A stretch of DNA of 64,000 bases from Tomitella gaofuii (lineage in GTDB: Bacteria; Actinomycetota; Actinomycetes; Mycobacteriales; Mycobacteriaceae), in assembly GCF_014126825.1 (NCBI RefSeq), contig NZ_CP059900.1, positions 930,001-994,000 on the forward strand, in the 5' to 3' direction. The position numbers and the translations under genes are program-made. The notes below the pieces were generated by a model. It made no database searches. It was not told the origin of the DNA and was given only the letters and a program-made list of their open reading frames with translations. Position 1 is the stretch's first letter. Each line of letters starts with the position of its first letter. Positions 1 to 64,000 of the stretch are shown in pieces.

Positions 1-3000
1 CCGTTGTCCTCCGCCCAGCAGCAGATCTGGCTCGACTACCGCAAGGAACCGGCGTCGGACAAATACAACATCGCCGTCGCCGTGGAACTGCGTGCTGTGT
101 CGGGGGCTGATCTCCCCGTCGGACTTGGGGGACCGGATATCGCCGCGTTGCAGGCCGCGGTCGCGGACCTGCTCGGGCGGCACGAGGTGTTGCGCACGGT
201 GATCGTCGACTCCGGACTCGGGCCCGCGCAACTCGTGCGGCCGGTCGAGGAGGTCGGGGACGTGCTCCCGGTCGAATCCGTCACTGCCGAGGACTGGTCC
301 GCACGCGCCGCAAAGGTGGCGGGACGACCGTTCGCCCTCGAGCGCGAGATCCCGTTCCGGGCACGCCTGCTCGACGTGGACGACGGGAGCTGCGTGCTCC
401 TGCTGGTCCTCCACCACATCGCCGCGGACGGCGGATCGATGGGCCCGTTGGCACGCGACCTCGCGGAGGCCTATTCGTCCCGTGGCGAGGGCCGGCCGCC
501 GCGGTGGCGGCCTCTGTCGATGCAATACCGCGACTACACGCTCCGGGAGCAGGCGCGGCTCGGCGACGTGGCGGACCCCCGCAGCCGCGGCGCCGCGCAG
601 CTGCGGTACTGGCAGGAGACGCTCGCCGGCCTGCCCGCCGAGTCCTTGCCCGCGCTGGACCGGCCGCGGCCCGCCGGATCGGCGCGCCAGGATGCGCGCG
701 GCATCGAAGTCGGCGAGTCCGGATTCGCAATCCCGGCCGCCGTCCGCGTGCGGCTCGTGGAGCTCGCGCAGAAGGCCGGGGCCACAGAGTTCATGGCCGT
801 CCACGGTGTGCTGGCACTTCTGCTCGCCCGCATGAGCGGCTCCGACGACGTGGCCATCGGAACCCCGGTCTCCGGACGCGGGACGGAGGGGCGCGAAGGG
901 CTCGTCGGCATGTTCGCCAACACGGTGGCTCTGCGGACGGTCATCGATCCGGGGGCCGGCTTTACCGAGCTGCTTCGTGCCTCGCGCTCCGCCACCCTCG
1001 AGGCGCTCGCGCACGCCGATGTTCCGTTCGAACGCGTTGTCGCTTCCTGCGACCCGCCTCGGCTCGCCGGTCGGCACCCGCTGTTCCAGGTTGCCTTGAC
1101 GCTCGAGGACGGGGAGGCGCCGGCGGTGCGGTTGCCGGGGCTCGCGGCGACGACGTCGCGCATCGGCAACGCCGCCGGCAAGTTCGACCTCGAGATCCGG
1201 CTACGGCCGGACGGCGGCGGCGACCTGGTCGGGACGATCGCTTTCGACCGCGCGCTGTTCGATGAGTCGACGGCGGGGGAGTTCGGCGCGCGGCTGGCCC
1301 GCGTCGCGGCAGCGGTGGCGGATGCGCCCGGCACCGCAGTCGGCGACGTGCCGATCCTTTCCGCGGCGGAGCGTGCGGCTGCGACCGTCTCGCCGCCGGC
1401 ATCGGAGCACCGAACGCTCGCCGAGATCCTGGACGATGCGGTGCGGCGTGAACCGGACCGGGCCGCGATCCGGGACGGGGCACGGTCGCTGACCTATCGA
1501 CAGCTCGACGCACGCGTGAACCGGGTGGCCAGGTCGCTGCTTGCGCACGGGGCGGGCGCCGGATCGCCGGTGGCGATCGCGATTCCGCGCTCCGTCGAAT
1601 CGGTGATCGCGGTTTGGGCGGCGGCGCGCACCGGCGCGGCGTTCGTGCCTGTCGACACCGCGTACCCGCCTGAGCGGATCGCGCACATGATCGAGGATTC
1701 CGGTGCCCGGATCGGCCTGTGCGGGTCGGCGGCGGCCGCGCCCGGTACGACCGGAATGCGGTGGCTCGCCATCGATGACGCTGAGGCGGCGCAGCCCGGC
1801 GAGGCGGACCCCGACCGTCCGATCGAGGATGCCGACCGGCCCGAGCCTGTGCGGCCGGGACAGGTGTCCTACATGATCTACACCTCGGGCACCACCGGCC
1901 GGCCCAAGGGCGTCATGGTGACGCACGCCGGCCTCGCCGGGCTCGTCCGCGCCCAGAACGAGCGGTACGGGACCACCGCGCACTCGCGCATTCTGCACTT
2001 CGCCTCGCCGAGTTTCGACGCCTCGATGCTCGAGATCCTGCTCGCCACGGGGGCGGCCGCCACGCTCGTGGTGGCACCCCCCGACGTCTACGGCGGCGCG
2101 GAACTGGCGTCGCTGCTCGCCGCAGAACGGATCACGCACGCGTTCATCACTCCCGCCGCACTGATGTCGGTCGACCCGGACGGCATCGACGCGCTGCAGG
2201 TGGTCGCGGTCGGAGGGGACGTGTGCCCGCCTGCGCTCGTCGAGCGGTGGACGGCCGGCGGCCGGACCGTTCTCGACGCCTACGGGCCCACCGAGACGAC
2301 GATCGTCGCCACCATGAGCGGCCCGCTGGTCCCCGACGCGGACGTCACCATCGGGCATCCGATCGACGGTGCGGCGGCGTACGTGCTCGATTCCCGGTTG
2401 CATCCGGTTCCGGACGGCGTGATCGGGGAGCTGTACCTTTCGGGCGCAGGTCTGGCGCGCGGTTATCACGGCCGGGCGGGTCTCACCGCATCACGTTTTG
2501 TCGCGCATCCGTGGGGCGCGCACGGCGAACGGCTCTACCGGACCGGGGATCTGGTGCGCCGCGGGCGCGGCGACGGTGCGCTGCGCTATCTGGGCCGCGC
2601 CGACGGCCAGATCAAGGTGCGCGGGCACCGGATCGAGACCGCCGAGGTCAACGGAGCGCTCACCGCGCACCGCGGGGTGCGCTACGCGGTGAGCGTGGTG
2701 CGAGACGAGAGACTGTTGTCCTACGTCGTGACGGAGCCCGGCACCGACCTTCGCGAGGTACGGGACCGGGCGCGCGCGGCGCTACCGCGCCAGATGATGC
2801 CGGCAGCGATCACCCGCGTCGGCGCGTTGCCCCGGACGGTCAACGGCAAACTCGATGTCGCCGGACTGCCTGAACCCGACTTCGACGCGGCGGTCGACGA
2901 GTACGTGCCTCCGCGCACCGAACGGGAACAGCAGGTCCAGGACGCAGTGGGCGCCGTGCTGGACGCCCGCCGCGTCGGCGTGCTGGACGACCTGTTCGAC

Positions 3001-6000
3001 CTCGGACTCGACTCGCTGCTCGCCACTCGGGCGGCCCGTGATCTCGCCGAGGCGTGCGCGGTCGACATCCCGGTGCGGGCACTGTTCGACAACCCGACGG
3101 TTGCACGGTTGGCGGAGTGGGTCGACCTGGCGGAGCGCCACGGCCGTGCCGGGACGTCTGCGCGGATGGAGCAGCGCGGACCGTTCGGGCGGGAACTGCC
3201 GGGTCCTGCCGGACGGGACCGCCCCGGGATCGTGCCTCTCGCTCCGGCGCAGCACAGTCTCTGGGTGCTCGAGCGTGTCGCGGAACGCTCGGCCTCATAC
3301 AACATCCCGCTCGCGGTGCGTTTGCGCGGCGCGCTCGACGTCTCCGCGCTCCGCGGCGCCGTCCACGATCTGATCGAGCGGCATGAACCGTTGCGGACCG
3401 TGCTGCCCGATGCGGACGACGGACCGCACCAGGTGATCCTGGACGCGCCCGACGAGACACGGGTGCTCGCATCGCACTGCGTGGCGGACGGGGACGTGGA
3501 TGAGGCACTCCGGCAGCATGCGGTCCGGCCCTTCGACCTCACCGGGGAAGCGCCGTTCCGCGCCGTACTGCTGCACTCCTGCGGGGGCGGGCACACGAAC
3601 GGGCACACGAACGGCGACGGGGCGGGACGGGCGGTTCTGCTCCTGGTCGTGCATCACGTCGCTGCGGACGGCGCGTCCCTCGTACCGATGATGCGGGACT
3701 TCGCCGAGTTCTACAGTGCACGTGCGGCCGGTCGTCGTCCCCGTCTTCCCGCACTGCCGATGCGCTACGCCGACCATGCCGTGAATCTGCGTGCGTTGCT
3801 CGGCGGTGCGGCGGACCCGTCCGCCGAAGCCCGCAGGCAGCTCGACTATTGGGTAGCGGAGCTGGCGGGCGCGCCGGAGGAATCAGGCGTACCGGCCGAT
3901 CGTCCGCGGCCCCCCGCGCCGTCAGGACGCGGCGGTGAGGTGCCGATCCCGTTGGGCGGCGACACGATGGCGGCGCTCCGCAGATTTGCGCGGGGCAGGC
4001 GCGCGAGCACATTCATGGTGCTGCACACCGCTCTCGCCGTGCTGATCGCACGGGTCGCCGACGAGCCCGATGTCATGATAGGCACGCCGGTGGCGGGTCG
4101 GGACGGGCCGGGTCTGGCGGATCTGGTCGGTATGTTCGCGGGCACGGTCGCGCTGCGCACCGTGATCGACAGCGGCGAGACGTTCGTCGAAGCTCTTCTG
4201 CGCGTGCGTGACCGGGATCTGGACGCTTTCGAACATGCCGACATCCCGTTCGAGCAGGTCGTCGCGGCCGTGAATCCGGCACGTCACCCCGCGCGGCATC
4301 CCCTGTTCCAGGTGGCGCTGTCGGTGGTCGGTGCACAGTCATCCGCTGCGGGCCTCCCGGCCGCGGGACTGCCGGGGCTCGACGTCGCGGTGGACGAAGT
4401 GGCGACGGCGACGACGAAGTTCGATCTGCAGGTGACGGTGCGCGAACAGTCCGACGGCACGGCCGACGCGACGCTCGAGTATGCGACCGACCTCTTCGAC
4501 GGCAACCGGGCACACGCGTACGCCCGGATGTTCGCGTCGATCATCGAGCAGGCGCTGGACGCAGACGGCGACGTGGTCGTGGGCGACATCGTGCTGGTGA
4601 CCGGGCCCGAACGCGCCGCGACCGTGCCCCTGCGCAGCGCGTGCGATCCGGCCTCCGATCGGGATTCCGCGGCGCGGCTGCTGCCGGACCTTCTGACGGC
4701 GGCCGTCGCGCGCAGGGGCGAGGCGACGGCATTGGTGCAGGACGCGCACACGGTCACCTACGCCGAGCTCGACGCGCGGTCGAGCAGGCTGGCCCGCGTT
4801 CTCATCTCCCGCGGCGCGAGGCCCGAGATCCCGGTGGCGGTCGCGGTGCGGCGCTCGATCGAGTCCGTGCTGTGCCTGTGGGCGGTGGCCAAGACGGGCG
4901 CGACGTTCATGGCGATCGACGGCGACTATCCACCGGCGCGGGTCGAGCGGATGCTTGCGGACTCGGGTGCCCGGCTCGGGGTGTCCGACGACAGGGTACC
5001 GGGCGGCTGCGCCGGATCGGTGCGGTGGATGAGGCTCGACGACCCGGCCTTCCTGCGCGAATGCGCGGTGGCGTCACCGGACCCGGTCCGCGACGCCGAC
5101 CGCGCGGAGCCGCTGCAGGCGCGGCACCCGGCCTACCTGGTGTACACCTCCGGTTCCACCGGTACGCCCAAGGGCGTCACCGTCACGCACGCGGGCCTGG
5201 CGAACTTCTCCGATGAGGTGCGCGAGCGGTACTGCATCGGGCCGGACAGCCGCACCCTGCACTTCGCGTCGACGAGCTTCGACGCCGCGATTCTTGAAGC
5301 ACTCCTGGCGTTCCCGTCGGGTGCGGTCATGGTGATCGCGCCGGCCGATGTCTACGGCGGCGATGAACTGACCGGGCTCCTGGCGCGGCAGCGGGTCTCG
5401 CACGCTTTCATCACCCCCGCGGCGTTGGACACCGTCGACCCGGAACGGGTGCCCGGGCTCGGCACCGTGCTCGTCGGCGGCGAGGCGCTGCGGCCGGACC
5501 TGGCCGAGTGTTGGGCCGCGGGCCGGGTGCTGTCGAACGTCTACGGACCGACTGAGACGACCATCGTCACCACGATGAGCCCGCCGGTCGGGGACGGGCC
5601 GATCACCATCGGCGGACCCATCCGAGGTGTTGAAGCGATGGTGCTGGACCGACGTCTGCACCCGGTTCCCACAGGCGTGGTCGGAGAGCTGTACTTTGCC
5701 GGCCCCGGACTGGCCCGCGGATACCACCGCCGGCCGGCGTTGACGGCCGGAAGCTTCGTGGCGAACCCGTTCGGCCGGCCCGGCTCGCGGATGTACTGCA
5801 CCGGCGACCTGGCGCGGCTGCGAGTGGACCGGACGATCGAGTACCGAGGCCGCATCGATCACCAGGTCAAGATCCGTGGTTTCCGCATCGAGCCCACGGA
5901 GGTGGACGCGGTGCTCGCCCGGCATCCGGATGTCGGAGCCGCCGTCACCGTTCCCGTATCCGGACCCGGTGGAGACACGGTGCTCGTCTCCTACGTGCAG

Positions 6001-7425
6001 CCCGCGTCGGGGGCCGGGCCGGGCGAGACCGGCGGGCCCGGCCGCGTGGACGGCGTGGGGCTCGACTGCCGCCTGCTGCGCGACTACGCGGCGGCGGTGC
6101 TGCCGCGCCACATGGTGCCCGCGGCCGTGCAGGCGCTCGAGCGGATTCCGCTCACGCCCGTCGGAAAGCTGGACCGGGCGGCGTTGCCCGCGGCTCGACT
6201 GCAGGACGCCGGACGCGGGCGCGGTCCCGGGACACGGTTGGAGCAGGCGATCTGCGCGGTCTTCGCAGACGTGCTCCGCTACGGGAAGATCGGCGCGGAA
6301 GACGGGTTCTTCGAGCTCGGCGGGACGTCGCTGCTGGCGACGCGCGCCGTGGCCGAGCTCCGGGTTTCCGGTCTGCCGGAGCTGCGGCGGATCTCGCCGC
6401 AGTGGTTGTTCACCGACCCGACTCCTGCCGACCTCGCGCGGCGGTGTTCGGCGGCGCACGGTCGGGATGTTCCGGAAGGCGGGCCGGACGCAGCGGGCGA
6501 CGCCCACGGTGCGGACCGGAAGGTCGCGGCCGCCGATGCGCTGGCGGTGCTGCTGCCGATCCGGGCGGGCGGAACGCAGGCGCCGCTGTTCTGCGTGCAC
6601 CCGGCCATGGGGCTGTCGTGGGGGTACAACGGTCTACTCGAACATCTGGGTCGCGACCGTCCGGTGTACGGATTGCAGACGCCGAATCTCCGCGGCACCG
6701 AGGAACTGCCCGGTTCGATTCCCCGGCTCGCGGAGCGCTATGTCACGGAGATGCGGCGCGTGGCCCCGCACGGCCCGTACCACCTGCTGGGGTGGTCGCT
6801 CGGCGGGCTGATCGCGCACGAGATGGCGACGCTGCTGGCCGCCGACGGTGAGGACGTGGCCACGCTGACCATGCTCGACAGCTTCCTTCCGGGCCGGCGC
6901 GGGCCGGAGTACCGCGCGATGCCGAGCGTCGCGGAGCTCGTTGCCGAGCTGACCGGTGCGCACACCGTGCCCGGCGCGGCGGGCGCCGGGACGATCGCAG
7001 ACCCGGACATGACCATCGAGGACGCCGCGGCGCTGCTGCCCGAATCCGGCAGCGCCCTCGCCGACCTGGGTATCGAAGAGCTTCGGCGGATGTACGACGC
7101 CTACGCGCAGGGCGTCGCACTCGCGGCGGCATTCCGGCCCGATCTGTTCGACGGGGACGTCCTGTTCGTCACCGCAGGCCGCGGTGGACCCGGCGGCCCG
7201 CGGGCGTTCACGGACTGGCCGCGGCACGTCGGCGGGGCAATGAGGGAGATCACGGTCGACTGCGTCCATGCGCAGTTGACGTCCCCGGAGGCGCTGGCCG
7301 TCGTCGGTCCGGCGGTCGAGGCCTTCCTCACCCGAGGCGACAGCCTCGCCCGGAACGGCCATGCGGCGCGCGACGCCGGACGGCCCGAATACATCGCAGC
7401 ACCCACGACAGGAGGACGATCATGA
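1..7425 (+). CDS. Non-ribosomal peptide synthetase, terminal protein, 5'-partial (C-A-T-C-A-T-TE)
   Basis: The frame is already open at base 1, where it reads [10 protein letters not shown], the first core motif of a condensation domain, so the true start lies left of the window. Visible domains in nucleotides: C about 1-1370 (HHIAADG near 415); A about 1420-2870 ([11 protein letters not shown] near 1880, YGPTE at 2281); carrier protein with phosphopantetheine Ser at 3013; C about 3230-4620 (HHVAADG near 3655); A about 4680-6190; carrier Ser at 6328 in an unusual GGTS context; thioesterase about 6540-7400 with GWSLGG, Ser at 6796. Nine-residue specificity codes (GrsA positions 235-331) read DALFAGAIV and DALFLGVIV, which I cannot assign safely. 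The TE releases or cyclizes the finished peptide, so this is the last enzyme of an assembly line. The stop overlaps the MbtH start by 4 nt (ATGA). Family and domain order are certain; product and upstream modules are not. Confidence 0.96.
3589..3612 (+). repeat. Two tandem copies of a 12-bp unit inside a C domain
   Basis: The unit GGGCACACGAAC occurs twice back to back and encodes GHTN twice. It lies in a loop just before the HHVAADG motif of the second visible condensation domain of the left-edge NRPS. The frame is kept. It looks like a small slippage expansion in a surface loop. Confidence 0.9.
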
Positions 7426-7691
7426 GCACATCCACCGGACACGACCGCGCGGCGAATCCCTTCGACGACGAAGACTCCGCCTTCTTCGTGCTGGTCAACG
7501 ACGAGGGCCAGTACTCCTTGTGGCCGGCGTTCGCCCCGGTCCCCGACGGGTGGACCATCCGCCTGGGCGAGTCGTCCCGGCAGGACGCGGTGGACTTCGT
7601 CGAGCGGAACTGGACCGACATGCGTCCCGCCAGCCTCGTGCACGCGATGCGCGGATCGTCCGGCGCACCGGCGGAGGAGCACACGCGATGA
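7422..7691 (+). CDS. MbtH-like protein (NRPS adenylation chaperone)
   Basis: An 89-residue protein with the full MbtH signature: NPFDD near the N-terminus, then [15 protein letters not shown], PDGW, a conserved Trp before DMRP and PxSL. MbtH-like proteins bind adenylation domains and are needed for solubility or activity of many NRPS enzymes. The start ATG overlaps the preceding NRPS stop (ATGA) and is preceded by GGAGG at 7411-7415. Its own stop overlaps the ABC ATPase start. The tight coupling places it in the NRPS operon. It is the only MbtH gene in the window, so it may also serve the nine-module synthetase. Confidence 0.97.
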
Positions 7692-8686
7692 CGGGCCCGG
7701 CGGTCGAGATTCGAGGACTGGAGAAGCGGTTCGGCCCCGGCGCCGGTCGGCGCCGGGCAGGCGTCGTCCGGGCGCTGGACGGTGTCGACCTGGAGATCGC
7801 CAGAGGCACGATCACCGCCGTACTCGGGCCCAACGGTGCCGGCAAGACCACGGTGGTACGCATCCTGAGCACCCTTTTGCGTCCCGACAAGGGCACAGTA
7901 CTGCTGGACGGCGTGGATGTCGTCTCGTCGCCGGGCCGCGTTCGCCGCAGGATCGGGCTATCCGGGCAGTACGCGGCCGTCGACGGCAACCTGACCGGCT
8001 TCGAGAACCTGCGGATGATCGGGCGCCTGTACGGACTGCCACGGCGCATCGCCGCAGCGCGGGCCCGGGAATTGCTCGGCCGATTCCATCTCGAAGACGC
8101 TGCGGACCGGCGCTCGTGTGGCTACTCGGGTGGTATGCGGCGTCGACTCGACCTCGCGGGCGCGCTCGTCGCCTTCCCTCCCGTCGTGGTCCTCGACGAG
8201 CCCACGACGGGCCTCGACCCTCGCGGCCGGCAAGAGATGTGGGAGGTCGTCGAGGGGCTTGTCTCCGACGGGACGACGGTGCTGCTGACCACTCAGTACC
8301 TGGAGGAGGCCGATCGTCTGGCAGATGCGATCACGGTGATCGACCGGGGCGCGGTGATCGCCCGCGGCACCGCGGATGAGCTCAAGGCGCGAGTCGGTGG
8401 CGACGTGGTGTCGATACGTGTGCGCGAGCCTGGCGAGGTCCTGGATGCCGTCCGTGCCCTGGGGGCAGTCTGCGACGGCGATCCGCAGGCGGACGGCTGT
8501 ACCGTGTCCGCGCGCGCCCAGAACGGCAGCCGGTCCCTCGCCGCGGCGGTGTCCCGGCTCGCGGTCGACGGGGTCAGAGTGGAAGACGCTTCGCTCTCGG
8601 AAACGAGCCTGGACGAATTCTTCCTGGCCGTCACCGGGCGCGGCGTCGGTAAGGACGGCGATGCGACGGCGGGGGTCGCGGGGTGA
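7688..8686 (+). CDS. ABC transporter ATP-binding protein, DrrA-like
   Basis: A 332-residue nucleotide-binding subunit of a DrrAB-type exporter. Walker A GPNGAGKTT lies near residues 47-55, the ABC signature YSGGMRRRLDLA near 146 and Walker B VVVLDEPTTGLD near 167. The C-terminal extension of about 100 residues is typical of DrrA proteins. The ATG at 7688 is chosen because it overlaps the MbtH stop and has GGAGGAG at 7673-7679; a longer frame reading has no support. The end overlaps the permease start (GTGA). With its partner it most likely exports the peptide made by the linked NRPS. DrrA homologs in this order export lipids, glycopeptidolipids and drugs, so the substrate is inferred from position. 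Confidence 0.95.
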   Translation: MTGPAVEIRGLEKRFGPGAGRRRAGVVRALDGVDLEIARGTITAVLGPNGAGKTTVVRILSTLLRPDKGTVLLDGVDVVSSPGRVRRRIGLSGQYAAVDGNLTGFENLRMIGRLYGLPRRIAAARARELLGRFHLEDAADRRSCGYSGGMRRRLDLAGALVAFPPVVVLDEPTTGLDPRGRQEMWEVVEGLVSDGTTVLLTTQYLEEADRLADAITVIDRGAVIARGTADELKARVGGDVVSIRVREPGEVLDAVRALGAVCDGDPQADGCTVSARAQNGSRSLAAAVSRLAVDGVRVEDASLSETSLDEFFLAVTGRGVGKDGDATAGVAG

Positions 8687-9675
8687 CGAAGCTGGAATCA
8701 CTCGCGACGCGCACGGCGCCCCGTGACGAACCCACCCCGGCCGATACCGGGCCGGACGACGGTTCGACTGCGGGTGGCAGCACGACCGCGGACATGGACG
8801 GATCCACCGCCGGTCCGGTGCCGGGTGACGGTGGAGAAGCTGCGGATGTGGCCGCCCACCTGCGCGCGGCCGAGGGCCACCGGATACGGCGGATGTTCGA
8901 CGACAGTGCGGTCATCGCCTTCCGGAACATCCTGACGATCCGGCGCGTGCCCACGCTCTTGGTCAGCGCCACGGTGCAGCCGCTGATGTTCGTCGCGTTG
9001 TTCGCGTACGTCTTCGGCGCCTCGCTCGGCGGCGGCGAGTACCGGGAGTTCCTGATGGCCGGAATCTTCACCCAGACGGTGGTGTTCAACGCGGCGTTCA
9101 CCACGGTGGGGCTGTCCGGGGACCTGCAGCACGGACTGATCGACAGATTCCGGTCGTTGCCCATGTCGCGCCTGGCGGTGGTGCTCGGACGGACGGTCTC
9201 GGACTTCGCCGTCAACGCGATCAGCGTGACTGTCATGGTCGGGTGCGGGTATCTGATCGGCTGGCGGATCACCGGCGGCCTCGGCGCCGCCCTGGCGGCC
9301 TTCGGGATCCTCGCTCTATTCGCGTTCGCGATGTCCTGGGTCGGCGTGCTGACCGGACTCCTGGCGCGGAGTGTCGAGGTGGCGCAAAGCGTGGGCTTCC
9401 TGTGGATGTTCCCGCTCACCTTCATCTCGTCGGCGTTCATTTCCGCGCAGAGCCTGCCGGGCCCGCTGCGCGTGATCGCCGAGTGGAACCCGATCACCGC
9501 CGTCGCCACTTCGGGTCGTCAGCTCTTCGGCAACCCGGCGCCCCCGGACTTCCCAGTGGCCTCGGGGTGGCCGGCGGACAACGCGTCGATGTACGCGCTG
9601 CTCTGTGCGGCAACGATCATCGTCGTTTTCGGTACGCTTTCGTTGCTGTCCTATCGCCGGGTCGCTCGCGCCTGA
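8683..9675 (+). CDS. ABC-2 type transporter permease, DrrB-like
   Basis: A 330-residue membrane protein and partner of the preceding ATPase. The first 65 or so residues form an acidic, Gly/Thr/Asp-rich cytoplasmic tail, unusually long for DrrB. About six hydrophobic segments follow from residue 90, including one around ATVQPLMFVALFAYVFGA and a final one before the C-terminus. The motif EWNPITAV near residue 266 is typical of ABC-2 permeases of the daunorubicin-resistance type. It starts at GTG 8683, overlapping the ATPase stop by 4 nt. A hairpin follows directly after the stop. Confidence 0.94.
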   Translation: MTKLESLATRTAPRDEPTPADTGPDDGSTAGGSTTADMDGSTAGPVPGDGGEAADVAAHLRAAEGHRIRRMFDDSAVIAFRNILTIRRVPTLLVSATVQPLMFVALFAYVFGASLGGGEYREFLMAGIFTQTVVFNAAFTTVGLSGDLQHGLIDRFRSLPMSRLAVVLGRTVSDFAVNAISVTVMVGCGYLIGWRITGGLGAALAAFGILALFAFAMSWVGVLTGLLARSVEVAQSVGFLWMFPLTFISSAFISAQSLPGPLRVIAEWNPITAVATSGRQLFGNPAPPDFPVASGWPADNASMYALLCAATIIVVFGTLSLLSYRRVARA

Positions 9676-9695
9676 CGCGGGTTCCGCGACCCGCG
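9676..9695 (+). terminator. Hairpin directly after the NRPS-MbtH-ABC operon
   Basis: A 7-bp perfect stem, CGCGGGT with ACCCGCG, around a 6-nt loop. It begins one base after the permease stop codon. There is no T-run, as is common for actinobacterial terminators. Confidence 0.6.
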
Positions 9696-10029
9696 GTCGA
9701 CTTCCGCCGACAGGTGCGATGTCCGGCGCGTCGCGCCCGCTTTGACCGCCTGTGCTGCGGCCGGGTATCGTAGACGGCCGTGCCCGGCTTGCCGGGTCGA
9801 TCTGTGTGCCTGCCCGACGGTATGGCCAAGTGTGCGTTCCCGCGCTGCGCGCGCGGGCGAGCAGCTGGCTGCGCTGTGAGGGGATGCGACACGCCCGACC
9901 GTGGGGTTCGGGTGAGGGGCAGTAGCTACCTTGTCCCAACTGCGAAAACCCTAATTTCACATCAGCAATGTTCGTCTCGACCGGCCGACTGAGTCAGCCG
10001 CGCCGGTCGAGCCACAGAGAAAGACGGTT
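9696..10029 (+). promoter_or_regulatory. rpsL: Leader region of the str operon
   Basis: Non-coding stretch before rpsL. It holds two further hairpins: CCCGG/CCGGG with a CTTG loop at 9783-9796, and a perfect 7-bp CCCGCGC/GCGCGGG with a TGC loop at 9839-9855. A candidate promoter is TTGTCC at 9931-9936 with TAATTT at 9952-9957; the spacing of 15 is short, so this is weak. The hairpins could be leader structures or read-through barriers protecting the ribosomal operon from the NRPS operon upstream. No open reading frame in this stretch looks genuine. Confidence 0.4.
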
Positions 10030-10404
10030 ATGCCAACCATTCAGCAGCTGGTCCGCAAGGGCCGCCACGACAAAGCGGTGGGGGGTAAGACCACTGCGCT
10101 CAAGGGGAGCCCCCAGCGCCGTGGCGTCTGCACCCGCGTCTACACGACCACGCCGAAGAAGCCGAACTCCGCTCTTCGCAAGGTCGCGCGTGTGCGCCTG
10201 ACCACCGCAGTCGAGGTCACCGCCTACATCCCGGGCGAGGGCCACAACCTCCAGGAGCACTCGATGGTCCTGGTCCGCGGCGGTCGCGTGAAGGACCTGC
10301 CGGGCGTGCGCTACAAGATCATCCGCGGTTCCCTCGACACCCAGGGTGTCAAGGGCCGCAAGCAGGCACGCAGCCGCTACGGCGCCAAGAAGGAGAAGAG
10401 CTAA
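10030..10404 (+). CDS. rpsL: 30S ribosomal protein S12
   Basis: A 124-residue S12 of standard length, with the conserved [11 protein letters not shown] and GRVKDLPG motifs that line the decoding centre. Lys43 and Lys88, the usual sites of streptomycin-resistance substitutions, are both wild type. It is the first gene of the str operon, and its TAA stop shares one base with the rpsG start (TAATG). Confidence 0.99.
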
Positions 10405-10874
10405 TGCCTCGTAAGGGTCCCGCCCCGAAGCGTCAGCTGGTCAACGACCCGGTCTACGGATCGCCTCTCGTGTCGCAGCTGGTGAACAAGATCCTCAAGG
10501 ACGGCAAGAAGTCCACCGCGGAGCGCATCGTCTACCAGGCCCTCGAGCAGACGCGCGAGAAGACCGGCACCGATCCGGTCGTCACCCTCAAGCGCGCGCT
10601 CGACAACGTCAAGCCGGCCCTCGAGGTGCGCAGCCGCCGTGTCGGTGGCGCCACCTACCAGGTGCCGGTCGAGGTGCGTCCGGGCCGTTCGACCACGCTG
10701 GCGATGCGCTGGCTGGTGACCTTCGCGCGTCAGCGGCGCGAAAAGACCATGGTCGAGCGTCTGGCCAACGAGATCCTCGACGCCAGCAACGGCCTGGGCG
10801 CGGCGGTCAAGCGGCGCGAGGACACGCACAAGATGGCCGAGGCCAACAAGGCGTTCGCGCACTACCGCTGGTGA
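10404..10874 (+). CDS. rpsG: 30S ribosomal protein S7
   Basis: A 156-residue protein starting [10 protein letters not shown], the usual actinobacterial S7 N-terminus, with the conserved body around [12 protein letters not shown] and [17 protein letters not shown]7 nucleates assembly of the 30S head and binds the 3' domain of 16S rRNA. It overlaps rpsL by one base, so the two are translationally coupled. The 139-nt gap to fusA contains an imperfect GC-rich hairpin at about 10882-10915 (CCGGC paired with GCCGG) that could be an attenuator. Confidence 0.99.
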
Positions 10875-11013
10875 TCCGACTCCGGCGGGGGCGGGCTGCG
10901 GCCTGCCTCTGCCGGGAGGGTCACGGTGCCGGTCGGTCACACGCCGGCGCAAGAGAATCCCGGGCCCCAGCAGGGTCCACCGAATCACCGAGTCACGAGC
11001 GGGGAAGAATCCT

Positions 11014-13116
<2,103 letters not shown>

Positions 13117-13322
13117 TCTCCGTCTCATCGCGCGCCGGACACCAGGGCGACGGTGGGATACTGCACTGTTGACACGCCGTGTTCGATCCATGAAGCGATC
13201 GGCACACAGTGTTCGCGGTGGTTCCCGCCGGTCGGGCCCTGTGCACGACCAGAAGTACTGACCAGAACATCAACTGCACTGCTGCCAGGCAGCACGCAAC
13301 GATAAGTCCAGGAGGACAACCA
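13117..13322 (+). promoter_or_regulatory. tuf: fusA-tuf intergenic region with possible tuf promoter
   Basis: A 206-nt gap inside the str operon. It contains a consensus -35 hexamer TTGACA at 13169-13174, but no convincing -10 at the right spacing. An ideal ribosome binding site AGGAGG at 13310-13315 sits 7 nt before the tuf GTG. An extra tuf promoter here is common in bacteria, but here it is only suggested. Confidence 0.35.
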
Positions 13323-14513
13323 GTGGCGAAGGCGAAGTTCGAGCGGACGAAGCCGCACGTCAACATCGGGACCATCGGTCACGTTGACCACGGCAAGACC
13401 ACCACCACCGCTGCCATCACCAAGGTGCTCGCGGATGCGTTCCCCGACCTCAACGAGCCGTCGGCGTTCGACACGATCGACAAGGCGCCCGAGGAGAAGG
13501 CTCGTGGCATCACGATCAACATCTCCCACGTCGAGTACCAGACCGACAAGCGCCACTACGCGCACGTCGACGCCCCGGGTCACGCCGACTACATCAAGAA
13601 CATGATCACCGGCGCCGCCCAGATGGACGGTGCGATCCTGGTCGTGGCCGCCACCGACGGCCCGATGCCGCAGACGCGTGAGCACGTGCTGCTCGCCCGT
13701 CAGGTCGGCGTGCCCTACATCCTGGTCGCCCTGAACAAGGCCGACATGGTCGACGACGAGGAGATCCTCGAGCTCGTCGAGATGGAGGTCCGCGAGCTGC
13801 TGGCCAGCCAGGACTTCGACGAGGACGCGCCGATCATCCCGATCTCCGCGCTCAAGGCTCTCGAGGGCGACGAGAAGTGGACCCAGTCCGTCCTCGACCT
13901 CATGAAGGCCGTCGACGAGTCGATCCCGGACCCGGTGCGCGACACCGACCACCCGTTCCTGATGCCCGTCGAGGACGTCTTCACGATCACGGGTCGCGGC
14001 ACGGTCGTCACCGGCCGTATCGAGCGTGGCGTGATCAACGTGAACGAGGACGTCGAGCTCATCGGCATCAAGCCGACGGCCACCAAGACGACCATCACGG
14101 GCATCGAGATGTTCCGCAAGCTGCTCGACCAGGGCCAGGCGGGCGACAACGTCGGCCTGCTGGTGCGCGGCATCAAGCGTGAGGACGTCGAGCGCGGCCA
14201 GGTCGTCATCAAGCCGGGCGCCTACACCCCGCACACCGAGTTCGAGGGCCAGGCCTACATCCTGTCCAAGGACGAGGGCGGCCGTCACACGCCGTTCTTC
14301 AACAACTACCGCCCGCAGTTCTACTTCCGCACCACTGACGTCACCGGCGTCGTGGAGCTGCCGGAGGGCACCGAGATGGTCATGCCCGGTGACAACACCG
14401 ACATGTCCGTCAAGCTGATCCAGCCGGTCGCCATGGACGAGGGCCTGCGCTTCGCGATCCGCGAGGGTGGCCGCACCGTGGGTGCCGGCCGCGTCACGAA
14501 GATCATCAAGTGA
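13323..14513 (+). CDS. tuf: Elongation factor Tu
   Basis: A 396-residue EF-Tu. The GTP-binding motifs are intact: [16 protein letters not shown] and NKADMV. The C-terminus [12 protein letters not shown] is canonical. The phosphate-binding loop reads GKTTTTAAI rather than GKTTLTAAI, a variant I recall from Corynebacterium-type EF-Tu, which supports placement in Mycobacteriales. The GTG start at 13323 is set by the strong AGGAGG upstream and by homology; an upstream in-frame extension is not coding. It delivers aminoacyl-tRNA to the ribosome and closes the str operon. Instead of the S10 ribosomal operon, a giant NRPS gene follows. Confidence 0.99.
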
Positions 14514-14534
14514 TCGACTGACCACAGCCGACGA

Positions 14535-14564
14535 GCGGCGCCGATCCTGCGGGGTCGGCGCCGC
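14535..14564 (+). terminator. Strong hairpin terminator after tuf
   Basis: A perfect 10-bp stem, GCGGCGCCGA with TCGGCGCCGC, extendable by a T-G pair and two C-G pairs around a TGCG loop. It starts 21 nt after the tuf stop. There is no long T-run. It separates the str operon from the NRPS gene. Confidence 0.8.
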
Positions 14565-14828
14565 AGTCGTGCCTGGTGTCGGCTAAACGATGGATTTTCT
14601 GTCGGGGAGCGCCAGTGGGTATCGTCGGGTGGTCTGCTGGTGGTAATGCCAGTGGTTGAATGGCACCATTCCGGGTAACGGAGGTGCACCGGTGAGGCGA
14701 TGTAGCAACCGGTAGCGGAATCGGCCGGGTCGGGTTCGGGTGGTCGGCGTATCGGCGACGGCCGCAATGTGAAGCGTGCGCGTGCAGCCTGTCTCGGGGC
14801 AGCTGTCCGAGCGGTGCGAAGGGAGCGG
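14565..14828 (+). promoter_or_regulatory. Upstream region of the nine-module NRPS gene
   Basis: About 260 non-coding bases. A perfect inverted repeat GAATGG-CA-CCATTC lies at 14658-14671 and is a candidate operator. A TATCGT hexamer near 14614 is a weak -10 candidate. A well-placed GGAGG at 14680-14684 precedes only a seven-codon frame (see the leader ORF). The last part, AAGGGAG at 14819-14825, is the ribosome binding site that decides the NRPS start at 14829. Confidence 0.4.
14692..14715 (+). other. Possible leader peptide ORF upstream of the NRPS
   Basis: A GTG-started frame reads VRRCSNR followed by TAG, with a perfect GGAGG seven bases before it. Cys-containing micro-ORFs act as attenuators upstream of some actinobacterial genes. 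Here the only support is the unusually good ribosome binding site in an otherwise non-coding leader, so this is speculative. Confidence 0.25.
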
Positions 14829-17800
14829 ATGTTGGTGCCTGGGGTCGAGGGGATCTACGGGGGTCCGGCCGGAGAGGTTCCGGAGGGCGCGTTCCCGTTG
14901 TCGCCCGCGCAGTCGGGCATCTGGGCGGCGCAGGAGGTCGCGCCGGACGTACCGGTCAACATCGCGCAGTACATCGATGTGCGGGGCGAGCTCGACTTCG
15001 ACAAGTACAATGAGGCGAATGTCCGCGTCGGCCGGGAGCTGGGCTCGGCGTTCCTGCGCTTGGTCGAGGCGGGCGGGCGCCCGTACCAGATCGTCGACCG
15101 CGCCATCGAGGACTCGGTGTCCTACGTGGACCTACGCTCGGCGGCGGATCCGGAGGCGGCGGCGCTGGCGTGGATGCGGCGCGAGTATTCCGCGCCGCTG
15201 GACATCTATGCGGACCGGTTGACGGTCGCGGTGGTGCTCCGCCTCGAAGCGCAGCGCTATTTCCTCTACACCCGCGTGCACCACATCGCGCTGGACGGCT
15301 TCGGCGGGATGACGATGATGAACCGCCTCGCAGAGGTGTACAGCGCGCTGGTCGAGGGCACCGAGCCGCCGAAGTCCAAGGCGCGCGAGCTCGATCGCAT
15401 TCACGCCGCCGAGCTCGAGTACCGCGGCTCCTCGCGGTTCGAGGCGGACCGCGAATACTGGGCCCAGCGCACGCATGACCTGCCGGAGGCGCTGAGCCTG
15501 GCGGGGAGGCAGGCGGAGGCGCAGGTGCCCAGCATGGTCGCAAGCACCCCCCTGCCGCCGGCGGCGGAGGAGGCGCTCGAGGCGAACGTGGGGCGCTCGT
15601 CGGTCGCGCCGATGCTCATCGCCGGCGCGGCAGTGTACCTGGCGCGCGTCACGGGCCGCGACGACATTGTGCTCAGCCTGCCGGTGTCGAGTCGCACCAC
15701 GGCGGCCATGCGCAACTCCGGCGGAATGGTGTCGAACGTGGTGCCGCTGCGCGTGCGCGTGGTGCCGGAGGAGACCGTCGGTGGCCTCGTCGCGGGCGTG
15801 CAGACCGAGCTCATGGGGGCGTTGCGCCACCAGCGGTACCGCCACGAGGACATTCGCCGCGATGCGGGCTTCGATTCGACGCACCGCGGCTTCTTCGGCC
15901 CCGCCGTGAACATCATGCTGTTCCACAGCGAGGTGCGGTTCGGCGGCGCGACGGGGCACTTGAACGTGCTCTCGACCGGCCCGGTCGAGGACCTGGCGAT
16001 CAACATCTACCAGTCGGTGGCCGGCTCGCAGATCCACGTGGACTTCGAGGCGAACCCGGCGCTGTACGCGCAGGATAAGCTCGGCCGGCACCACGATCGT
16101 TTCCTGCATTTCCTGGGCGAGTTCATGGGCGTCGACGAATCGACGGCGCTGGGGGATCTCGAGCCGGTGGGCCGCGCGGAGCGCGACACCGTGCTGTATG
16201 AGTGGAACGACACGGCGGAGTCGTACGAGCACGCGACGCTGATCGAGTTGTTCGATGCTCAGGCCGCCGCCACCCCGGACGCGACGGCGATCGCCTTCGG
16301 CGGGCGGAAGTGGAGCTACGCGGAGTTCGCCGCACTGACCAATCGACTCGCCCGATACCTGATCGGACTCGGTGTGGGGCCGGAATCGCGGGTCGCATTG
16401 GCGACGCGCCGGTCGGTCGAGATGGTCGCCGGGATGTACGCGGTGCTCAAGGCCGGCGGTGCCTTCGTGCCGCTCGACCCGGAGCACCCGGTCGAGCGGA
16501 ATCGTTATGTGCTCGAGTCGGCGCGTCCCGAGTGCGTGCTGACGACACGCTCCGATGCGCCGGACCTGCCGAGCGGTGTCGGCGGCTTGGCGATCGACAA
16601 GCTGTCCCTGGACGCCTACGACGGATCGGCGGTCACCGACGCCGACCGCAAGCAGCCAGTCAGGGTCGACAATGCCGCCTACGTGATCTACACCTCCGGC
16701 TCGACCGGCCGGCCGAAGGGCGTCGAAGTCGGCAGGAAGGCGATCGCCAACCAGGTTCAGTGGCTCGCGTCCCGGTACGCGCTGGGCCCGCAGGATGTCG
16801 TCCTGCAGAAGACGCCGTTCACGTTTGACGTCTCCCTGTGGGAACTGTTCGCGCCGTTGACCGTCGGTGCGCAGATGGTCATCGCGGAGCCGGAGGCGCA
16901 CCGGGATCCGGTGCGGCTCGCGGAGGCGATCGCGGAACACGGGGTGACGGCCACGTCCTTCGTGCCGTCGATGCTCTCCGCATTCATCGACGCCACGCGC
17001 CCCGAGGACAGCTGGTCGTTGCGGTTGGTTCTCGCGGCAGGCGAGGTGCTGTCCGGCCCGACCGCCGATCAGTTCGCCCGGTTCAGCGGTGCGGAGTTGC
17101 ACAATCTCTACGGTCCGACGGAGGCCGCGGTGCACGCCACTGCGGCGCCGATGCAGACGGACGGCGCCCGCGCGGTGCCGATCGGCGGCCCGGTGGCGAA
17201 TACGCGCACGTACGTGCTCGACTCCCGGCTGCGGCCCGTTCCGGTGGAGACCGTGGGCGAGCTGTACCTGTCGGGCGCGCAATTGGCTCGCGGGTATGCG
17301 GGGCGCAGCGATCTGACGGCGGATCGGTTCGTCGCGGACCCCTTCAGTGCACCGGGCGGCCGGATGTACCGCACGGGGGACCTGGTTCTCTGGCGGACGG
17401 ACGGGCAGCTCGAGTATGTGGGGCGCGCCGACCATCAGGTGAAACTGCGGGGGCAGCGCATCGAGCTCGGTGAGATCGAGTCGGTGATGCTGGAGCAGGA
17501 TGGCGTGCGCGCCGCTGCCGCCGCCGTGGTCGACACTCCGCTCGGGCGGAGGCTCGTCGCCTACGCCGTGCCCGCCGGCGACGCCGAAATCGACTCGGCG
17601 GACGTGCTGGCCGGAATCGGCGCTGCACTGCCCGGCTACATGGTTCCGGACATCGTGGTCCCGCTCGCGGAGCTGCCGCTCAGTCCCAGCGGCAAGTTGG
17701 ACCGCAGATCCCTCCCGGTCCCAGAGTTCGCCGGGGGCGACGCCGAGTTCCGGGCCCCGACGACGGAGGTCGAGAAGGCGTTGGCCGGGGCGTTCGCGGA

Positions 17801-20800
17801 GGTCCTCGGGGTCGACGAAGTGGGGGTCGACGATTCGTTCTTCGCCCTCGGCGGGGACAGCATCGTGGCCATCCAGCTGATCACCCGCGCGAAAGAGCGG
17901 GGTCTGGTCTTCAAGGCCCGGGATGTCTTCGAGCGTAGGACAGTTGCGGGGCTGGCCGAAGTAGCGGAGCCTGCGGACCGGGCGCGGGCCGAGGTGCTCG
18001 AGGAGTACTCGGGCGGCGGAGTGGGTCCGGCGCCGTTGACCCCCATCGCGCATGCGATGCGGGCACGCGGCGATTACGGGCGCTATGCGCAGGCAATGGC
18101 GGTGACGGCGCCGGCGGGGGCGGAAATCGGACGTCTGGTGGCCACACTGCAGCATGTGGTGGACCACCACGATGCGCTGCGGGCCCGTTTGGATCGGGAC
18201 CGGCTGGTGTTCCAGCCCGCCGGAGTGGTCGATGCGACCGCGATGGTCGAGCGTTGCCGGGTCGGATCCGACGTTATGAGGGATCCCGAGCGGTTCGCCG
18301 AGGTCGAGCGTGCGTCGCTCGAGGCCGCGGCGGATCGACTCGATCCGCATGCCGGCCGCTTGATCGAGCTGGTGTGGTTCACTCCCGAGGACGGCGATGC
18401 GGCCCGGTCCGGCGGCGACTGTGACAACGACGCACCGGCTGACGATGCTGGCGGCGCCGCTGCCGAGCGGCTGCTGATCGTCGTCCACCACCTCGCGGTC
18501 GACGGGGTGTCGTGGCGGATCCTGCTCCCGGATTTCGCCGCCGCATGGGCGGCATGCGCGGCGGGCGCGGCGCCGGATCTGGCCCCCGCGATCACCTCCG
18601 CGCGCCGGTGGGCGTACGGCCTTCAGGAGAAGGCGGCATCGCGACGCGGCGAGTTGGACGTGTGGCGCTCGATGCTCGACGAGCCGGATCCGATGATCGG
18701 AACCGCCCCGTTCGATCCGGCCATCGACACCGGGGCGACGGCGCGCCGCGCGTCCGTGGAGTTGTCCGCCGCCGAAACCCGCGATCTGCTCATGACGGTG
18801 CCGACGGCGTACGGGGCGGACGTCAACGACGTGCTGCTCACCGGCTTGGCTCTCGCGGTCGCACGGTGGCGCGCAGAAGACGGCGCGGGGCATGGCTCCA
18901 CGCTGGTGAACCTCGAGGGGCACGGCAGGGAGGAGGATCTCCTTCCGGGCGCAGATGTCTCACGCACGGTCGGCTGGTTCACCTCCGAATTCCCGGTGCG
19001 CCTCGACATCGGCGGGATCGATGTCGATGACGCGTTGGCGGGCGGTGCGGCGGCCGGAGAGGCGCTCAAAACCGTCAAGGAGCAGCTGCGGGCGATACCC
19101 GGTCGTGGGATCGGGTTCGGCCTGCTGCGCCACCTGGACCCGGAATCCGCGGCCGTGTTGCGGGAACTGCCTGCACCGGAGTTCACGTTCAATTATCTCG
19201 GACGGGTCTCGGCGGGCGACATTCCCGAGGCGCTGCGCGAGTTCGGCTGGATGCCCGCGGGCAATGCCGGGGACCTGAAGGCCACCATGGGCCGCGCGAT
19301 GGCGCTGAACTCTCCGCTGGAGATCAATGCGATCTCGGCTCCGGGCGTGGACGGCGAGCGGCTGGCGGCCGCCTTCTCCTTCGCTTCGCGCGTACTCGAC
19401 GAGCACCGCGTGCAGCACCTGGCCGACTTGTGGACGTCCGCGCTGCGGGCGCTCGTCGCGCACGTCGCGGACGGAGGTGCCGGGCTGACACCGTCGGACG
19501 TGCCGCTGGTGTGCGCCGACCAAAACCAGCTCGATGCCTGGGCCCGTGGCCATGCCGGGATGTCCGACGTCTGGTCTCTCTCGCCGCTGCAGGAGGGGTT
19601 GTTCTTCCACGCTCTGTTCGCGGAGCGGAGCCTCGACGTCTACACGGCGCAGATCGTGCTGGACCTGCACGGGAGTGTCGACGCCGAGCGCATGCACGCC
19701 GCCGCGCAGCGTCTTATCGACAGGCACGGGAACCTGCGGGCCGCCTTCGTGCAGGACGAGTCCGGTGCGCCGGCGCAGATCGTGCTCAACGGGCTCGATG
19801 CACCGTGGCGCGTCGTGGACCTGACCGATCTGCCGCCGCAGGAGCGTGACACGGAGCTCGAACGGATGCAGACGGACGACCGCACGCGGAAGTTCGACAT
19901 GGCGGCACCGCCGTTGATGCGGTTCAGCCTGGTGCGGCTCGCTCCCGACACGTTCCGGTTGGCGATCACCAGCCACCACATCCTGCTGGACGGCTGGTCC
20001 ACCCCGCTGTTGGTGCGCGAGTTGCTGATGTTGTACGCGGGCGACGGGGACGCCTCGGTGCTGCCGCGGATGCGGCCGTACCGCGATTACCTGAGCTGGC
20101 TGTCGCGGCGTGATGCCGAGGCATCACGCGAGGCCTGGGCGCGGGAGCTCTCCGGCATCGGTGAACCGACGTTCCTCGCGCCGCGGAACCCGAATCCGGA
20201 TGCGCCCGCCGAGCCGGTGGATCTGGACGTCGACGTGGACCCGGGCCTGCGCGACGGACTCGAACGCCTCGCCGCGGAGGCGGGCGTGACGCTGAACACC
20301 GTGGTGCAGGCGGCGTGGGGGATCGTGCTGTCGCGGCTGACCGGCAGCCGCGACGTGGTCTTCGGTGCCACGGTATCCGGACGCCCCCCGCAGCTTACGG
20401 GCGTGGAGTCGATGATCGGCCTCTTCATCAACACCGTGCCCGTGCGGGTCCGGCTCGCGGCGGACGAGGCGGTCGAGGGCCTGCTGCGCAGAATCCAGGA
20501 CGCGCAGGCGGCGCTGCTCGATCACCACCACGTGGGCCTGACGGAGATCCAGCGCCTGGCCGGGGTGGGCGAACTGTTCGACACGTTGACGGTCTTCGAG
20601 TCGTATCCCGTCGACCGCAGCGGGCTCACCGCTGAGACGGACATCGCCGGGATGTTCGTCGACGATGTGTCCGTGGTCGATTCCACGCACTATCCGCTGG
20701 CGCTGATGGTGCTGAAGGACCCGGAACTGCGGTTCCGGATCAAATACCTGCCGGCGTCGTTCGACCGGGCGATGGTGGGCCAGCTCGTCGAGCGGTTGCT

Positions 20801-23800
20801 GCGCGTGCTCGACGGCATGGCGTTCGACCCGTCCGCGCCCGCGGACGGTATCGAGATTCTCGATCCGGAGGAGCTGGCGCGCTTGACCTCGGTGCGCGGC
20901 GGTCCGGCGCTCGAGTCGCGCACGCTGGCGCAGATCCTCGAGGGGGCGGCCGCGGCGAACCCGGACGGCGTCGCCGTGGAATCCGGCGACCGACAGATGA
21001 GCTACCGCGAGCTCGATCGGCTGTCGAACCGCCTCGCGCGCGTGCTCGTCGCCCGCGGCGTGGGCCCGGAATCGTTCACGGCGCTGGCGATCAGCCGCTC
21101 GATCGAGTCGATCCTGGGCATCTGGGCGATCACCAAGGCGGGCGGCGCGTATGTCCCCGTCGACCCGACGTACCCTGCCGACCGGATCGCGCACATGGTC
21201 GGCGACAGCGGCGCGGTGCTGGGGCTGACCGTTCCCTCGGAGCGCACCGCGCTGCCCGGCGCGCTCTCATGGACGGACATCGACGCCGAATCCGTCGCGG
21301 CGCTCACCGCGGGGTACTCGGACGCGCCGCTCACGGACGCCGAGCGACTCGCGCCGGTGTCGGTGGACGGCGCCGCCTACATGATCTACACGTCGGGCAC
21401 CACCGGGCTGCCCAAGGGTGTGGTGGTCACGCACGGCGGGCTGGCGAACTTCGCGGCCGAACAATGCGAACGGTATGAGCTGTCGACCAGCTCGAGGCCG
21501 ATGCATTTCGCGTCACCGAGCTTCGACGCGTCCGTACTGGAACTCTTGCTCGCTTTCGGTTCGGGTTCAACCCTGGTCATCGCTCCGAACGACCTCTATG
21601 GCGGCCCTGAGCTCGCGCGCTTCCTGCGGGAGGAAGCCGTTTCGCACGGTTTCATCACTCCGTCGGCGCTGGCGTCGGTGGATCCGTCGGGGCTCGACGA
21701 TTTCCAGTACGTCGTGGCCGGAGGCGAAGCGGTTCCGTCGGACTTGGTGCAGCGCTGGGCTCCGGGGCGGCGTTTGTTCAACGGCTACGGCCCGACCGAG
21801 ACGACGATCATGACCAACATCAGCGATCGTCTGCGCCCGGATGACGGTGTGACCATCGGCGGACCGGTCCGCGGGGTGGAGGCGCTGGTCCTGGACGATC
21901 GGTTGCGCCCGGTCCCGGTCGGGGTTCGCGGCGAGCTCTATATTTGCGGGCCGAATGTGGCGCGCGGATACCATGGGCGTGGTGCATTGACCGCCGCGCG
22001 GTTCGTCGCCAATCCCTTCGGCGGCGACGGCACGCGCATGTACCGTACGGGCGATGTCGTGCGGTGGATCGAGGATGATGCCGGCGCTCTGACGATCGAA
22101 TACGTCGGTCGCAGCGACTTCCAAGTCAAAGTCCGCGGCTTCCGGATCGAGCTCGGTGAGATAGACGCGGCTTTGACCCGGCATCCGGACGTGGAGTTCG
22201 CGACGACCCACGGCCAGGAATTGCCGTCGGGTGCGAAAGCGCTCGTGTCCTACGTGCTTCCGAGTGACGGGGCCGAGCTGGACACGGCCGAGTTGACCCG
22301 ATTCGTCGGCGAATCGCTGGCATCCTACATGGTGCCTTCCGCGGTCGTCATCCTCGACGAGATTCCATTGACGGCCGTCGGAAAGCTGGACCGCGCCGCA
22401 CTGCCGATAGCCGATATCAGCGGGGCGATCGGCGAGTTCGTCGCACCCCGTGATCCGGCGGAGGCCCTGGTCGCCGGAGTCTTCGCCGAAGTGCTCGGTG
22501 TGGAGTCCGTCAGCGTCACGGATTCATTCTTCGAACTCGGCGGCGATTCATTGATCGCCACCAAGGTGATCGCGCGGATCAATGCGGACGGACAAGCGCG
22601 GCTGGGAGTTCGCGATCTGTTCGAGGCGCCCTGTGCGGCGGACCTGGCTGCGCGGCTCGACTCGGCGCGAACGGCCGGCGGCGACCGCCCCGCCCTGGCT
22701 GCGCGGACGCGGCCTGAGCGGATTCCGCTGTCGCTGGCACAGCGCAGCATGTGGCTGATGAACCGCTACGATCGCTCGTCGAGCGCCTACAACGTCCCGA
22801 TGGCGGTGCGCCTGACCGGGGAACTCGACGCGGAAGCGATGTCGGCCGCGGTGCGGGACGTCCTCGGGCGGCACGAGTCGCTGCGTACCTTCTACCCGGA
22901 TTCGGACGAAGGGCCATACCAGCGGATCATTCCGGCGGACGACGTCGCCACGGACCTGGTTCGGCAGACGGTCTCCGACGCTGATCTGCATAAGACGCTG
23001 AACGGCTTCGCTGCACTGGGCTTCGACGTCGCCGAAGAAGTGCCGGTGCGCATTCGTTTGTTCGAGATGAGGCCCGACGACCACTACTTGATCCTCGTGG
23101 TGCACCACATCGCAGCGGACGGAGCCTCCTTGATGCCGCTCGCGCGAGACGTCATGGTGGCGTATACGTCGCGCTGCTCCGGCCGCGCGCCCCAGTGGGA
23201 GCCGCTTGAGGTACAGTACGCCGACTTCGCATTGTGGCAGCATGAGGTCGTCGGCGATCCGGCGGACGACGATTCTCTCGCCGCGCGCCAATTGGCGTTC
23301 TGGGGGCGCGAGCTCGCGGGGTTGCCCGAACGTCTCGAATTGCCGACGGACCGTGCGCGCCCGGCGCGGCAGTCGATGAACGGCGACCACATCGATTTCA
23401 CGATCGATGCGGAACTCACCCGAGGTCTGAACGAGGTCGCCGCCTCGCATAATGCGACCTTGTTCATGGTCGCGCACGCCGCGCTCGCCGCACTGCTTGC
23501 GCGGCTGTCCAGCAGCGACGACATCGCGGTCGGTACTCCGATGTTCGGCCGGGGGGACCGATCACTGGACGATCTGGTGGGCATGCTCATCAATACGCTG
23601 GTCCTCCGCACCGAAGTGGATCCGGCGGCTCCGATTTCGGAGTTGATCGCTTCTGCACGGACGGCGGATCTGGCGGCGTTCGACAACGCCGACGTGCCGT
23701 TCGAGACTGTCGTGCAGTCCCAGGGGGTCGTGCGCTCCAATGCGTACGCGCCGCTGTTTCAGGTCATGCTCGCCTTCCAGAACAACGCGCAGGCGACTCT

Positions 23801-26800
23801 GGAGTTGCCCGGGCTCAGGGTCAACGTGCTTGCGGACATGGCGGAGTCCGCCAAATACGATCTGACGTTCACGCTTTCCGAACAGGTCGGTGAAGACGGC
23901 GCGGGCGGCGGCATCGACGCGCGCTGCACGTACGCGACCGATCTGTTCGACCGGTCGACCGTGGAATTGATCGTGCAGCGGTATGTCCTCGTCCTCGAAG
24001 CGTTCGCGTCGGACGCGGCCGTGGCGATCGGCGATATAGACATACTCACCGACAAGGAGAAAGCCCAGTTGGCTCCTGCCGAATCACAGCGTGTGATGAC
24101 GGTCCGTGAATTGCCGCAACTATTGGCGGCGGCCGTGCGCGTCGATCCCGAGGCGATCGCCGTGGAGCACGACGGCATGCGGGTGACCTACCGCGAGTTC
24201 GACGAGCGTATGAAGCTGCTCGCCGGGACGATGGCCGAGCGCGGGATGGATGACCAGGCGATCGTCTCCGTCGTCCTGTCCGGGCTGGTGCCGACGATAA
24301 TGACCGCGCCCGAAGGCTTCGGAGCCGTTCTCGACCAGGTCATCGCGGACGCGCACGCGCTGGTCGGCGATATCGAGATCGTGCCTGACGAGCCGGCGGT
24401 GCACACGGCGCCCGGCGACGAACCGGATCCGGACGGCTGGCCGTTGACCAGCGCTGCGGGGCGCTGGCAGGAACTGGCCGTGCAGGATCCGGATGCGCTT
24501 GTGGTCGTCTGCGGCGAACAGCGGCTCACCCGCGCGGAACTCAACTCCCGCGCCAACGCTCTCGCCCGGGAGTTGCAGTCGTGCGGCGTCGGTCCCGACG
24601 ACGTGGTTCCGCTGATCGTGCCACGTTCGGCGGAATGGGTGGTCGGCATGCTCGCGGCGTGGAAGGCGGGTGCGGCGTACTGCCCGCTGGATCCGGCGTG
24701 GCCGCTCGAGCGCATCATCGAACTCGTCGGCGTGCTCGATGCGTCGGCGGTGGTGACCACGTCCGGTTGGCGGCCGGAATCTGATCTGCCGTTCACGACA
24801 ATCGCTCTGGATGATCCCGCCACGGCCGTACGTCTGGCAGACCGCGATGACACGGACCTCCCGGACGCCTGGGCGGACGCCGCGGCGGGGGACCGGCTCG
24901 CGTACGTGATCACCACCTCCGGATCGACGGGCAAACCGAAGCCGACGATGGTGCCGATGCGCGGTGTGGCCAACGACTTCCAGTGGTACCGCAGCGCATT
25001 GGACTTCCGTGCCGGCACCGGAGTGCTCGTCGCCAATTCGCCGCTGTTCGACCAGACGCAGAAGAACATCTGGCTCTCGCTCGGCTTCGGCGGCGTTCTC
25101 CACCTCGCCGCCGACGGGTTCGATCCGCAGTCGATTCTGCGGCAACTGGCCACCGGGGACATCGCGGTCGCGAACATGGCCCCGAGCGCCTTCGAGGTGC
25201 TGGTGGATCTCGACACCGCATCAGCGATCGCCAACCTCGAGTGGATCGTCCTGGGCGGTGAGCCCATCCGCGAGGCGGCCCGCAGGCCGCTGATCGGCAC
25301 GCGCACGCGGATGCTGAACACGTACGGCCCCACGGAGACGTCGGACACGACCTCCTGCTTCGAGGTGGACCTCTCCTCCCTGGATGCGGAGGACGGCGAT
25401 ATCCCGATCGGGGATGCCTTCGCCGGTGCGGAGTACTACGTGCTCGATAGTCGGCTGCGACCGGTGCCGGCGGGGGTGACGGGCGAGCTGTACATCAGCG
25501 GCATCGTCCTGGGTCGCGGCTACCGCGGGATGTTCGCGATGACGGCGTCCCGATTCGTCGCGAACCCGTTCGGCGAGCCGGGAACGCGTATGTACCGCAC
25601 GGGCGACCTGGTGCGGCGCCGCCCCGACGGCGAGCTGATGTTCATCGGCCGCAGCGACTTCCAGGTCAAGATCCGCGGCTTGCGCATCGAGCTCGGGGAG
25701 ATCGAGACGGCGCTGACCGCCGCAGCAGGGGTCATGCAATCGGTCGTCGTGGTGCATGAGGACGATCGCGGCCAGCATCTGGTCGGCTACGTGACGGCCC
25801 GCGATGGTGCGTCGATGGCGGAATCGGACCTGATCTCGCAGCTCGGCGGGAAATTGCCCGAGTACATGGTGCCGGAGGCCGTCGTGGTACTCGACGGCAT
25901 GCCACTGAACCCCAGCGGCAAGATCGACCGCAAGGCACTGCCGGCGCCGGTGATGAATGTCGACGAGAGCCGGTACGTCGCCCCGCGCGGCGTGGCCGAG
26001 GATGTGGTCGCCGGCATCGTGGCCGACGTACTCGGACTGGACCGCGTCAGCGTCGAGGAGTCCTTCTTCGACCTGGGCGGGAACTCGCTGAGCGCCACCC
26101 GCGTAACCGCACGCGTGGGCGAGGCGTTCGGCGTCGAAATCGGTATGCGGGACCTGTTCGACGCGCCCACGGTCGCGCTGCTCGCGGACTTCGCAGAACA
26201 CGCCGAGGGGGAGGGCGCCGCCCGTCCGGCGCTCGTCGCCGCCGAACGCCCCGAGCACCTGCCGTTGTCGATGGCGCAGCAGCGCATGTGGCTGCTCAAC
26301 CGGTTCGACCCGCAGTCGCCCGCCTACAACATCCCGCTGTCCGTGCGGTTCTCCGGATCGCTGGACACCGACGCGTTGGCAGCGGCATTGCGGGACGTGG
26401 TCGAGCGCCAGGAGACGCTCCGCACGGTGTTCCCCGGCGCGGACGGCGAGGCCGAGCAGGTGATCCTCCCCGCCGCGCAGGTGGAGATCGACCTCACCCC
26501 GGTGGATGTCGACGAAGCGGGGCTCTCGGACGAGCTGCTCGCCATCGCCGCACGCGGATTCGACCTCACCGCGGACGCGCCACTGCGTGTCCGGCTGTTC
26601 CGGACGTCCCCCACCGAGCACGTGCTCGCTCTGGTGCTGCATCACATCGCCTCCGACGGTGCATCGTCGGCACCGCTGGCCGGTGACATGATGGTCGCCT
26701 ACGCGGCCCGCGTGCGCGGCGAGGCCCCGGACCGGCCGCCGCTGGCGGTGCAATACGTCGACTACGCGATCTGGCAGCGCGAACTTCTGGGCGCGCACGA

Positions 26801-29800
26801 CGACCCGGACGCCCGGGGTGCACGGCAGATCGCCTATTGGTCGCAGACCCTGGCCGGGATTCCGGAGTCGATCGCGCTGCCGACGGACAGGCCGCGGCCG
26901 ACGACGCGTGATATGCGCGGTGGTGCGGTGATGGCGGATATCGACCCTCAGACGCATCGCGCGCTGGTGGATCTGGCCCACCGCAACGGCGCATCGCTGT
27001 TCATGGCGCTGCATGGCGCGCTCGCGGTCATGCTCTCCCGCGTGAGCGGCACGCAAGACGTCGCCGTCGGGGCGGCGGTGGCCGGGCGCGGCGAGCCGGC
27101 GCTCGAGGACATCGTCGGCATGTTCGTCAATACCCTGGTTCTGCGCACGCACGTGGATCCGGAGCTGGACTTCGCCCGGTTCCTGGGCCGCGTGCGCGAG
27201 GCCGACCTGAGCGCGTTCGGCAATGCGGACGTGCCGTTCGAGCGGCTCGTCGAGATCCTCGACCCGCCGCGCTCCACGGCGCACACCCCGCTGTTCCAGG
27301 TGATGATGACCCACCAGGCGGATGCAGTGCCCACCCTGGAGTTCGAGGGGCTGGAGGTCGCGCCGGGCGCCGTGGACGTGGAGGTCGCGAAGTTCGACCT
27401 CACCTTCGACCTCTCCGAGCGCTGGAACGCGGACGGCACCCCCGGCGGTATCGGCATCCATACCGGGTACGCGACCGACATCTTCGATGCGGGCACGGTC
27501 GAATCGCTGGTCCAGCGCTACCTGCGGGTGCTCGAGGCGGTCGTGGCGGACGATTCCGCGCATATCGGGCGCATCGACGTGCTCAGCGCTGCCGAGCGCA
27601 CCACCCTGGTGCCCGTGCGCGGCGTTTCCAGCGTGGAAGCGCGGACCCTCCCTACCCTGCTGGCGCGCGCAGTCGAAGCGAACCCGGACGGTATCGCGGT
27701 GGAATCCGGCGACCGCCGGGTCACCTACCGGGAACTCGATGAGCGGTCCAACCGACTCGCGCGGGTGCTGATGGATCGTGGCGTGGGCGCCGAGACCTTC
27801 GTGGCGCTGGGCATCACGCGCTCGGTCGAGTCGATCCTGGGCATCTGGGCCGTCGCGAAGGCGGGCGGCGCGTACGTGCCGATCGACCCCACGTATCCGG
27901 CGGAGCGCATCGCGCACATGGTCGCCGATTCCGGCGTGCGGGTGGGGCTGACGGTGGCCGCAGATGCGGACCACTTCCCGCAGGGCGCCGATTGGATCGA
28001 ACTGGATTCGGACGCGTGCGCCGAGTGGTGCGCGCGGCAGTCGGCCGCCGCAGTGACCGACGCGGAACGCAGGGGCGTGGTAGCGCCGGAGAATGCGGCA
28101 TACGTGATCTACACCTCCGGCACCACGGGCCGGCCGAAGGGCGTCGTCGTCACGCACGGCGGGCTGGCGAACTTCGCACTCGAGCAGCGCGAGCGTTACG
28201 AGGTCACGACGGATTCGCGCACACTGCACTTCGCGTCGCCGAGCTTCGATGCCTCGGTGCTCGAATTGCTGTTGGCGACCGGAGCGGGGGCGACGATGGT
28301 CATCGCCCCGACCGACGTGTACGGCGGGACGGACCTGGGCGAATTCCTCCGCGAACGGCGCGTGACGCATGCGTTCATCACGCCTGCGGCGCTGGCATCG
28401 GTGGACCCGTCCGGGCTCGACGAGTTCGCGGTGGTGGTCGTGGGCGGCGAGCACTGGGGGGCCGAGCTGGCCGACCGGTGGGGGCCGGGCCGCCACCTGC
28501 ACAACGGGTACGGGCCTACCGAGGCGACGATCATGACGAATATCTCGGACCCGGTGCGGCCCGGGGATCGCGTGACCATCGGCGGGCCGGTGCGCGGCGT
28601 GCGCGAACTGGTGCTGGACGATCGGCTGCAGCCAGTGCCGGAGGGCGTCGCCGGCGAGCTGTACCTGTCTGGCCCGGGTGTGGCCCGCGGGTATCACGAC
28701 CGCCGCGGGCTGACGGCGGCGCGCTTCGTCGCCGATCCGTACGGCGAGCCAGGCGAGCGGATGTACCGCACCGGCGATGTGGTGCGCTGGACCGCGGACC
28801 ACGCCGTCGAGTACGTGGGCCGCAGCGACTTCCAGGTCAAGGTGCACGGCTTCCGCATCGAGCTCGGCGAGATCGAGGCCGCGATGGCCGGGCACGCGGA
28901 CGTGGAGTTCGCGAGCGCGGCGACGGTGGCCGGCCCCTCCGGGGACGAGGTGATCGTCGGCTACGTCCTGCCGGTGACGGGGCGCTCGATCGACACCGCC
29001 GCGCTGCGCGAGCACGTGCGCAGGTTCCTGCCCGGCTACATGGTCCCATCGCTGATCACCGTGCTCGACGAAGTGCCGCTCACGCCCGTGGGCAAGCTGG
29101 ACCGCCGGGCGCTGCCGCGGCCGGAGTTCTTCGCGCGCGCCGACGACAAGCGGATGCCGCGCACGGAATTGGAACGGCTCGTCGCGGAGTGCCTGGCCGA
29201 GGTGCTGGGCGCGGACGCGATCGGTGTGGACGAGTCCTTCTTCGACCTGGGCGGGAACTCGCTGGTGGCGACGAAGGCGATGGCGCGGATCAACGAGGCT
29301 ATCGGAGCCGACGCTCCGGTCCGGGTGCTCTTCGAGGCGCCGACCGCGGCCGATCTGGCCCGCAGACTGGAAGAGCTGCGTGGTCGGTCGGCCGAGCGGC
29401 CCCCGCTGGTGCCGCAGCAGCGGCCGGAGCGCATCCCGCTGTCGTTGGCGCAGCAGCGGATCTGGTTCCTCAATCGTCTCGACCCGGATTCCGCGGCGTA
29501 CAATATCCCGCTGGCGCTGAAACTGTCCGGATCTTTGAACGTCGAAGCGCTGCGCGCCGCTCTGCGCGACGTGATCGGCCGGCACGAGTCATTGCGCACC
29601 GTATACCCGGATTCCGTCGACGGACCGAGCCAGAAGGTTCTGGATGTCGCGCAGGCCGCGGATTCGGCGTTGCCGCTCGAGGATGTCCGCGACGACGCTG
29701 AAGCACGGTCGCGCGCTGTCGAACTGGCCTCGGCGGGATTCGATGTGACAAGGCAGCTACCAGTGCGCGCCCGGCTGTACAAGACTGCGGGCGACGAGCA

Positions 29801-32800
29801 CGTGCTGGTCGTCGTCGCGCACCACATCTGCGCCGACGGTTCCTCGATGGCCCCGTTGTCCCGCGATCTCATGATCGCGTACGACGCGCGAACGGGCGGG
29901 GAGGCTCCGCATTGGGATCCGCTGGAGATCCAGTACGCGGACTTCGCGCTGTGGCAGCGCGGGCTTCTCGGTTCGGAAGACGATCCGCGCTCCGTCGCGT
30001 CCGCGCAGTTGCAATTCTGGCGGGACCGGCTCACGGGATTGCCGGAAGTCCTCGAGCTTCCTGTCGACCGGCCGCGCCCGGCATCGCGGTCGGGAGCCGG
30101 CGAAATCGTCGAGTTCCGGGTCGATGCGGAAGTGGTCGGCCGCATCCGCGAACTCGCGCGCGAGCACGGCGCCACACCGTTCATGATCGTCCACGCTGCG
30201 CTGGGTGCCCTGCTGTCGCGGTTGAGCGGTGCGGCGCGGATTCCGATCAGCACGCCGGTTGCCGGGCGGGGCAGCGCCTCTCTCGACGATCTGGTCGGCA
30301 TGTTCGTCAACACCCTCGTTCTGCGGGCGGACGTTGATCCGACGACGTCGTTCGCAGATCTCGTCGACGCGGTCAAAAGACTGGACCTGGACGCGTTCGG
30401 CAACGCCGATATTCCGTTCGAACGTGTATTGAACGCGCTCGGCGCGGCGCGGTCGGATTCGTACACTCCGTTCGCGCAGGTGATGCTGAGCTTCCAGAAC
30501 CTCCAGCAGCCGTCCGTGCGAATGGCCGGGCTGGCGGTCGAAGCCCTCGATGCGAACTTCGGCGAGGTGCAGTCGGATCTCGGTGTGACTCTGGTCGAGC
30601 GATTCGATGCGGACGGTTCGGCACGCGGCTGGGACGGTTACCTCGAGTTCGCGACCGACATCTTCGATCGCAGCACGGCGAAACGCTTCGCGGAGCGGCT
30701 CGTTTCCGTGCTCCGCGCCGGCACCGCCGAACCGACCACCGCAGTCGAGGAGATCGACATCCTCACGGCGCAGGAGAAGCCGGGTGCCGTATCGGCTGCA
30801 CCGCCCGGCTCCCTGTCGTCGCAAGCGGTGTCGGACGACTTGAAGGCGAAGCCGCTGCCGGAGTTGCTGGACACGGCCGCGGCGTTGCGTCCGGGCGATG
30901 TCGCAGTCTCGCACAACGGCATCGATGTCACCTACAAGCAGTTGCACGACAAATCAGCGGAACTGGCGACGTCGCTCGCGGGCATGGGGGTCGGTGCCGA
31001 GGCGGCAGTGACCGTCGCGCTGACCACGCTTCTGCCGGGGGTCCTCGATGGCGAGGACAGTGCGGATTTCGCGGCCAACTTCGCTAGTCTGCTCGCAGGC
31101 CTCGTTGCCGACGCCACCACCGGCGAGGGCGTCGCGGAGGTTCCGCGTGCGATGGACCGTTTCGTCGCTCAGGCCGGGCGGACGCCGGAGAGCGTCGCCC
31201 TGCACTTCGAGGGAACGGAACTGACCTACCGCGAGTTCGACAGCAGGTCGAACGTCATGGCGCGCCACCTCATTTCGATGGGCGTAGGGCCGGACCGCCC
31301 CGTTGCGATCGGGATGCAGCGCAGCCTCGAGGCGATGGTCGCGATTCATGCGGTGCTCAAGGCCGGTGGTACGTATGTGCCGCTGGACCCGGAGCACCCC
31401 GCGGAGCGGACCGCCTATGTCATCGAGGCCGCTCGTCCCGTCATTGTCCTGACCCGTCGTGCAGACCGGATCGCGTTGCCGGACGATGCGCAGGTGGTGA
31501 AGGTCGACGACTTCGATGCGGCGGGGGTGGGCGACGGGCCGATCACCGATGCCGATCGATTGAGTGTCCTGCGCGGCGACAATGCCGCGTACGTGATCTT
31601 CACTTCCGGCTCCACCGGCAGACCCAAGGGGGTCGTGTGCACCTACGCGGGCCTGGACAACCAGATGCAATGGACGGTTGACCAATATCGGTTGACCGAA
31701 GAGGACCGCATCGTGCAGAAGGCCCCGTACACCTTCGACGTGGCCATGTGGGAGTGCCTGGCGCCGCTCCTCGTCGGCGCGCGAGTGGTCATCGCACGGC
31801 ACGGCGGGCACCGTGAGCCGGATTATCTGTCAGATTTGATCAAGACGCAGCGGGTCAGCGTCGTGGAGTTCGTCCCCTCGATGCTTGACGTGTTCATTTC
31901 GGGAGAGTTCGGCGACGTCCTGGATTCTGTCCGTTTCGTCGTGGCCGGCGGAGAGGCGCTCTCCCCCGAGCTGATCGACCGGTTCCGTGAGACGAGTGAC
32001 GCCGAACTGGTCAACACCTATGGTCCGACGGAATTCACCGTCACGGCGACGTATTCGCTTTTGGACTATCCGTTCGGTGCGTCCGTGCCGATCGGCGTGC
32101 CCTTGCTCAACTCGCAGGGCTACGTGCTCGATTCCCGGCTGCGGGCGGTACCGCAGGGAGTCGCAGGGGAGCTGTATCTTTCAGGGATCCAGCTTGCCCG
32201 GGGGTATCAGGGCCGGGCGGATCTGTCCGCCGAGCGATTCGTCGCGGACCCCTTCGGTGCTCCGGGCGAACGCATGTACCGCACGGGGGACCTCGTGCGG
32301 TGGAACAACCACGGCGAATTGGAGTTTCTCGGGCGTACCGATTTCCAGGTCAAGATCCGCGGACTGCGGATCGAGCTCGGGGAGATCGAATCAGCGCTGT
32401 TGTCCCGCGACGAGCTGAGCCAGGCTGCGGTGACAGTTCATCAGGGCGTGTCGGGACAGCGCCTCGTCGGATACGTCGTCGCCGATGCGCCCGTGGACGT
32501 CCAATCGCTGATGTCTGCGTGCGCCGCCACGCTGCCGGAATACATGGTGCCGGACACGATCATGCAGCTCGAGGCGATGCCGTTGAACGCGAACGGCAAG
32601 CTCGACCGCAACGCGCTGCCGGACCCGGATCCCGCGATGTTCACGCGCGACTACGTGGCGCCCGAAACGGAGGCGGAGCGGTCCGTCGCCGCGATTTTCG
32701 CGGAACTGCTCGGAATCGATCAGGTCAGCGCCGCGGAGCCGTTCTTCGAGCTCGGAGGGGACTCGCTTTCCGCGACGCGGGCCGTGGCGCGGATAAATGC

Positions 32801-35800
32801 CGTATTCGATGCGGATCTCAGCGTCAGGGAGTTCTTCGACGGGGCCACCGTCGCGGCGATAGCGCATCGTCTCGACGGACGGACGACCGTGGACCGGGTG
32901 CCACTCACGGCTCGGCAGCGCCCGGAGCGCATCCCGCTGTCGCTGGCGCAGCAACGGATGTGGTTCATCAACCAGTTCGACACCGCCTCGGCGGCCTACA
33001 ACATGCCGCTCGCGGTACGCCTGCGCGGAGCTGTCGATCTCGAGGCCCTGGATCAGGCGTACCGCGACGTAGTCGCGCGGCACGAAACGCTGCGGACGGT
33101 GTACCCGGACTCGGACGGCGAGCCCCGCCAGGTGATCGTCGACGCCTCCGAAGCGTCGGCGGAGCTGCCCGTCGTCGCTTCTGCCGGCGAACAGGACATG
33201 ATGGCCCGCATGGCGGCCATGGCCGGTGAGGGATTCGATGTCACTCGGTCCGTACCGGTGCGAGTGGCGTGCTTCGAGCTGGGCGCGACCGATCACGTGC
33301 TGATGATGGTGGTGCACCACATCTCGGCGGACGGGGCGTCGCTCGCACCGCTGTTCTCGGACCTGATGACCGCGTATGCGGCACGGTCCGCAGGGCAGGT
33401 GCCGGCGTGGGAACCGCTGCCGGTCCAGTATGCGGACTTCGCGCTGTGGCAGCGGGACCTGCTCGGCGACGAAGCGGACGCGGAATCTCTGGTGAGGCGG
33501 CAGCTGGACTACTGGCACGCTGCTCTAGCAGGGCTTCCGGAATCGATCGAGCTCCCGGCCGACCGCCCGCGACCGCCCGTGCAATCGTTCCGCGGGGCGG
33601 GCGTGCCGTTTGCGCTCGACGCTGATCTGCACGGTGCGCTCGCGGAGGTCGCGCGGCGTACCGGCACGACCATGTTCATGGTCATGCACGCGGGTCTTGC
33701 AGTCCTGCTCGAACGGCTCAGCGCCCAGCCGGACGTCGCCATCGGCACCCCGGTGGCCGGCCGCAATGACGCACAGCTCGACGAGCTCGTAGGAATGTTC
33801 GTCAACACGCTGGTGCTGCGGGCCGCCGTGCACCCCGACGCCTCGTTCAGCGATCTGCTCGCGCAGGTGCGCAAAACCGATCTGGCGGCCATGGGGCACG
33901 CGGACGTGCCTTTCGAACGCCTCGTCGAGGTGCTCGACGTGCCGCGCTCCACTGCGCACCAGCCGTTGTTCCAAGTGGCGCTGTCGTTCGACAACAACGA
34001 GGCGGTCGATTTCGAGTTCGGCGGGCTGCACATCGCTCCGGTCGAGCCGCCGTTCGCCGTGTCGAAATTCGATCTGCAGCTCAGCGTGCGCGAGCGCTAC
34101 GACGATGCGGGACGTGGCGCGGGAATCGACGCCGCGTTTGATTACGCCACCGATCTGTTCGACGAAGCCACGGTCCGTGGATTCGCAGACCGGCTGCTGC
34201 GGATCCTCGAGGCGGTCGTCGCCGACCCCGACGTCACTGTCGGCGACATCGAAATCCTTTCGGGCCACGAGCGCGCTGTGCTTGTTGAGGAGCAGGGTGC
34301 GAGCGCCTTGCCGGCGCGCACATTGCCGGATCTGTACGCGGACGGCGTCGCTGTCGATGCCGAAGCCGTTGCGGTCGAGGCCGACGGCACCGGGATGACA
34401 TACCGCGAGCTGGACGAGGACTCGAGCCGGCTCGCACACGTGTTGATCTGCCGCGCGGTGGGGCCGGAGTCGGTGGTCCCGATCGCCATCCCGCGCTCGG
34501 CGCACACCGTCGTGGGGATCTGGGCGGTCGAGAAAGCGGGCGGTGCGTACCTTCCGCTCGATCCGAAACACCCCGTGGAACGCAACGGGGAGATCGTCGC
34601 GGACAGCGGTGCCGCCGTCGGGCTGACGCTGCGCGCATACCGGGATGCACTGCCAGACTCGATCGAGTGGATCGTGCTCGACGACACGGCCACCGCTGAA
34701 CTGCTTGCGCAGTCTCCGAGCGGCCCCATCGACGATGCCGACCGCCTTCGCACGCTGCTCGTCGACCATCCGGCTTACGTGCTGTACACCTCCGGCTCGA
34801 CGGGAAAGCCGAAGGGTGTCGTGGTGACGCACCGCGGCCTGGCGAATCTGGCGATGGACCTTCGGCATCGTTACGAGGCGAACCCGGGCGCGCGCCTGCT
34901 GCAGGTCGCTGCGCCGAACTTCGACACTTCAGTCGGCGAGATGCTCGCGGCGTTCAGCGCGGGTGCCACGTTGGTGGTTTCGCCTCCGGACGTGTTCGGC
35001 GGCGACGAGCTCGCGGATTTCATCGCGGCGAACCGGATCACCAACGTCGTACTCACCCCGACGGCCTTGATGACCGTCGACCCGGCGGGCCTCGACACCG
35101 TCGGCTCGGTCACCGTCGGTGGCGATGCGTGCCCTCCTGAACTGGTATCCCGCTGGGGCGGCGCACACCGTTTCCACAACGGGTACGGCCCTACGGAGAC
35201 GTCGGTCCTCGTCACCATCACCGAACCGATGCGGCCCGGCGCGCCGGTCACGATCGGTGCGCCTATGCGCGGCGTCACCGCGCTGGTGCTCGACGAGCGA
35301 CTGCGGCCCGTGCCGCGGGGCGTGCCCGGCGAGCTGTACATCGCGGGCCCGGGCCTGGCGCGCGGCTACCTCGGACGCAGCGACTTGACCGCGGAACGGT
35401 TCGTGGCGAACCCCCATGGGGCTCCGGGATCGCTGATGTACCGCACCGGCGACCTGTCCCGGTGGGGCGACGATCACGTCCTCGAGCATCTCGGGCGTTC
35501 GGACCATCAGGTGAAGGTGCGGGGGAACAGGGTCGAACTCGGCGAGATCGACTCGGTGCTGGCCGCCTCCGATGCCGTGGACTTCGCGGTGACCGTCGGC
35601 GTCGAGGACCCGTCCGGGCAGACCGCCCTGGTCTCCTACGTGCACGCGGCGAACGGGCACATCGCCGATCCCGCGGATCTCACGGGTGTCGTCGCCCGGT
35701 CCCTGCCGTCGTACATGGTGCCGTCGGCGGTGATCGTTCTCGACGAGATTCCGCTGACGCCCATCGGTAAGCTCGACCGCAAGCGGTTGCCTGAGCCGCG

Positions 35801-38800
35801 CTTGTCGGCATCGTCCGTCGCGGTGTATCGGGCGCCTTCAACGTCGCTGCAGCATACGATCGCCGGCGTCTTCGGCGAGATCCTGGGGCTCGACGAGGTG
35901 GGCATCGACGACAGCTTCTTCGATCTGGGCGGAAACTCGCTGATCGCCACCCGCGCCGTCTCGCGCATCCGCGCTGCCACGGACACGCAGGTCGGCGTGC
36001 GCGAACTGTTCGAGGCGCCGACGGTGGCGCTGCTCGCCGAGCGTCTCGAGCCGAACATCGGCTCCGGGGCCGGCAGACCCCCGCTGGTGGCCGGATCGCG
36101 TCCGGAGCGCCTGCCGCTGTCGCTGGCGCAGAAGCGGATGTGGTTCCTCAACAGGTTCGACCCGGACTCGGCCGCCTACAATATTCCGCTGGCCGTTCGG
36201 TTGCAGGGGCGGCTGAACATGGCGGCCCTCGCAGCGGCGGTCGACGACCTGGTGGAACGCCACGAGACGCTGCGGACGGTGTATCCGGACGCCGAGGACG
36301 GACCCCACCAGTTGGTGCTGCCGGCCGGAGATGTCTCATTCGATCTCACTGCGCGAGCCGTGGATGAAGACCAGTTGCCCCGCCTCCTCCTGGAGCTGGT
36401 CTCCGCGGGGTTCGACGTGACGGCGGCGGTGCCGGTGCGCCTGCGCCTCTTCGAGCTCGGCGAAGACGACCACGTGCTGGCCGCCGTGATCCACCACGTC
36501 TCGACCGACGGCGAATCGACGGCGCCGTTCGTCCGCGACCTCGTGTCCGCCTATGTCGCACGGCACGCGGGCACGTCGCCGGAGTTCACCGCGCTGGCGG
36601 TCCAATACGCGGACTTCGCACTGTGGCAACGGGACCTGCTCGGCGACGAAGACGACGCAAACAGTCTCGCCGCGGCGCAGATCGCCTTCTGGCGCCACGC
36701 GCTCAGCGGCGCGCCGGACGTGCTCGAACTGCCCACGGACCATACGCGTCCGGCGGTTCAGACGTTGCGCGGCGACCGGGTGGATTTCCCAGTGGACCGG
36801 CGGATGCACGAGCGCATCGAAGCGCTGGCGAAGCAGCACGGTGCGACGCCGTTCATGGTGGCGCATGCCGCCTTCGCCGTGCTGCTCAGCCGCCTGGCCG
36901 ACGGCGGGGACATCGTCGTCGGCACGCCGATCGCAGGCCGAGGCGAACCCGAGCTTGACGACATCATCGGCATGTTCGTCAACACCCTGGCGCTGCGTGT
37001 GCAAGTGGATCCGGCCGCGTCGTTCGCGGACGTGCTCGGGCTCGTACGCGAGCGTGACCTCGCGGCGTTCGCGCACGCCGACATCCCGTTCGAGAGCTTG
37101 GTCGAGGCGCTCAACCCTGCGCGCAGCACTGCGCACCACCCGATCTTCCAGGTGGGTTTCTCGTTCCAGAACACCACGCGCACGGAACTGGAACTTCCGG
37201 GCATGACGATCACGCCGCTCGAGGCCGGCGGCGACACGGCGCAGTTCGACCTGCACTTGATCCTGCAGGACGAGTACGACGAATCCGGCGATCCCGCCGG
37301 CATCGCGGGCGTTTTCACCTATGCGGAGGACTTGTTCGAGCGGTCGACGGTCGAGCGCATTGCCGAACGATTCGTGCGGCTGTTCGGTGAGCTGCTCGAT
37401 CGCCCGGGCCACGCTGTAGGCGACGCGGAACTGCTCGAATCGACGGAACGCGCTCGGATCATCGAGCAGTGGAACGACACGTACGTGCCGCTTCCCGCTC
37501 GTACATTGCCAGACTTGGTCGACGATGCCGTCTCGCGGCACGCAGATGCGACCGCGCTGATCTTCGAGGATGAAGAACTGACGTATGCGCAGTTCGATGC
37601 GCGGATCAACCGGCTGGCCCGCTGCCTGATCGACAAGGGCGTTGGTCCCGAGGTCATCGTGGGGCTCGCGATTCCGCGATCGGTGGAATTGCTGGTCGCC
37701 ATGTACGCCATCGCGAAGACGGGCGGCGTGTATCTGCCTATCGACCCGGACCACCCCGCCGCGCGAAACGAGTACGTTCTCGACAGCGCACGTCCGGCGT
37801 TCGTGCTCACGACGGCGGCGGCGGCGTCGCAGCTGCCGGATACGGTCGAGTGCGTTGCGGTGGAACTGCTCGAGGTAGACGGATTCGCTGCGACGCCGAT
37901 CACCGATAACGAGCGGACTGCGCCGCTGCGGCCGGGCAACACGGCGTACATCATCTACACCTCGGGTTCGACCGGCCGGCCCAAGGGCGTGGCAGTGCCG
38001 CACGCGGCCATCTGCAACCAGCTGCTCTGGAAGCAGAACGCCTACCCGCTGAGCTCCGACGACGCCGTGCTCCAGCGCACCCCGTTCACCTTCGACCTGT
38101 CGGTCTGGGAGTTCTGGTGGGCGCTCACCAGTGGTGCACGGCTCGTCGTCGCCCGGCCCGACGGGCATGGCGACCCCGAATACCTCGGCGGGCTGATCGA
38201 GCGGCACGGGGTGACCGCGGCGCACTTCGTACCTTCGCTGCTCACGGCTTTCATGGCCGTCGTCGAACCGGAACGGGTCGCTTCGCTGCGTCGCGTGCTG
38301 TGCATCGGCGAGGCGTTGCCGGCGGAGACGGTGACGCGCTTCCGCGCGTTCTGCGATGCGTCGATGCACAACCTGTACGGACCGACCGAGGCCGCGGTGA
38401 GCGTGACCTACCACGAATGCGCGGTAAAGGAGATCGGTTCGGTGCCGATCGGTCGTCCGGAGTGGAACGTTCGCGCGTACGTGCTCGACGCGCGCCTGCA
38501 GCCGGTCCCCGCCGGTGTCGCGGGAGACCTGTACCTGGCGGGCTCGCAACTGGCCCGCGGGTACTTCGGGCGCGTCGATTTGACTGCCGAAAGTTTCGTG
38601 GCCGACCCGTTCGGCAGGCCGGGGGAGCGGATGTACCGCACCGGGGACGTCGCGCGCTGGACGGACGGCGGCGAGCTCGACTATGTGGGACGCGCCGACT
38701 TCCAGGTCAAGATCCGCGGATTCCGCATCGAGCTGGGCGAGATCGAAGCCGCGCTGTCGGCGCAGGACGGCGTTGCGCAGACGGCGGTGGTCGTCCACCA

Positions 38801-41800
38801 GGATGCGCGCACCGGTGCCCGCATCGTCGGCTACGTCGTGGCGGCCCCGGGCGCGGAGCTGGAGTCCAAGCGCGTGCAGGAAGCGGCCGGGCGCAGGCTG
38901 CCCGGATATATGGTGCCGTCGGTCGTGATGATGCTCGATGCACTCCCGCTGAGCGTGAACGGGAAGCTGGATCGCAAGGCGCTTCCCTTGCCGGACCTCG
39001 ATTCCGCGCGGAGCGCGTACGTCGCGCCGCGCACTCCGGTCGAGGAGATCATCGCAGGCGTCTTCGCCGACGTCACCGGCCAGGAGCGAGTCGGGATCGA
39101 GGACGACTTCTTCGATCTGGGAGGCAATTCGCTGATCGGTACGCGCGTTATCGCGCGCGTCAACGCGGCGCTCGATGTCTCGATCGGTGTCCGGGAGCTT
39201 TTCGAGGCGCCGACGGTATCGCGGCTGGCCGAGCGCGCAGAGCAGAGCACCGGTACGGCGCGGCCGGCGCTCGAGCCTGTGGCGCGACCGGATCGGGTGC
39301 CGTTGTCGCTGGCGCAGAAGCGGATGTGGTTCATCAACCAGTTCGACACATCCTCGGCGGCGTACAACATTCCGCTGGTGGTGCGTCTATCCGGGGAGCT
39401 CGACGTCGAGGCGTTGCGCTCGGCGGTCGTCGACGTCGTCTCGCGGCACGAGATCCTGCGCACCGTGTACCCGGACGACGGGTCCGGCCCGCGTCAGCGG
39501 ATCCTGCCGTCGGACGTCATCGATGGCGCAGCTCTGGCCGTCGACGACGCCGCCGATGAGTCGCACCTTCGCGCACTGGTCGCCGCCGAGGTGGAGCGCG
39601 GATTCGACGTCGCGGCGCAGGTTCCCGTGCGCGCACGTCTGATCCATTTCGGCGACGCGGAGCACATGCTGGTGCTGGTGCTGCACCACATCGCGGGCGA
39701 CGCGGCCTCGACGGCGCCGTTGGCACGCGATGTGATGACCGCCTACGGAGCCCGCGCCGCGGGGGACGAGCCGATGTGGCGGCCGTTGGCCGTGCAGTAC
39801 GCCGATTACGCGTTGTGGCAGCGGGAAGTGCTCGGAGACGCGGCGGACGCCGATTCGGAGGTTTCCCGCCAACTCGGCTTCTGGAAGGACGCCCTCGCGG
39901 GACTGCCGGAGGTGCTCGAGCTGCCGACGGACCGGCCGCGCCCGTCGGTGCAGTCGATGCGCGGCGCGCAGTTCGACTTCGTCATCGACACGGACGTGCG
40001 CGCCGGCGTGGACGCGCTGGCGCGCGAGCGGGGCGCCTCGTCGTTCATGGTCGTCCACGCCGCACTCGCGGTGTTGCTGTCCCGATTGAGCGGAAGCGGC
40101 GACATCGCCATCGGTTCCGCGATCGAGGGGCGCGGCGAGGCCGCGCTCGACAATCTCGTGGGAATGTTCGTCAACACCCTGGTGCTGCGCACGGCCGTCG
40201 ATCCGGCCGAATCGTTCGCCGACCTGCTCGGCCGGGTACGCGAGGACGACCTTGCCGCGTTCACACACACGGACGTGCCCTTCGAGCAACTCGTCGACGA
40301 ACTCGCACCCGAGCGATCCACGGCGCACTCGCCCCTGTTCCAAGTGGTGCTCGCGTTCCAGAACATCGAACAGGCGCATCTGGAACTGCCCGGTCTGACC
40401 GTGTCCGGGGTCGACACCGATGTGGCGACTGCGAAGTTCGACCTGCAACTGACGATCTCGGACGCTCCCGGCGGTGGACTGGACGCGAACTTCATCTACG
40501 CGACCGATCTGTTCGACGAGGGCACGATCCGCAGGTTCGCGCAGATCTTCGAGCGCCTCCTCGCCGGGGCGGTCGGCACGCCGGACACGCCGGTGGGGGA
40601 TCTGCCCGTGCTCGGCTGCGATGAGACCGAGAACATGGCTCCCGTGCGTGGACTGCGGCCGGCGCCGCAGGCGACGTTCGCCGAGATCCTGGCGCGGGCG
40701 GCATCCCGCGAACCGCGGGCGACTGCGCTCATCGTCGGCGACCGTCACGTGAGCTATGGAGAACTCGACGCGGAATCGACACGGCTCGCACGCATCATGC
40801 TGGGCCAGGGCGTCCGTTCCGGTTCGACGGTGGTGATGGGTCTGCCGCGGTCGTTTGAATCCGTGCTCGGCATCTGGTCGATCGTGAAGACCGGGGCCGC
40901 CTTCGTGCCTGTGGACCCCGAGTATCCCGCCGACCGCATAGCGCACATGATCTCGGACTGCGGGGCGAAGGTGGGCGTGACGACGTCGGCGCACCGCGCG
41001 CACCTGCCGGACGATGTGACGTGGCTGGTCCTCGACGATCCGACGGTCCGCGCGTTGATCGACGGAGCGGCGACTGATCCCGTGACGGACGTCGATCGCG
41101 GCCCGGTGCGCGGTGAAGACGCGGCATACGTGATCTACACCTCCGGATCCACGGGACTTCCGAAGGGCGTCGTCGTGACGCATCGCGGCCTCGAGACCAT
41201 GGCGACCGAACAACGGGAACGTATGCGTACGACTTCCTCGTCGCGTGTACTGCATTTCGCATCGCCGAGTTTCGATGCGTCGGTGTTCGAGTACCTCTTC
41301 GCCTTCGGAGCCTCTGCGACGATGGTGATAGTCCCCACGAGCGTGTTCGGAGGCGAGGAGCTCGCCGAGCTGCTGCGTGCGCACGCGGTGACCCATGCCT
41401 TCATCACCCCGGCGGCGCTTGCGTCGATGGAACCGGTCGGACTCGAAAGTCTCGAGGTGCTCAGCGTGGGCGGCGAGGCATGCCCGCCTGAACTCATGGC
41501 GAGGTGGGCCCCGGGCCGCGCGATGTTCAACCTGTACGGCCCCACCGAAGACACGGTGTGGTCGACGGCGACCGGCGCGTTGGATCCCGCGCTGCCCGTC
41601 ACGATCGGCGGACCGGTGCGCGGCGTCGGCCTGCTGGTGCTCGACCAGCGGCTGCAGCCCGTTCCCGTGGGGGTATCGGGAGAGCTGTACATCGCGGGGT
41701 CGGGCCTGGCACGCGGGTACCACCAGCGCCAGGGGCAGACTGCCGCGAACTTCGTCGCGAACCCGTTCGGCGGAGCCGGCGAACGGATGTACCGCACCGG

Positions 41801-44800
41801 GGATCTGGCGCGGTGGATCACAGACGGTGATGGCGGGCCGGGCGCACTCGAGTACCTCGGGCGTACGGACTTCCAGGTCAAGGTCCGCGGCTTCCGCATC
41901 GAGCTCGGTGAGATCGACGCGGCGCTGGGGCGTCACGAGGCCGTCGATTTCGCGATGACCATCGGCTACGAACGCACCGGCGCGACGACGACCTTGGTGT
42001 CGTACGTGCATGCCGTCGACGGCGCCGAGATTGACGTACCCGAGCTCGTCGCATTCGTTTCCGGCACGTTGCCGGACTACATGGTGCCGTCGGCTATCAC
42101 CGTCGTCGACGAGTTCCCGCTCACGCCATCCGGGAAGGTCGATCGCGAGGCGCTGCCGGAGCCGGTGTTCGTCGACTCGTCGGCCGAGTACGTCGCGCCG
42201 TCGACGGCGATGGAGCGATCGATCGCCGCGGTGTTCGCGGAGGTGCTGGGGCTCGAGCGCGTGGGCGTGGAGGACTCCTTCTTCGCGCTCGGCGGCGACA
42301 GTATCGTGTCGATCCAGCTGGTCACGCGCGCCAAGGAAGCCGGGATCGTCGTCACCGCGCGCGACGTGTTCGAGCGCAAATCCGTCGCCGGCCTCGCTGA
42401 TATCGCGCAGTGGGCTTCCGACACTGACGCCATCCGCACCCTCGACGAGCTGCCTGGCGGGGCGGTGGGCACGTTCCCGCTCACTCCGATCGCGCAGTGG
42501 CTGGTGGGTAACGGCGGCGGCTACGATCGCTTCTCCCAGGCGAGTCTGCTGACGCTGCCGGAGGGCATCGACCGCCCGCGCCTGGTACGCACGCTGCAGG
42601 CGGTGCTCGATCGCCACGACATGCTGCGTGCGCGGGTGGAGGCCGACGCAGCGCGGTCCGGTGGCGAGGGAATGCGCTTCGCGGTGCCCGCGCCCGGTGC
42701 CGTGTCCGCGGACGATCTCATCGAGTGCATCGAGTTTACCGACGCACCGGGGTCCGACGCCTTCGCGCGGCTGGCCGAAGACGCGCAGGAGGCGGCTGCG
42801 GCCCGCCTCGATCCGCGTGGCGGAACGATGGTGCGGTTCGTCTGGTTCGCCCCGGCCGGCGGGCTGGACGCGCACGACGGGAGGCTCCTCGTCCTCGTGC
42901 ACCACCTCGCGGTGGACGGGGTCTCGTGGCGCCTGATCGTGCCGGACCTCGCCTCGGCGTGGTCGCAGGTCGCCGCCGGCGAAGAACCTGTGCTCGCGCC
43001 GGGGGGGACTTCGATGCGACGCTGGGCCCACGCGCTCGAGGAGCAGGCGCGCTCCGGTGGGCGGTCCGCGGAGATGGACCATTGGCGCGCGGTGCTCGGG
43101 CACGACGATCCCGCGTTGGGCTCGCGCCGATTCGATTCGGCGGTCGACGTGATGGCGACCGTTGAGCGATTCGACGTGTCGTTGTCGGCGGAGACGACCG
43201 AGGCGCTGCTGACGGATCTGCCGGCGGCGTTCCGCGGCGGCGCCAACGACGGCCTGCTCGCCGCGCTGGCGCTTGCAGTGGCTGCGTGGCGTGCGCAGAG
43301 CGGGCACGGTTCCGATGTCCCGTCGGCATTGATCAACCTGGAGGGTCACGGGCGCGAAGAGGACGCCGTACCGGGCGCGGACGTGGGGCGCACCGTCGGC
43401 TGGTTCACGAGCATGTACCCGGTGCTGCTCGACCTCACCGGCGTGGACGTCGACGACGCCTACGCGGCCGGGGAAGGCGCGGACGCCGCGGTCAAGGCCG
43501 TCAAGGAGCAGCTGCTGGCCGTGCCGGGCCGGGGCGTCGGCTTCGGCATGCTGCGCTACCTCGATGACGACGCGGGCGAGGAGCTGGCGCGGCTCGCGGT
43601 GCCGCAGGTGAGCTTCAACTACCTCGGCCGGATGGGCTCGAGTGCAGTGTCGGCGGATCTGTCGGGCGTCGGCTGGCTCCCGGACGGCGAGTCGGCCGCC
43701 CTTGGCGGCGCCGCCGACCACGACATGGCGGCCCCGGCCGTGCTGAGCATCAACGCCGTGACCACGGAGTCGGATGACGGGCCGGTGTTGCGTGCGAACT
43801 TCGCGCATGCGGCCGGGGCGCTCGGCGAGCACGACGCCCGCGCCATCGCCGGGCTGTGGTGCGGGGCCGCCGACGCGCTGGCGCAGCGTGCGCGCGGCGG
43901 AAGCGCCGGCGGGCTCACCCCGTCGGACGTGCCGCTCGTGGCGGTCGACCAGCCACGGCTCGAGGCGCTCGAGCGGCAGTACCCGCGCCTGGCCGATGTC
44001 TGGTCGCTTGCACCGCTGCAGCTGGGCATGTTCTTCCATGCGCTGCTGGCCGAGCGGGGCCACGACGTCTACACGTCGCAGGTGGTGCTCGAGCTCCGCG
44101 GGACGGTCGGTGCGTCCGGGTTGCGTGCGGCGGCCGAAGCGCTGGTCGGGCGGCACCCGAATCTGCGCGCGGGCTTCGTCGCCGGCGATTCCGGCGAGGC
44201 CGTGCAGGTGATCGTCGACTCGGTCGACCTGCCGTGGGCGGAGATCGATCTGCGGTCGGTGGATTCGGACCGACGCGACGAGGAGTGCCGCCGGTTGCTG
44301 GAGGACAACCGCACGGCCGCGTTCGATATGGCGCGCCCGCCGTTGCTGCGATTCCTGCTGGTCCGCACAGGCGACGAACACTACCGTTTCGCGATCGCCA
44401 ACCATCACATTCTGCTCGACGGATGGTCGCTGCCGCTGCTGCTCAAGGACCTGCTGGTGCTCTACGCCGCCGGCGGCGACGCGACAGTGCTCCCGCGGGT
44501 GCGGCTGTACCAGGATTACTTGGCGTGGCTCGCCCGGCAGGACGAGCAGGCGTCGATGCGGGCGTGGCGCGAGGCGCTCGACGGGGTCGAGCAGCCGACG
44601 CTGATCGCTCCGGACGGCGGCGACGATGGACGCGATCCGCAGGACGTGGCGGTCGAGGTGCCCGACACGGTCGCCGATGCCTTGGCCGAGCTGGCACGTG
44701 ACCGGGGCGTCACGCTCAACACGATCGTGCAGACCGCCTGGGGGTTGCTGCTCGCCAGGATGACCGACAGCTCCGATGTGGTATTCGGTGCGACGGTGTC

Positions 44801-47800
44801 CGGACGGCCACCGTCGGTCAACGGCATCGAGTCGATGGTGGGACTGTTCATCAATACCGTGCCGGTACGCGTGCGTCTCGACGAGGTCCGGGGCGAGGCC
44901 CTCGTCGACCTGATCGAGCGGGTGCAGGCCCGGCAGGCCGGTCTGTTCGATCACCATCACGTGGGGTTGCCGCAGATCCAGCAGGCTGCGGGCGTGGGCG
45001 CGCTGTTCGACACGCTGACCGTCTTCGAGTCCTATCCGGTCGACCAGGCGGGGCTCGCCGAGCAGACCGATATCAACGGCATGCGGTTGACGGGCGTGGC
45101 GATGCAGGATGCCACCCATTACCCGTTGAGCCTGCTCGCCGAGGCGGATCCGCGCTTGCGGCTGACGGTCAAGCATCTTCCCGGTGCGGTGTCGCCGGAT
45201 GCCGCCACGGCGATATCCGAGCGGCTCGCGCGCATCCTCGCCACAGTCGCGCACGCACCGCGGACGCGTACGTCGGCAGTGGGGCTGCTCGGTGAGGAGG
45301 AGCGGCGCACCGTCCTCGAGCGGTTCAACCGCACCGAGCGGGACGTGCCGACGGCGACGCTCGCCGATCTGGTCGATCAGCAGGCGGAGCGGACGCCTGA
45401 TGCGCCCGCGCTCACGGACGATCACGGATCGGTGTCCTATCGTGATTTCGCGGCACGGGTGCGGCGCTTGGCCCGCCACCTGATCGCGTCAGGCGTCGGC
45501 CCGGGCGCCACCGTCGCGGTGGGAATGCGCCGCTCGACCCGGATGGTGGTGGCCGTGCACGCGGTGATCGCCGCGGGGGGCGCGTACGTGCCGATGGATC
45601 CGGAGCATCCGGCCGACCGCATCGCGCATGTCGTCGCGTCCGCGCGCCCGGTCTGCGTGTTGACGGCCTCCGCGGACGCGAGCGTCTTCGAGCAGGCCGG
45701 TGCGCAGACCGTACGGCTCGACGAGCTCGAGTTGGGCGGGCTGTCCGCCGATCCGATTCGGCCGGACGAGCGTTCCCGTCCGCTCATGGCGCAGGACGCC
45801 GCATACGTGCTGTTCACATCCGGGTCGACGGGGCGTCCGAAGGGCGTCGCGATCGAGCACCAGGCGATCGTCAACCAACTGTCGTGGATGGAAAGCGAGC
45901 ACGGCTTCTCTGCGGACGACGTGCTGTTGCACAAGACGCCGGCGACCTTCGACGCGTCGGTGTGGGAGCTGCTGCTGCCGCCGGTGGTCGGTGCGCGCAT
46001 GGTCGTGCTCGAGCACGACGGCCATCGCGACCCGGCCCGGATGGCGGCCGTGGTGGCCCGTGAATCGGTGACGGCGGTGCAGTTCGTTCCTTCGCTGTTG
46101 GCGCTGTTCCTCGACGAGGCCGACGCCGACGCCCTCGCCACGCTCCGGGTGGTCTTCGCCGGCGGCGAGGCACTGACCTCGGCGCTGGTCGAGAGGGTGC
46201 GGGCCGTCAGTGCGGCGAGCGTGGTCAACCTGTACGGCCCCACGGAGGTCACGATCAACTCGGTGACCGCGACCGTGCCCGCCGATACGGCGGGCAACAC
46301 CGTGCCGATCGGCGAGCCGGTGTGGAACACGCGGGCGTACGTGCTCGACGGCCGGCTCGAGCCAGCGCCTATCGGGGCGGTGGGCGAGTTGTATCTCGCC
46401 GGTGGGCAATTGGCCCGCGGCTATGCCGCCCGGGCCGATCTGACCGCCGAGCGTTTCGTCGCCGATCCGTTCGCCGGGGCGGGTGCGCGAATGTACCGCA
46501 CCGGGGACCTGGTGCGGTGGACCCGTGCCGGATCGTTGGAGTACCTCGGGCGTGCCGATTTCCAGGTCAAGGTGCGCGGTCAGCGCGTCGAGCTCGGTGA
46601 GATCGAGGCCGTGCTCGCCTCGCACCCGCGCGTGGGGCAAGCGGCGGCCGTCGCCCACGAGGGCGGCGGCTCGGACGGTGCCGAGGGCGCCGCCGCCACA
46701 CGACTGGTCGCATACGTGTCCGTCGGCGACGCAACTGTGGACGAGCGGGAACTGCGGGAATTCGCGGCGCGCGAGCTGCCGGAATACATGGTCCCCGCGC
46801 TGGTGATGACGCTGCCGTACCTTCCGCTGAACACCAGCGGCAAGGTCGACCGGCGTGCGCTGCCCAAGCCCGTGTTCACCGCGGGCGCGGAGTACCGGGC
46901 GCCGTCCACCGACACCGAGCGCGCGATCGCCGCCGTGTTCGCAGAGGTTCTCGGCGCGGAGGACATCGGCGTCGACGATTCCTTCTTCGACCTCGGCGGC
47001 GACAGCATCGTGTCGATTCGGCTCGTCTCGCGGGCGCGTGCTGCGGGCGTGCACTTCACTGCGCGCGACGTGTTCGAGCACAGGACCGTCGCGGGTCTCG
47101 CCTCCGTGGCGGCTGAAACCAGTCGGGATATCGGTGTCGCCGAAGAATTGCCCGGCGGCGGAGTCGGCGCGGCTCCGCTGGTGCCCGTGGCGGCGAAGAT
47201 GGTCGAGCGGGGCGGCGACTTCGATCGCTTCACCATGCCGATGGTGCTCACGCTTCCGGCAGGGATCAGCGAGACGAAAGTGGTCGAAACCCTGCAGGCC
47301 GTGGTCGACACGCACGACATGCTGCGTGCGGTACTCCTCGACGAGGACGGCGACCCCTCCCTGTACGTGCGGCCCGTCGGGGGGCTCGATGTCCGGGATG
47401 TCCTGCGCAGGGTCGAGTTGACCGGTAGGCAGTATCCGGGCAGCGCCGGTTACGCACGGGTGGCCGGGGATGAGTTCACACGCGCACTGAACCGGTTGGA
47501 CACGGCTGCTGGGACGCTGCTCCAGTGCGTGTGGTTGGTGCCCGACGACCCGGAAACGGCGGGCCGGCTCGTCATCGTCCCGCACCATCTGCTCGTCGAT
47601 TCCGTATCGTGGCGGATCCTTGTTCAGGATTTCGCCATAGCAGGCGCGCAGGTCGCGCACGGGCAGGCGGCGGAGTTGCAGCCGGTCGGCACCTCGATGC
47701 GCGCCTGGTCGCACCGGCTCGTCGAGGCGGCGCAGGACCCGGAGCGCGAGCGGGAGCTGGAGTTCTGGCGTCGCACCCTCGCGGGCGCGGATCCCTTGCT

Positions 47801-48593
47801 GGGTCGGCGGCCGTTGGATCTGAGCCGCGACCTGGTCGAATCGTTGCAGCGTACTGAAGTGCGCCTGAGTACTGCTGTCACTCGCGGGCTGCTCGATTCG
47901 GCGCGGAACGTGTTCGGGACCGACCCGGGGCGGCTGGCGACGGCCGCACTGTCAGCAGCGCTTGTGCAATGGCGTCGCCACCGCGGTATAGAAGAACCTT
48001 CCGCATTGATGACGCTGGAGGGGCATGGACGTGACGAGGCGGCTGTGCCGGGTGCGGATCTGTCCCGAACGGTCGGATGGTTCACGGCCATGTACCCGGC
48101 CCGCGTCGACTTGTCCGAGGTGGACGTGGACGAGGTCTTCTCCGGCAGTACGCGACGCAAGGCCGACGCCACGGTGAAGTTGGTCGAGAAGACCGCCGAG
48201 CAACTCGAGCGTGTGCCGGGGTCAGGTATCGGGTATGGGCTTCTGCGGTATCTCAACCCCCGCACGGCTCCGGAGCTTCAGCAGCATGGTGAGCCTCAGG
48301 TGGTTTTCAACTACATCGGCAGCGTGGAATCCTCGGAGATTCCAGAGGAGGTGCGCGGCCTGGGCTGGCTTCCGGATTTCGAGGACAACGATCTCGGAGT
48401 GGACAACCCCAGCCGGATGCCGGCGCAGGCGGTAGTGGACATCCAGTCGATGATCGCCGACACCGCGGAGGGGCCCGAGTACCTCGCTTACGTGTCGGTG
48501 GCCCCCGGGGTACTCGATGAGAGCGAGGCCGGTGAGCTGCTCGGCCTGTGGCAGCAGGCGCTTTCGGCGATCGCGGAGGCCGGCGCCCGGTGA
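14829..48593 (+). CDS. Giant nine-module non-ribosomal peptide synthetase, no thioesterase
   Basis: One open frame of about 11,254 codons (roughly 1.2 MDa) from ATG 14829; AAGGGAG lies just upstream. A GTG at 14769 would add 20 residues but has no ribosome binding site. Domain order is Cstarter-A-T-E, six C-A-T modules, C-A-T-E and C-A-T-E, with all nine carrier serines present. Modules 1, 8 and 9 carry epimerization domains, so residues 1, 8 and 9 of the nascent peptide should be D. The condensation domains of modules 2 and 9 are the D-accepting type (HHILLDGWS), as expected after an E domain. The first C domain resembles EntF and accepts a non-amino-acid starter. The protein ends in an E domain, so another synthetase must continue the chain; the left-edge NRPS with its TE is the obvious candidate. 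The stop overlaps the next gene by 4 nt. Product unknown. Confidence 0.97.
14880..19480 (+). other. NRPS module 1: starter C - A - T - E
   Basis: The C domain carries [10 protein letters not shown] (15279) and closely tracks EntF (GVHH/VDGF region, RHQRY, LFGP, LATGPVNDL-like STGPVEDL), which takes an acyl or aryl starter from a carrier protein. A-domain code DVWSLALVH resembles the EntF serine code DVWHFSLVD, so serine or a similar small hydroxy acid is likely but not proven. Carrier Ser is at 17859 (GGDSI, the form that precedes E domains). The E domain has [10 protein letters not shown] (18486), [19 protein letters not shown] and FNYLGR, all intact. Confidence 0.9.
19490..22670 (+). other. 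NRPS module 2: D-accepting C - A - T
   Basis: The C domain starts with [17 protein letters not shown] and has HHILLDGWS (19974), the signature of domains that accept a D-residue donor, in agreement with the E domain just before it. A-domain code DALFVGGIM, identical to module 4; substrate not assigned. Carrier Ser at 22548. Confidence 0.9.
22690..26220 (+). other. NRPS module 3: C - (A fragment) - atypical A - T
   Basis: The C domain is of the L-accepting type (HHIAADGAS near 23105). Between C and A, at about 24100-24400, lies a truncated adenylation N-terminus followed by a second C-domain-like tail. The full A domain is divergent: its A3 loop reads [15 protein letters not shown] instead of YTSGSTGxPKGVxV, and the region normally FDxS reads FDQTQKNIW. 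Code DQKNVGTDT, unlike the other modules and not assigned. Carrier Ser at 26085. Confidence 0.85.
24100..24400 (+). other. Adenylation N-terminal fragment with duplicated C tail (module 3)
   Basis: The residues read LPQLLAAAV, then [21 protein letters not shown], which is the opening of an A domain, but the sequence breaks off before A3 and continues into a helix ending LVGDIEIV, the usual end of a C domain (compare TVGDIEIL). It has no ATP-binding motif, so it cannot be active. A near-equivalent element is in module 5. Confidence 0.75.
26240..29390 (+). other. NRPS module 4: C - A - T
   Basis: L-accepting C domain (HHIASDGAS near 26640). A-domain code DALFVGGIM, the same nine residues as module 2, so the same amino acid is expected at positions 2 and 4. 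Carrier Ser at 29259 (GGNSL). Confidence 0.9.
29410..32880 (+). other. NRPS module 5: C - (A fragment) - A - T
   Basis: C domain with HHICADGSS near 29820. A second A-domain fragment lies at about 30840-31130, before a complete A domain with code DVWEVGTVT (substrate not assigned). Carrier Ser at 32763 (GGDSL). Confidence 0.88.
30840..31130 (+). other. Adenylation N-terminal fragment with duplicated C tail (module 5)
   Basis: It reads [18 protein letters not shown], then [16 protein letters not shown], the start of an A domain, then turns into a helical stretch ending [15 protein letters not shown] that resembles a C-domain end. The break point and length match the module 3 element, so the two are related by descent. 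Confidence 0.72.
32920..36060 (+). other. NRPS module 6: C - A - T
   Basis: C domain with HHISADGAS near 33318. The A domain has FDTSVGEM in place of the usual FDAS and code DTGVTGGVL, which matches none of the codes I know; substrate unknown. Carrier Ser at 35937 (GGNSL). Confidence 0.88.
36090..39250 (+). other. NRPS module 7: C - A - T
   Basis: C domain with HHVSTDGES near 36495. A-domain code DLWHLILVS, with CIGEALP where EntF has CSGEALP, so it belongs to the EntF-like serine/cysteine group of A domains by overall sequence. Substrate tentative. Carrier Ser at 39129 (GGNSL). Confidence 0.88.
39270..43900 (+). other. NRPS module 8: C - A - T - E
   Basis: The C domain core reads HHIAGDAAS near 39685: the glycine after the motif Asp is Ala, while the catalytic second His is kept. 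A-domain code DAFFSGLVW, not assigned. Carrier Ser at 42300 (GGDSI). The E domain is complete, with [10 protein letters not shown] near 42900, [19 protein letters not shown] and FNYLGR. Confidence 0.88.
43910..48590 (+). other. NRPS module 9: D-accepting C - A - T - E (terminal)
   Basis: C domain with [17 protein letters not shown] and HHILLDGWS near 44403, the D-accepting type. A-domain code DAWQFGLIN resembles glutamine/glutamate codes of the DAWQFGLID type seen in Pseudomonas lipopeptide synthetases; tentative. Carrier Ser at 47004 (GGDSI). The closing E domain reads [10 protein letters not shown] near 47583, with Ser in place of the motif glycine; [19 protein letters not shown] and FNYIGS are present. 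No release domain follows. Confidence 0.88.
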
Positions 48594-49558
48594 ATGCGGA
48601 GCGGGCGGACGTCCCGGACGGTGTGGTCGGCTCCGGCGCGCGCAAGGTGTGGGCTGCGCGGTGGCCGAGCGTGCCGATGCGTCTGTCCACCTGGTGGCTG
48701 CGGCGAGCCGACCGGGCATTGACCCTGGATGAGGCGTTGCGCAGGCGCGACGAGGCGCAGGCCAGGGGAGGCGCGCCACCGCCGCGCTCGACGCTTCGGC
48801 GCTGCCGCGTGGACATGGAGCAATGGGGCGGGCTTCCCGTGTACACCGTGACGGTGCGGGGGCGCACGTACCCTGCGCGGACGGTGATTTTCCTGCATGG
48901 CGGCGGATTCACCACGCCGCTGCAGCCGCAGCAGTGGATGCTGGTGTCCGCGCTGGCGCGCAACGGGGACGTTCGGGTGCTGGTGCCTACGTACGCGCTT
49001 GCACCGAGTGGTACGCATCCGGAGGCACTGGGGCGGATGCTGCAGTTGTACCGACGCGTGCTCGAGGACTGCGACGCGGCGGATGTGATGCTGGCGGGGG
49101 AATCGTCGGGCGGGGGCATGGCCTACGCCCTGGCGCAAGCGATCCGCGACGGTGGGATCGCCGCGCCCGCGAACCTGCTGCTGTTCTCCCCGTGGTTGGA
49201 TCTCGAGCTGGACAACCCCGAGATCAAGGACGTGGCCGGCAAGGATCCGATTCTGGACGTGGAAGTGCTGCGCCACCTGGGGCGCGAGTGGACGGCCTCT
49301 GCGGGACGGTGCGGGGTGGGGGCGAGTCCTATCGACGGAGACTTGCTGGGGCTCCCTCCCGTCGACGTGTTCATCGGTACGAACGAGGTGTTCATCGCGG
49401 ACTGCCGGCGCCTGAGCGAACTGGCACGGCGGCTGGACGTCGACGTGCGCGTGCATGAATACCGTGGTGGGTTCCATGCGTTCATGTACTTGTCGTGGCT
49501 GCCGGAGACCTGGCACGTCATGCGCATCGTGCGCCGGAGGCTGCGCCAGGCGCAGTGA
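48590..49558 (+). CDS. Alpha/beta hydrolase, hormone-sensitive-lipase type
   Basis: A 322-residue hydrolase. The oxyanion motif HGGG lies near residue 102, the nucleophile elbow GESSGGG near 171, an acidic residue in GTNEVFIAD near 265 and the catalytic His in GGFHAF near 296. This is the HSL (family IV) esterase arrangement. No signal peptide is seen. GTG at 48590 is preferred because it overlaps the NRPS stop (GTGA), which implies translational coupling; a longer frame starting inside the NRPS is unlikely. The coupling suggests a role in peptide tailoring, editing of mis-loaded carriers or ester hydrolysis. It is not a classical type II thioesterase, so this is inference. Confidence 0.9.
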
Positions 49559-49570
49559 TCTGGCGGGGCC

Positions 49571-51256
49571 TCAGCCCGGGACTCGACCGGCGCGGGTGTA
49601 GCTGCCGTGGACGCCGAGCACGGCACGCCCGGACGGGTCCGCGGCTTCGGCAAAGGCCGGATCCCACGCCAGCGCCTCCGGGGTGGAGCAGGCGATGGAC
49701 TCGCCGCCCGGCACCGTGCGGGCGCAGGCGGAGCCCGGAAAATGCCGCTCGAAGATCTCGCGGTACAGGTACGCCTCTTTCGACTGGGGCGGGCTGTGGG
49801 GGAACCGCGTTGCCGCGGCGGCGAAGTCGGCATCGGAGACCGCCTTCTCCGCGTGGTCCTTGAGTCCGTCGATCCAGCCGTATCCGACCCCGTCGGAGAA
49901 TTGCTCCTTCTGCCGCCACAGGATGGAGTCCGGCAGCGCGCCGTCGAAAGCTTCACGCAAGGCGTGTTTCTCCATGCGCCCGTCGGCGATGGTCTTGCGG
50001 GAAGGATCCATGCTCATCGCCGTGTCGAGGAACTCGAGGTCCAGAAACGGCACGCGCGCTTCGACACCCCAGGCCATCATCGCCTTGTTCGCGCGGAGGC
50101 AGTCGTAACTGTGCAGCGCGTCGAGTTTGCGGACGGTCTCCTCGTGGAACTCGCGTGCGGACGGCGCCTTGTGGAAGTACAAGTAGCCGCCGAAGATTTC
50201 GTCTGATCCCTCTCCGGAGAGCACCATCTTCACGCCCATCGCCTTGATGCGGCGGGCCAGAAGGAACATGGGGGTCGATGCGCGGATGGTCGTCACATCG
50301 TAGGTCTCTATGTGCCGGATCACTTCCGGCAGTGCGTCGAGCCCTTCGTCGAAGGCGTAGGTGAATTCGTGATGTTCGGTGTCGATCGCCTCTGCCGCGA
50401 CGCGGGCGGCGGAGAGGTCCGGCGACCCGGTGAGCCCGATGGCGAACGAATGCAGGCGCGGCCACCAGGCGCGGCTGCGGTCGTCATCCTCGATCCGGTC
50501 GCGAGCGAACTTGGCCGCACACGCGGCCACGAGTGAGGAGTCGAGCCCGCCGGAGAGGAGGACCCCGTAGGGTACGTCCGTCATGAGCTGGCGGTGCACG
50601 GCGGCCTCGAAGCCCGAGCGCAGATCCGTCGGCACAGTATCCGAGCCCGCGACGGCATCGTAATCGCGCCATTCCGGTGCGTAGAACCGGACCAGGCCGA
50701 TCTCACTGTCGTAGACGTGCCCCGGTGGGAAGACCTCCACGTCGTCGCAAACGCCTACCAGCGCCTTCATCTCCGAGGCGGTCCAGAGACGGCCCACGGA
50801 GTCGCGCCCCCAATACAGCGGGCAGACACCCATCGGATCGCGGGAGATCAGCGCCCGTCCGGCCTCGGAGTCCCAGAGAGCGAACGCGAAGATGCCGTTG
50901 AGCCGGCCGAGGAAAGACGTGTCGCGGCACGCGGCGTAGAGAGCATTGATCACCTCGCTGTCCGATGCGGTGGTGAACTCGTAGTCCAGGCGCTCGCGCA
51001 GCGAGCGGTGGTTGTAGATTTCGCCGTTGACGGCGAGCGTCAGCGTGCCGTCGCGCGAGGTCATGGGCTGTGCGCCGCTGCCGGGATCGACGATGGCGAG
51101 GCGCTCGTGCGCAAGCACCGCTCCGTCGCGTACGGCGACGCCGCTCCAGTCGGGGCCGCGATGCCGCTGCTTGCTCGACATTTCGACGGCGCGTTGGCGC
51201 AGTGCGGCCAGGTCGTCTCCGGCGGGCAGGTCGAAACAGCCGAGAATCGCGCACAC
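49571..51256 (-). CDS. asnB: Asparagine synthetase (glutamine-hydrolysing), AsnB type
   Basis: A 561-residue protein of the E. coli AsnB length and type. It begins MCAILGCFD, which provides the Cys2 nucleophile of the glutaminase domain; NGEIYNH and the RDPMGVCPLYWG region follow. The synthetase domain has the PP-loop SGGLDSS near residue 235. It makes asparagine from aspartate, glutamine and ATP. The GTG start at 51256 follows a GGAGAGGAG site. It converges on the NRPS-linked hydrolase with a 12-nt gap. It may simply supply Asn, or be a pathway amidotransferase; full active sites in both domains favour a true asparagine synthetase. Confidence 0.92.
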   Translation of the reverse strand: MCAILGCFDLPAGDDLAALRQRAVEMSSKQRHRGPDWSGVAVRDGAVLAHERLAIVDPGSGAQPMTSRDGTLTLAVNGEIYNHRSLRERLDYEFTTASDSEVINALYAACRDTSFLGRLNGIFAFALWDSEAGRALISRDPMGVCPLYWGRDSVGRLWTASEMKALVGVCDDVEVFPPGHVYDSEIGLVRFYAPEWRDYDAVAGSDTVPTDLRSGFEAAVHRQLMTDVPYGVLLSGGLDSSLVAACAAKFARDRIEDDDRSRAWWPRLHSFAIGLTGSPDLSAARVAAEAIDTEHHEFTYAFDEGLDALPEVIRHIETYDVTTIRASTPMFLLARRIKAMGVKMVLSGEGSDEIFGGYLYFHKAPSAREFHEETVRKLDALHSYDCLRANKAMMAWGVEARVPFLDLEFLDTAMSMDPSRKTIADGRMEKHALREAFDGALPDSILWRQKEQFSDGVGYGWIDGLKDHAEKAVSDADFAAAATRFPHSPPQSKEAYLYREIFERHFPGSACARTVPGGESIACSTPEALAWDPAFAEAADPSGRAVLGVHGSYTRAGRVPG

Positions 51257-51436
51257 GGCGAAGGCTCCTCTCCAGAAGGTGGGCGGTACGCGCGTCGGCG
51301 GTCCCGTTCACTGAACAGGTCTCATGGTAAACGCCGTTCGCATCGCAGGCTCGTTCTGCGCGCGGCCGTGCGGGTGGCTCCCGGTCCGGACCTGTGGGGG
51401 CTGTCGCCCGCGGGGAGACGTCGGGATGTGCGGTGC

Positions 51437-52375
51437 TCAGCCGGCGCAGGGGGCTTCGTGGGTCTGCGCGTAGGCCGGATCGAGCGCGGACTGGACCAGA
51501 TAGACCGAGCGGGGGTTGCTCACCAGCTGTTCGTGACTTGTCGTGTTCTCTTTGCAGCCGTTCTGGACCCAGACGTTGTCCACGGTGGCACCGGGCCCCG
51601 CGGTGAGGAACGTGTTCGAGGGGGGAGTCGAGATGCGGTCGCTGTGCGAGGCGATCACCGTGTAGTGCACGCCGGGCACGGTGTCTCCGCCGGCGTTGAG
51701 GCGATCGAGGAATTCGCTGCCGACCATCTGCTCCGCGTAGGACGGGCCCACGGTACGGGCGAGGATTTTCTGCACAGGGACGCCGATGCGCGTGAGCGCG
51801 CGGGAGATCGCGACGACGTCGCCGAACGTGGAGCCATGGTTGGTAGCGCCCAGGGTGACCAGGTTGCGCACCTTGTTGTCCGCGGGGGCTTCGGGAACCG
51901 CGCCGCCGTGGAACCGCAGGTACTGGCGTGCGACCAGCCCACCTTGGGAATGCCCGACCATATCGACTTGACGGGCCCCGGTCTCCTGCAGGACCCGGTC
52001 GACGAATGCGGACAGCTGGGCCGCGGACCAGTCGATGTTCGCCCCGCCGCCGAGACCCAGCAGGTTGCCGTCGAGGGCATTGCCGTCATTGCCGTAATCG
52101 GGTGCGAAGACGCAATATCCCTCGTCGGCGAGTTGCGGCCCGAGCGTCGACCACGTGGTCTCGGCGTCCGACCAGGTGCCGTGCACGAGGATCACGGGAC
52201 GCGGGTGCTCGGCCGACGGGACGCATCCCCAATCATTGACGCGGGGCAGCGCTTGGGAGGCGGAAGCCGGGATGAGCGGTATGGCCTGCGCCGCGCCGGC
52301 CGTGAGGATAGCGGGGGCGCCGACGAGGGTGAGAGCGGACGCGAGCGCGGCCATGGTCGTGCGAATACCGGTCAT
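51437..52375 (-). CDS. Secreted triacylglycerol lipase (actinobacterial type)
   Basis: 312 residues with a clear signal peptide: basic MTGIRTT start, hydrophobic core and cleavage after AGAAQA. The mature part has VNDW, PVILVHGTWSD (oxyanion region), GHSQGG around the nucleophile near residue 140, LGATNHGST and a C-terminal His region. The pattern matches secreted lipases of actinobacteria. ATG at 52375 is chosen for the signal peptide and the GGGAGAGG site just upstream; the longer frame before it is not coding. It lies upstream of asnB on the same strand with a 180-nt gap. A paralog is encoded divergently 269 nt away. Confidence 0.92.
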   Translation of the reverse strand: MTGIRTTMAALASALTLVGAPAILTAGAAQAIPLIPASASQALPRVNDWGCVPSAEHPRPVILVHGTWSDAETTWSTLGPQLADEGYCVFAPDYGNDGNALDGNLLGLGGGANIDWSAAQLSAFVDRVLQETGARQVDMVGHSQGGLVARQYLRFHGGAVPEAPADNKVRNLVTLGATNHGSTFGDVVAISRALTRIGVPVQKILARTVGPSYAEQMVGSEFLDRLNAGGDTVPGVHYTVIASHSDRISTPPSNTFLTAGPGATVDNVWVQNGCKENTTSHEQLVSNPRSVYLVQSALDPAYAQTHEAPCAG

Positions 52376-52644
52376 GCTGGCCTCTCCCGGGGCTGTTGTA
52401 TGCGGGTGTATGCGGGGCGTGCCCGTCGGTGGCACGCGGATTGCGGCGGTGGAGGTCTGCGCGCAAGGTGCCGATGGGACCCTGCCCTCGAGCAGTGGCC
52501 GATCATGCGCCGGAACGCACATTACCCTGTTGCTCAAGTTTCTGCTGTGGCGCCTGTGGTTTGGGCTCAGGCCGGGTGACGGCGCTGCGGGTGATGCGTA
52601 TCGTTGGCGATGCGGTGTCGATCGACGTGAGGATGTGATCCGGC

Positions 52645-53577
52645 ATGGGTGCATGGCAACGCGCGGCGTTCGAGTTCGCCGTCGATGGTGCCGTTGCGGC
52701 GGCCTCTGCAGTGCGGCGCCGGAATCACGATCCATTTCCACCGTCGCCCATCGACGGTGTCAACGACTGGACGGCTCCGCTCTCGGCGCAGCGTCCGCGC
52801 CCGGTGGTGCTGGTGCACGGCACCGGCGTCGGTGTGCGCGATACGTGGGATGTGATCGCAGCCGCCCTCGTGGCCGACGGATATCGGGTCTTCGCGGTCG
52901 AGCATGGCCGACGGCGCGGTCTGTTCGATGGGAACCTGACCGATCGACCGGGGGGCGGGGATATCGCGGATTCGGCGATCGAGTTGTCCGGGTTCGTCGA
53001 GAGCGTCAGGCGCGCGACGGGCGCGGAGCGTGTCGACATCGTCGCCCACTCGATGGGCGGGGTGGTAGCGCGCCAATACCTGCGGTTCTCCGGCGGGGCC
53101 GACCCGGCCGCGCCGGAGAACAACAAGGTCGGCCGGCTCGTCATGCTCGGAGCGACGAACCACGGCATCACATTCGGGACGATGCAGCTGATCGGCATGG
53201 CCGCGGAGAGGCTGGGCCTTCCGCTGGGCGCGCTCAGTGATGCCGCGTTGGGGCGGTCGCTGGCCCAGCAGATGGTGGGGTCGTCCTTCCTCGACCGCCT
53301 CAACGAAGGCGGCGACACCGTCCCCGGGGTGCAGTACACGGTGATCGCCAGCAGGGATGATCAGGTTTCCACCCCGCCCGAGCGCACGTTCCTCACCGCG
53401 GGGGACGGGTCGCGAGTGCGCAATATCTGGGTGCAGGACATCGATCCGTCCGCTCAGGTCGACCACATGCAGCTGTGCACGCATGAGGTCGCGGTTGACA
53501 TCGTCCGTGAGGCGCTCGGAAGTGCGGCCGTCGGCGCCGACGGGGCGCTGGAGACACGCGCGGAATCGTGCGGGTGA
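52645..53577 (+). CDS. Lipase/esterase paralog without signal peptide
   Basis: 310 residues, clearly homologous to the neighbouring secreted lipase: VNDW, RPVVLVHGTG, AHSMGG nucleophile elbow, ARQYLRFSGGA, LGATNHGITFG and SFLDRLNEGGDTVPGVQYTV are shared. The N-terminus MGAWQRAAFEF has no signal sequence, so it is probably cytoplasmic or wall-associated by another route. ATG at 52645 has only a poor ribosome binding site. The divergent 269-nt gap should hold promoters for both genes; none is obvious by eye. The two lipases probably arose by duplication. Confidence 0.88.
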   Translation: MGAWQRAAFEFAVDGAVAAASAVRRRNHDPFPPSPIDGVNDWTAPLSAQRPRPVVLVHGTGVGVRDTWDVIAAALVADGYRVFAVEHGRRRGLFDGNLTDRPGGGDIADSAIELSGFVESVRRATGAERVDIVAHSMGGVVARQYLRFSGGADPAAPENNKVGRLVMLGATNHGITFGTMQLIGMAAERLGLPLGALSDAALGRSLAQQMVGSSFLDRLNEGGDTVPGVQYTVIASRDDQVSTPPERTFLTAGDGSRVRNIWVQDIDPSAQVDHMQLCTHEVAVDIVREALGSAAVGADGALETRAESCG

Positions 53578-53587
53578 GCGCGACAGA

Positions 53588-54838
53588 TTACGCGGAGTCG
53601 GCAGAGTCCAGCCGACGTCCAGCCTTGCTTCTGGTGAGGTTTTCATCGGGCCCGTCAGGCCGGAGCGCGGGGTGATGCACCGTGCCATCGCGGTGGACGC
53701 CGCGGCTGTAGCGGTGGATCAGCTTCGCAGCCTTCGACGGTTGAAGGTTCGCACGGGTGACGTCGCCGTCGTAATGTGCGACCACGCGCGGGTCCATCAG
53801 TACGCGCCATAGCGGTGTCACCAATGCCGTGAGCACCATCAGTGCGTACCCGGCGGGCAGTTGCGGGGCCTCTTTGCAGCTGCGGAGGGCTTGATAACGC
53901 CGGCTGCCGTGCGCATGGTGATCCGAGTGCCGTTGGAGGTTGAGCAGCAGTACATTGCTGCCCGGGTGATCGCCGTTCCAGCTGTGCTCCGGGCGGACGC
54001 GCCCGAGTCTGCCGTCCGGCTCCCGTGCGCGCAGCAGACCGTAGTGCTCGATGTAGTTGACCGCCTCGAGCACGAGCATCCCGATCACGGCCTGCAGCGC
54101 GAGCCATGGTGCCACCTCCCAGCCGAATGAGCCGATGACGGCGGCGAACAGGACCACGCTGATCGTCCATGATTGGAGGATGTCGTTGCTCGGGTGCCAG
54201 AATCCGTGGCCCTGGCGGCGGAGGCGTCCGGCCTGCGAGCGCACGCCGGACAGGAACCCTCCGACCAGTGCGCGGGGGTAGAAGGCCCACAGGGACTCCC
54301 CGAGCCGGGCGCTCGCCGGATCGGCAGGCGTGGCGACGCGGACGTGATGCCCCACATTGTGTTCGACGAAGAAGTGGCCGTAGAACGACGGCGCCAGAGC
54401 CAGCTTGGCGAACGACTTCTCCGACCGTGTGTTCTTGTGGCCCAGTTCGTGTGCAGCGTTGATGCCGACGGCTGCGCTGATGCCCATGGTGATCGCCAGG
54501 CCGCCGCGTTCGCCGGTGGTCATCGGCTCATTCGCCAGGCACCAGGCGCCGAAGACGAACCCTGCGTACTGCACGGGCACGAACAGGTACGTGCACCATC
54601 GGTAGTACCGGTCGGCGGCGAGTGCACGCACGGCGCCGTCCGGTGGGCTGGAGCGGTCGGGACCGCACACCACGTCGATCAGGGGCACGGCGACGAGTAC
54701 GAGATAGGCGCCGAACCCCCACAACAACCCGGACACGTGATGCGCAAGCAGCCACGCGAAAAACGGGCCGGCCGGCGCGACCAGCGACAGCGGCCACAGA
54801 TAGCGCTTAGAATCCCGCCATGGACGGTCTTTGCTCAT
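53588..54838 (-). CDS. alkB: Alkane 1-monooxygenase (AlkB-type membrane diiron hydroxylase)
   Basis: 416 residues with all AlkB histidine boxes: HELGHK near residue 130, EHNVGHH near 160, NYIEHYG near 260 and LQRHSDHHAH near 300. Several hydrophobic segments precede and separate them. Such enzymes hydroxylate the terminal carbon of medium-chain alkanes or fatty acyl compounds at a diiron centre and need rubredoxin as electron donor. No rubredoxin or rubredoxin reductase gene is adjacent, unlike many alk operons in this order. The ATG at 54838 follows GGGGAGG. It converges on the lipase with a 10-nt gap. It may act on alkanes, or supply a hydroxylated acyl chain. Confidence 0.95.
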   Translation of the reverse strand: MSKDRPWRDSKRYLWPLSLVAPAGPFFAWLLAHHVSGLLWGFGAYLVLVAVPLIDVVCGPDRSSPPDGAVRALAADRYYRWCTYLFVPVQYAGFVFGAWCLANEPMTTGERGGLAITMGISAAVGINAAHELGHKNTRSEKSFAKLALAPSFYGHFFVEHNVGHHVRVATPADPASARLGESLWAFYPRALVGGFLSGVRSQAGRLRRQGHGFWHPSNDILQSWTISVVLFAAVIGSFGWEVAPWLALQAVIGMLVLEAVNYIEHYGLLRAREPDGRLGRVRPEHSWNGDHPGSNVLLLNLQRHSDHHAHGSRRYQALRSCKEAPQLPAGYALMVLTALVTPLWRVLMDPRVVAHYDGDVTRANLQPSKAAKLIHRYSRGVHRDGTVHHPALRPDGPDENLTRSKAGRRLDSADSA

Positions 54839-55221
54839 GACCGGCCTCCCCAAACCGCTGCTCCTGGTGTGAAGCCATCGCCAGTCTACCGCCTTTCCGT
54901 GCCCTCCGCGTCCCTGCGGCCCGTGCGTCGGTGCGGATGCTCCCACCCGGGAGAACGTGTCATGCGGTTGAAAACTGAATCTGACCTGTTTCAGACGTAT
55001 AATACCAACGCGGACGCCCTGCTTGGGGTGTCTGTGGCCTTCGTAACTTGGGTGCGTGGAGTCGGGTGAGATGGCGTGCGACGCCGAGCCGGGCCGCCGA
55101 GCGCTGGTTGCCGACACTTGATCGGTTACGGTACCGAGGGTGCTTCGGACATGCGTCCAGTCATCGTTGTGTGAACCCGCTGGCTGGCACGGGGAGTGCT
55201 GTGAGTCGGAAGGGAGGGGCC
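54839..55221 (+). promoter_or_regulatory. Divergent intergenic region with a consensus -10 box
   Basis: 383 bases between alkB and the FemAB-like gene. A perfect TATAAT lies at 54998-55003; at 17-nt spacing the -35 position holds CTGAAT, which is weak. A short inverted repeat TCTGA-CCTGTT-TCAGA at 54980-54995 abuts the -10 box and could be an operator. A 35-codon frame at 54962-55069 with GGGAG upstream overlaps this promoter and is not accepted as a gene. GGGAGG at 55212-55217 is the ribosome binding site of the next gene. Confidence 0.45.
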
Positions 55222-56376
55222 GTGGCGGGATCGCTGTGGAGGGCGCGTGCACATCGCTTTGGCGCGAAGGGGTCGCCCGGCCCGCCGGTGCAGGTCCGTT
55301 TCGCTGATTCGGACGAGGTTGCACGGTGGGATGACCTGCTACTGGCCGCGCCGGATGAAGGCAACGCATACCGGGGCAGCGTCAACATCGCATGCATGGC
55401 GTTGCAGGGGTATCAGGCGGTCCGTCTCATCGTCGGCGGACACGCTGTGACGGGGTTCCGCGTCGACGTACGGCCGCTCGGTGCGATGTGGATGCTCATA
55501 GGCCCACCCGCGTCGGATGCGGTGGAGCTGGTCGATGCGGCGTGTGCGATTGCTGATTTCGCGGCCGAGCACGGGGTCTCGGCGGTTCGGGTCCGCCCCC
55601 AGCTGCGCGAGGATGAAGGAGCCGCCCGATTCCTGCGTGACAGCGGTCTGGTGCGGGTGCCGTCGTGGCTGTCGGACCATATCGCCGTGGTGGATCTCTC
55701 CGGCACACAGCAGCAGGTCTATGCGCGGTTCAAAAAGCAGACGCGGCATGCGCTGCGCCGTTCGGTGCGCGAGGGCGTGCAGGTGCGCCGGGTCGAGCCG
55801 ACGTCCGAGAACTGCGTGACGATGAACCGCCTGGTCGAGCAGACGCGGCATGAACGTTTCAGCACACCGCCGGACCATGTGCTGACCGATATCTACCGCA
55901 CACTCTCGGCGGACGGTGCAGGGCAGATGTTCATGGCGTGGCATGGGGGGCGGGTCGTGGCGGCCGCTTTCGCGGTCGTATTCGGCGAGAACGCCATGTG
56001 CATGGTGGGGGGATCGGTCCGCAAGGCGCCGGGGGACGCGGAGCATCCGGGGCTGGGCACGTCCGGAGCCGGATACGCACTGCAGTGGGAGTGCATGAAG
56101 TGGGCGCATGAGAGGGGCTGTACGCGGTACGACATGGACGTCACACCATCCACCGCATACATTCACGACCCGACGCACCCGTTCCATCGGATCGGCAAGT
56201 TCAAGAAATCCTTCAGCCGGGAGATCACCGACTACCTCGGCTGCTACCAGGTGTCCGGACGCCCCCTGTCCGGATGGATGATCCGCAGGGCGGAACGATT
56301 TACGCAGCGCAAGGCAGCCCGCCGCGCACGTCAACGCGGCCGGCGGCCGAATCCGGACTTCGTGTGGCTGAGATGA
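55222..56376 (+). CDS. FemAB/GNAT-like acyl- or aminoacyltransferase
   Basis: About 384 residues with a FemAB-like GNAT fold (Acetyltransf_6 type). Recognisable segments are the lysine/arginine-rich FKKQTRHALRRSVREG after the first half, then MFMAWHGGRVVAAAFAV and a closing GCTRYDMDVTP with HRIGKFKKSF, typical of FemAB and peptidoglycan-bridge enzymes. Such proteins transfer amino acids from aminoacyl-tRNA to lipid-linked precursors, or acyl groups to sugars. GTG at 55222 follows GGGAGG; GTG at 55201 is an alternative. The very C-terminus is strongly basic, perhaps for membrane or nucleic acid contact. It lies just upstream of the first QueC-like gene on the same strand, separated by a hairpin. 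Substrate unknown. Confidence 0.75.
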   Translation: MAGSLWRARAHRFGAKGSPGPPVQVRFADSDEVARWDDLLLAAPDEGNAYRGSVNIACMALQGYQAVRLIVGGHAVTGFRVDVRPLGAMWMLIGPPASDAVELVDAACAIADFAAEHGVSAVRVRPQLREDEGAARFLRDSGLVRVPSWLSDHIAVVDLSGTQQQVYARFKKQTRHALRRSVREGVQVRRVEPTSENCVTMNRLVEQTRHERFSTPPDHVLTDIYRTLSADGAGQMFMAWHGGRVVAAAFAVVFGENAMCMVGGSVRKAPGDAEHPGLGTSGAGYALQWECMKWAHERGCTRYDMDVTPSTAYIHDPTHPFHRIGKFKKSFSREITDYLGCYQVSGRPLSGWMIRRAERFTQRKAARRARQRGRRPNPDFVWLR

Positions 56377-56502
56377 CACTGACGCTCGCCGGAGACTAAC
56401 GGCACGCAGGTGTCGTGGTGCATCGCCTGCTCGCCCGTATGCGCGGAGTGCGTCGCTCACGCTTACAGTGTCGGAAGAAGCTGTACGCACATACGGCGTG
56501 AC

Positions 56503-56527
56503 CACCCGGGGCTGAGTTCCCCGGGTG
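56503..56527 (+). terminator. Hairpin between FemAB-like and QueC-like genes
   Basis: A perfect 9-bp stem, CACCCGGGG with CCCCGGGTG, around a 7-nt loop, followed by TTT. It ends 26 nt before the next start codon, so it may act as a terminator or as an attenuator of the QueC-like gene. Confidence 0.65.
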
Positions 56528-56553
56528 TTTGCACGCCGAGTTAGGACGAACCC

Positions 56554-57720
56554 ATGTCCTCCACACTCGCCGTCCGCGTGAACCCGCCTTCGGGGAACGA
56601 GGTATCGGCACGTTTCTCAGTAGGTAAGAAGAGATTCACGGTTCGCACGTCGGCGAACGTCTCACTCGCCTCCGGCGCGACGCCGTGGCTTGCGCCGGGG
56701 CTGTTGGCGGCGATGCGCCAGAATGCCGCTCTGGACATCGACGGGCCCCTGGACTCAGTGGCGCTCACCGGTGCCGAGGAGGTCCAGCGGATCATGAGCG
56801 ACTGGTATCCGGCACAGATGCACGCCACTGCCATTCTGCAACAAGAAACCACGAATGAGACCCTCGCCGGTGGTAGAGGGGTCGGATGCTTCTTCTCAGG
56901 CGGGGTCGATTCGTTCTATTCCACCGTCAAACACATCGACGAGATCACGCACCTCATATTCATCCACGGGTTCGATATTCCGCTGGACAATGAAGACTTG
57001 GCCGAGCGCACGCTGCGTACCCTCCGCAAGGCGGCTGAGGATCTGGGAAAACCCCTCATTGAGGTCCGAACGAATCTGCGGCAGGTTCATGCGCTGCTGG
57101 GGCTTGATTGGGAATCGCATTCGCACGGGTCGCTCCTCGCGCATGTCGCGCTTCTGCTAACGGACCATATTGGCAAGTTGTATCTTCCGTCGAACCGCAT
57201 CGAGGGCGAGCTGGAGCCGTATGCCACGCACCCGGATCTCGACAAGCATTGGGGGTCCCGCGGTCTCGAGATCGTGCACGATGGCAACGAGGCGAACAGG
57301 CCGATGAAGGTCGCGGCGTTCGCCGACAGCGAGCCGGCGATGAACAACCTCCGAGTCTGCTGGTGGAACAAAGACAATGATTACAACTGCGGGCACTGTG
57401 AGAAGTGCATTCGCACGATGATGAACATCAAGATTGCGGGTGCAGAGGGAAAGTGCGCAACCCTGCCTGCTGATATTCCATATGATGTGTACAACCGGAT
57501 GTATATCAATAAGCCGGGAAAGCACGGTGCAGTGGAGAATCTGAAGGCGATGGACGATTTCGGATACCGGGACGCCGAGATGGAGCGTGCGTTACGCGAC
57601 GCGATCGACAGGCCCACGTGGCAGAACCAGATCTTCCATGCTCGCCAGTTGGCCGGCTTGGCACCTCAGTTCGCCGGCTTTCTTTGGAAAAAGGGCACCG
57701 GGCAGCTGTCACAAAAGTAG
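56554..57720 (+). CDS. QueC-like PP-loop ATP-pyrophosphatase family protein, paralog 1
   Basis: 388 residues. Residues 1-105 form an N-terminal domain shared only with the three paralogs nearby (pattern RFTVRTSANVSL, then TPWLAPGLLAAM). The PP-loop SGGVDS is at residues 115-120. HGFDI follows where canonical QueC has YGQRH. Four cysteines at 269, 279, 282 and 285 (C-x9-C-x2-C-x2-C, NCGHCEKC) match the zinc site of QueC, which turns a carboxylate into an amide and nitrile using ATP and ammonia. The fold is therefore a nucleotide alpha-hydrolase activating a carboxylate or similar group, but the substrate is unlikely to be the queuosine precursor. ATG 56554 has AGGA eight bases upstream. It is transcribed toward the three other paralogs. 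Confidence 0.82.
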   Translation: MSSTLAVRVNPPSGNEVSARFSVGKKRFTVRTSANVSLASGATPWLAPGLLAAMRQNAALDIDGPLDSVALTGAEEVQRIMSDWYPAQMHATAILQQETTNETLAGGRGVGCFFSGGVDSFYSTVKHIDEITHLIFIHGFDIPLDNEDLAERTLRTLRKAAEDLGKPLIEVRTNLRQVHALLGLDWESHSHGSLLAHVALLLTDHIGKLYLPSNRIEGELEPYATHPDLDKHWGSRGLEIVHDGNEANRPMKVAAFADSEPAMNNLRVCWWNKDNDYNCGHCEKCIRTMMNIKIAGAEGKCATLPADIPYDVYNRMYINKPGKHGAVENLKAMDDFGYRDAEMERALRDAIDRPTWQNQIFHARQLAGLAPQFAGFLWKKGTGQLSQK

Positions 57721-57734
57721 ATGGTTGAGCCTGA

Positions 57735-57785
57735 GCGCCCGGCCTGGCCCGCTTGCTGCTGTGTGGCTTGCGGCAGGCCGGGCGC
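57735..57785. terminator. Bidirectional terminator between convergent QueC-like genes
   Basis: A perfect 12-bp stem, GCGCCCGGCCTG with CAGGCCGGGCGC, encloses a 27-nt loop. It fills the 72-nt gap between two convergent paralogs and can serve both strands. Confidence 0.75.
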
Positions 57786-57792
57786 GATGGGA

Positions 57793-58969
57793 TCAATCGG
57801 TATCGCCCCTTCGGGCAATGATGGCTTGGTAGGCCTTCTCCCGTAGCGTCAGCCCCAGGACTTTGACCACGGTAAAGATGTACCACGAGCGTGCCGTCGC
57901 CTTCTGCAGAGCCGAGCGGTGCAGCGCCGATTCGAGCGCGCTCTCGAGTTCGGGATCGTCGCGGTCGGAATTTTGTAGTGCTCGAAGATTATCCCGCAGA
58001 AAATAGACGGCGCTGGGATTATCTGTGGGGATTTTCGAAAGGGCCTTCGCGGCGTCAATCGGCGGCAACGCGCGGCATTTATCGGCAGCACCTACGATGC
58101 GCATGTTAATCGCTGTACGAACGCATTTCTCGCATTCTCCACAGTTCAGCGCGTCGCTGCGGTTCCAGAAACAAACTCGAAGATGCTGCATGGCTGCAGG
58201 ACTTTCTTTCGCCGTCGCGGCCTTCGCTACGCGATCGGCTTCGAGTCCGTCGTGGATGAGTTGCACGTTACTGCTGGACCACAGCGGGTCCAGGTCGGGG
58301 TGCGTACCTCTCGGTGCGAGGTTGCCCTCCGTACGGCCCGCTGGGATATAGACGGTGTGCAGGTGATCCGCGAGGGAGAGAGCCACGTGGGCAAGCCCGA
58401 AGCCGACGTCCCATCCTCCGTTCATCTCGAACATGCGACGAATGTTCGTCTGATATTCGATCAGGTGCTTACCCATTTCCGCAGCGGCCTCACGAACCCC
58501 CTCGAGGCTCTTCTCGTAATGTCGGCGACTGTGGCTGTTGAGAAAAATATCGAACCCGTGCACGAAGATGAGATGCGTGATGTCAGGCTGGTGCTTTACA
58601 GCTGAATAAAATGAGTCGAGTCCACCGCTAAAAAAACACCCGACCCCGCGTTCTCCGTGGCCTTTGTCCTGCGTGGAATCTGCCACGAGGTTGACCTTGC
58701 GCATGGTATTCGGCCACCACTCGTGGAGGGTATTCTGTGCGGTTTCGGCGCCTTGCAAAGTGCTTTCGTCGACGGCTGAATCGACGCGTAAATCCAACCC
58801 CTTGCGCATCGCCATGATCAGCGCCGGTGGAAGCCATGCCGTGCCGGTGTTGCGTAGGGGTGACGTTCGCGGATCCGTTCACCCGGTACTGTGAGTCGTT
58901 CCACGCGAACTCGGCCGCGGTTTCGTTCGTATTGCAGTCCACGGGCGTTACAGTGAACACTTGAGACAC
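57793..58969 (-). pseudogene. QueC-like paralog 2, frameshifted near the N-terminus
   Basis: From 58815 to 57793 the frame encodes the PP-loop (CFFSGGLDSFYS), HGFDIFLN, THPDLDPLWSS and the zinc motif NCGECEKCVRT, all intact. The family N-terminal segment (AAEFAWNDSQY then SANVT) is present from about 58969 but in another frame. The two frames meet at a run of four G (top strand) at 58857-58860. Removing one base restores SANVTLRNTGTAWLPPALIMAMRKG, matching the other paralogs. It is thus either an inactivated gene, a sequencing error or a slippage-prone switch. Translation from ATG 58815 would give a 340-residue protein lacking the N-terminal domain. The predicted original start is GTG 58969, without a clear ribosome binding site. 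Confidence 0.75.
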
Positions 58970-59007
58970 CAATCTATATCGTCGCTGAAGTGCGGATGCA
59001 AATTCTG

Positions 59008-60177
59008 TTATCGTGGCCGGCCGACGCGGGAGCCGATCGAACGTCTGATCTTTTGTGAAAGCAGAATGAACGGCAATTTTGCTTCTCTGGTGAAGTTCCA
59101 TAGCTCTGCTGCGATTTCTTGCCTCGGGGTTCGGCGCAGCGTCTGTTCTAAGGCAGAGCGCAGTTCAGGATCAACGACTCCCGCATCGTTCATTTCTTGC
59201 AGATAGTGCTCCAGGTAATATCTAAACTGCGGAGCCTTCGCCGGGACCTTGCGCAGTGTCTTGGCTACGTTATATTCGGGAAACGAGGTGCACGCCCCTG
59301 ACGCGCCGACAATACGAAGATTGATCGCTGTGCGGACGCATTTTTCGCACTCCCCGCAGTTTTGCGTGTCGCTACGGTTTGCGAAACATACACGCAAGTG
59401 TGCCATCGCGGCGGGGCTTTCTTTGATGGCTCGGGCTTTCGCGATTCTGTTCGCTTCAAGGCCGTCGTGGATGATTTCGGTAACGGAGCTGGTCCACAGG
59501 TGGTCGAGATCCGGGTGTGTTCCGCGCGGGGGAAGGTTGTCACCATACTCGCCGGCCGGGATGTAGACGGCCCGAAGATGATCGGATAGAAGATGCACGA
59601 TGTTCGGTAGTGCGTATCCGATATCCCATCCTCCATTGTATTCAAAAAGCGGGCGAATGTTCGTCGTGACCGTGATCAATTCTTTGCCGAGTTCGTCGGC
59701 GGCCGCCTGTACACCGCGCAGTGCTGTCTCGTAGTGGTCTTCGCTTTTTAGGAATATATCGAACCCTTGGACGAAGATGAGATGGGTGATGTTGGGCTGG
59801 TTCTTCACGGCGGAATAGAAAGAATCGAGTCCGCCGCTGAAAAAACACCCAACGCCGCGGTTGTCGGGGGCTGTTGCCGTCGTCGATGTCGCATCGATTT
59901 TGACGGCGTGCATTGTGTCAGGCCACCATGAACAAAACAAGGACTGCGCCTGTGTTGCGCCGTCGAGCGCCTTTGCGTCGACGGGGCCATTTACACTGAG
60001 GTCGAGCCCTTTCTTCATGGCGAGAACTAGTGACGGTGTGAGCCAGGCCGTCGCGCTGTTGCGAAGTGTAACGTTTGCGCTTGTCTCGATCGTGTAAGAC
60101 TTGTCTGCCCAGGACAGTTCAGCGGCCGCCTGGTTCATAGGGCGCTTGATGGGCGTGGTGGTGAACGTATCTATCAT
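59008..60177 (-). CDS. QueC-like PP-loop ATP-pyrophosphatase family protein, paralog 3
   Basis: 389 residues, intact. Order of motifs: SYTIETSANVTLRNSATAWL in the N-terminal domain, CFFSGGLDSFYS as PP-loop near residue 113, VQGFDIFLK (VQGFDI here instead of VHGFDI), THPDLDHLWTSS and NCGECEKCVRTAINL. It is in the same orientation as paralogs 2 and 4, with 38 and 53 nt gaps, so the three probably form one transcript. ATG at 60177 has no strong ribosome binding site. Function as for paralog 1: ATP-dependent activation of an unknown carboxylate, inferred from the fold motifs only. Confidence 0.82.
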   Translation of the reverse strand: MIDTFTTTPIKRPMNQAAAELSWADKSYTIETSANVTLRNSATAWLTPSLVLAMKKGLDLSVNGPVDAKALDGATQAQSLFCSWWPDTMHAVKIDATSTTATAPDNRGVGCFFSGGLDSFYSAVKNQPNITHLIFVQGFDIFLKSEDHYETALRGVQAAADELGKELITVTTNIRPLFEYNGGWDIGYALPNIVHLLSDHLRAVYIPAGEYGDNLPPRGTHPDLDHLWTSSVTEIIHDGLEANRIAKARAIKESPAAMAHLRVCFANRSDTQNCGECEKCVRTAINLRIVGASGACTSFPEYNVAKTLRKVPAKAPQFRYYLEHYLQEMNDAGVVDPELRSALEQTLRRTPRQEIAAELWNFTREAKLPFILLSQKIRRSIGSRVGRPR

Positions 60178-60230
60178 GGATGTACCCGATCATGGTTGGA
60201 CGAAAGAAAGGTGCGTATTTCGAGAGGAGT

Positions 60231-61385
60231 TCAAGGAGAGGGAGTCAGCTTTTGGTAGATAAGTATCAATGCCATTTTCGTCGACGTTATACTCGACCAG
60301 AATGCCGCGATGGCACGCTGCATGGGGCTCCGGTCCAGTGCAAGTTTAAGTTCGTTAAGAATGTCCTCGTCCGCTTCTGGAAGATTTGTCAATGCGCAAA
60401 TGTTTTCCCTTAGGAAGTATATCTGATTCGGCGTGGTGTATTTAATATGACGTATGGCTCTGGGGATGTTCGTTTGCGGTATTGCGGTAAAGGATTCGCC
60501 TGCCCCGGCGGCTTTCATGTTAAGTGCAGTGCGTACGCATTTTTCGCATTCCCCACAGTTTTGTACGTCGCTTCGGTTCCAGGAGCATACGCGGAGGTGA
60601 TGCATCGCTGCTGGCGTACCTAATATGGCTTTGGCCTTTTCAGTGCGGGTGGCCTCGAAGTTGTCGTACACTAGTGTGACCGCTTGACTTGACCAAAGCG
60701 GGTCCAGTTCGGGGTGGGAGCCATGAGGAATCAGATTGTCTCGGTGATGAGAAGCGGGGATTAGCGCGGTGTGAATGTGGTCGGAAAGCAAGAAGGCTAC
60801 GTGTGCCATCGCCGCGCCGTGAGCGTGCATCCAATTGCGTCCGGAGACGAACGGTGTTTTGATGCTTGTTGTAACTTCGATTAGTGTCTTATTCATTTCC
60901 GTTGCGATAGTGCGGATGTGTTTCAGGGCGTTTCGATAATGGGCTGTGCTGTTTAGGTATATATCGAAGCCATGCACGAATATAAGATGTGTGACTGTGT
61001 GATCGTTAGTGATGGCTGAGTAAAAAGAGTCTAGTCCACCGCTGAAAAAGCAACCAATTCCACGGCCATTCGCAGTCTGGTTTGGTTCGGTGGACGCTTC
61101 GATACTGATCTTGTGCAGTTCCTCTGGCCACCAACTGTGGAGTAGCTGCTGCGCTTCGTTGGTGCCCTCGAGTGTTTTAGGGTCGACAGTCGAGTCAATG
61201 TGCAGCGGAAGATCTTTTTTCATCGCCATGATCGTGGCCGGGGGCAGCCATGCGGTCGCGGTGTTGCGAAGCGTGACGTTTGCGCTCGTCTCGATCGTGT
61301 AGGTCTTATCGCCCCACGAAAATTCTGCCGCAGCCTCGTGATCGGGACGGTCTAAAACATTGACGGTGAAGGTCTCTGCGGTCAT
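60231..61385 (-). CDS. QueC-like PP-loop ATP-pyrophosphatase family protein, paralog 4
   Basis: 384 residues, intact. The N-terminal domain has TYTIETSANVTL and TAWLPPATIMAM; the PP-loop is CFFSGGLDSFYS, followed by VHGFDIYLN, SHPELDPLWSS and NCGECEKCVRTALNM. ATG 61385 has GGAG eight bases upstream. Base composition is clearly lower in GC than elsewhere in the window (about 50% in a sampled 60-nt stretch at 60901-60960) and codons ending in A or T are frequent, a sign of more recent acquisition. It lies 57 nt downstream of the WS/DGAT gene on the same strand, as the first paralog of the probable operon. Confidence 0.82.
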   Translation of the reverse strand: MTAETFTVNVLDRPDHEAAAEFSWGDKTYTIETSANVTLRNTATAWLPPATIMAMKKDLPLHIDSTVDPKTLEGTNEAQQLLHSWWPEELHKISIEASTEPNQTANGRGIGCFFSGGLDSFYSAITNDHTVTHLIFVHGFDIYLNSTAHYRNALKHIRTIATEMNKTLIEVTTSIKTPFVSGRNWMHAHGAAMAHVAFLLSDHIHTALIPASHHRDNLIPHGSHPELDPLWSSQAVTLVYDNFEATRTEKAKAILGTPAAMHHLRVCSWNRSDVQNCGECEKCVRTALNMKAAGAGESFTAIPQTNIPRAIRHIKYTTPNQIYFLRENICALTNLPEADEDILNELKLALDRSPMQRAIAAFWSSITSTKMALILIYQKLTPSP

Positions 61386-61442
61386 TGGTGACTCCGTGTT
61401 GGCGGTATGAGTGGGAGGAGCGGTTGTATCGAGGTGGATCGG

Positions 61443-62861
61443 TCAGGAACCGGCGTGCGTCAACGCCCGAGTTGTCTCTTCGTAGGCGTATTGGAGAGAG
61501 GACTTGTAGGCGGCAGCGTCGGGCACGGCGTCGCGGTCGGCGACGAAACATATGGTGAGGGTATCGCCGATGGTGTAGATCCCGTGGTTAAGGGCGGTTC
61601 TGGAGTCCAACGCCGGCAGTCCATAGCTCGACACGACCCGGCCGCCGTCGAGGGTCAAATCATCGGCACCGCGCCGCACGTTCGTGATCATCGTATTAGA
61701 CAGACCTACTTGCGATCCTGTGTCCGGCCAGTGTCGGTTTATCAGTGAGGTGGCTGCTAGCGCGGTGGACGGTAGGTACTGGAGTAGCGATCGTGAGCGC
61801 TGAACCGCCCCATTGAGGTCCCGGCACTTGTCCGTGCGGACACTGTTGCTGATGGCGATGCAACGCAGATATAGGTCGGGTTCGTCGTTATGGAGATCGA
61901 CGATGAGTGCGTCGAATTGGTTCGCCGAGGGTTTGTCGATCTTCCCGCGGGTGGACATGGGTACCAGTGCGGCGAGGTTCGAAGGAATCGGCTCTCCGCA
62001 ATCGGAGAGATACAGCTCCATTGCGCGCGAGATCATGGTCAGCAGAAAATCGTTCACGGTGACGTCCGGTACTGCCGCCTTGGCTGCGCGGATTTCAGGT
62101 ACAGAGACAGAGAGCGCGTCGAACGTGCGAGTGGGCCGAGGCTTGTGGTTGAAGCGTGTGCGCGGGCGTTTGTGCTGGGGGAGGGTGATTGTCCCCTCGG
62201 TATCGAGGCGCGCCACGGTGCGTGATGCCGCGGCGATGTCCTTCACCCCGCGGGCCAGTCGTGCCACTTGCGCCGGCTGATGGCGCAGCGCGGACCGCAG
62301 GAGGTGACGGCGTGAAGCGGTAGTGCTGGAAGAGTCGGGGCGAGGTGCGTCCCCCGTTTCGTTCGGGTCGGCTGTTCCCAACAAACCGCGTAGCACTGCG
62401 ACACTGAACAAGCCATCGCCCAGCGCATGATGCATCTTCAGCGTGATGGCGGTGGCATATTCCGCGCCATCGATGTCGTGAAGTCCCGTATCCACATGGA
62501 GCTCCCATGGCGGGGCGTCGAGGTCCAATTGCGTGGCGGCGAGTCGCTCGAGACGGTGACGCAGATACTCCCATCCTGCGCCGCCCGCATAGCGCGTGTG
62601 GATATGCCGCGCCGGCCGGAATGATTCGTCGTCGATCCAGTACGGGTAGTCTAGGTCGAAAGGGACGCGGCGGAGCCGGCGGCGTAGCTCCGGCATCATT
62701 GCCGCCCGGTGTGCGAGGCGGGCCATCAGTGCCTGTGTGGCCGCTGCGTCGTCCGTCTCTACCCGGGTGGACTCGAATATGAACACGGCGACGATCTGCA
62801 GGGGTAGAGCCCTGTGCTCCAGGTAGACGTACGCGGCATCGGTAGGGTCGAGTTGCTGCAC
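61443..62861 (-). CDS. Wax ester synthase / acyl-CoA:diacylglycerol acyltransferase family protein
   Basis: 472 residues, normal for the WS/DGAT family. It starts with LDPTDAAYVYLEHRALPLQI, the family's opening pattern, and has the catalytic MHHALGDG near residue 143, VNDFLLTMI in the middle and SNTMITNVRR in the C-terminal half. These enzymes join acyl-CoA to alcohols or diacylglycerol and are structurally related to NRPS condensation domains. GTG at 62861 is chosen because AGGAGG precedes it and the family N-terminus begins there; a 39-residue extension is not supported. It lies upstream of the QueC-like paralogs in the same orientation. It could make storage lipid or O-acylate a metabolite. 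Confidence 0.9.
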   Translation of the reverse strand: MQQLDPTDAAYVYLEHRALPLQIVAVFIFESTRVETDDAAATQALMARLAHRAAMMPELRRRLRRVPFDLDYPYWIDDESFRPARHIHTRYAGGAGWEYLRHRLERLAATQLDLDAPPWELHVDTGLHDIDGAEYATAITLKMHHALGDGLFSVAVLRGLLGTADPNETGDAPRPDSSSTTASRRHLLRSALRHQPAQVARLARGVKDIAAASRTVARLDTEGTITLPQHKRPRTRFNHKPRPTRTFDALSVSVPEIRAAKAAVPDVTVNDFLLTMISRAMELYLSDCGEPIPSNLAALVPMSTRGKIDKPSANQFDALIVDLHNDEPDLYLRCIAISNSVRTDKCRDLNGAVQRSRSLLQYLPSTALAATSLINRHWPDTGSQVGLSNTMITNVRRGADDLTLDGGRVVSSYGLPALDSRTALNHGIYTIGDTLTICFVADRDAVPDAAAYKSSLQYAYEETTRALTHAGS

Positions 62862-63011
62862 GCGCTCCTCCTGATGTTGTGCATAATAACCGGCAAGGCT
62901 GCGGCCGTGCGACACACTGCGGAGCCTGCCGCGCCTCGGAGCCGCAACGTTACATCTTTGGGAGTTTGAAAGCTCCAAATAATACAGTGAGATGAAAACG
63001 TCCAGCAGTGA

Positions 63012-63968
63012 TCAGGGGTTGGCCGCCTTCCGGAAGCCACGGATGGCCGGGTAGGTGAACAGCAGGATCAGTCCCACAGCCCACGCGAGCGTGTACCAGA
63101 GGTTGTTTCCGAGGGGGGTCCCCAGCGCGAATGAACGCATCGCTTCGACAGCGCAGCTCATCGGCTGATACTCGACGAATGTCTGCAGCCACTGCGGGTA
63201 TGCCATCAGCGGAACGAAGCCGGTGTTGAAAAACATCAGCAGTGAGGTAACCAGCGATATCATCTCGATGAGTTTCGTCTGCCCGCCGACGACTGCCGCG
63301 GCCGTGACCATGGTTGCGAAGGCGAGGCCGAAAAGCAGCGGGATGAAGAACATGCCGACGGCCGGCCAGAAGCCGTTCTGGAACCGGAATCCCAGCAACA
63401 CGCCGACGATCAGGATGACCGCGGTCGTCACGATGATCCGCACCGCCTCGGCGATGAGCCGGCCGGCGAGACTCGACGCCCTGTGCACCGGCAGAACCCA
63501 GAATCGCGACAGCAACCCCGAACGTTTTTCCAGCTGCAAGCTTATTGCCCCCACCATGGAGCCGACCATCGAGGCGATGAGAGCCATCATGGCCACTTGC
63601 CCGTAGATCGCCGACTGCCCCGTGGCGGCACCGATGGAGTTGCCCAATACCACCTTGAACATGACCAACATGAGGCCGGGGTAGAGGAGTACTTGGACAG
63701 TCGTCAGGGGATCCCGCAGCCAGCCGAAGAGGAGCCGGTGGGCGTGGAGCAGGCTCTGGCGTGGTAAGGCGCGCAGTGACGTCTCCGGCCACGCGTGCGT
63801 GAGCTCGGGAAACTCCAAGGCTTCCCGCTCTGCCTGCGAAGTGAGGGACGCAGGCACGGCGTCGTCGTGGACGGCAAACGCTGATGCCGGTTCAGTAGCG
63901 CCGGGATCAGCGCGCAAATTCTTCGCAGGCTTCGTCAAGGTGCGTGAGGCAGTGTGCCGTGGGCTCAT
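63012..63968 (-). CDS. ABC-2 type transporter permease, DrrB/DrrC-like
   Basis: 318 residues from ATG 63968, which follows GGGAGG. The first 90 residues are polar; about six hydrophobic segments follow, beginning near DPLTTVQVLLYPGLMLVMF and ending at WYTLAWAVGLILLFTYPAIRGF. The motif PQWLQTFVEYQPMSCAVEAMR is typical of daunorubicin-type ABC-2 permeases. The cognate ATPase is not visible; the start ATG overlaps a TGA in another frame (ATGA), suggesting that the ATPase gene ends here and lies just beyond the window. It is a second exporter, distinct from the one after the left-edge NRPS. Confidence 0.9.
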   Translation of the reverse strand: MSPRHTASRTLTKPAKNLRADPGATEPASAFAVHDDAVPASLTSQAEREALEFPELTHAWPETSLRALPRQSLLHAHRLLFGWLRDPLTTVQVLLYPGLMLVMFKVVLGNSIGAATGQSAIYGQVAMMALIASMVGSMVGAISLQLEKRSGLLSRFWVLPVHRASSLAGRLIAEAVRIIVTTAVILIVGVLLGFRFQNGFWPAVGMFFIPLLFGLAFATMVTAAAVVGGQTKLIEMISLVTSLLMFFNTGFVPLMAYPQWLQTFVEYQPMSCAVEAMRSFALGTPLGNNLWYTLAWAVGLILLFTYPAIRGFRKAANP

Positions 63969-64000
63969 CCGCGCCTCCCGTTCGCCCAAATGCTGATCGG
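63965..64000 (-). CDS. Possible 3' end of an upstream gene (partial)
   Basis: On the minus strand the last 36 bases read PISIWANGRRG and a TGA that overlaps the permease ATG by 4 nt. The overlap style is the same as in the left-hand ABC operon, so an ABC ATPase gene is expected here, but eleven residues cannot show it. Confidence 0.3.
   Translation of the reverse strand, partial: PISIWANGRRG

Follow-up and report, generated by a model that had tools for sequence, protein, structure and literature searches.

The locus raises the question of what a cluster of QueC-like genes does beside a giant NRPS gene. In the window, i.e. the whole stretch of 64,000 nucleotides that was analysed, positions 56554-61385 hold four QueC-like homologues in 4.9 kb, three intact and one frameshifted, just as a preliminary description of this DNA had reported (four within 5 kb).

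56554..57720, + strand: QueC-like copy A, 388 aa, intact; HGFDI
57793..58815, - strand: QueC-like copy B, main frame of 340 aa that includes the PP-loop and Zn motif; HGFDI; broken
59008..60177, - strand: QueC-like copy C, 389 aa, intact; QGFDI variant
60231..61385, - strand: QueC-like copy D, 384 aa, intact; HGFDI
58000..61150, no strand: hypervariable GC-poor islet, breakpoints inside copies B and D

The QueC-like copies and their islet

The PP-loop SGG(V/L)DS and the zinc motif C-x9-C-x2-C-x2-C described earlier are intact in copies A, C and D, and both are also present in the main frame of B. As had been noted, the canonical QueC YGQRH is replaced, by HGFDI in A, B and D and by QGFDI in C. 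By our reading, the first ~40 residues of copy B lie in another frame, around 58850-58970 (within 58628-59101); copy B was therefore counted as broken and was left unmended. Copy D is 39 % identical to A, 50 % to B and 47 % to C, and the expectation of several diverged paralogues was borne out. The count of four holds for the window; genome-wide there are five copies, four beside the giant NRPS gene and a fifth outside the window (G000:C1:3272924-3274081), carried by a prophage in this genome. Promoter and terminator scans gave results at chance level. Two tRNAs were also called in the window, within the NRPS and FemAB genes; both look spurious.

Throughout the family the ATP loop and the zinc cysteines are conserved: the zinc motif was found in all 39 members read and the PP-loop, using a permissive pattern, in 38 of them. 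The first spacing of the zinc motif is 9 in 22/22 close members; the 17 distant members show spacings of 6-12. An alignment of 22 sequences has invariant positions at the four cysteines, N276 and K282 and, in the N-terminal domain, at W46, W85 and P87. This domain of ~100 residues had been described as private, but it is common to full-length relatives in other genera, and distant relatives have a stretch of matching length at its position.

A canonical QueC (preQ0) role was rejected, since no Pfam cut-off was reached and the QueC and QueD genes are missing. The best PF06508 score was 12 bits (copy C) against a cut-off of 22 bits, none of the five Tomitella genomes had a PF06508 match, and QueD was missing from 24 of the 29 carriers of the QueC-like family, including three Tomitella. 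The earlier view that these are not preQ0 enzymes was thus confirmed, and the remark that no other queuosine gene is present extends to the whole genome for QueC and QueD.

The islet in which copies B-D lie is mosaic and hypervariable, and the prophage-borne copy is closely related to these three, clustering with them in the tree (99/91; the fragment L045 and the duplicates L117, L110 and L076 were left out of the tree). Compared with T. cavernea, the islet is 67-82 % identical or does not align, apart from one 53-base piece at 87 %, whereas its flanks are 94-100 % and 89-97 % identical. Copy A is 99 % identical to its T. cavernea orthologue and copy D 68 % to T. cavernea D; no T. cavernea orthologue of copy C was found in the tree. 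The GC content of B, C and D is 0.579, 0.557 and 0.519, respectively, against 0.686. Low GC is not found everywhere in the family (33 of 45 genes are lower than their own locus in a test that pools paralogues), and horizontal transfer by itself could also account for low GC and mosaicism.

The low GC of the window locus, the broken copy and a patchy distribution would suit genes that were acquired horizontally, are selfish or in decay and play no part in the locus today. The family occurs in 18 of 201 genomes of the taxonomic family, and in at least 10 of 396 and at least 8 of 397 genomes in profile searches that scored four candidates per genome, so that copy numbers per genome are capped and misses are possible; gene calls in unannotated genomes came from a crude script. 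However, copy D evolves under constraint (dN/dS 0.18; 0.30 for copy A, on very few changes), the catalytic motifs are intact in A, C and D, and in the tree two lineages are kept in all three Tomitella species having the NRPS. We therefore regard this explanation as very unlikely.

The giant NRPS locus and its accessory genes

The neighbours of the QueC-like genes in the window are:

14769..48593, + strand: giant NRPS, 11,274 aa, 9 adenylation cores; kept as one ORF in other genera
49571..51256, - strand: AsnB-type amidotransferase of the NRPS locus; in G182 a 76 % homologue lies next to the NRPS
51437..52741, - strand: lipase 1 of the NRPS locus; homologues beside the NRPS in other genomes
52645..53577, + strand: lipase 2 of the NRPS locus
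55117..56376, + strand: FemAB-like / PF13480 transferase, 98 % identical in T. cavernea
61443..62948, - strand: WS/DGAT O-acyltransferase of the NRPS locus (Pfam WS_DGAT_cat)
63012..63989, - strand: DrrC-like ABC-2 permease of the NRPS locus (Pfam ABC2_membrane)

Pfam confirmed the neighbours named in the preliminary description (PF13480/FemAB, WS_DGAT_cat and ABC2_membrane); the NCBIfam names WS/DGAT and DrrC carry scores below the NCBIfam cut-offs. That the FemAB, WS/DGAT and export genes are partners of the QueC-like genes, as the description suggests, was not supported: the giant NRPS of G105 and that of G182, genomes with no QueC-like match, are likewise accompanied by WS/DGAT, lipase and DrrABC genes, and a lipase accompanies it in G023 and G016 too. 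Homologues of lipase 1 (50-58 %) lie beside the NRPS in G010, G040, G105, G144, G059, G194, G023, G005, G182 and G016. The WS/DGAT, lipase and ABC genes are part of the NRPS locus. In T. biformata the sole PF13480 match is on another contig.

Eleven of the 18 carriers have a single QueC-like copy. In five of these (G010, G040, G049, G056 and G144) a BLAST search of the 20 kb read gave no homologue of FemAB, WS/DGAT or ABC-2; the other six have a WS/DGAT or ABC-2 homologue, which is distant except for the ABC-2 permease of G001 (48 %). The preliminary description had named wide, single occurrence without these neighbours as a finding that would speak against it, and because of these single-copy carriers about half of that pattern was seen. 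The WS/DGAT-like gene near the copy of G001 is a weak BLAST match (24 %) with no Pfam match.

The proposed link with this NRPS was upheld as an association. In three Tomitella species and G092, the QueC-like genes and the giant NRPS share a locus, and in G001 another large NRPS lies within 9 kb of the copy. The ~11,300-residue NRPS is present as one ORF in 23 of the 201 genomes (frames of 11.1-11.9 kaa, E <=1e-135; G142, with 8,862 aa, and G057, with E 5e-127, were left out). The QueC-like family is carried by 13 of these 23 compared with 5 of the 178 others (within-genus permutation p 4e-5, among the genomes listed in the NRPS search), a co-occurrence that rests on related genomes. Adenylation codes were used only for comparing module order.

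These observations would be explained if the paralogues each amidated or nitrilated their own acidic residue in the giant lipopeptide, the phage copies being incidental transfers, and both Gloeothece relatives also lie near NRPS genes. On the other hand, 10 of the 23 giant-NRPS genomes are without the family, in 8 of the 13 genomes with both the two are on different contigs or megabases apart, no NRPS is annotated in the stretch read around the Azospirillum, Gemmobacter and Priestia relatives, and phage copies occur near tail genes. Tailoring of the NRPS product thus seems unlikely to us.

Phage and surface-glycan neighbourhoods

The fifth copy lies between the tail/lysis genes and the integrase of a prophage adjoining tRNA-Ser. 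This is the position of prophage cargo, between the structural/lysis genes and the integrase-attachment end and on the opposite strand. None of the window genes scanned was recognised as a phage gene. Neighbours were scanned at six of ten IMG/VR loci (not at L114, L117, L122 and L123), and in four of the six, tail or baseplate genes lie within 4 kb of the family member, a proximity to be weighed against the richness of phage genomes in tail genes. The match in L115 is weak (E ~1e-5), and L116 and L119 have no tail neighbour. No phage record in INPHARED matched copy D at E 0.01, and the phage evidence consists of the prophage of the genome itself and the IMG/VR contigs.

The family also recurs beside polysaccharide pyruvyltransferases. 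In 9 of the 11 plasmid records read (13 were found; H7 and H8 were left out) such an enzyme is the direct neighbour of the QueC-like gene. Pfam placed one within 3 kb of a family member in 4 of 26 genomes (G144, G455, G521 and G563), and in G790 a local model has it overlapping the QueC-like gene; in 20 of the 26 none was found within 10 kb. Gemmobacter has a row of pyruvyltransferase, QueC-like, ATP-grasp and PF13480 genes. There is no such pairing at the window locus, and the two PF04230 matches of this genome are elsewhere. Some relatives have household neighbours (MutL, Ni-SOD, gamma-glutamyltranspeptidase, Dfp, tRNA pseudouridine synthase). The earlier description had not noticed the prophage copy, the pairing with pyruvyltransferases or the hypervariable islet.

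Proposed role and known systems

The best explanation, which we put forward tentatively as having a little less than an even chance, is that the genes encode an unnamed family of Zn-tetracysteine PP-loop ATP pyrophosphatases modifying a carboxylate on a cell-surface molecule. The proteins would hold zinc and cleave ATP; the enzyme may adenylate a carboxylate, such as a glycan's pyruvate ketal or uronate, or an acid of the lipopeptide, and couple it with ammonia or an amine to form an amide. This ligase chemistry is inferred; the ATP-dependent amide-type chemistry suggested before is plausible from the fold. Of that model the FemAB/WS-DGAT/export partners are not supported; the non-preQ0 identity, the paralogues and the NRPS link are.

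The paralogues may differ in acceptor, and recombination and phage carriage could swap enzyme versions, so that the surface, and probably phage adsorption, would change; in the prophage case this would amount to lysogenic conversion. It is possible, if rather doubtful, that phages and hosts share and recombine such QueC-fold ligases as an unnamed surface-variation system, changing an envelope-glycan or lipopeptide carboxylate; exchange of the catalytic part among paralogues would then serve to evade or exclude phages. The conflict role offered earlier as an alternative gains from the phage linkage, in our view by way of the surface rather than a Qat-like system.

If this surface reading is true, this would be one more recruitment of the QueC fold, in this case to surface chemistry, and the repertoire of lysogenic conversion, which includes glycosyl- and acetyltransferases, would gain another kind of enzyme. 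The QueC-like genes would also offer a genetic handle on the product of the giant NRPS. We found no account of the family in the literature searched on QueC paralogues, pyruvyltransferase, PP-loop amidotransferases, Tomitella gene clusters, NRPS (including Rhodococcus lipopeptides) or lysogenic conversion, and no paper under the name DUF6395 or on a Rhodococcus/glycopeptidolipid NRPS. As far as its accessible part goes, the 2026 QueC-family map covers the ten largest PF06508 clusters (PMC13329287), and the window members, being below the PF06508 cut-off, probably lie outside it.

The family resembles QueC (PF06508; PDB 3bl5, 2pg3) in SGGxDS and in a C(x)nCxxCxxC zinc site, but the spacing in the close members is 9, not the 8 of C(x)8CxxCxxC. 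It differs in the extra 100-residue N-terminal domain, the missing QueD and the score below the Pfam cut-off. The QueC motifs YxQxHxxE, VPxRN and YPDC are absent, HGFDI/QGFDI standing at the first; in the profile alignment QueC VPNRNA is opposite HGAAMAH and YPDC beside (T/S)HPDLD or SHPELD. AsnB is likewise a PP-loop ATPase, but the family has no glutaminase domain, and kinship was rejected (hhalign 5 %). DUF6395 (PF19932) was matched by 6 of 17 distant members (best E 1e-4) and, below cut-off, by window copies, in copy C at residues 256-326, the cysteine end. A genome search with DUF6395 gave no match in any of 149 genomes or in any of the controls, and therefore shows nothing. A PDB sequence search gave one match, to an unrelated protein (E 0.93).

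The NASAT/WbpG sugar amidotransferases, which form an acetamidino group by adding ammonia to an N-acetyl sugar, share with the family a Zn tetracysteine, a PP-loop and surface polysaccharide loci, judging from the accessible part of PMC10607449. Their tetracysteine is given there as CxxC(x)n[GN]xCxxC, an order and spacing different from C-x9-CxxCxxC, and no such model matched in NCBIfam scans; an activity of this type is therefore improbable.

The nearest known relatives by profile are the QatC proteins of the Qat anti-phage system (NF041925; PDB 9vlk, 9zee). The whole family (38 of 39 sequences kept) aligned with 10 QatC by hhalign at 96.0 % (E 4e-9) and with 5 QueC at 62.9 %, compared with 0.1-0.2 % for three unrelated neighbour families; the 22 close members alone reached only 24.6 % with QueC, and the 17 distant ones aligned with QatC at 91.0 %, over no more than 32 columns, which lie at the cysteine end. 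Defence genes are frequent cargo of prophages, one copy lies in a prophage, and phrog_1550 'QueC-like' weakly matches 8 of 10 members (best E 8.5e-5), so intracellular defence of the QatC/Cap9 type, in which the enzyme would arm a partner protein by modifying its N-terminus, has to be weighed. It seems quite unlikely: NF041925 gave 13.9-16 bits against a cut-off of 280 and no match in the genome itself, no qatA ATPase, qatD TatD or CD-NTase family was seen among the window, prophage and other neighbours scanned, a 7-deazaguanine route would run without QueD in 24 of 29 carriers, and the constant neighbour in the plasmid records is a glycan enzyme. Cap9 of type IV CBASS (~185 aa, with a CD-NTase neighbour) was not matched by the intact window copies, which have 384-389 aa and no such neighbour among those scanned. 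We suspected that the N-terminal domain was that of QatC, but the extensions, aligned alone, gave 0.1 % in hhalign.

QatC and the family both have a PP-loop and, going by the motif list in the accessible part of PMC13329287, a CGxC zinc region and ~400 aa including an N-terminal extension; the HP pair of QatC aligns with THP/SHP of the family, and the zinc end reads CGxCxKCxRT in the family and CGxCxxRR in QatC. By profile the family thus appears nearer to QatC (96 %) than to QueC (63 %), as remote kin of both.

Four QueC-like copies and a hypervariable segment

The preliminary description had reported QueC-like paralogs in the window, and this observation was right: four related genes are present, three of them open and one frameshifted.

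56554-61385: QueC-like copies A (plus strand) and B-D (all minus strand), mutually related genes

Copies A, C and D are uninterrupted reading frames throughout, and in copy B the main frame (57793-58815) retains the PP-loop and the four cysteines, the initial residues lying in a different frame. When D was used as the query, its identity was 39% to A (E 3e-82), 50% to B (E 5e-110), 47% to C (E 8e-118) and 48% to a fifth copy elsewhere in the genome, G000:C1:3272930-3274075 (E 9e-108). Judged by sequence, a chance likeness among the copies is excluded. Among named loci, the closest belong to T. cavernea and T. biformata; the cluster recurs there, with three copies in the former and four in the latter. 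No copy was found in the two other Tomitella genomes searched (one of them 81% complete), and both also gave no NRPS match.

Comparison with T. cavernea in 250-base steps showed 94-100% identity up to about 58000, and 49041-58257 was a single match of 97.6% identity. From about 58000 to about 61150 the sequences were 67-82% identical or could not be aligned, apart from a single 53-base piece of 87%; beyond about 61150 identity was 97%, declining to 89% across the WS/DGAT gene, with the ABC permease at 73-77%. The drops start within B and within D, and these two copies are therefore mosaics. B retains its C-terminal end and D its first 60-75 residues, the rest of D, including the catalytic core, being different.

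In a 59-row tree, A and its kin in T. cavernea and T. biformata formed one clade (100/99), while B, C, D, the fifth copy and further copies from T. cavernea and T. biformata formed a second (100/99), the fifth copy grouping with B-D at 99/91. The GC content of B to D is 0.52-0.58, against 0.686 in the surroundings. Taking the window together with 20 related loci, the 30 genes of the family had a GC content of 0.617, compared with 0.669 in 254 other frames (p 2e-7), though it was not lower in every locus (33/45 genes below their own locus). An alternative explanation is that the genes lack any role; beside the frameshift in B stand the three open frames and the dN/dS values, 0.18 for D, which signifies purifying selection, and 0.30 for A, which comes from very few changes.

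The giant NRPS locus

The giant NRPS (11,274 aa, 9 adenylation cores) is kept as a single frame, 11.1-11.9 kaa long, in 23 of the 201 genomes of the taxonomic family, and its adenylation-code order is similar in the compared genome G092, where both were readable. It had been suggested that the QueC-like proteins may act on the product of this 11.3-kaa enzyme, and tailoring of the NRPS product alone is one of the rival explanations. The idea holds in part: the QueC-like family occurs in 13 of the 23 genomes with the giant NRPS and in 5 of the 178 others (Fisher p 8e-11; permutation inside genera, taking in listed genomes only, p 4e-5), but in 8 of these 13 genomes the two are unlinked. They are linked in three Tomitella species and G092 and lie about 47 kb apart in G144; in G001, a different large NRPS starts less than 9 kb from the QueC-like gene.

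The neighbours listed in the preliminary description as partners turned out to be mostly genes of the NRPS locus. Lipase, WS/DGAT and DrrABC genes stand beside the giant NRPS in G105 and G182, which have no QueC-like gene, and the lipase does so also in G023 and G016, equally without the family; therefore the export and acyl genes are part of the NRPS locus, to which QueC-like genes are added in some genomes and not in others. A pyruvyltransferase was found within 8 kb of the giant NRPS in G010, G040, G105 and G005.

Several genomes share an 11.3-kaa single-ORF NRPS with an adjoining lipase, WS/DGAT, DrrABC or pyruvyltransferase gene. In the window, a core ribosomal operon (S12, S7, EF-G and EF-Tu genes, 10030-14513) has NRPS genes on either side, namely a two-module NRPS with thioesterase and ABC genes at 1-9675 and the giant NRPS. 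Additionally, near the NRPS loci of three genomes (G001, G144 and G182) there is a recurring series of small genes whose sizes are alike (about 101, 220, 226, 101 and 278 aa):

L043 (locus), 3959-9148: recurring small-gene run
L163 (locus), 9262-12403: recurring small-gene run
L173 (locus), 89-2911: recurring small-gene run

Distribution, glycan neighbours and phages

The QueC-like family was present in 18/201 genomes of the taxonomic family, 8/397 of the order and 10/396 of the phylum, in 13 plasmid records (Azospirillum, Gemmobacter, Gloeothece, Priestia and Nostoc) and in 10 IMG/VR loci; INPHARED phages gave no match. Tandem copies were additionally seen in G059 and one Priestia plasmid. 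In the 2.6-kb Priestia megaterium plasmid record NZ_CP130479.1, the QueC-like gene is one of just two annotated genes.

A polysaccharide pyruvyltransferase directly adjoins the family gene in 9 of the 11 plasmid records read: all five Azospirillum records read, Gemmobacter, two of Gloeothece and Priestia aryabhattai, where it is next to the first of two tandem copies. No such direct neighbour was seen in Priestia megaterium pS3 or Nostoc. In Gemmobacter, an ATP-grasp protein and a PF13480 protein come next. Among 26 carrier genomes searched, PF04230 was found within 3 kb of the family gene in four (G144, G455, G521, G563), within 10 kb in two more (G275, G001) and not within 10 kb in 20. By a local model, a pyruvyltransferase overlaps the family gene in G790. 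PF13480 lies within 2 kb in T. gaofuii itself, G013 and G513, among 29 genomes. In one genus (three loci), a predicted mycolyltransferase, Ag85-like by eye, is near the family gene.

The fifth copy is inside a prophage of the T. gaofuii genome. Upstream lie terminase, portal, major head, tape measure, minor tail and endolysin genes; next comes a 518-aa gene convergent with the QueC-like gene, and then an integrase beside tRNA-Ser. At such prophage positions, temperate phages keep genes that alter the host. Tail or baseplate genes were found within 4 kb of a relative in 4 of the 6 IMG/VR loci scanned, a raw count from phage genomes, which are rich in tail genes; the matches were strong in L118, L120 and L121 and weak in L115 (E about 1e-5), while L116 and L119 showed none.

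The QueC-like family is real, unusual and unnamed, and its context connects cell-surface chemistry with phages. We infer a mechanism in which, because of the fold, the enzyme would adenylate a carboxylate, freeing PPi, after which ammonia or an amine would attack. The neighbour genes suggest a substrate at the cell surface, and the islet together with phage carriage suggests selection for change, which may come most simply from surface-binding phages. Sugar amidination is a further rival explanation.

Relation to QueC and QatC

Against Pfam, every model fell below its cut-off for A-D; the best NCBIfam scores were asparagine synthase (16.6 bits) and QatC (16), and PADLOC QatC reached at most 14.2. 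In profile alignments, a family profile of 38 of 39 sequences gave 96.0% with QatC over the catalytic core (E 4e-9), 62.9% with QueC (E 7e-5), barely anything with AsnB (5%) and no alignment with three unrelated neighbour families (0.1-0.2%); the QatC and QueC profiles gave 98.4% with each other. Weaker results were obtained with 22 close members (QatC 93.8%, QueC 24.6%) and with 17 distant members (QatC 91.0%, across just 32 columns). All 39 members read have the cysteine motif, and a permissive pattern detected the PP-loop in 38 of them.

Defence of the Qat-like type is the rival explanation raised by these alignments. For QatC and Cap9, PMC13329287 proposes conjugation of deazaguanine to protein. 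PF06508 gave no matches in all five Tomitella genomes searched, and QueD (PF01242) is missing from 24 of the 29 genomes carrying the family, including the three carrying Tomitella. That the family makes preQ0 or conjugates deazaguanine to protein is improbable, unless deazaguanine is supplied from outside.

An N-terminal domain of about 100 residues is common to the close family and gave no alignment with the QatC extension; distant members have an equivalent of similar length. Because of these profile, motif and N-terminal comparisons, the A-D proteins are placed by sequence in a separate branch of the PP-loop ATPases, one that has no name and belongs to the QueC/QatC side. Compared with the substrate motifs of QueC, as given in the 2026 survey (PMC13329287), YGQRH is replaced by HGFDI or QGFDI, VPNRN aligns opposite HGAAMAH, and YPDC stands beside (T/S)HPDLD, whose HP pair is aligned to the THP of QatC.
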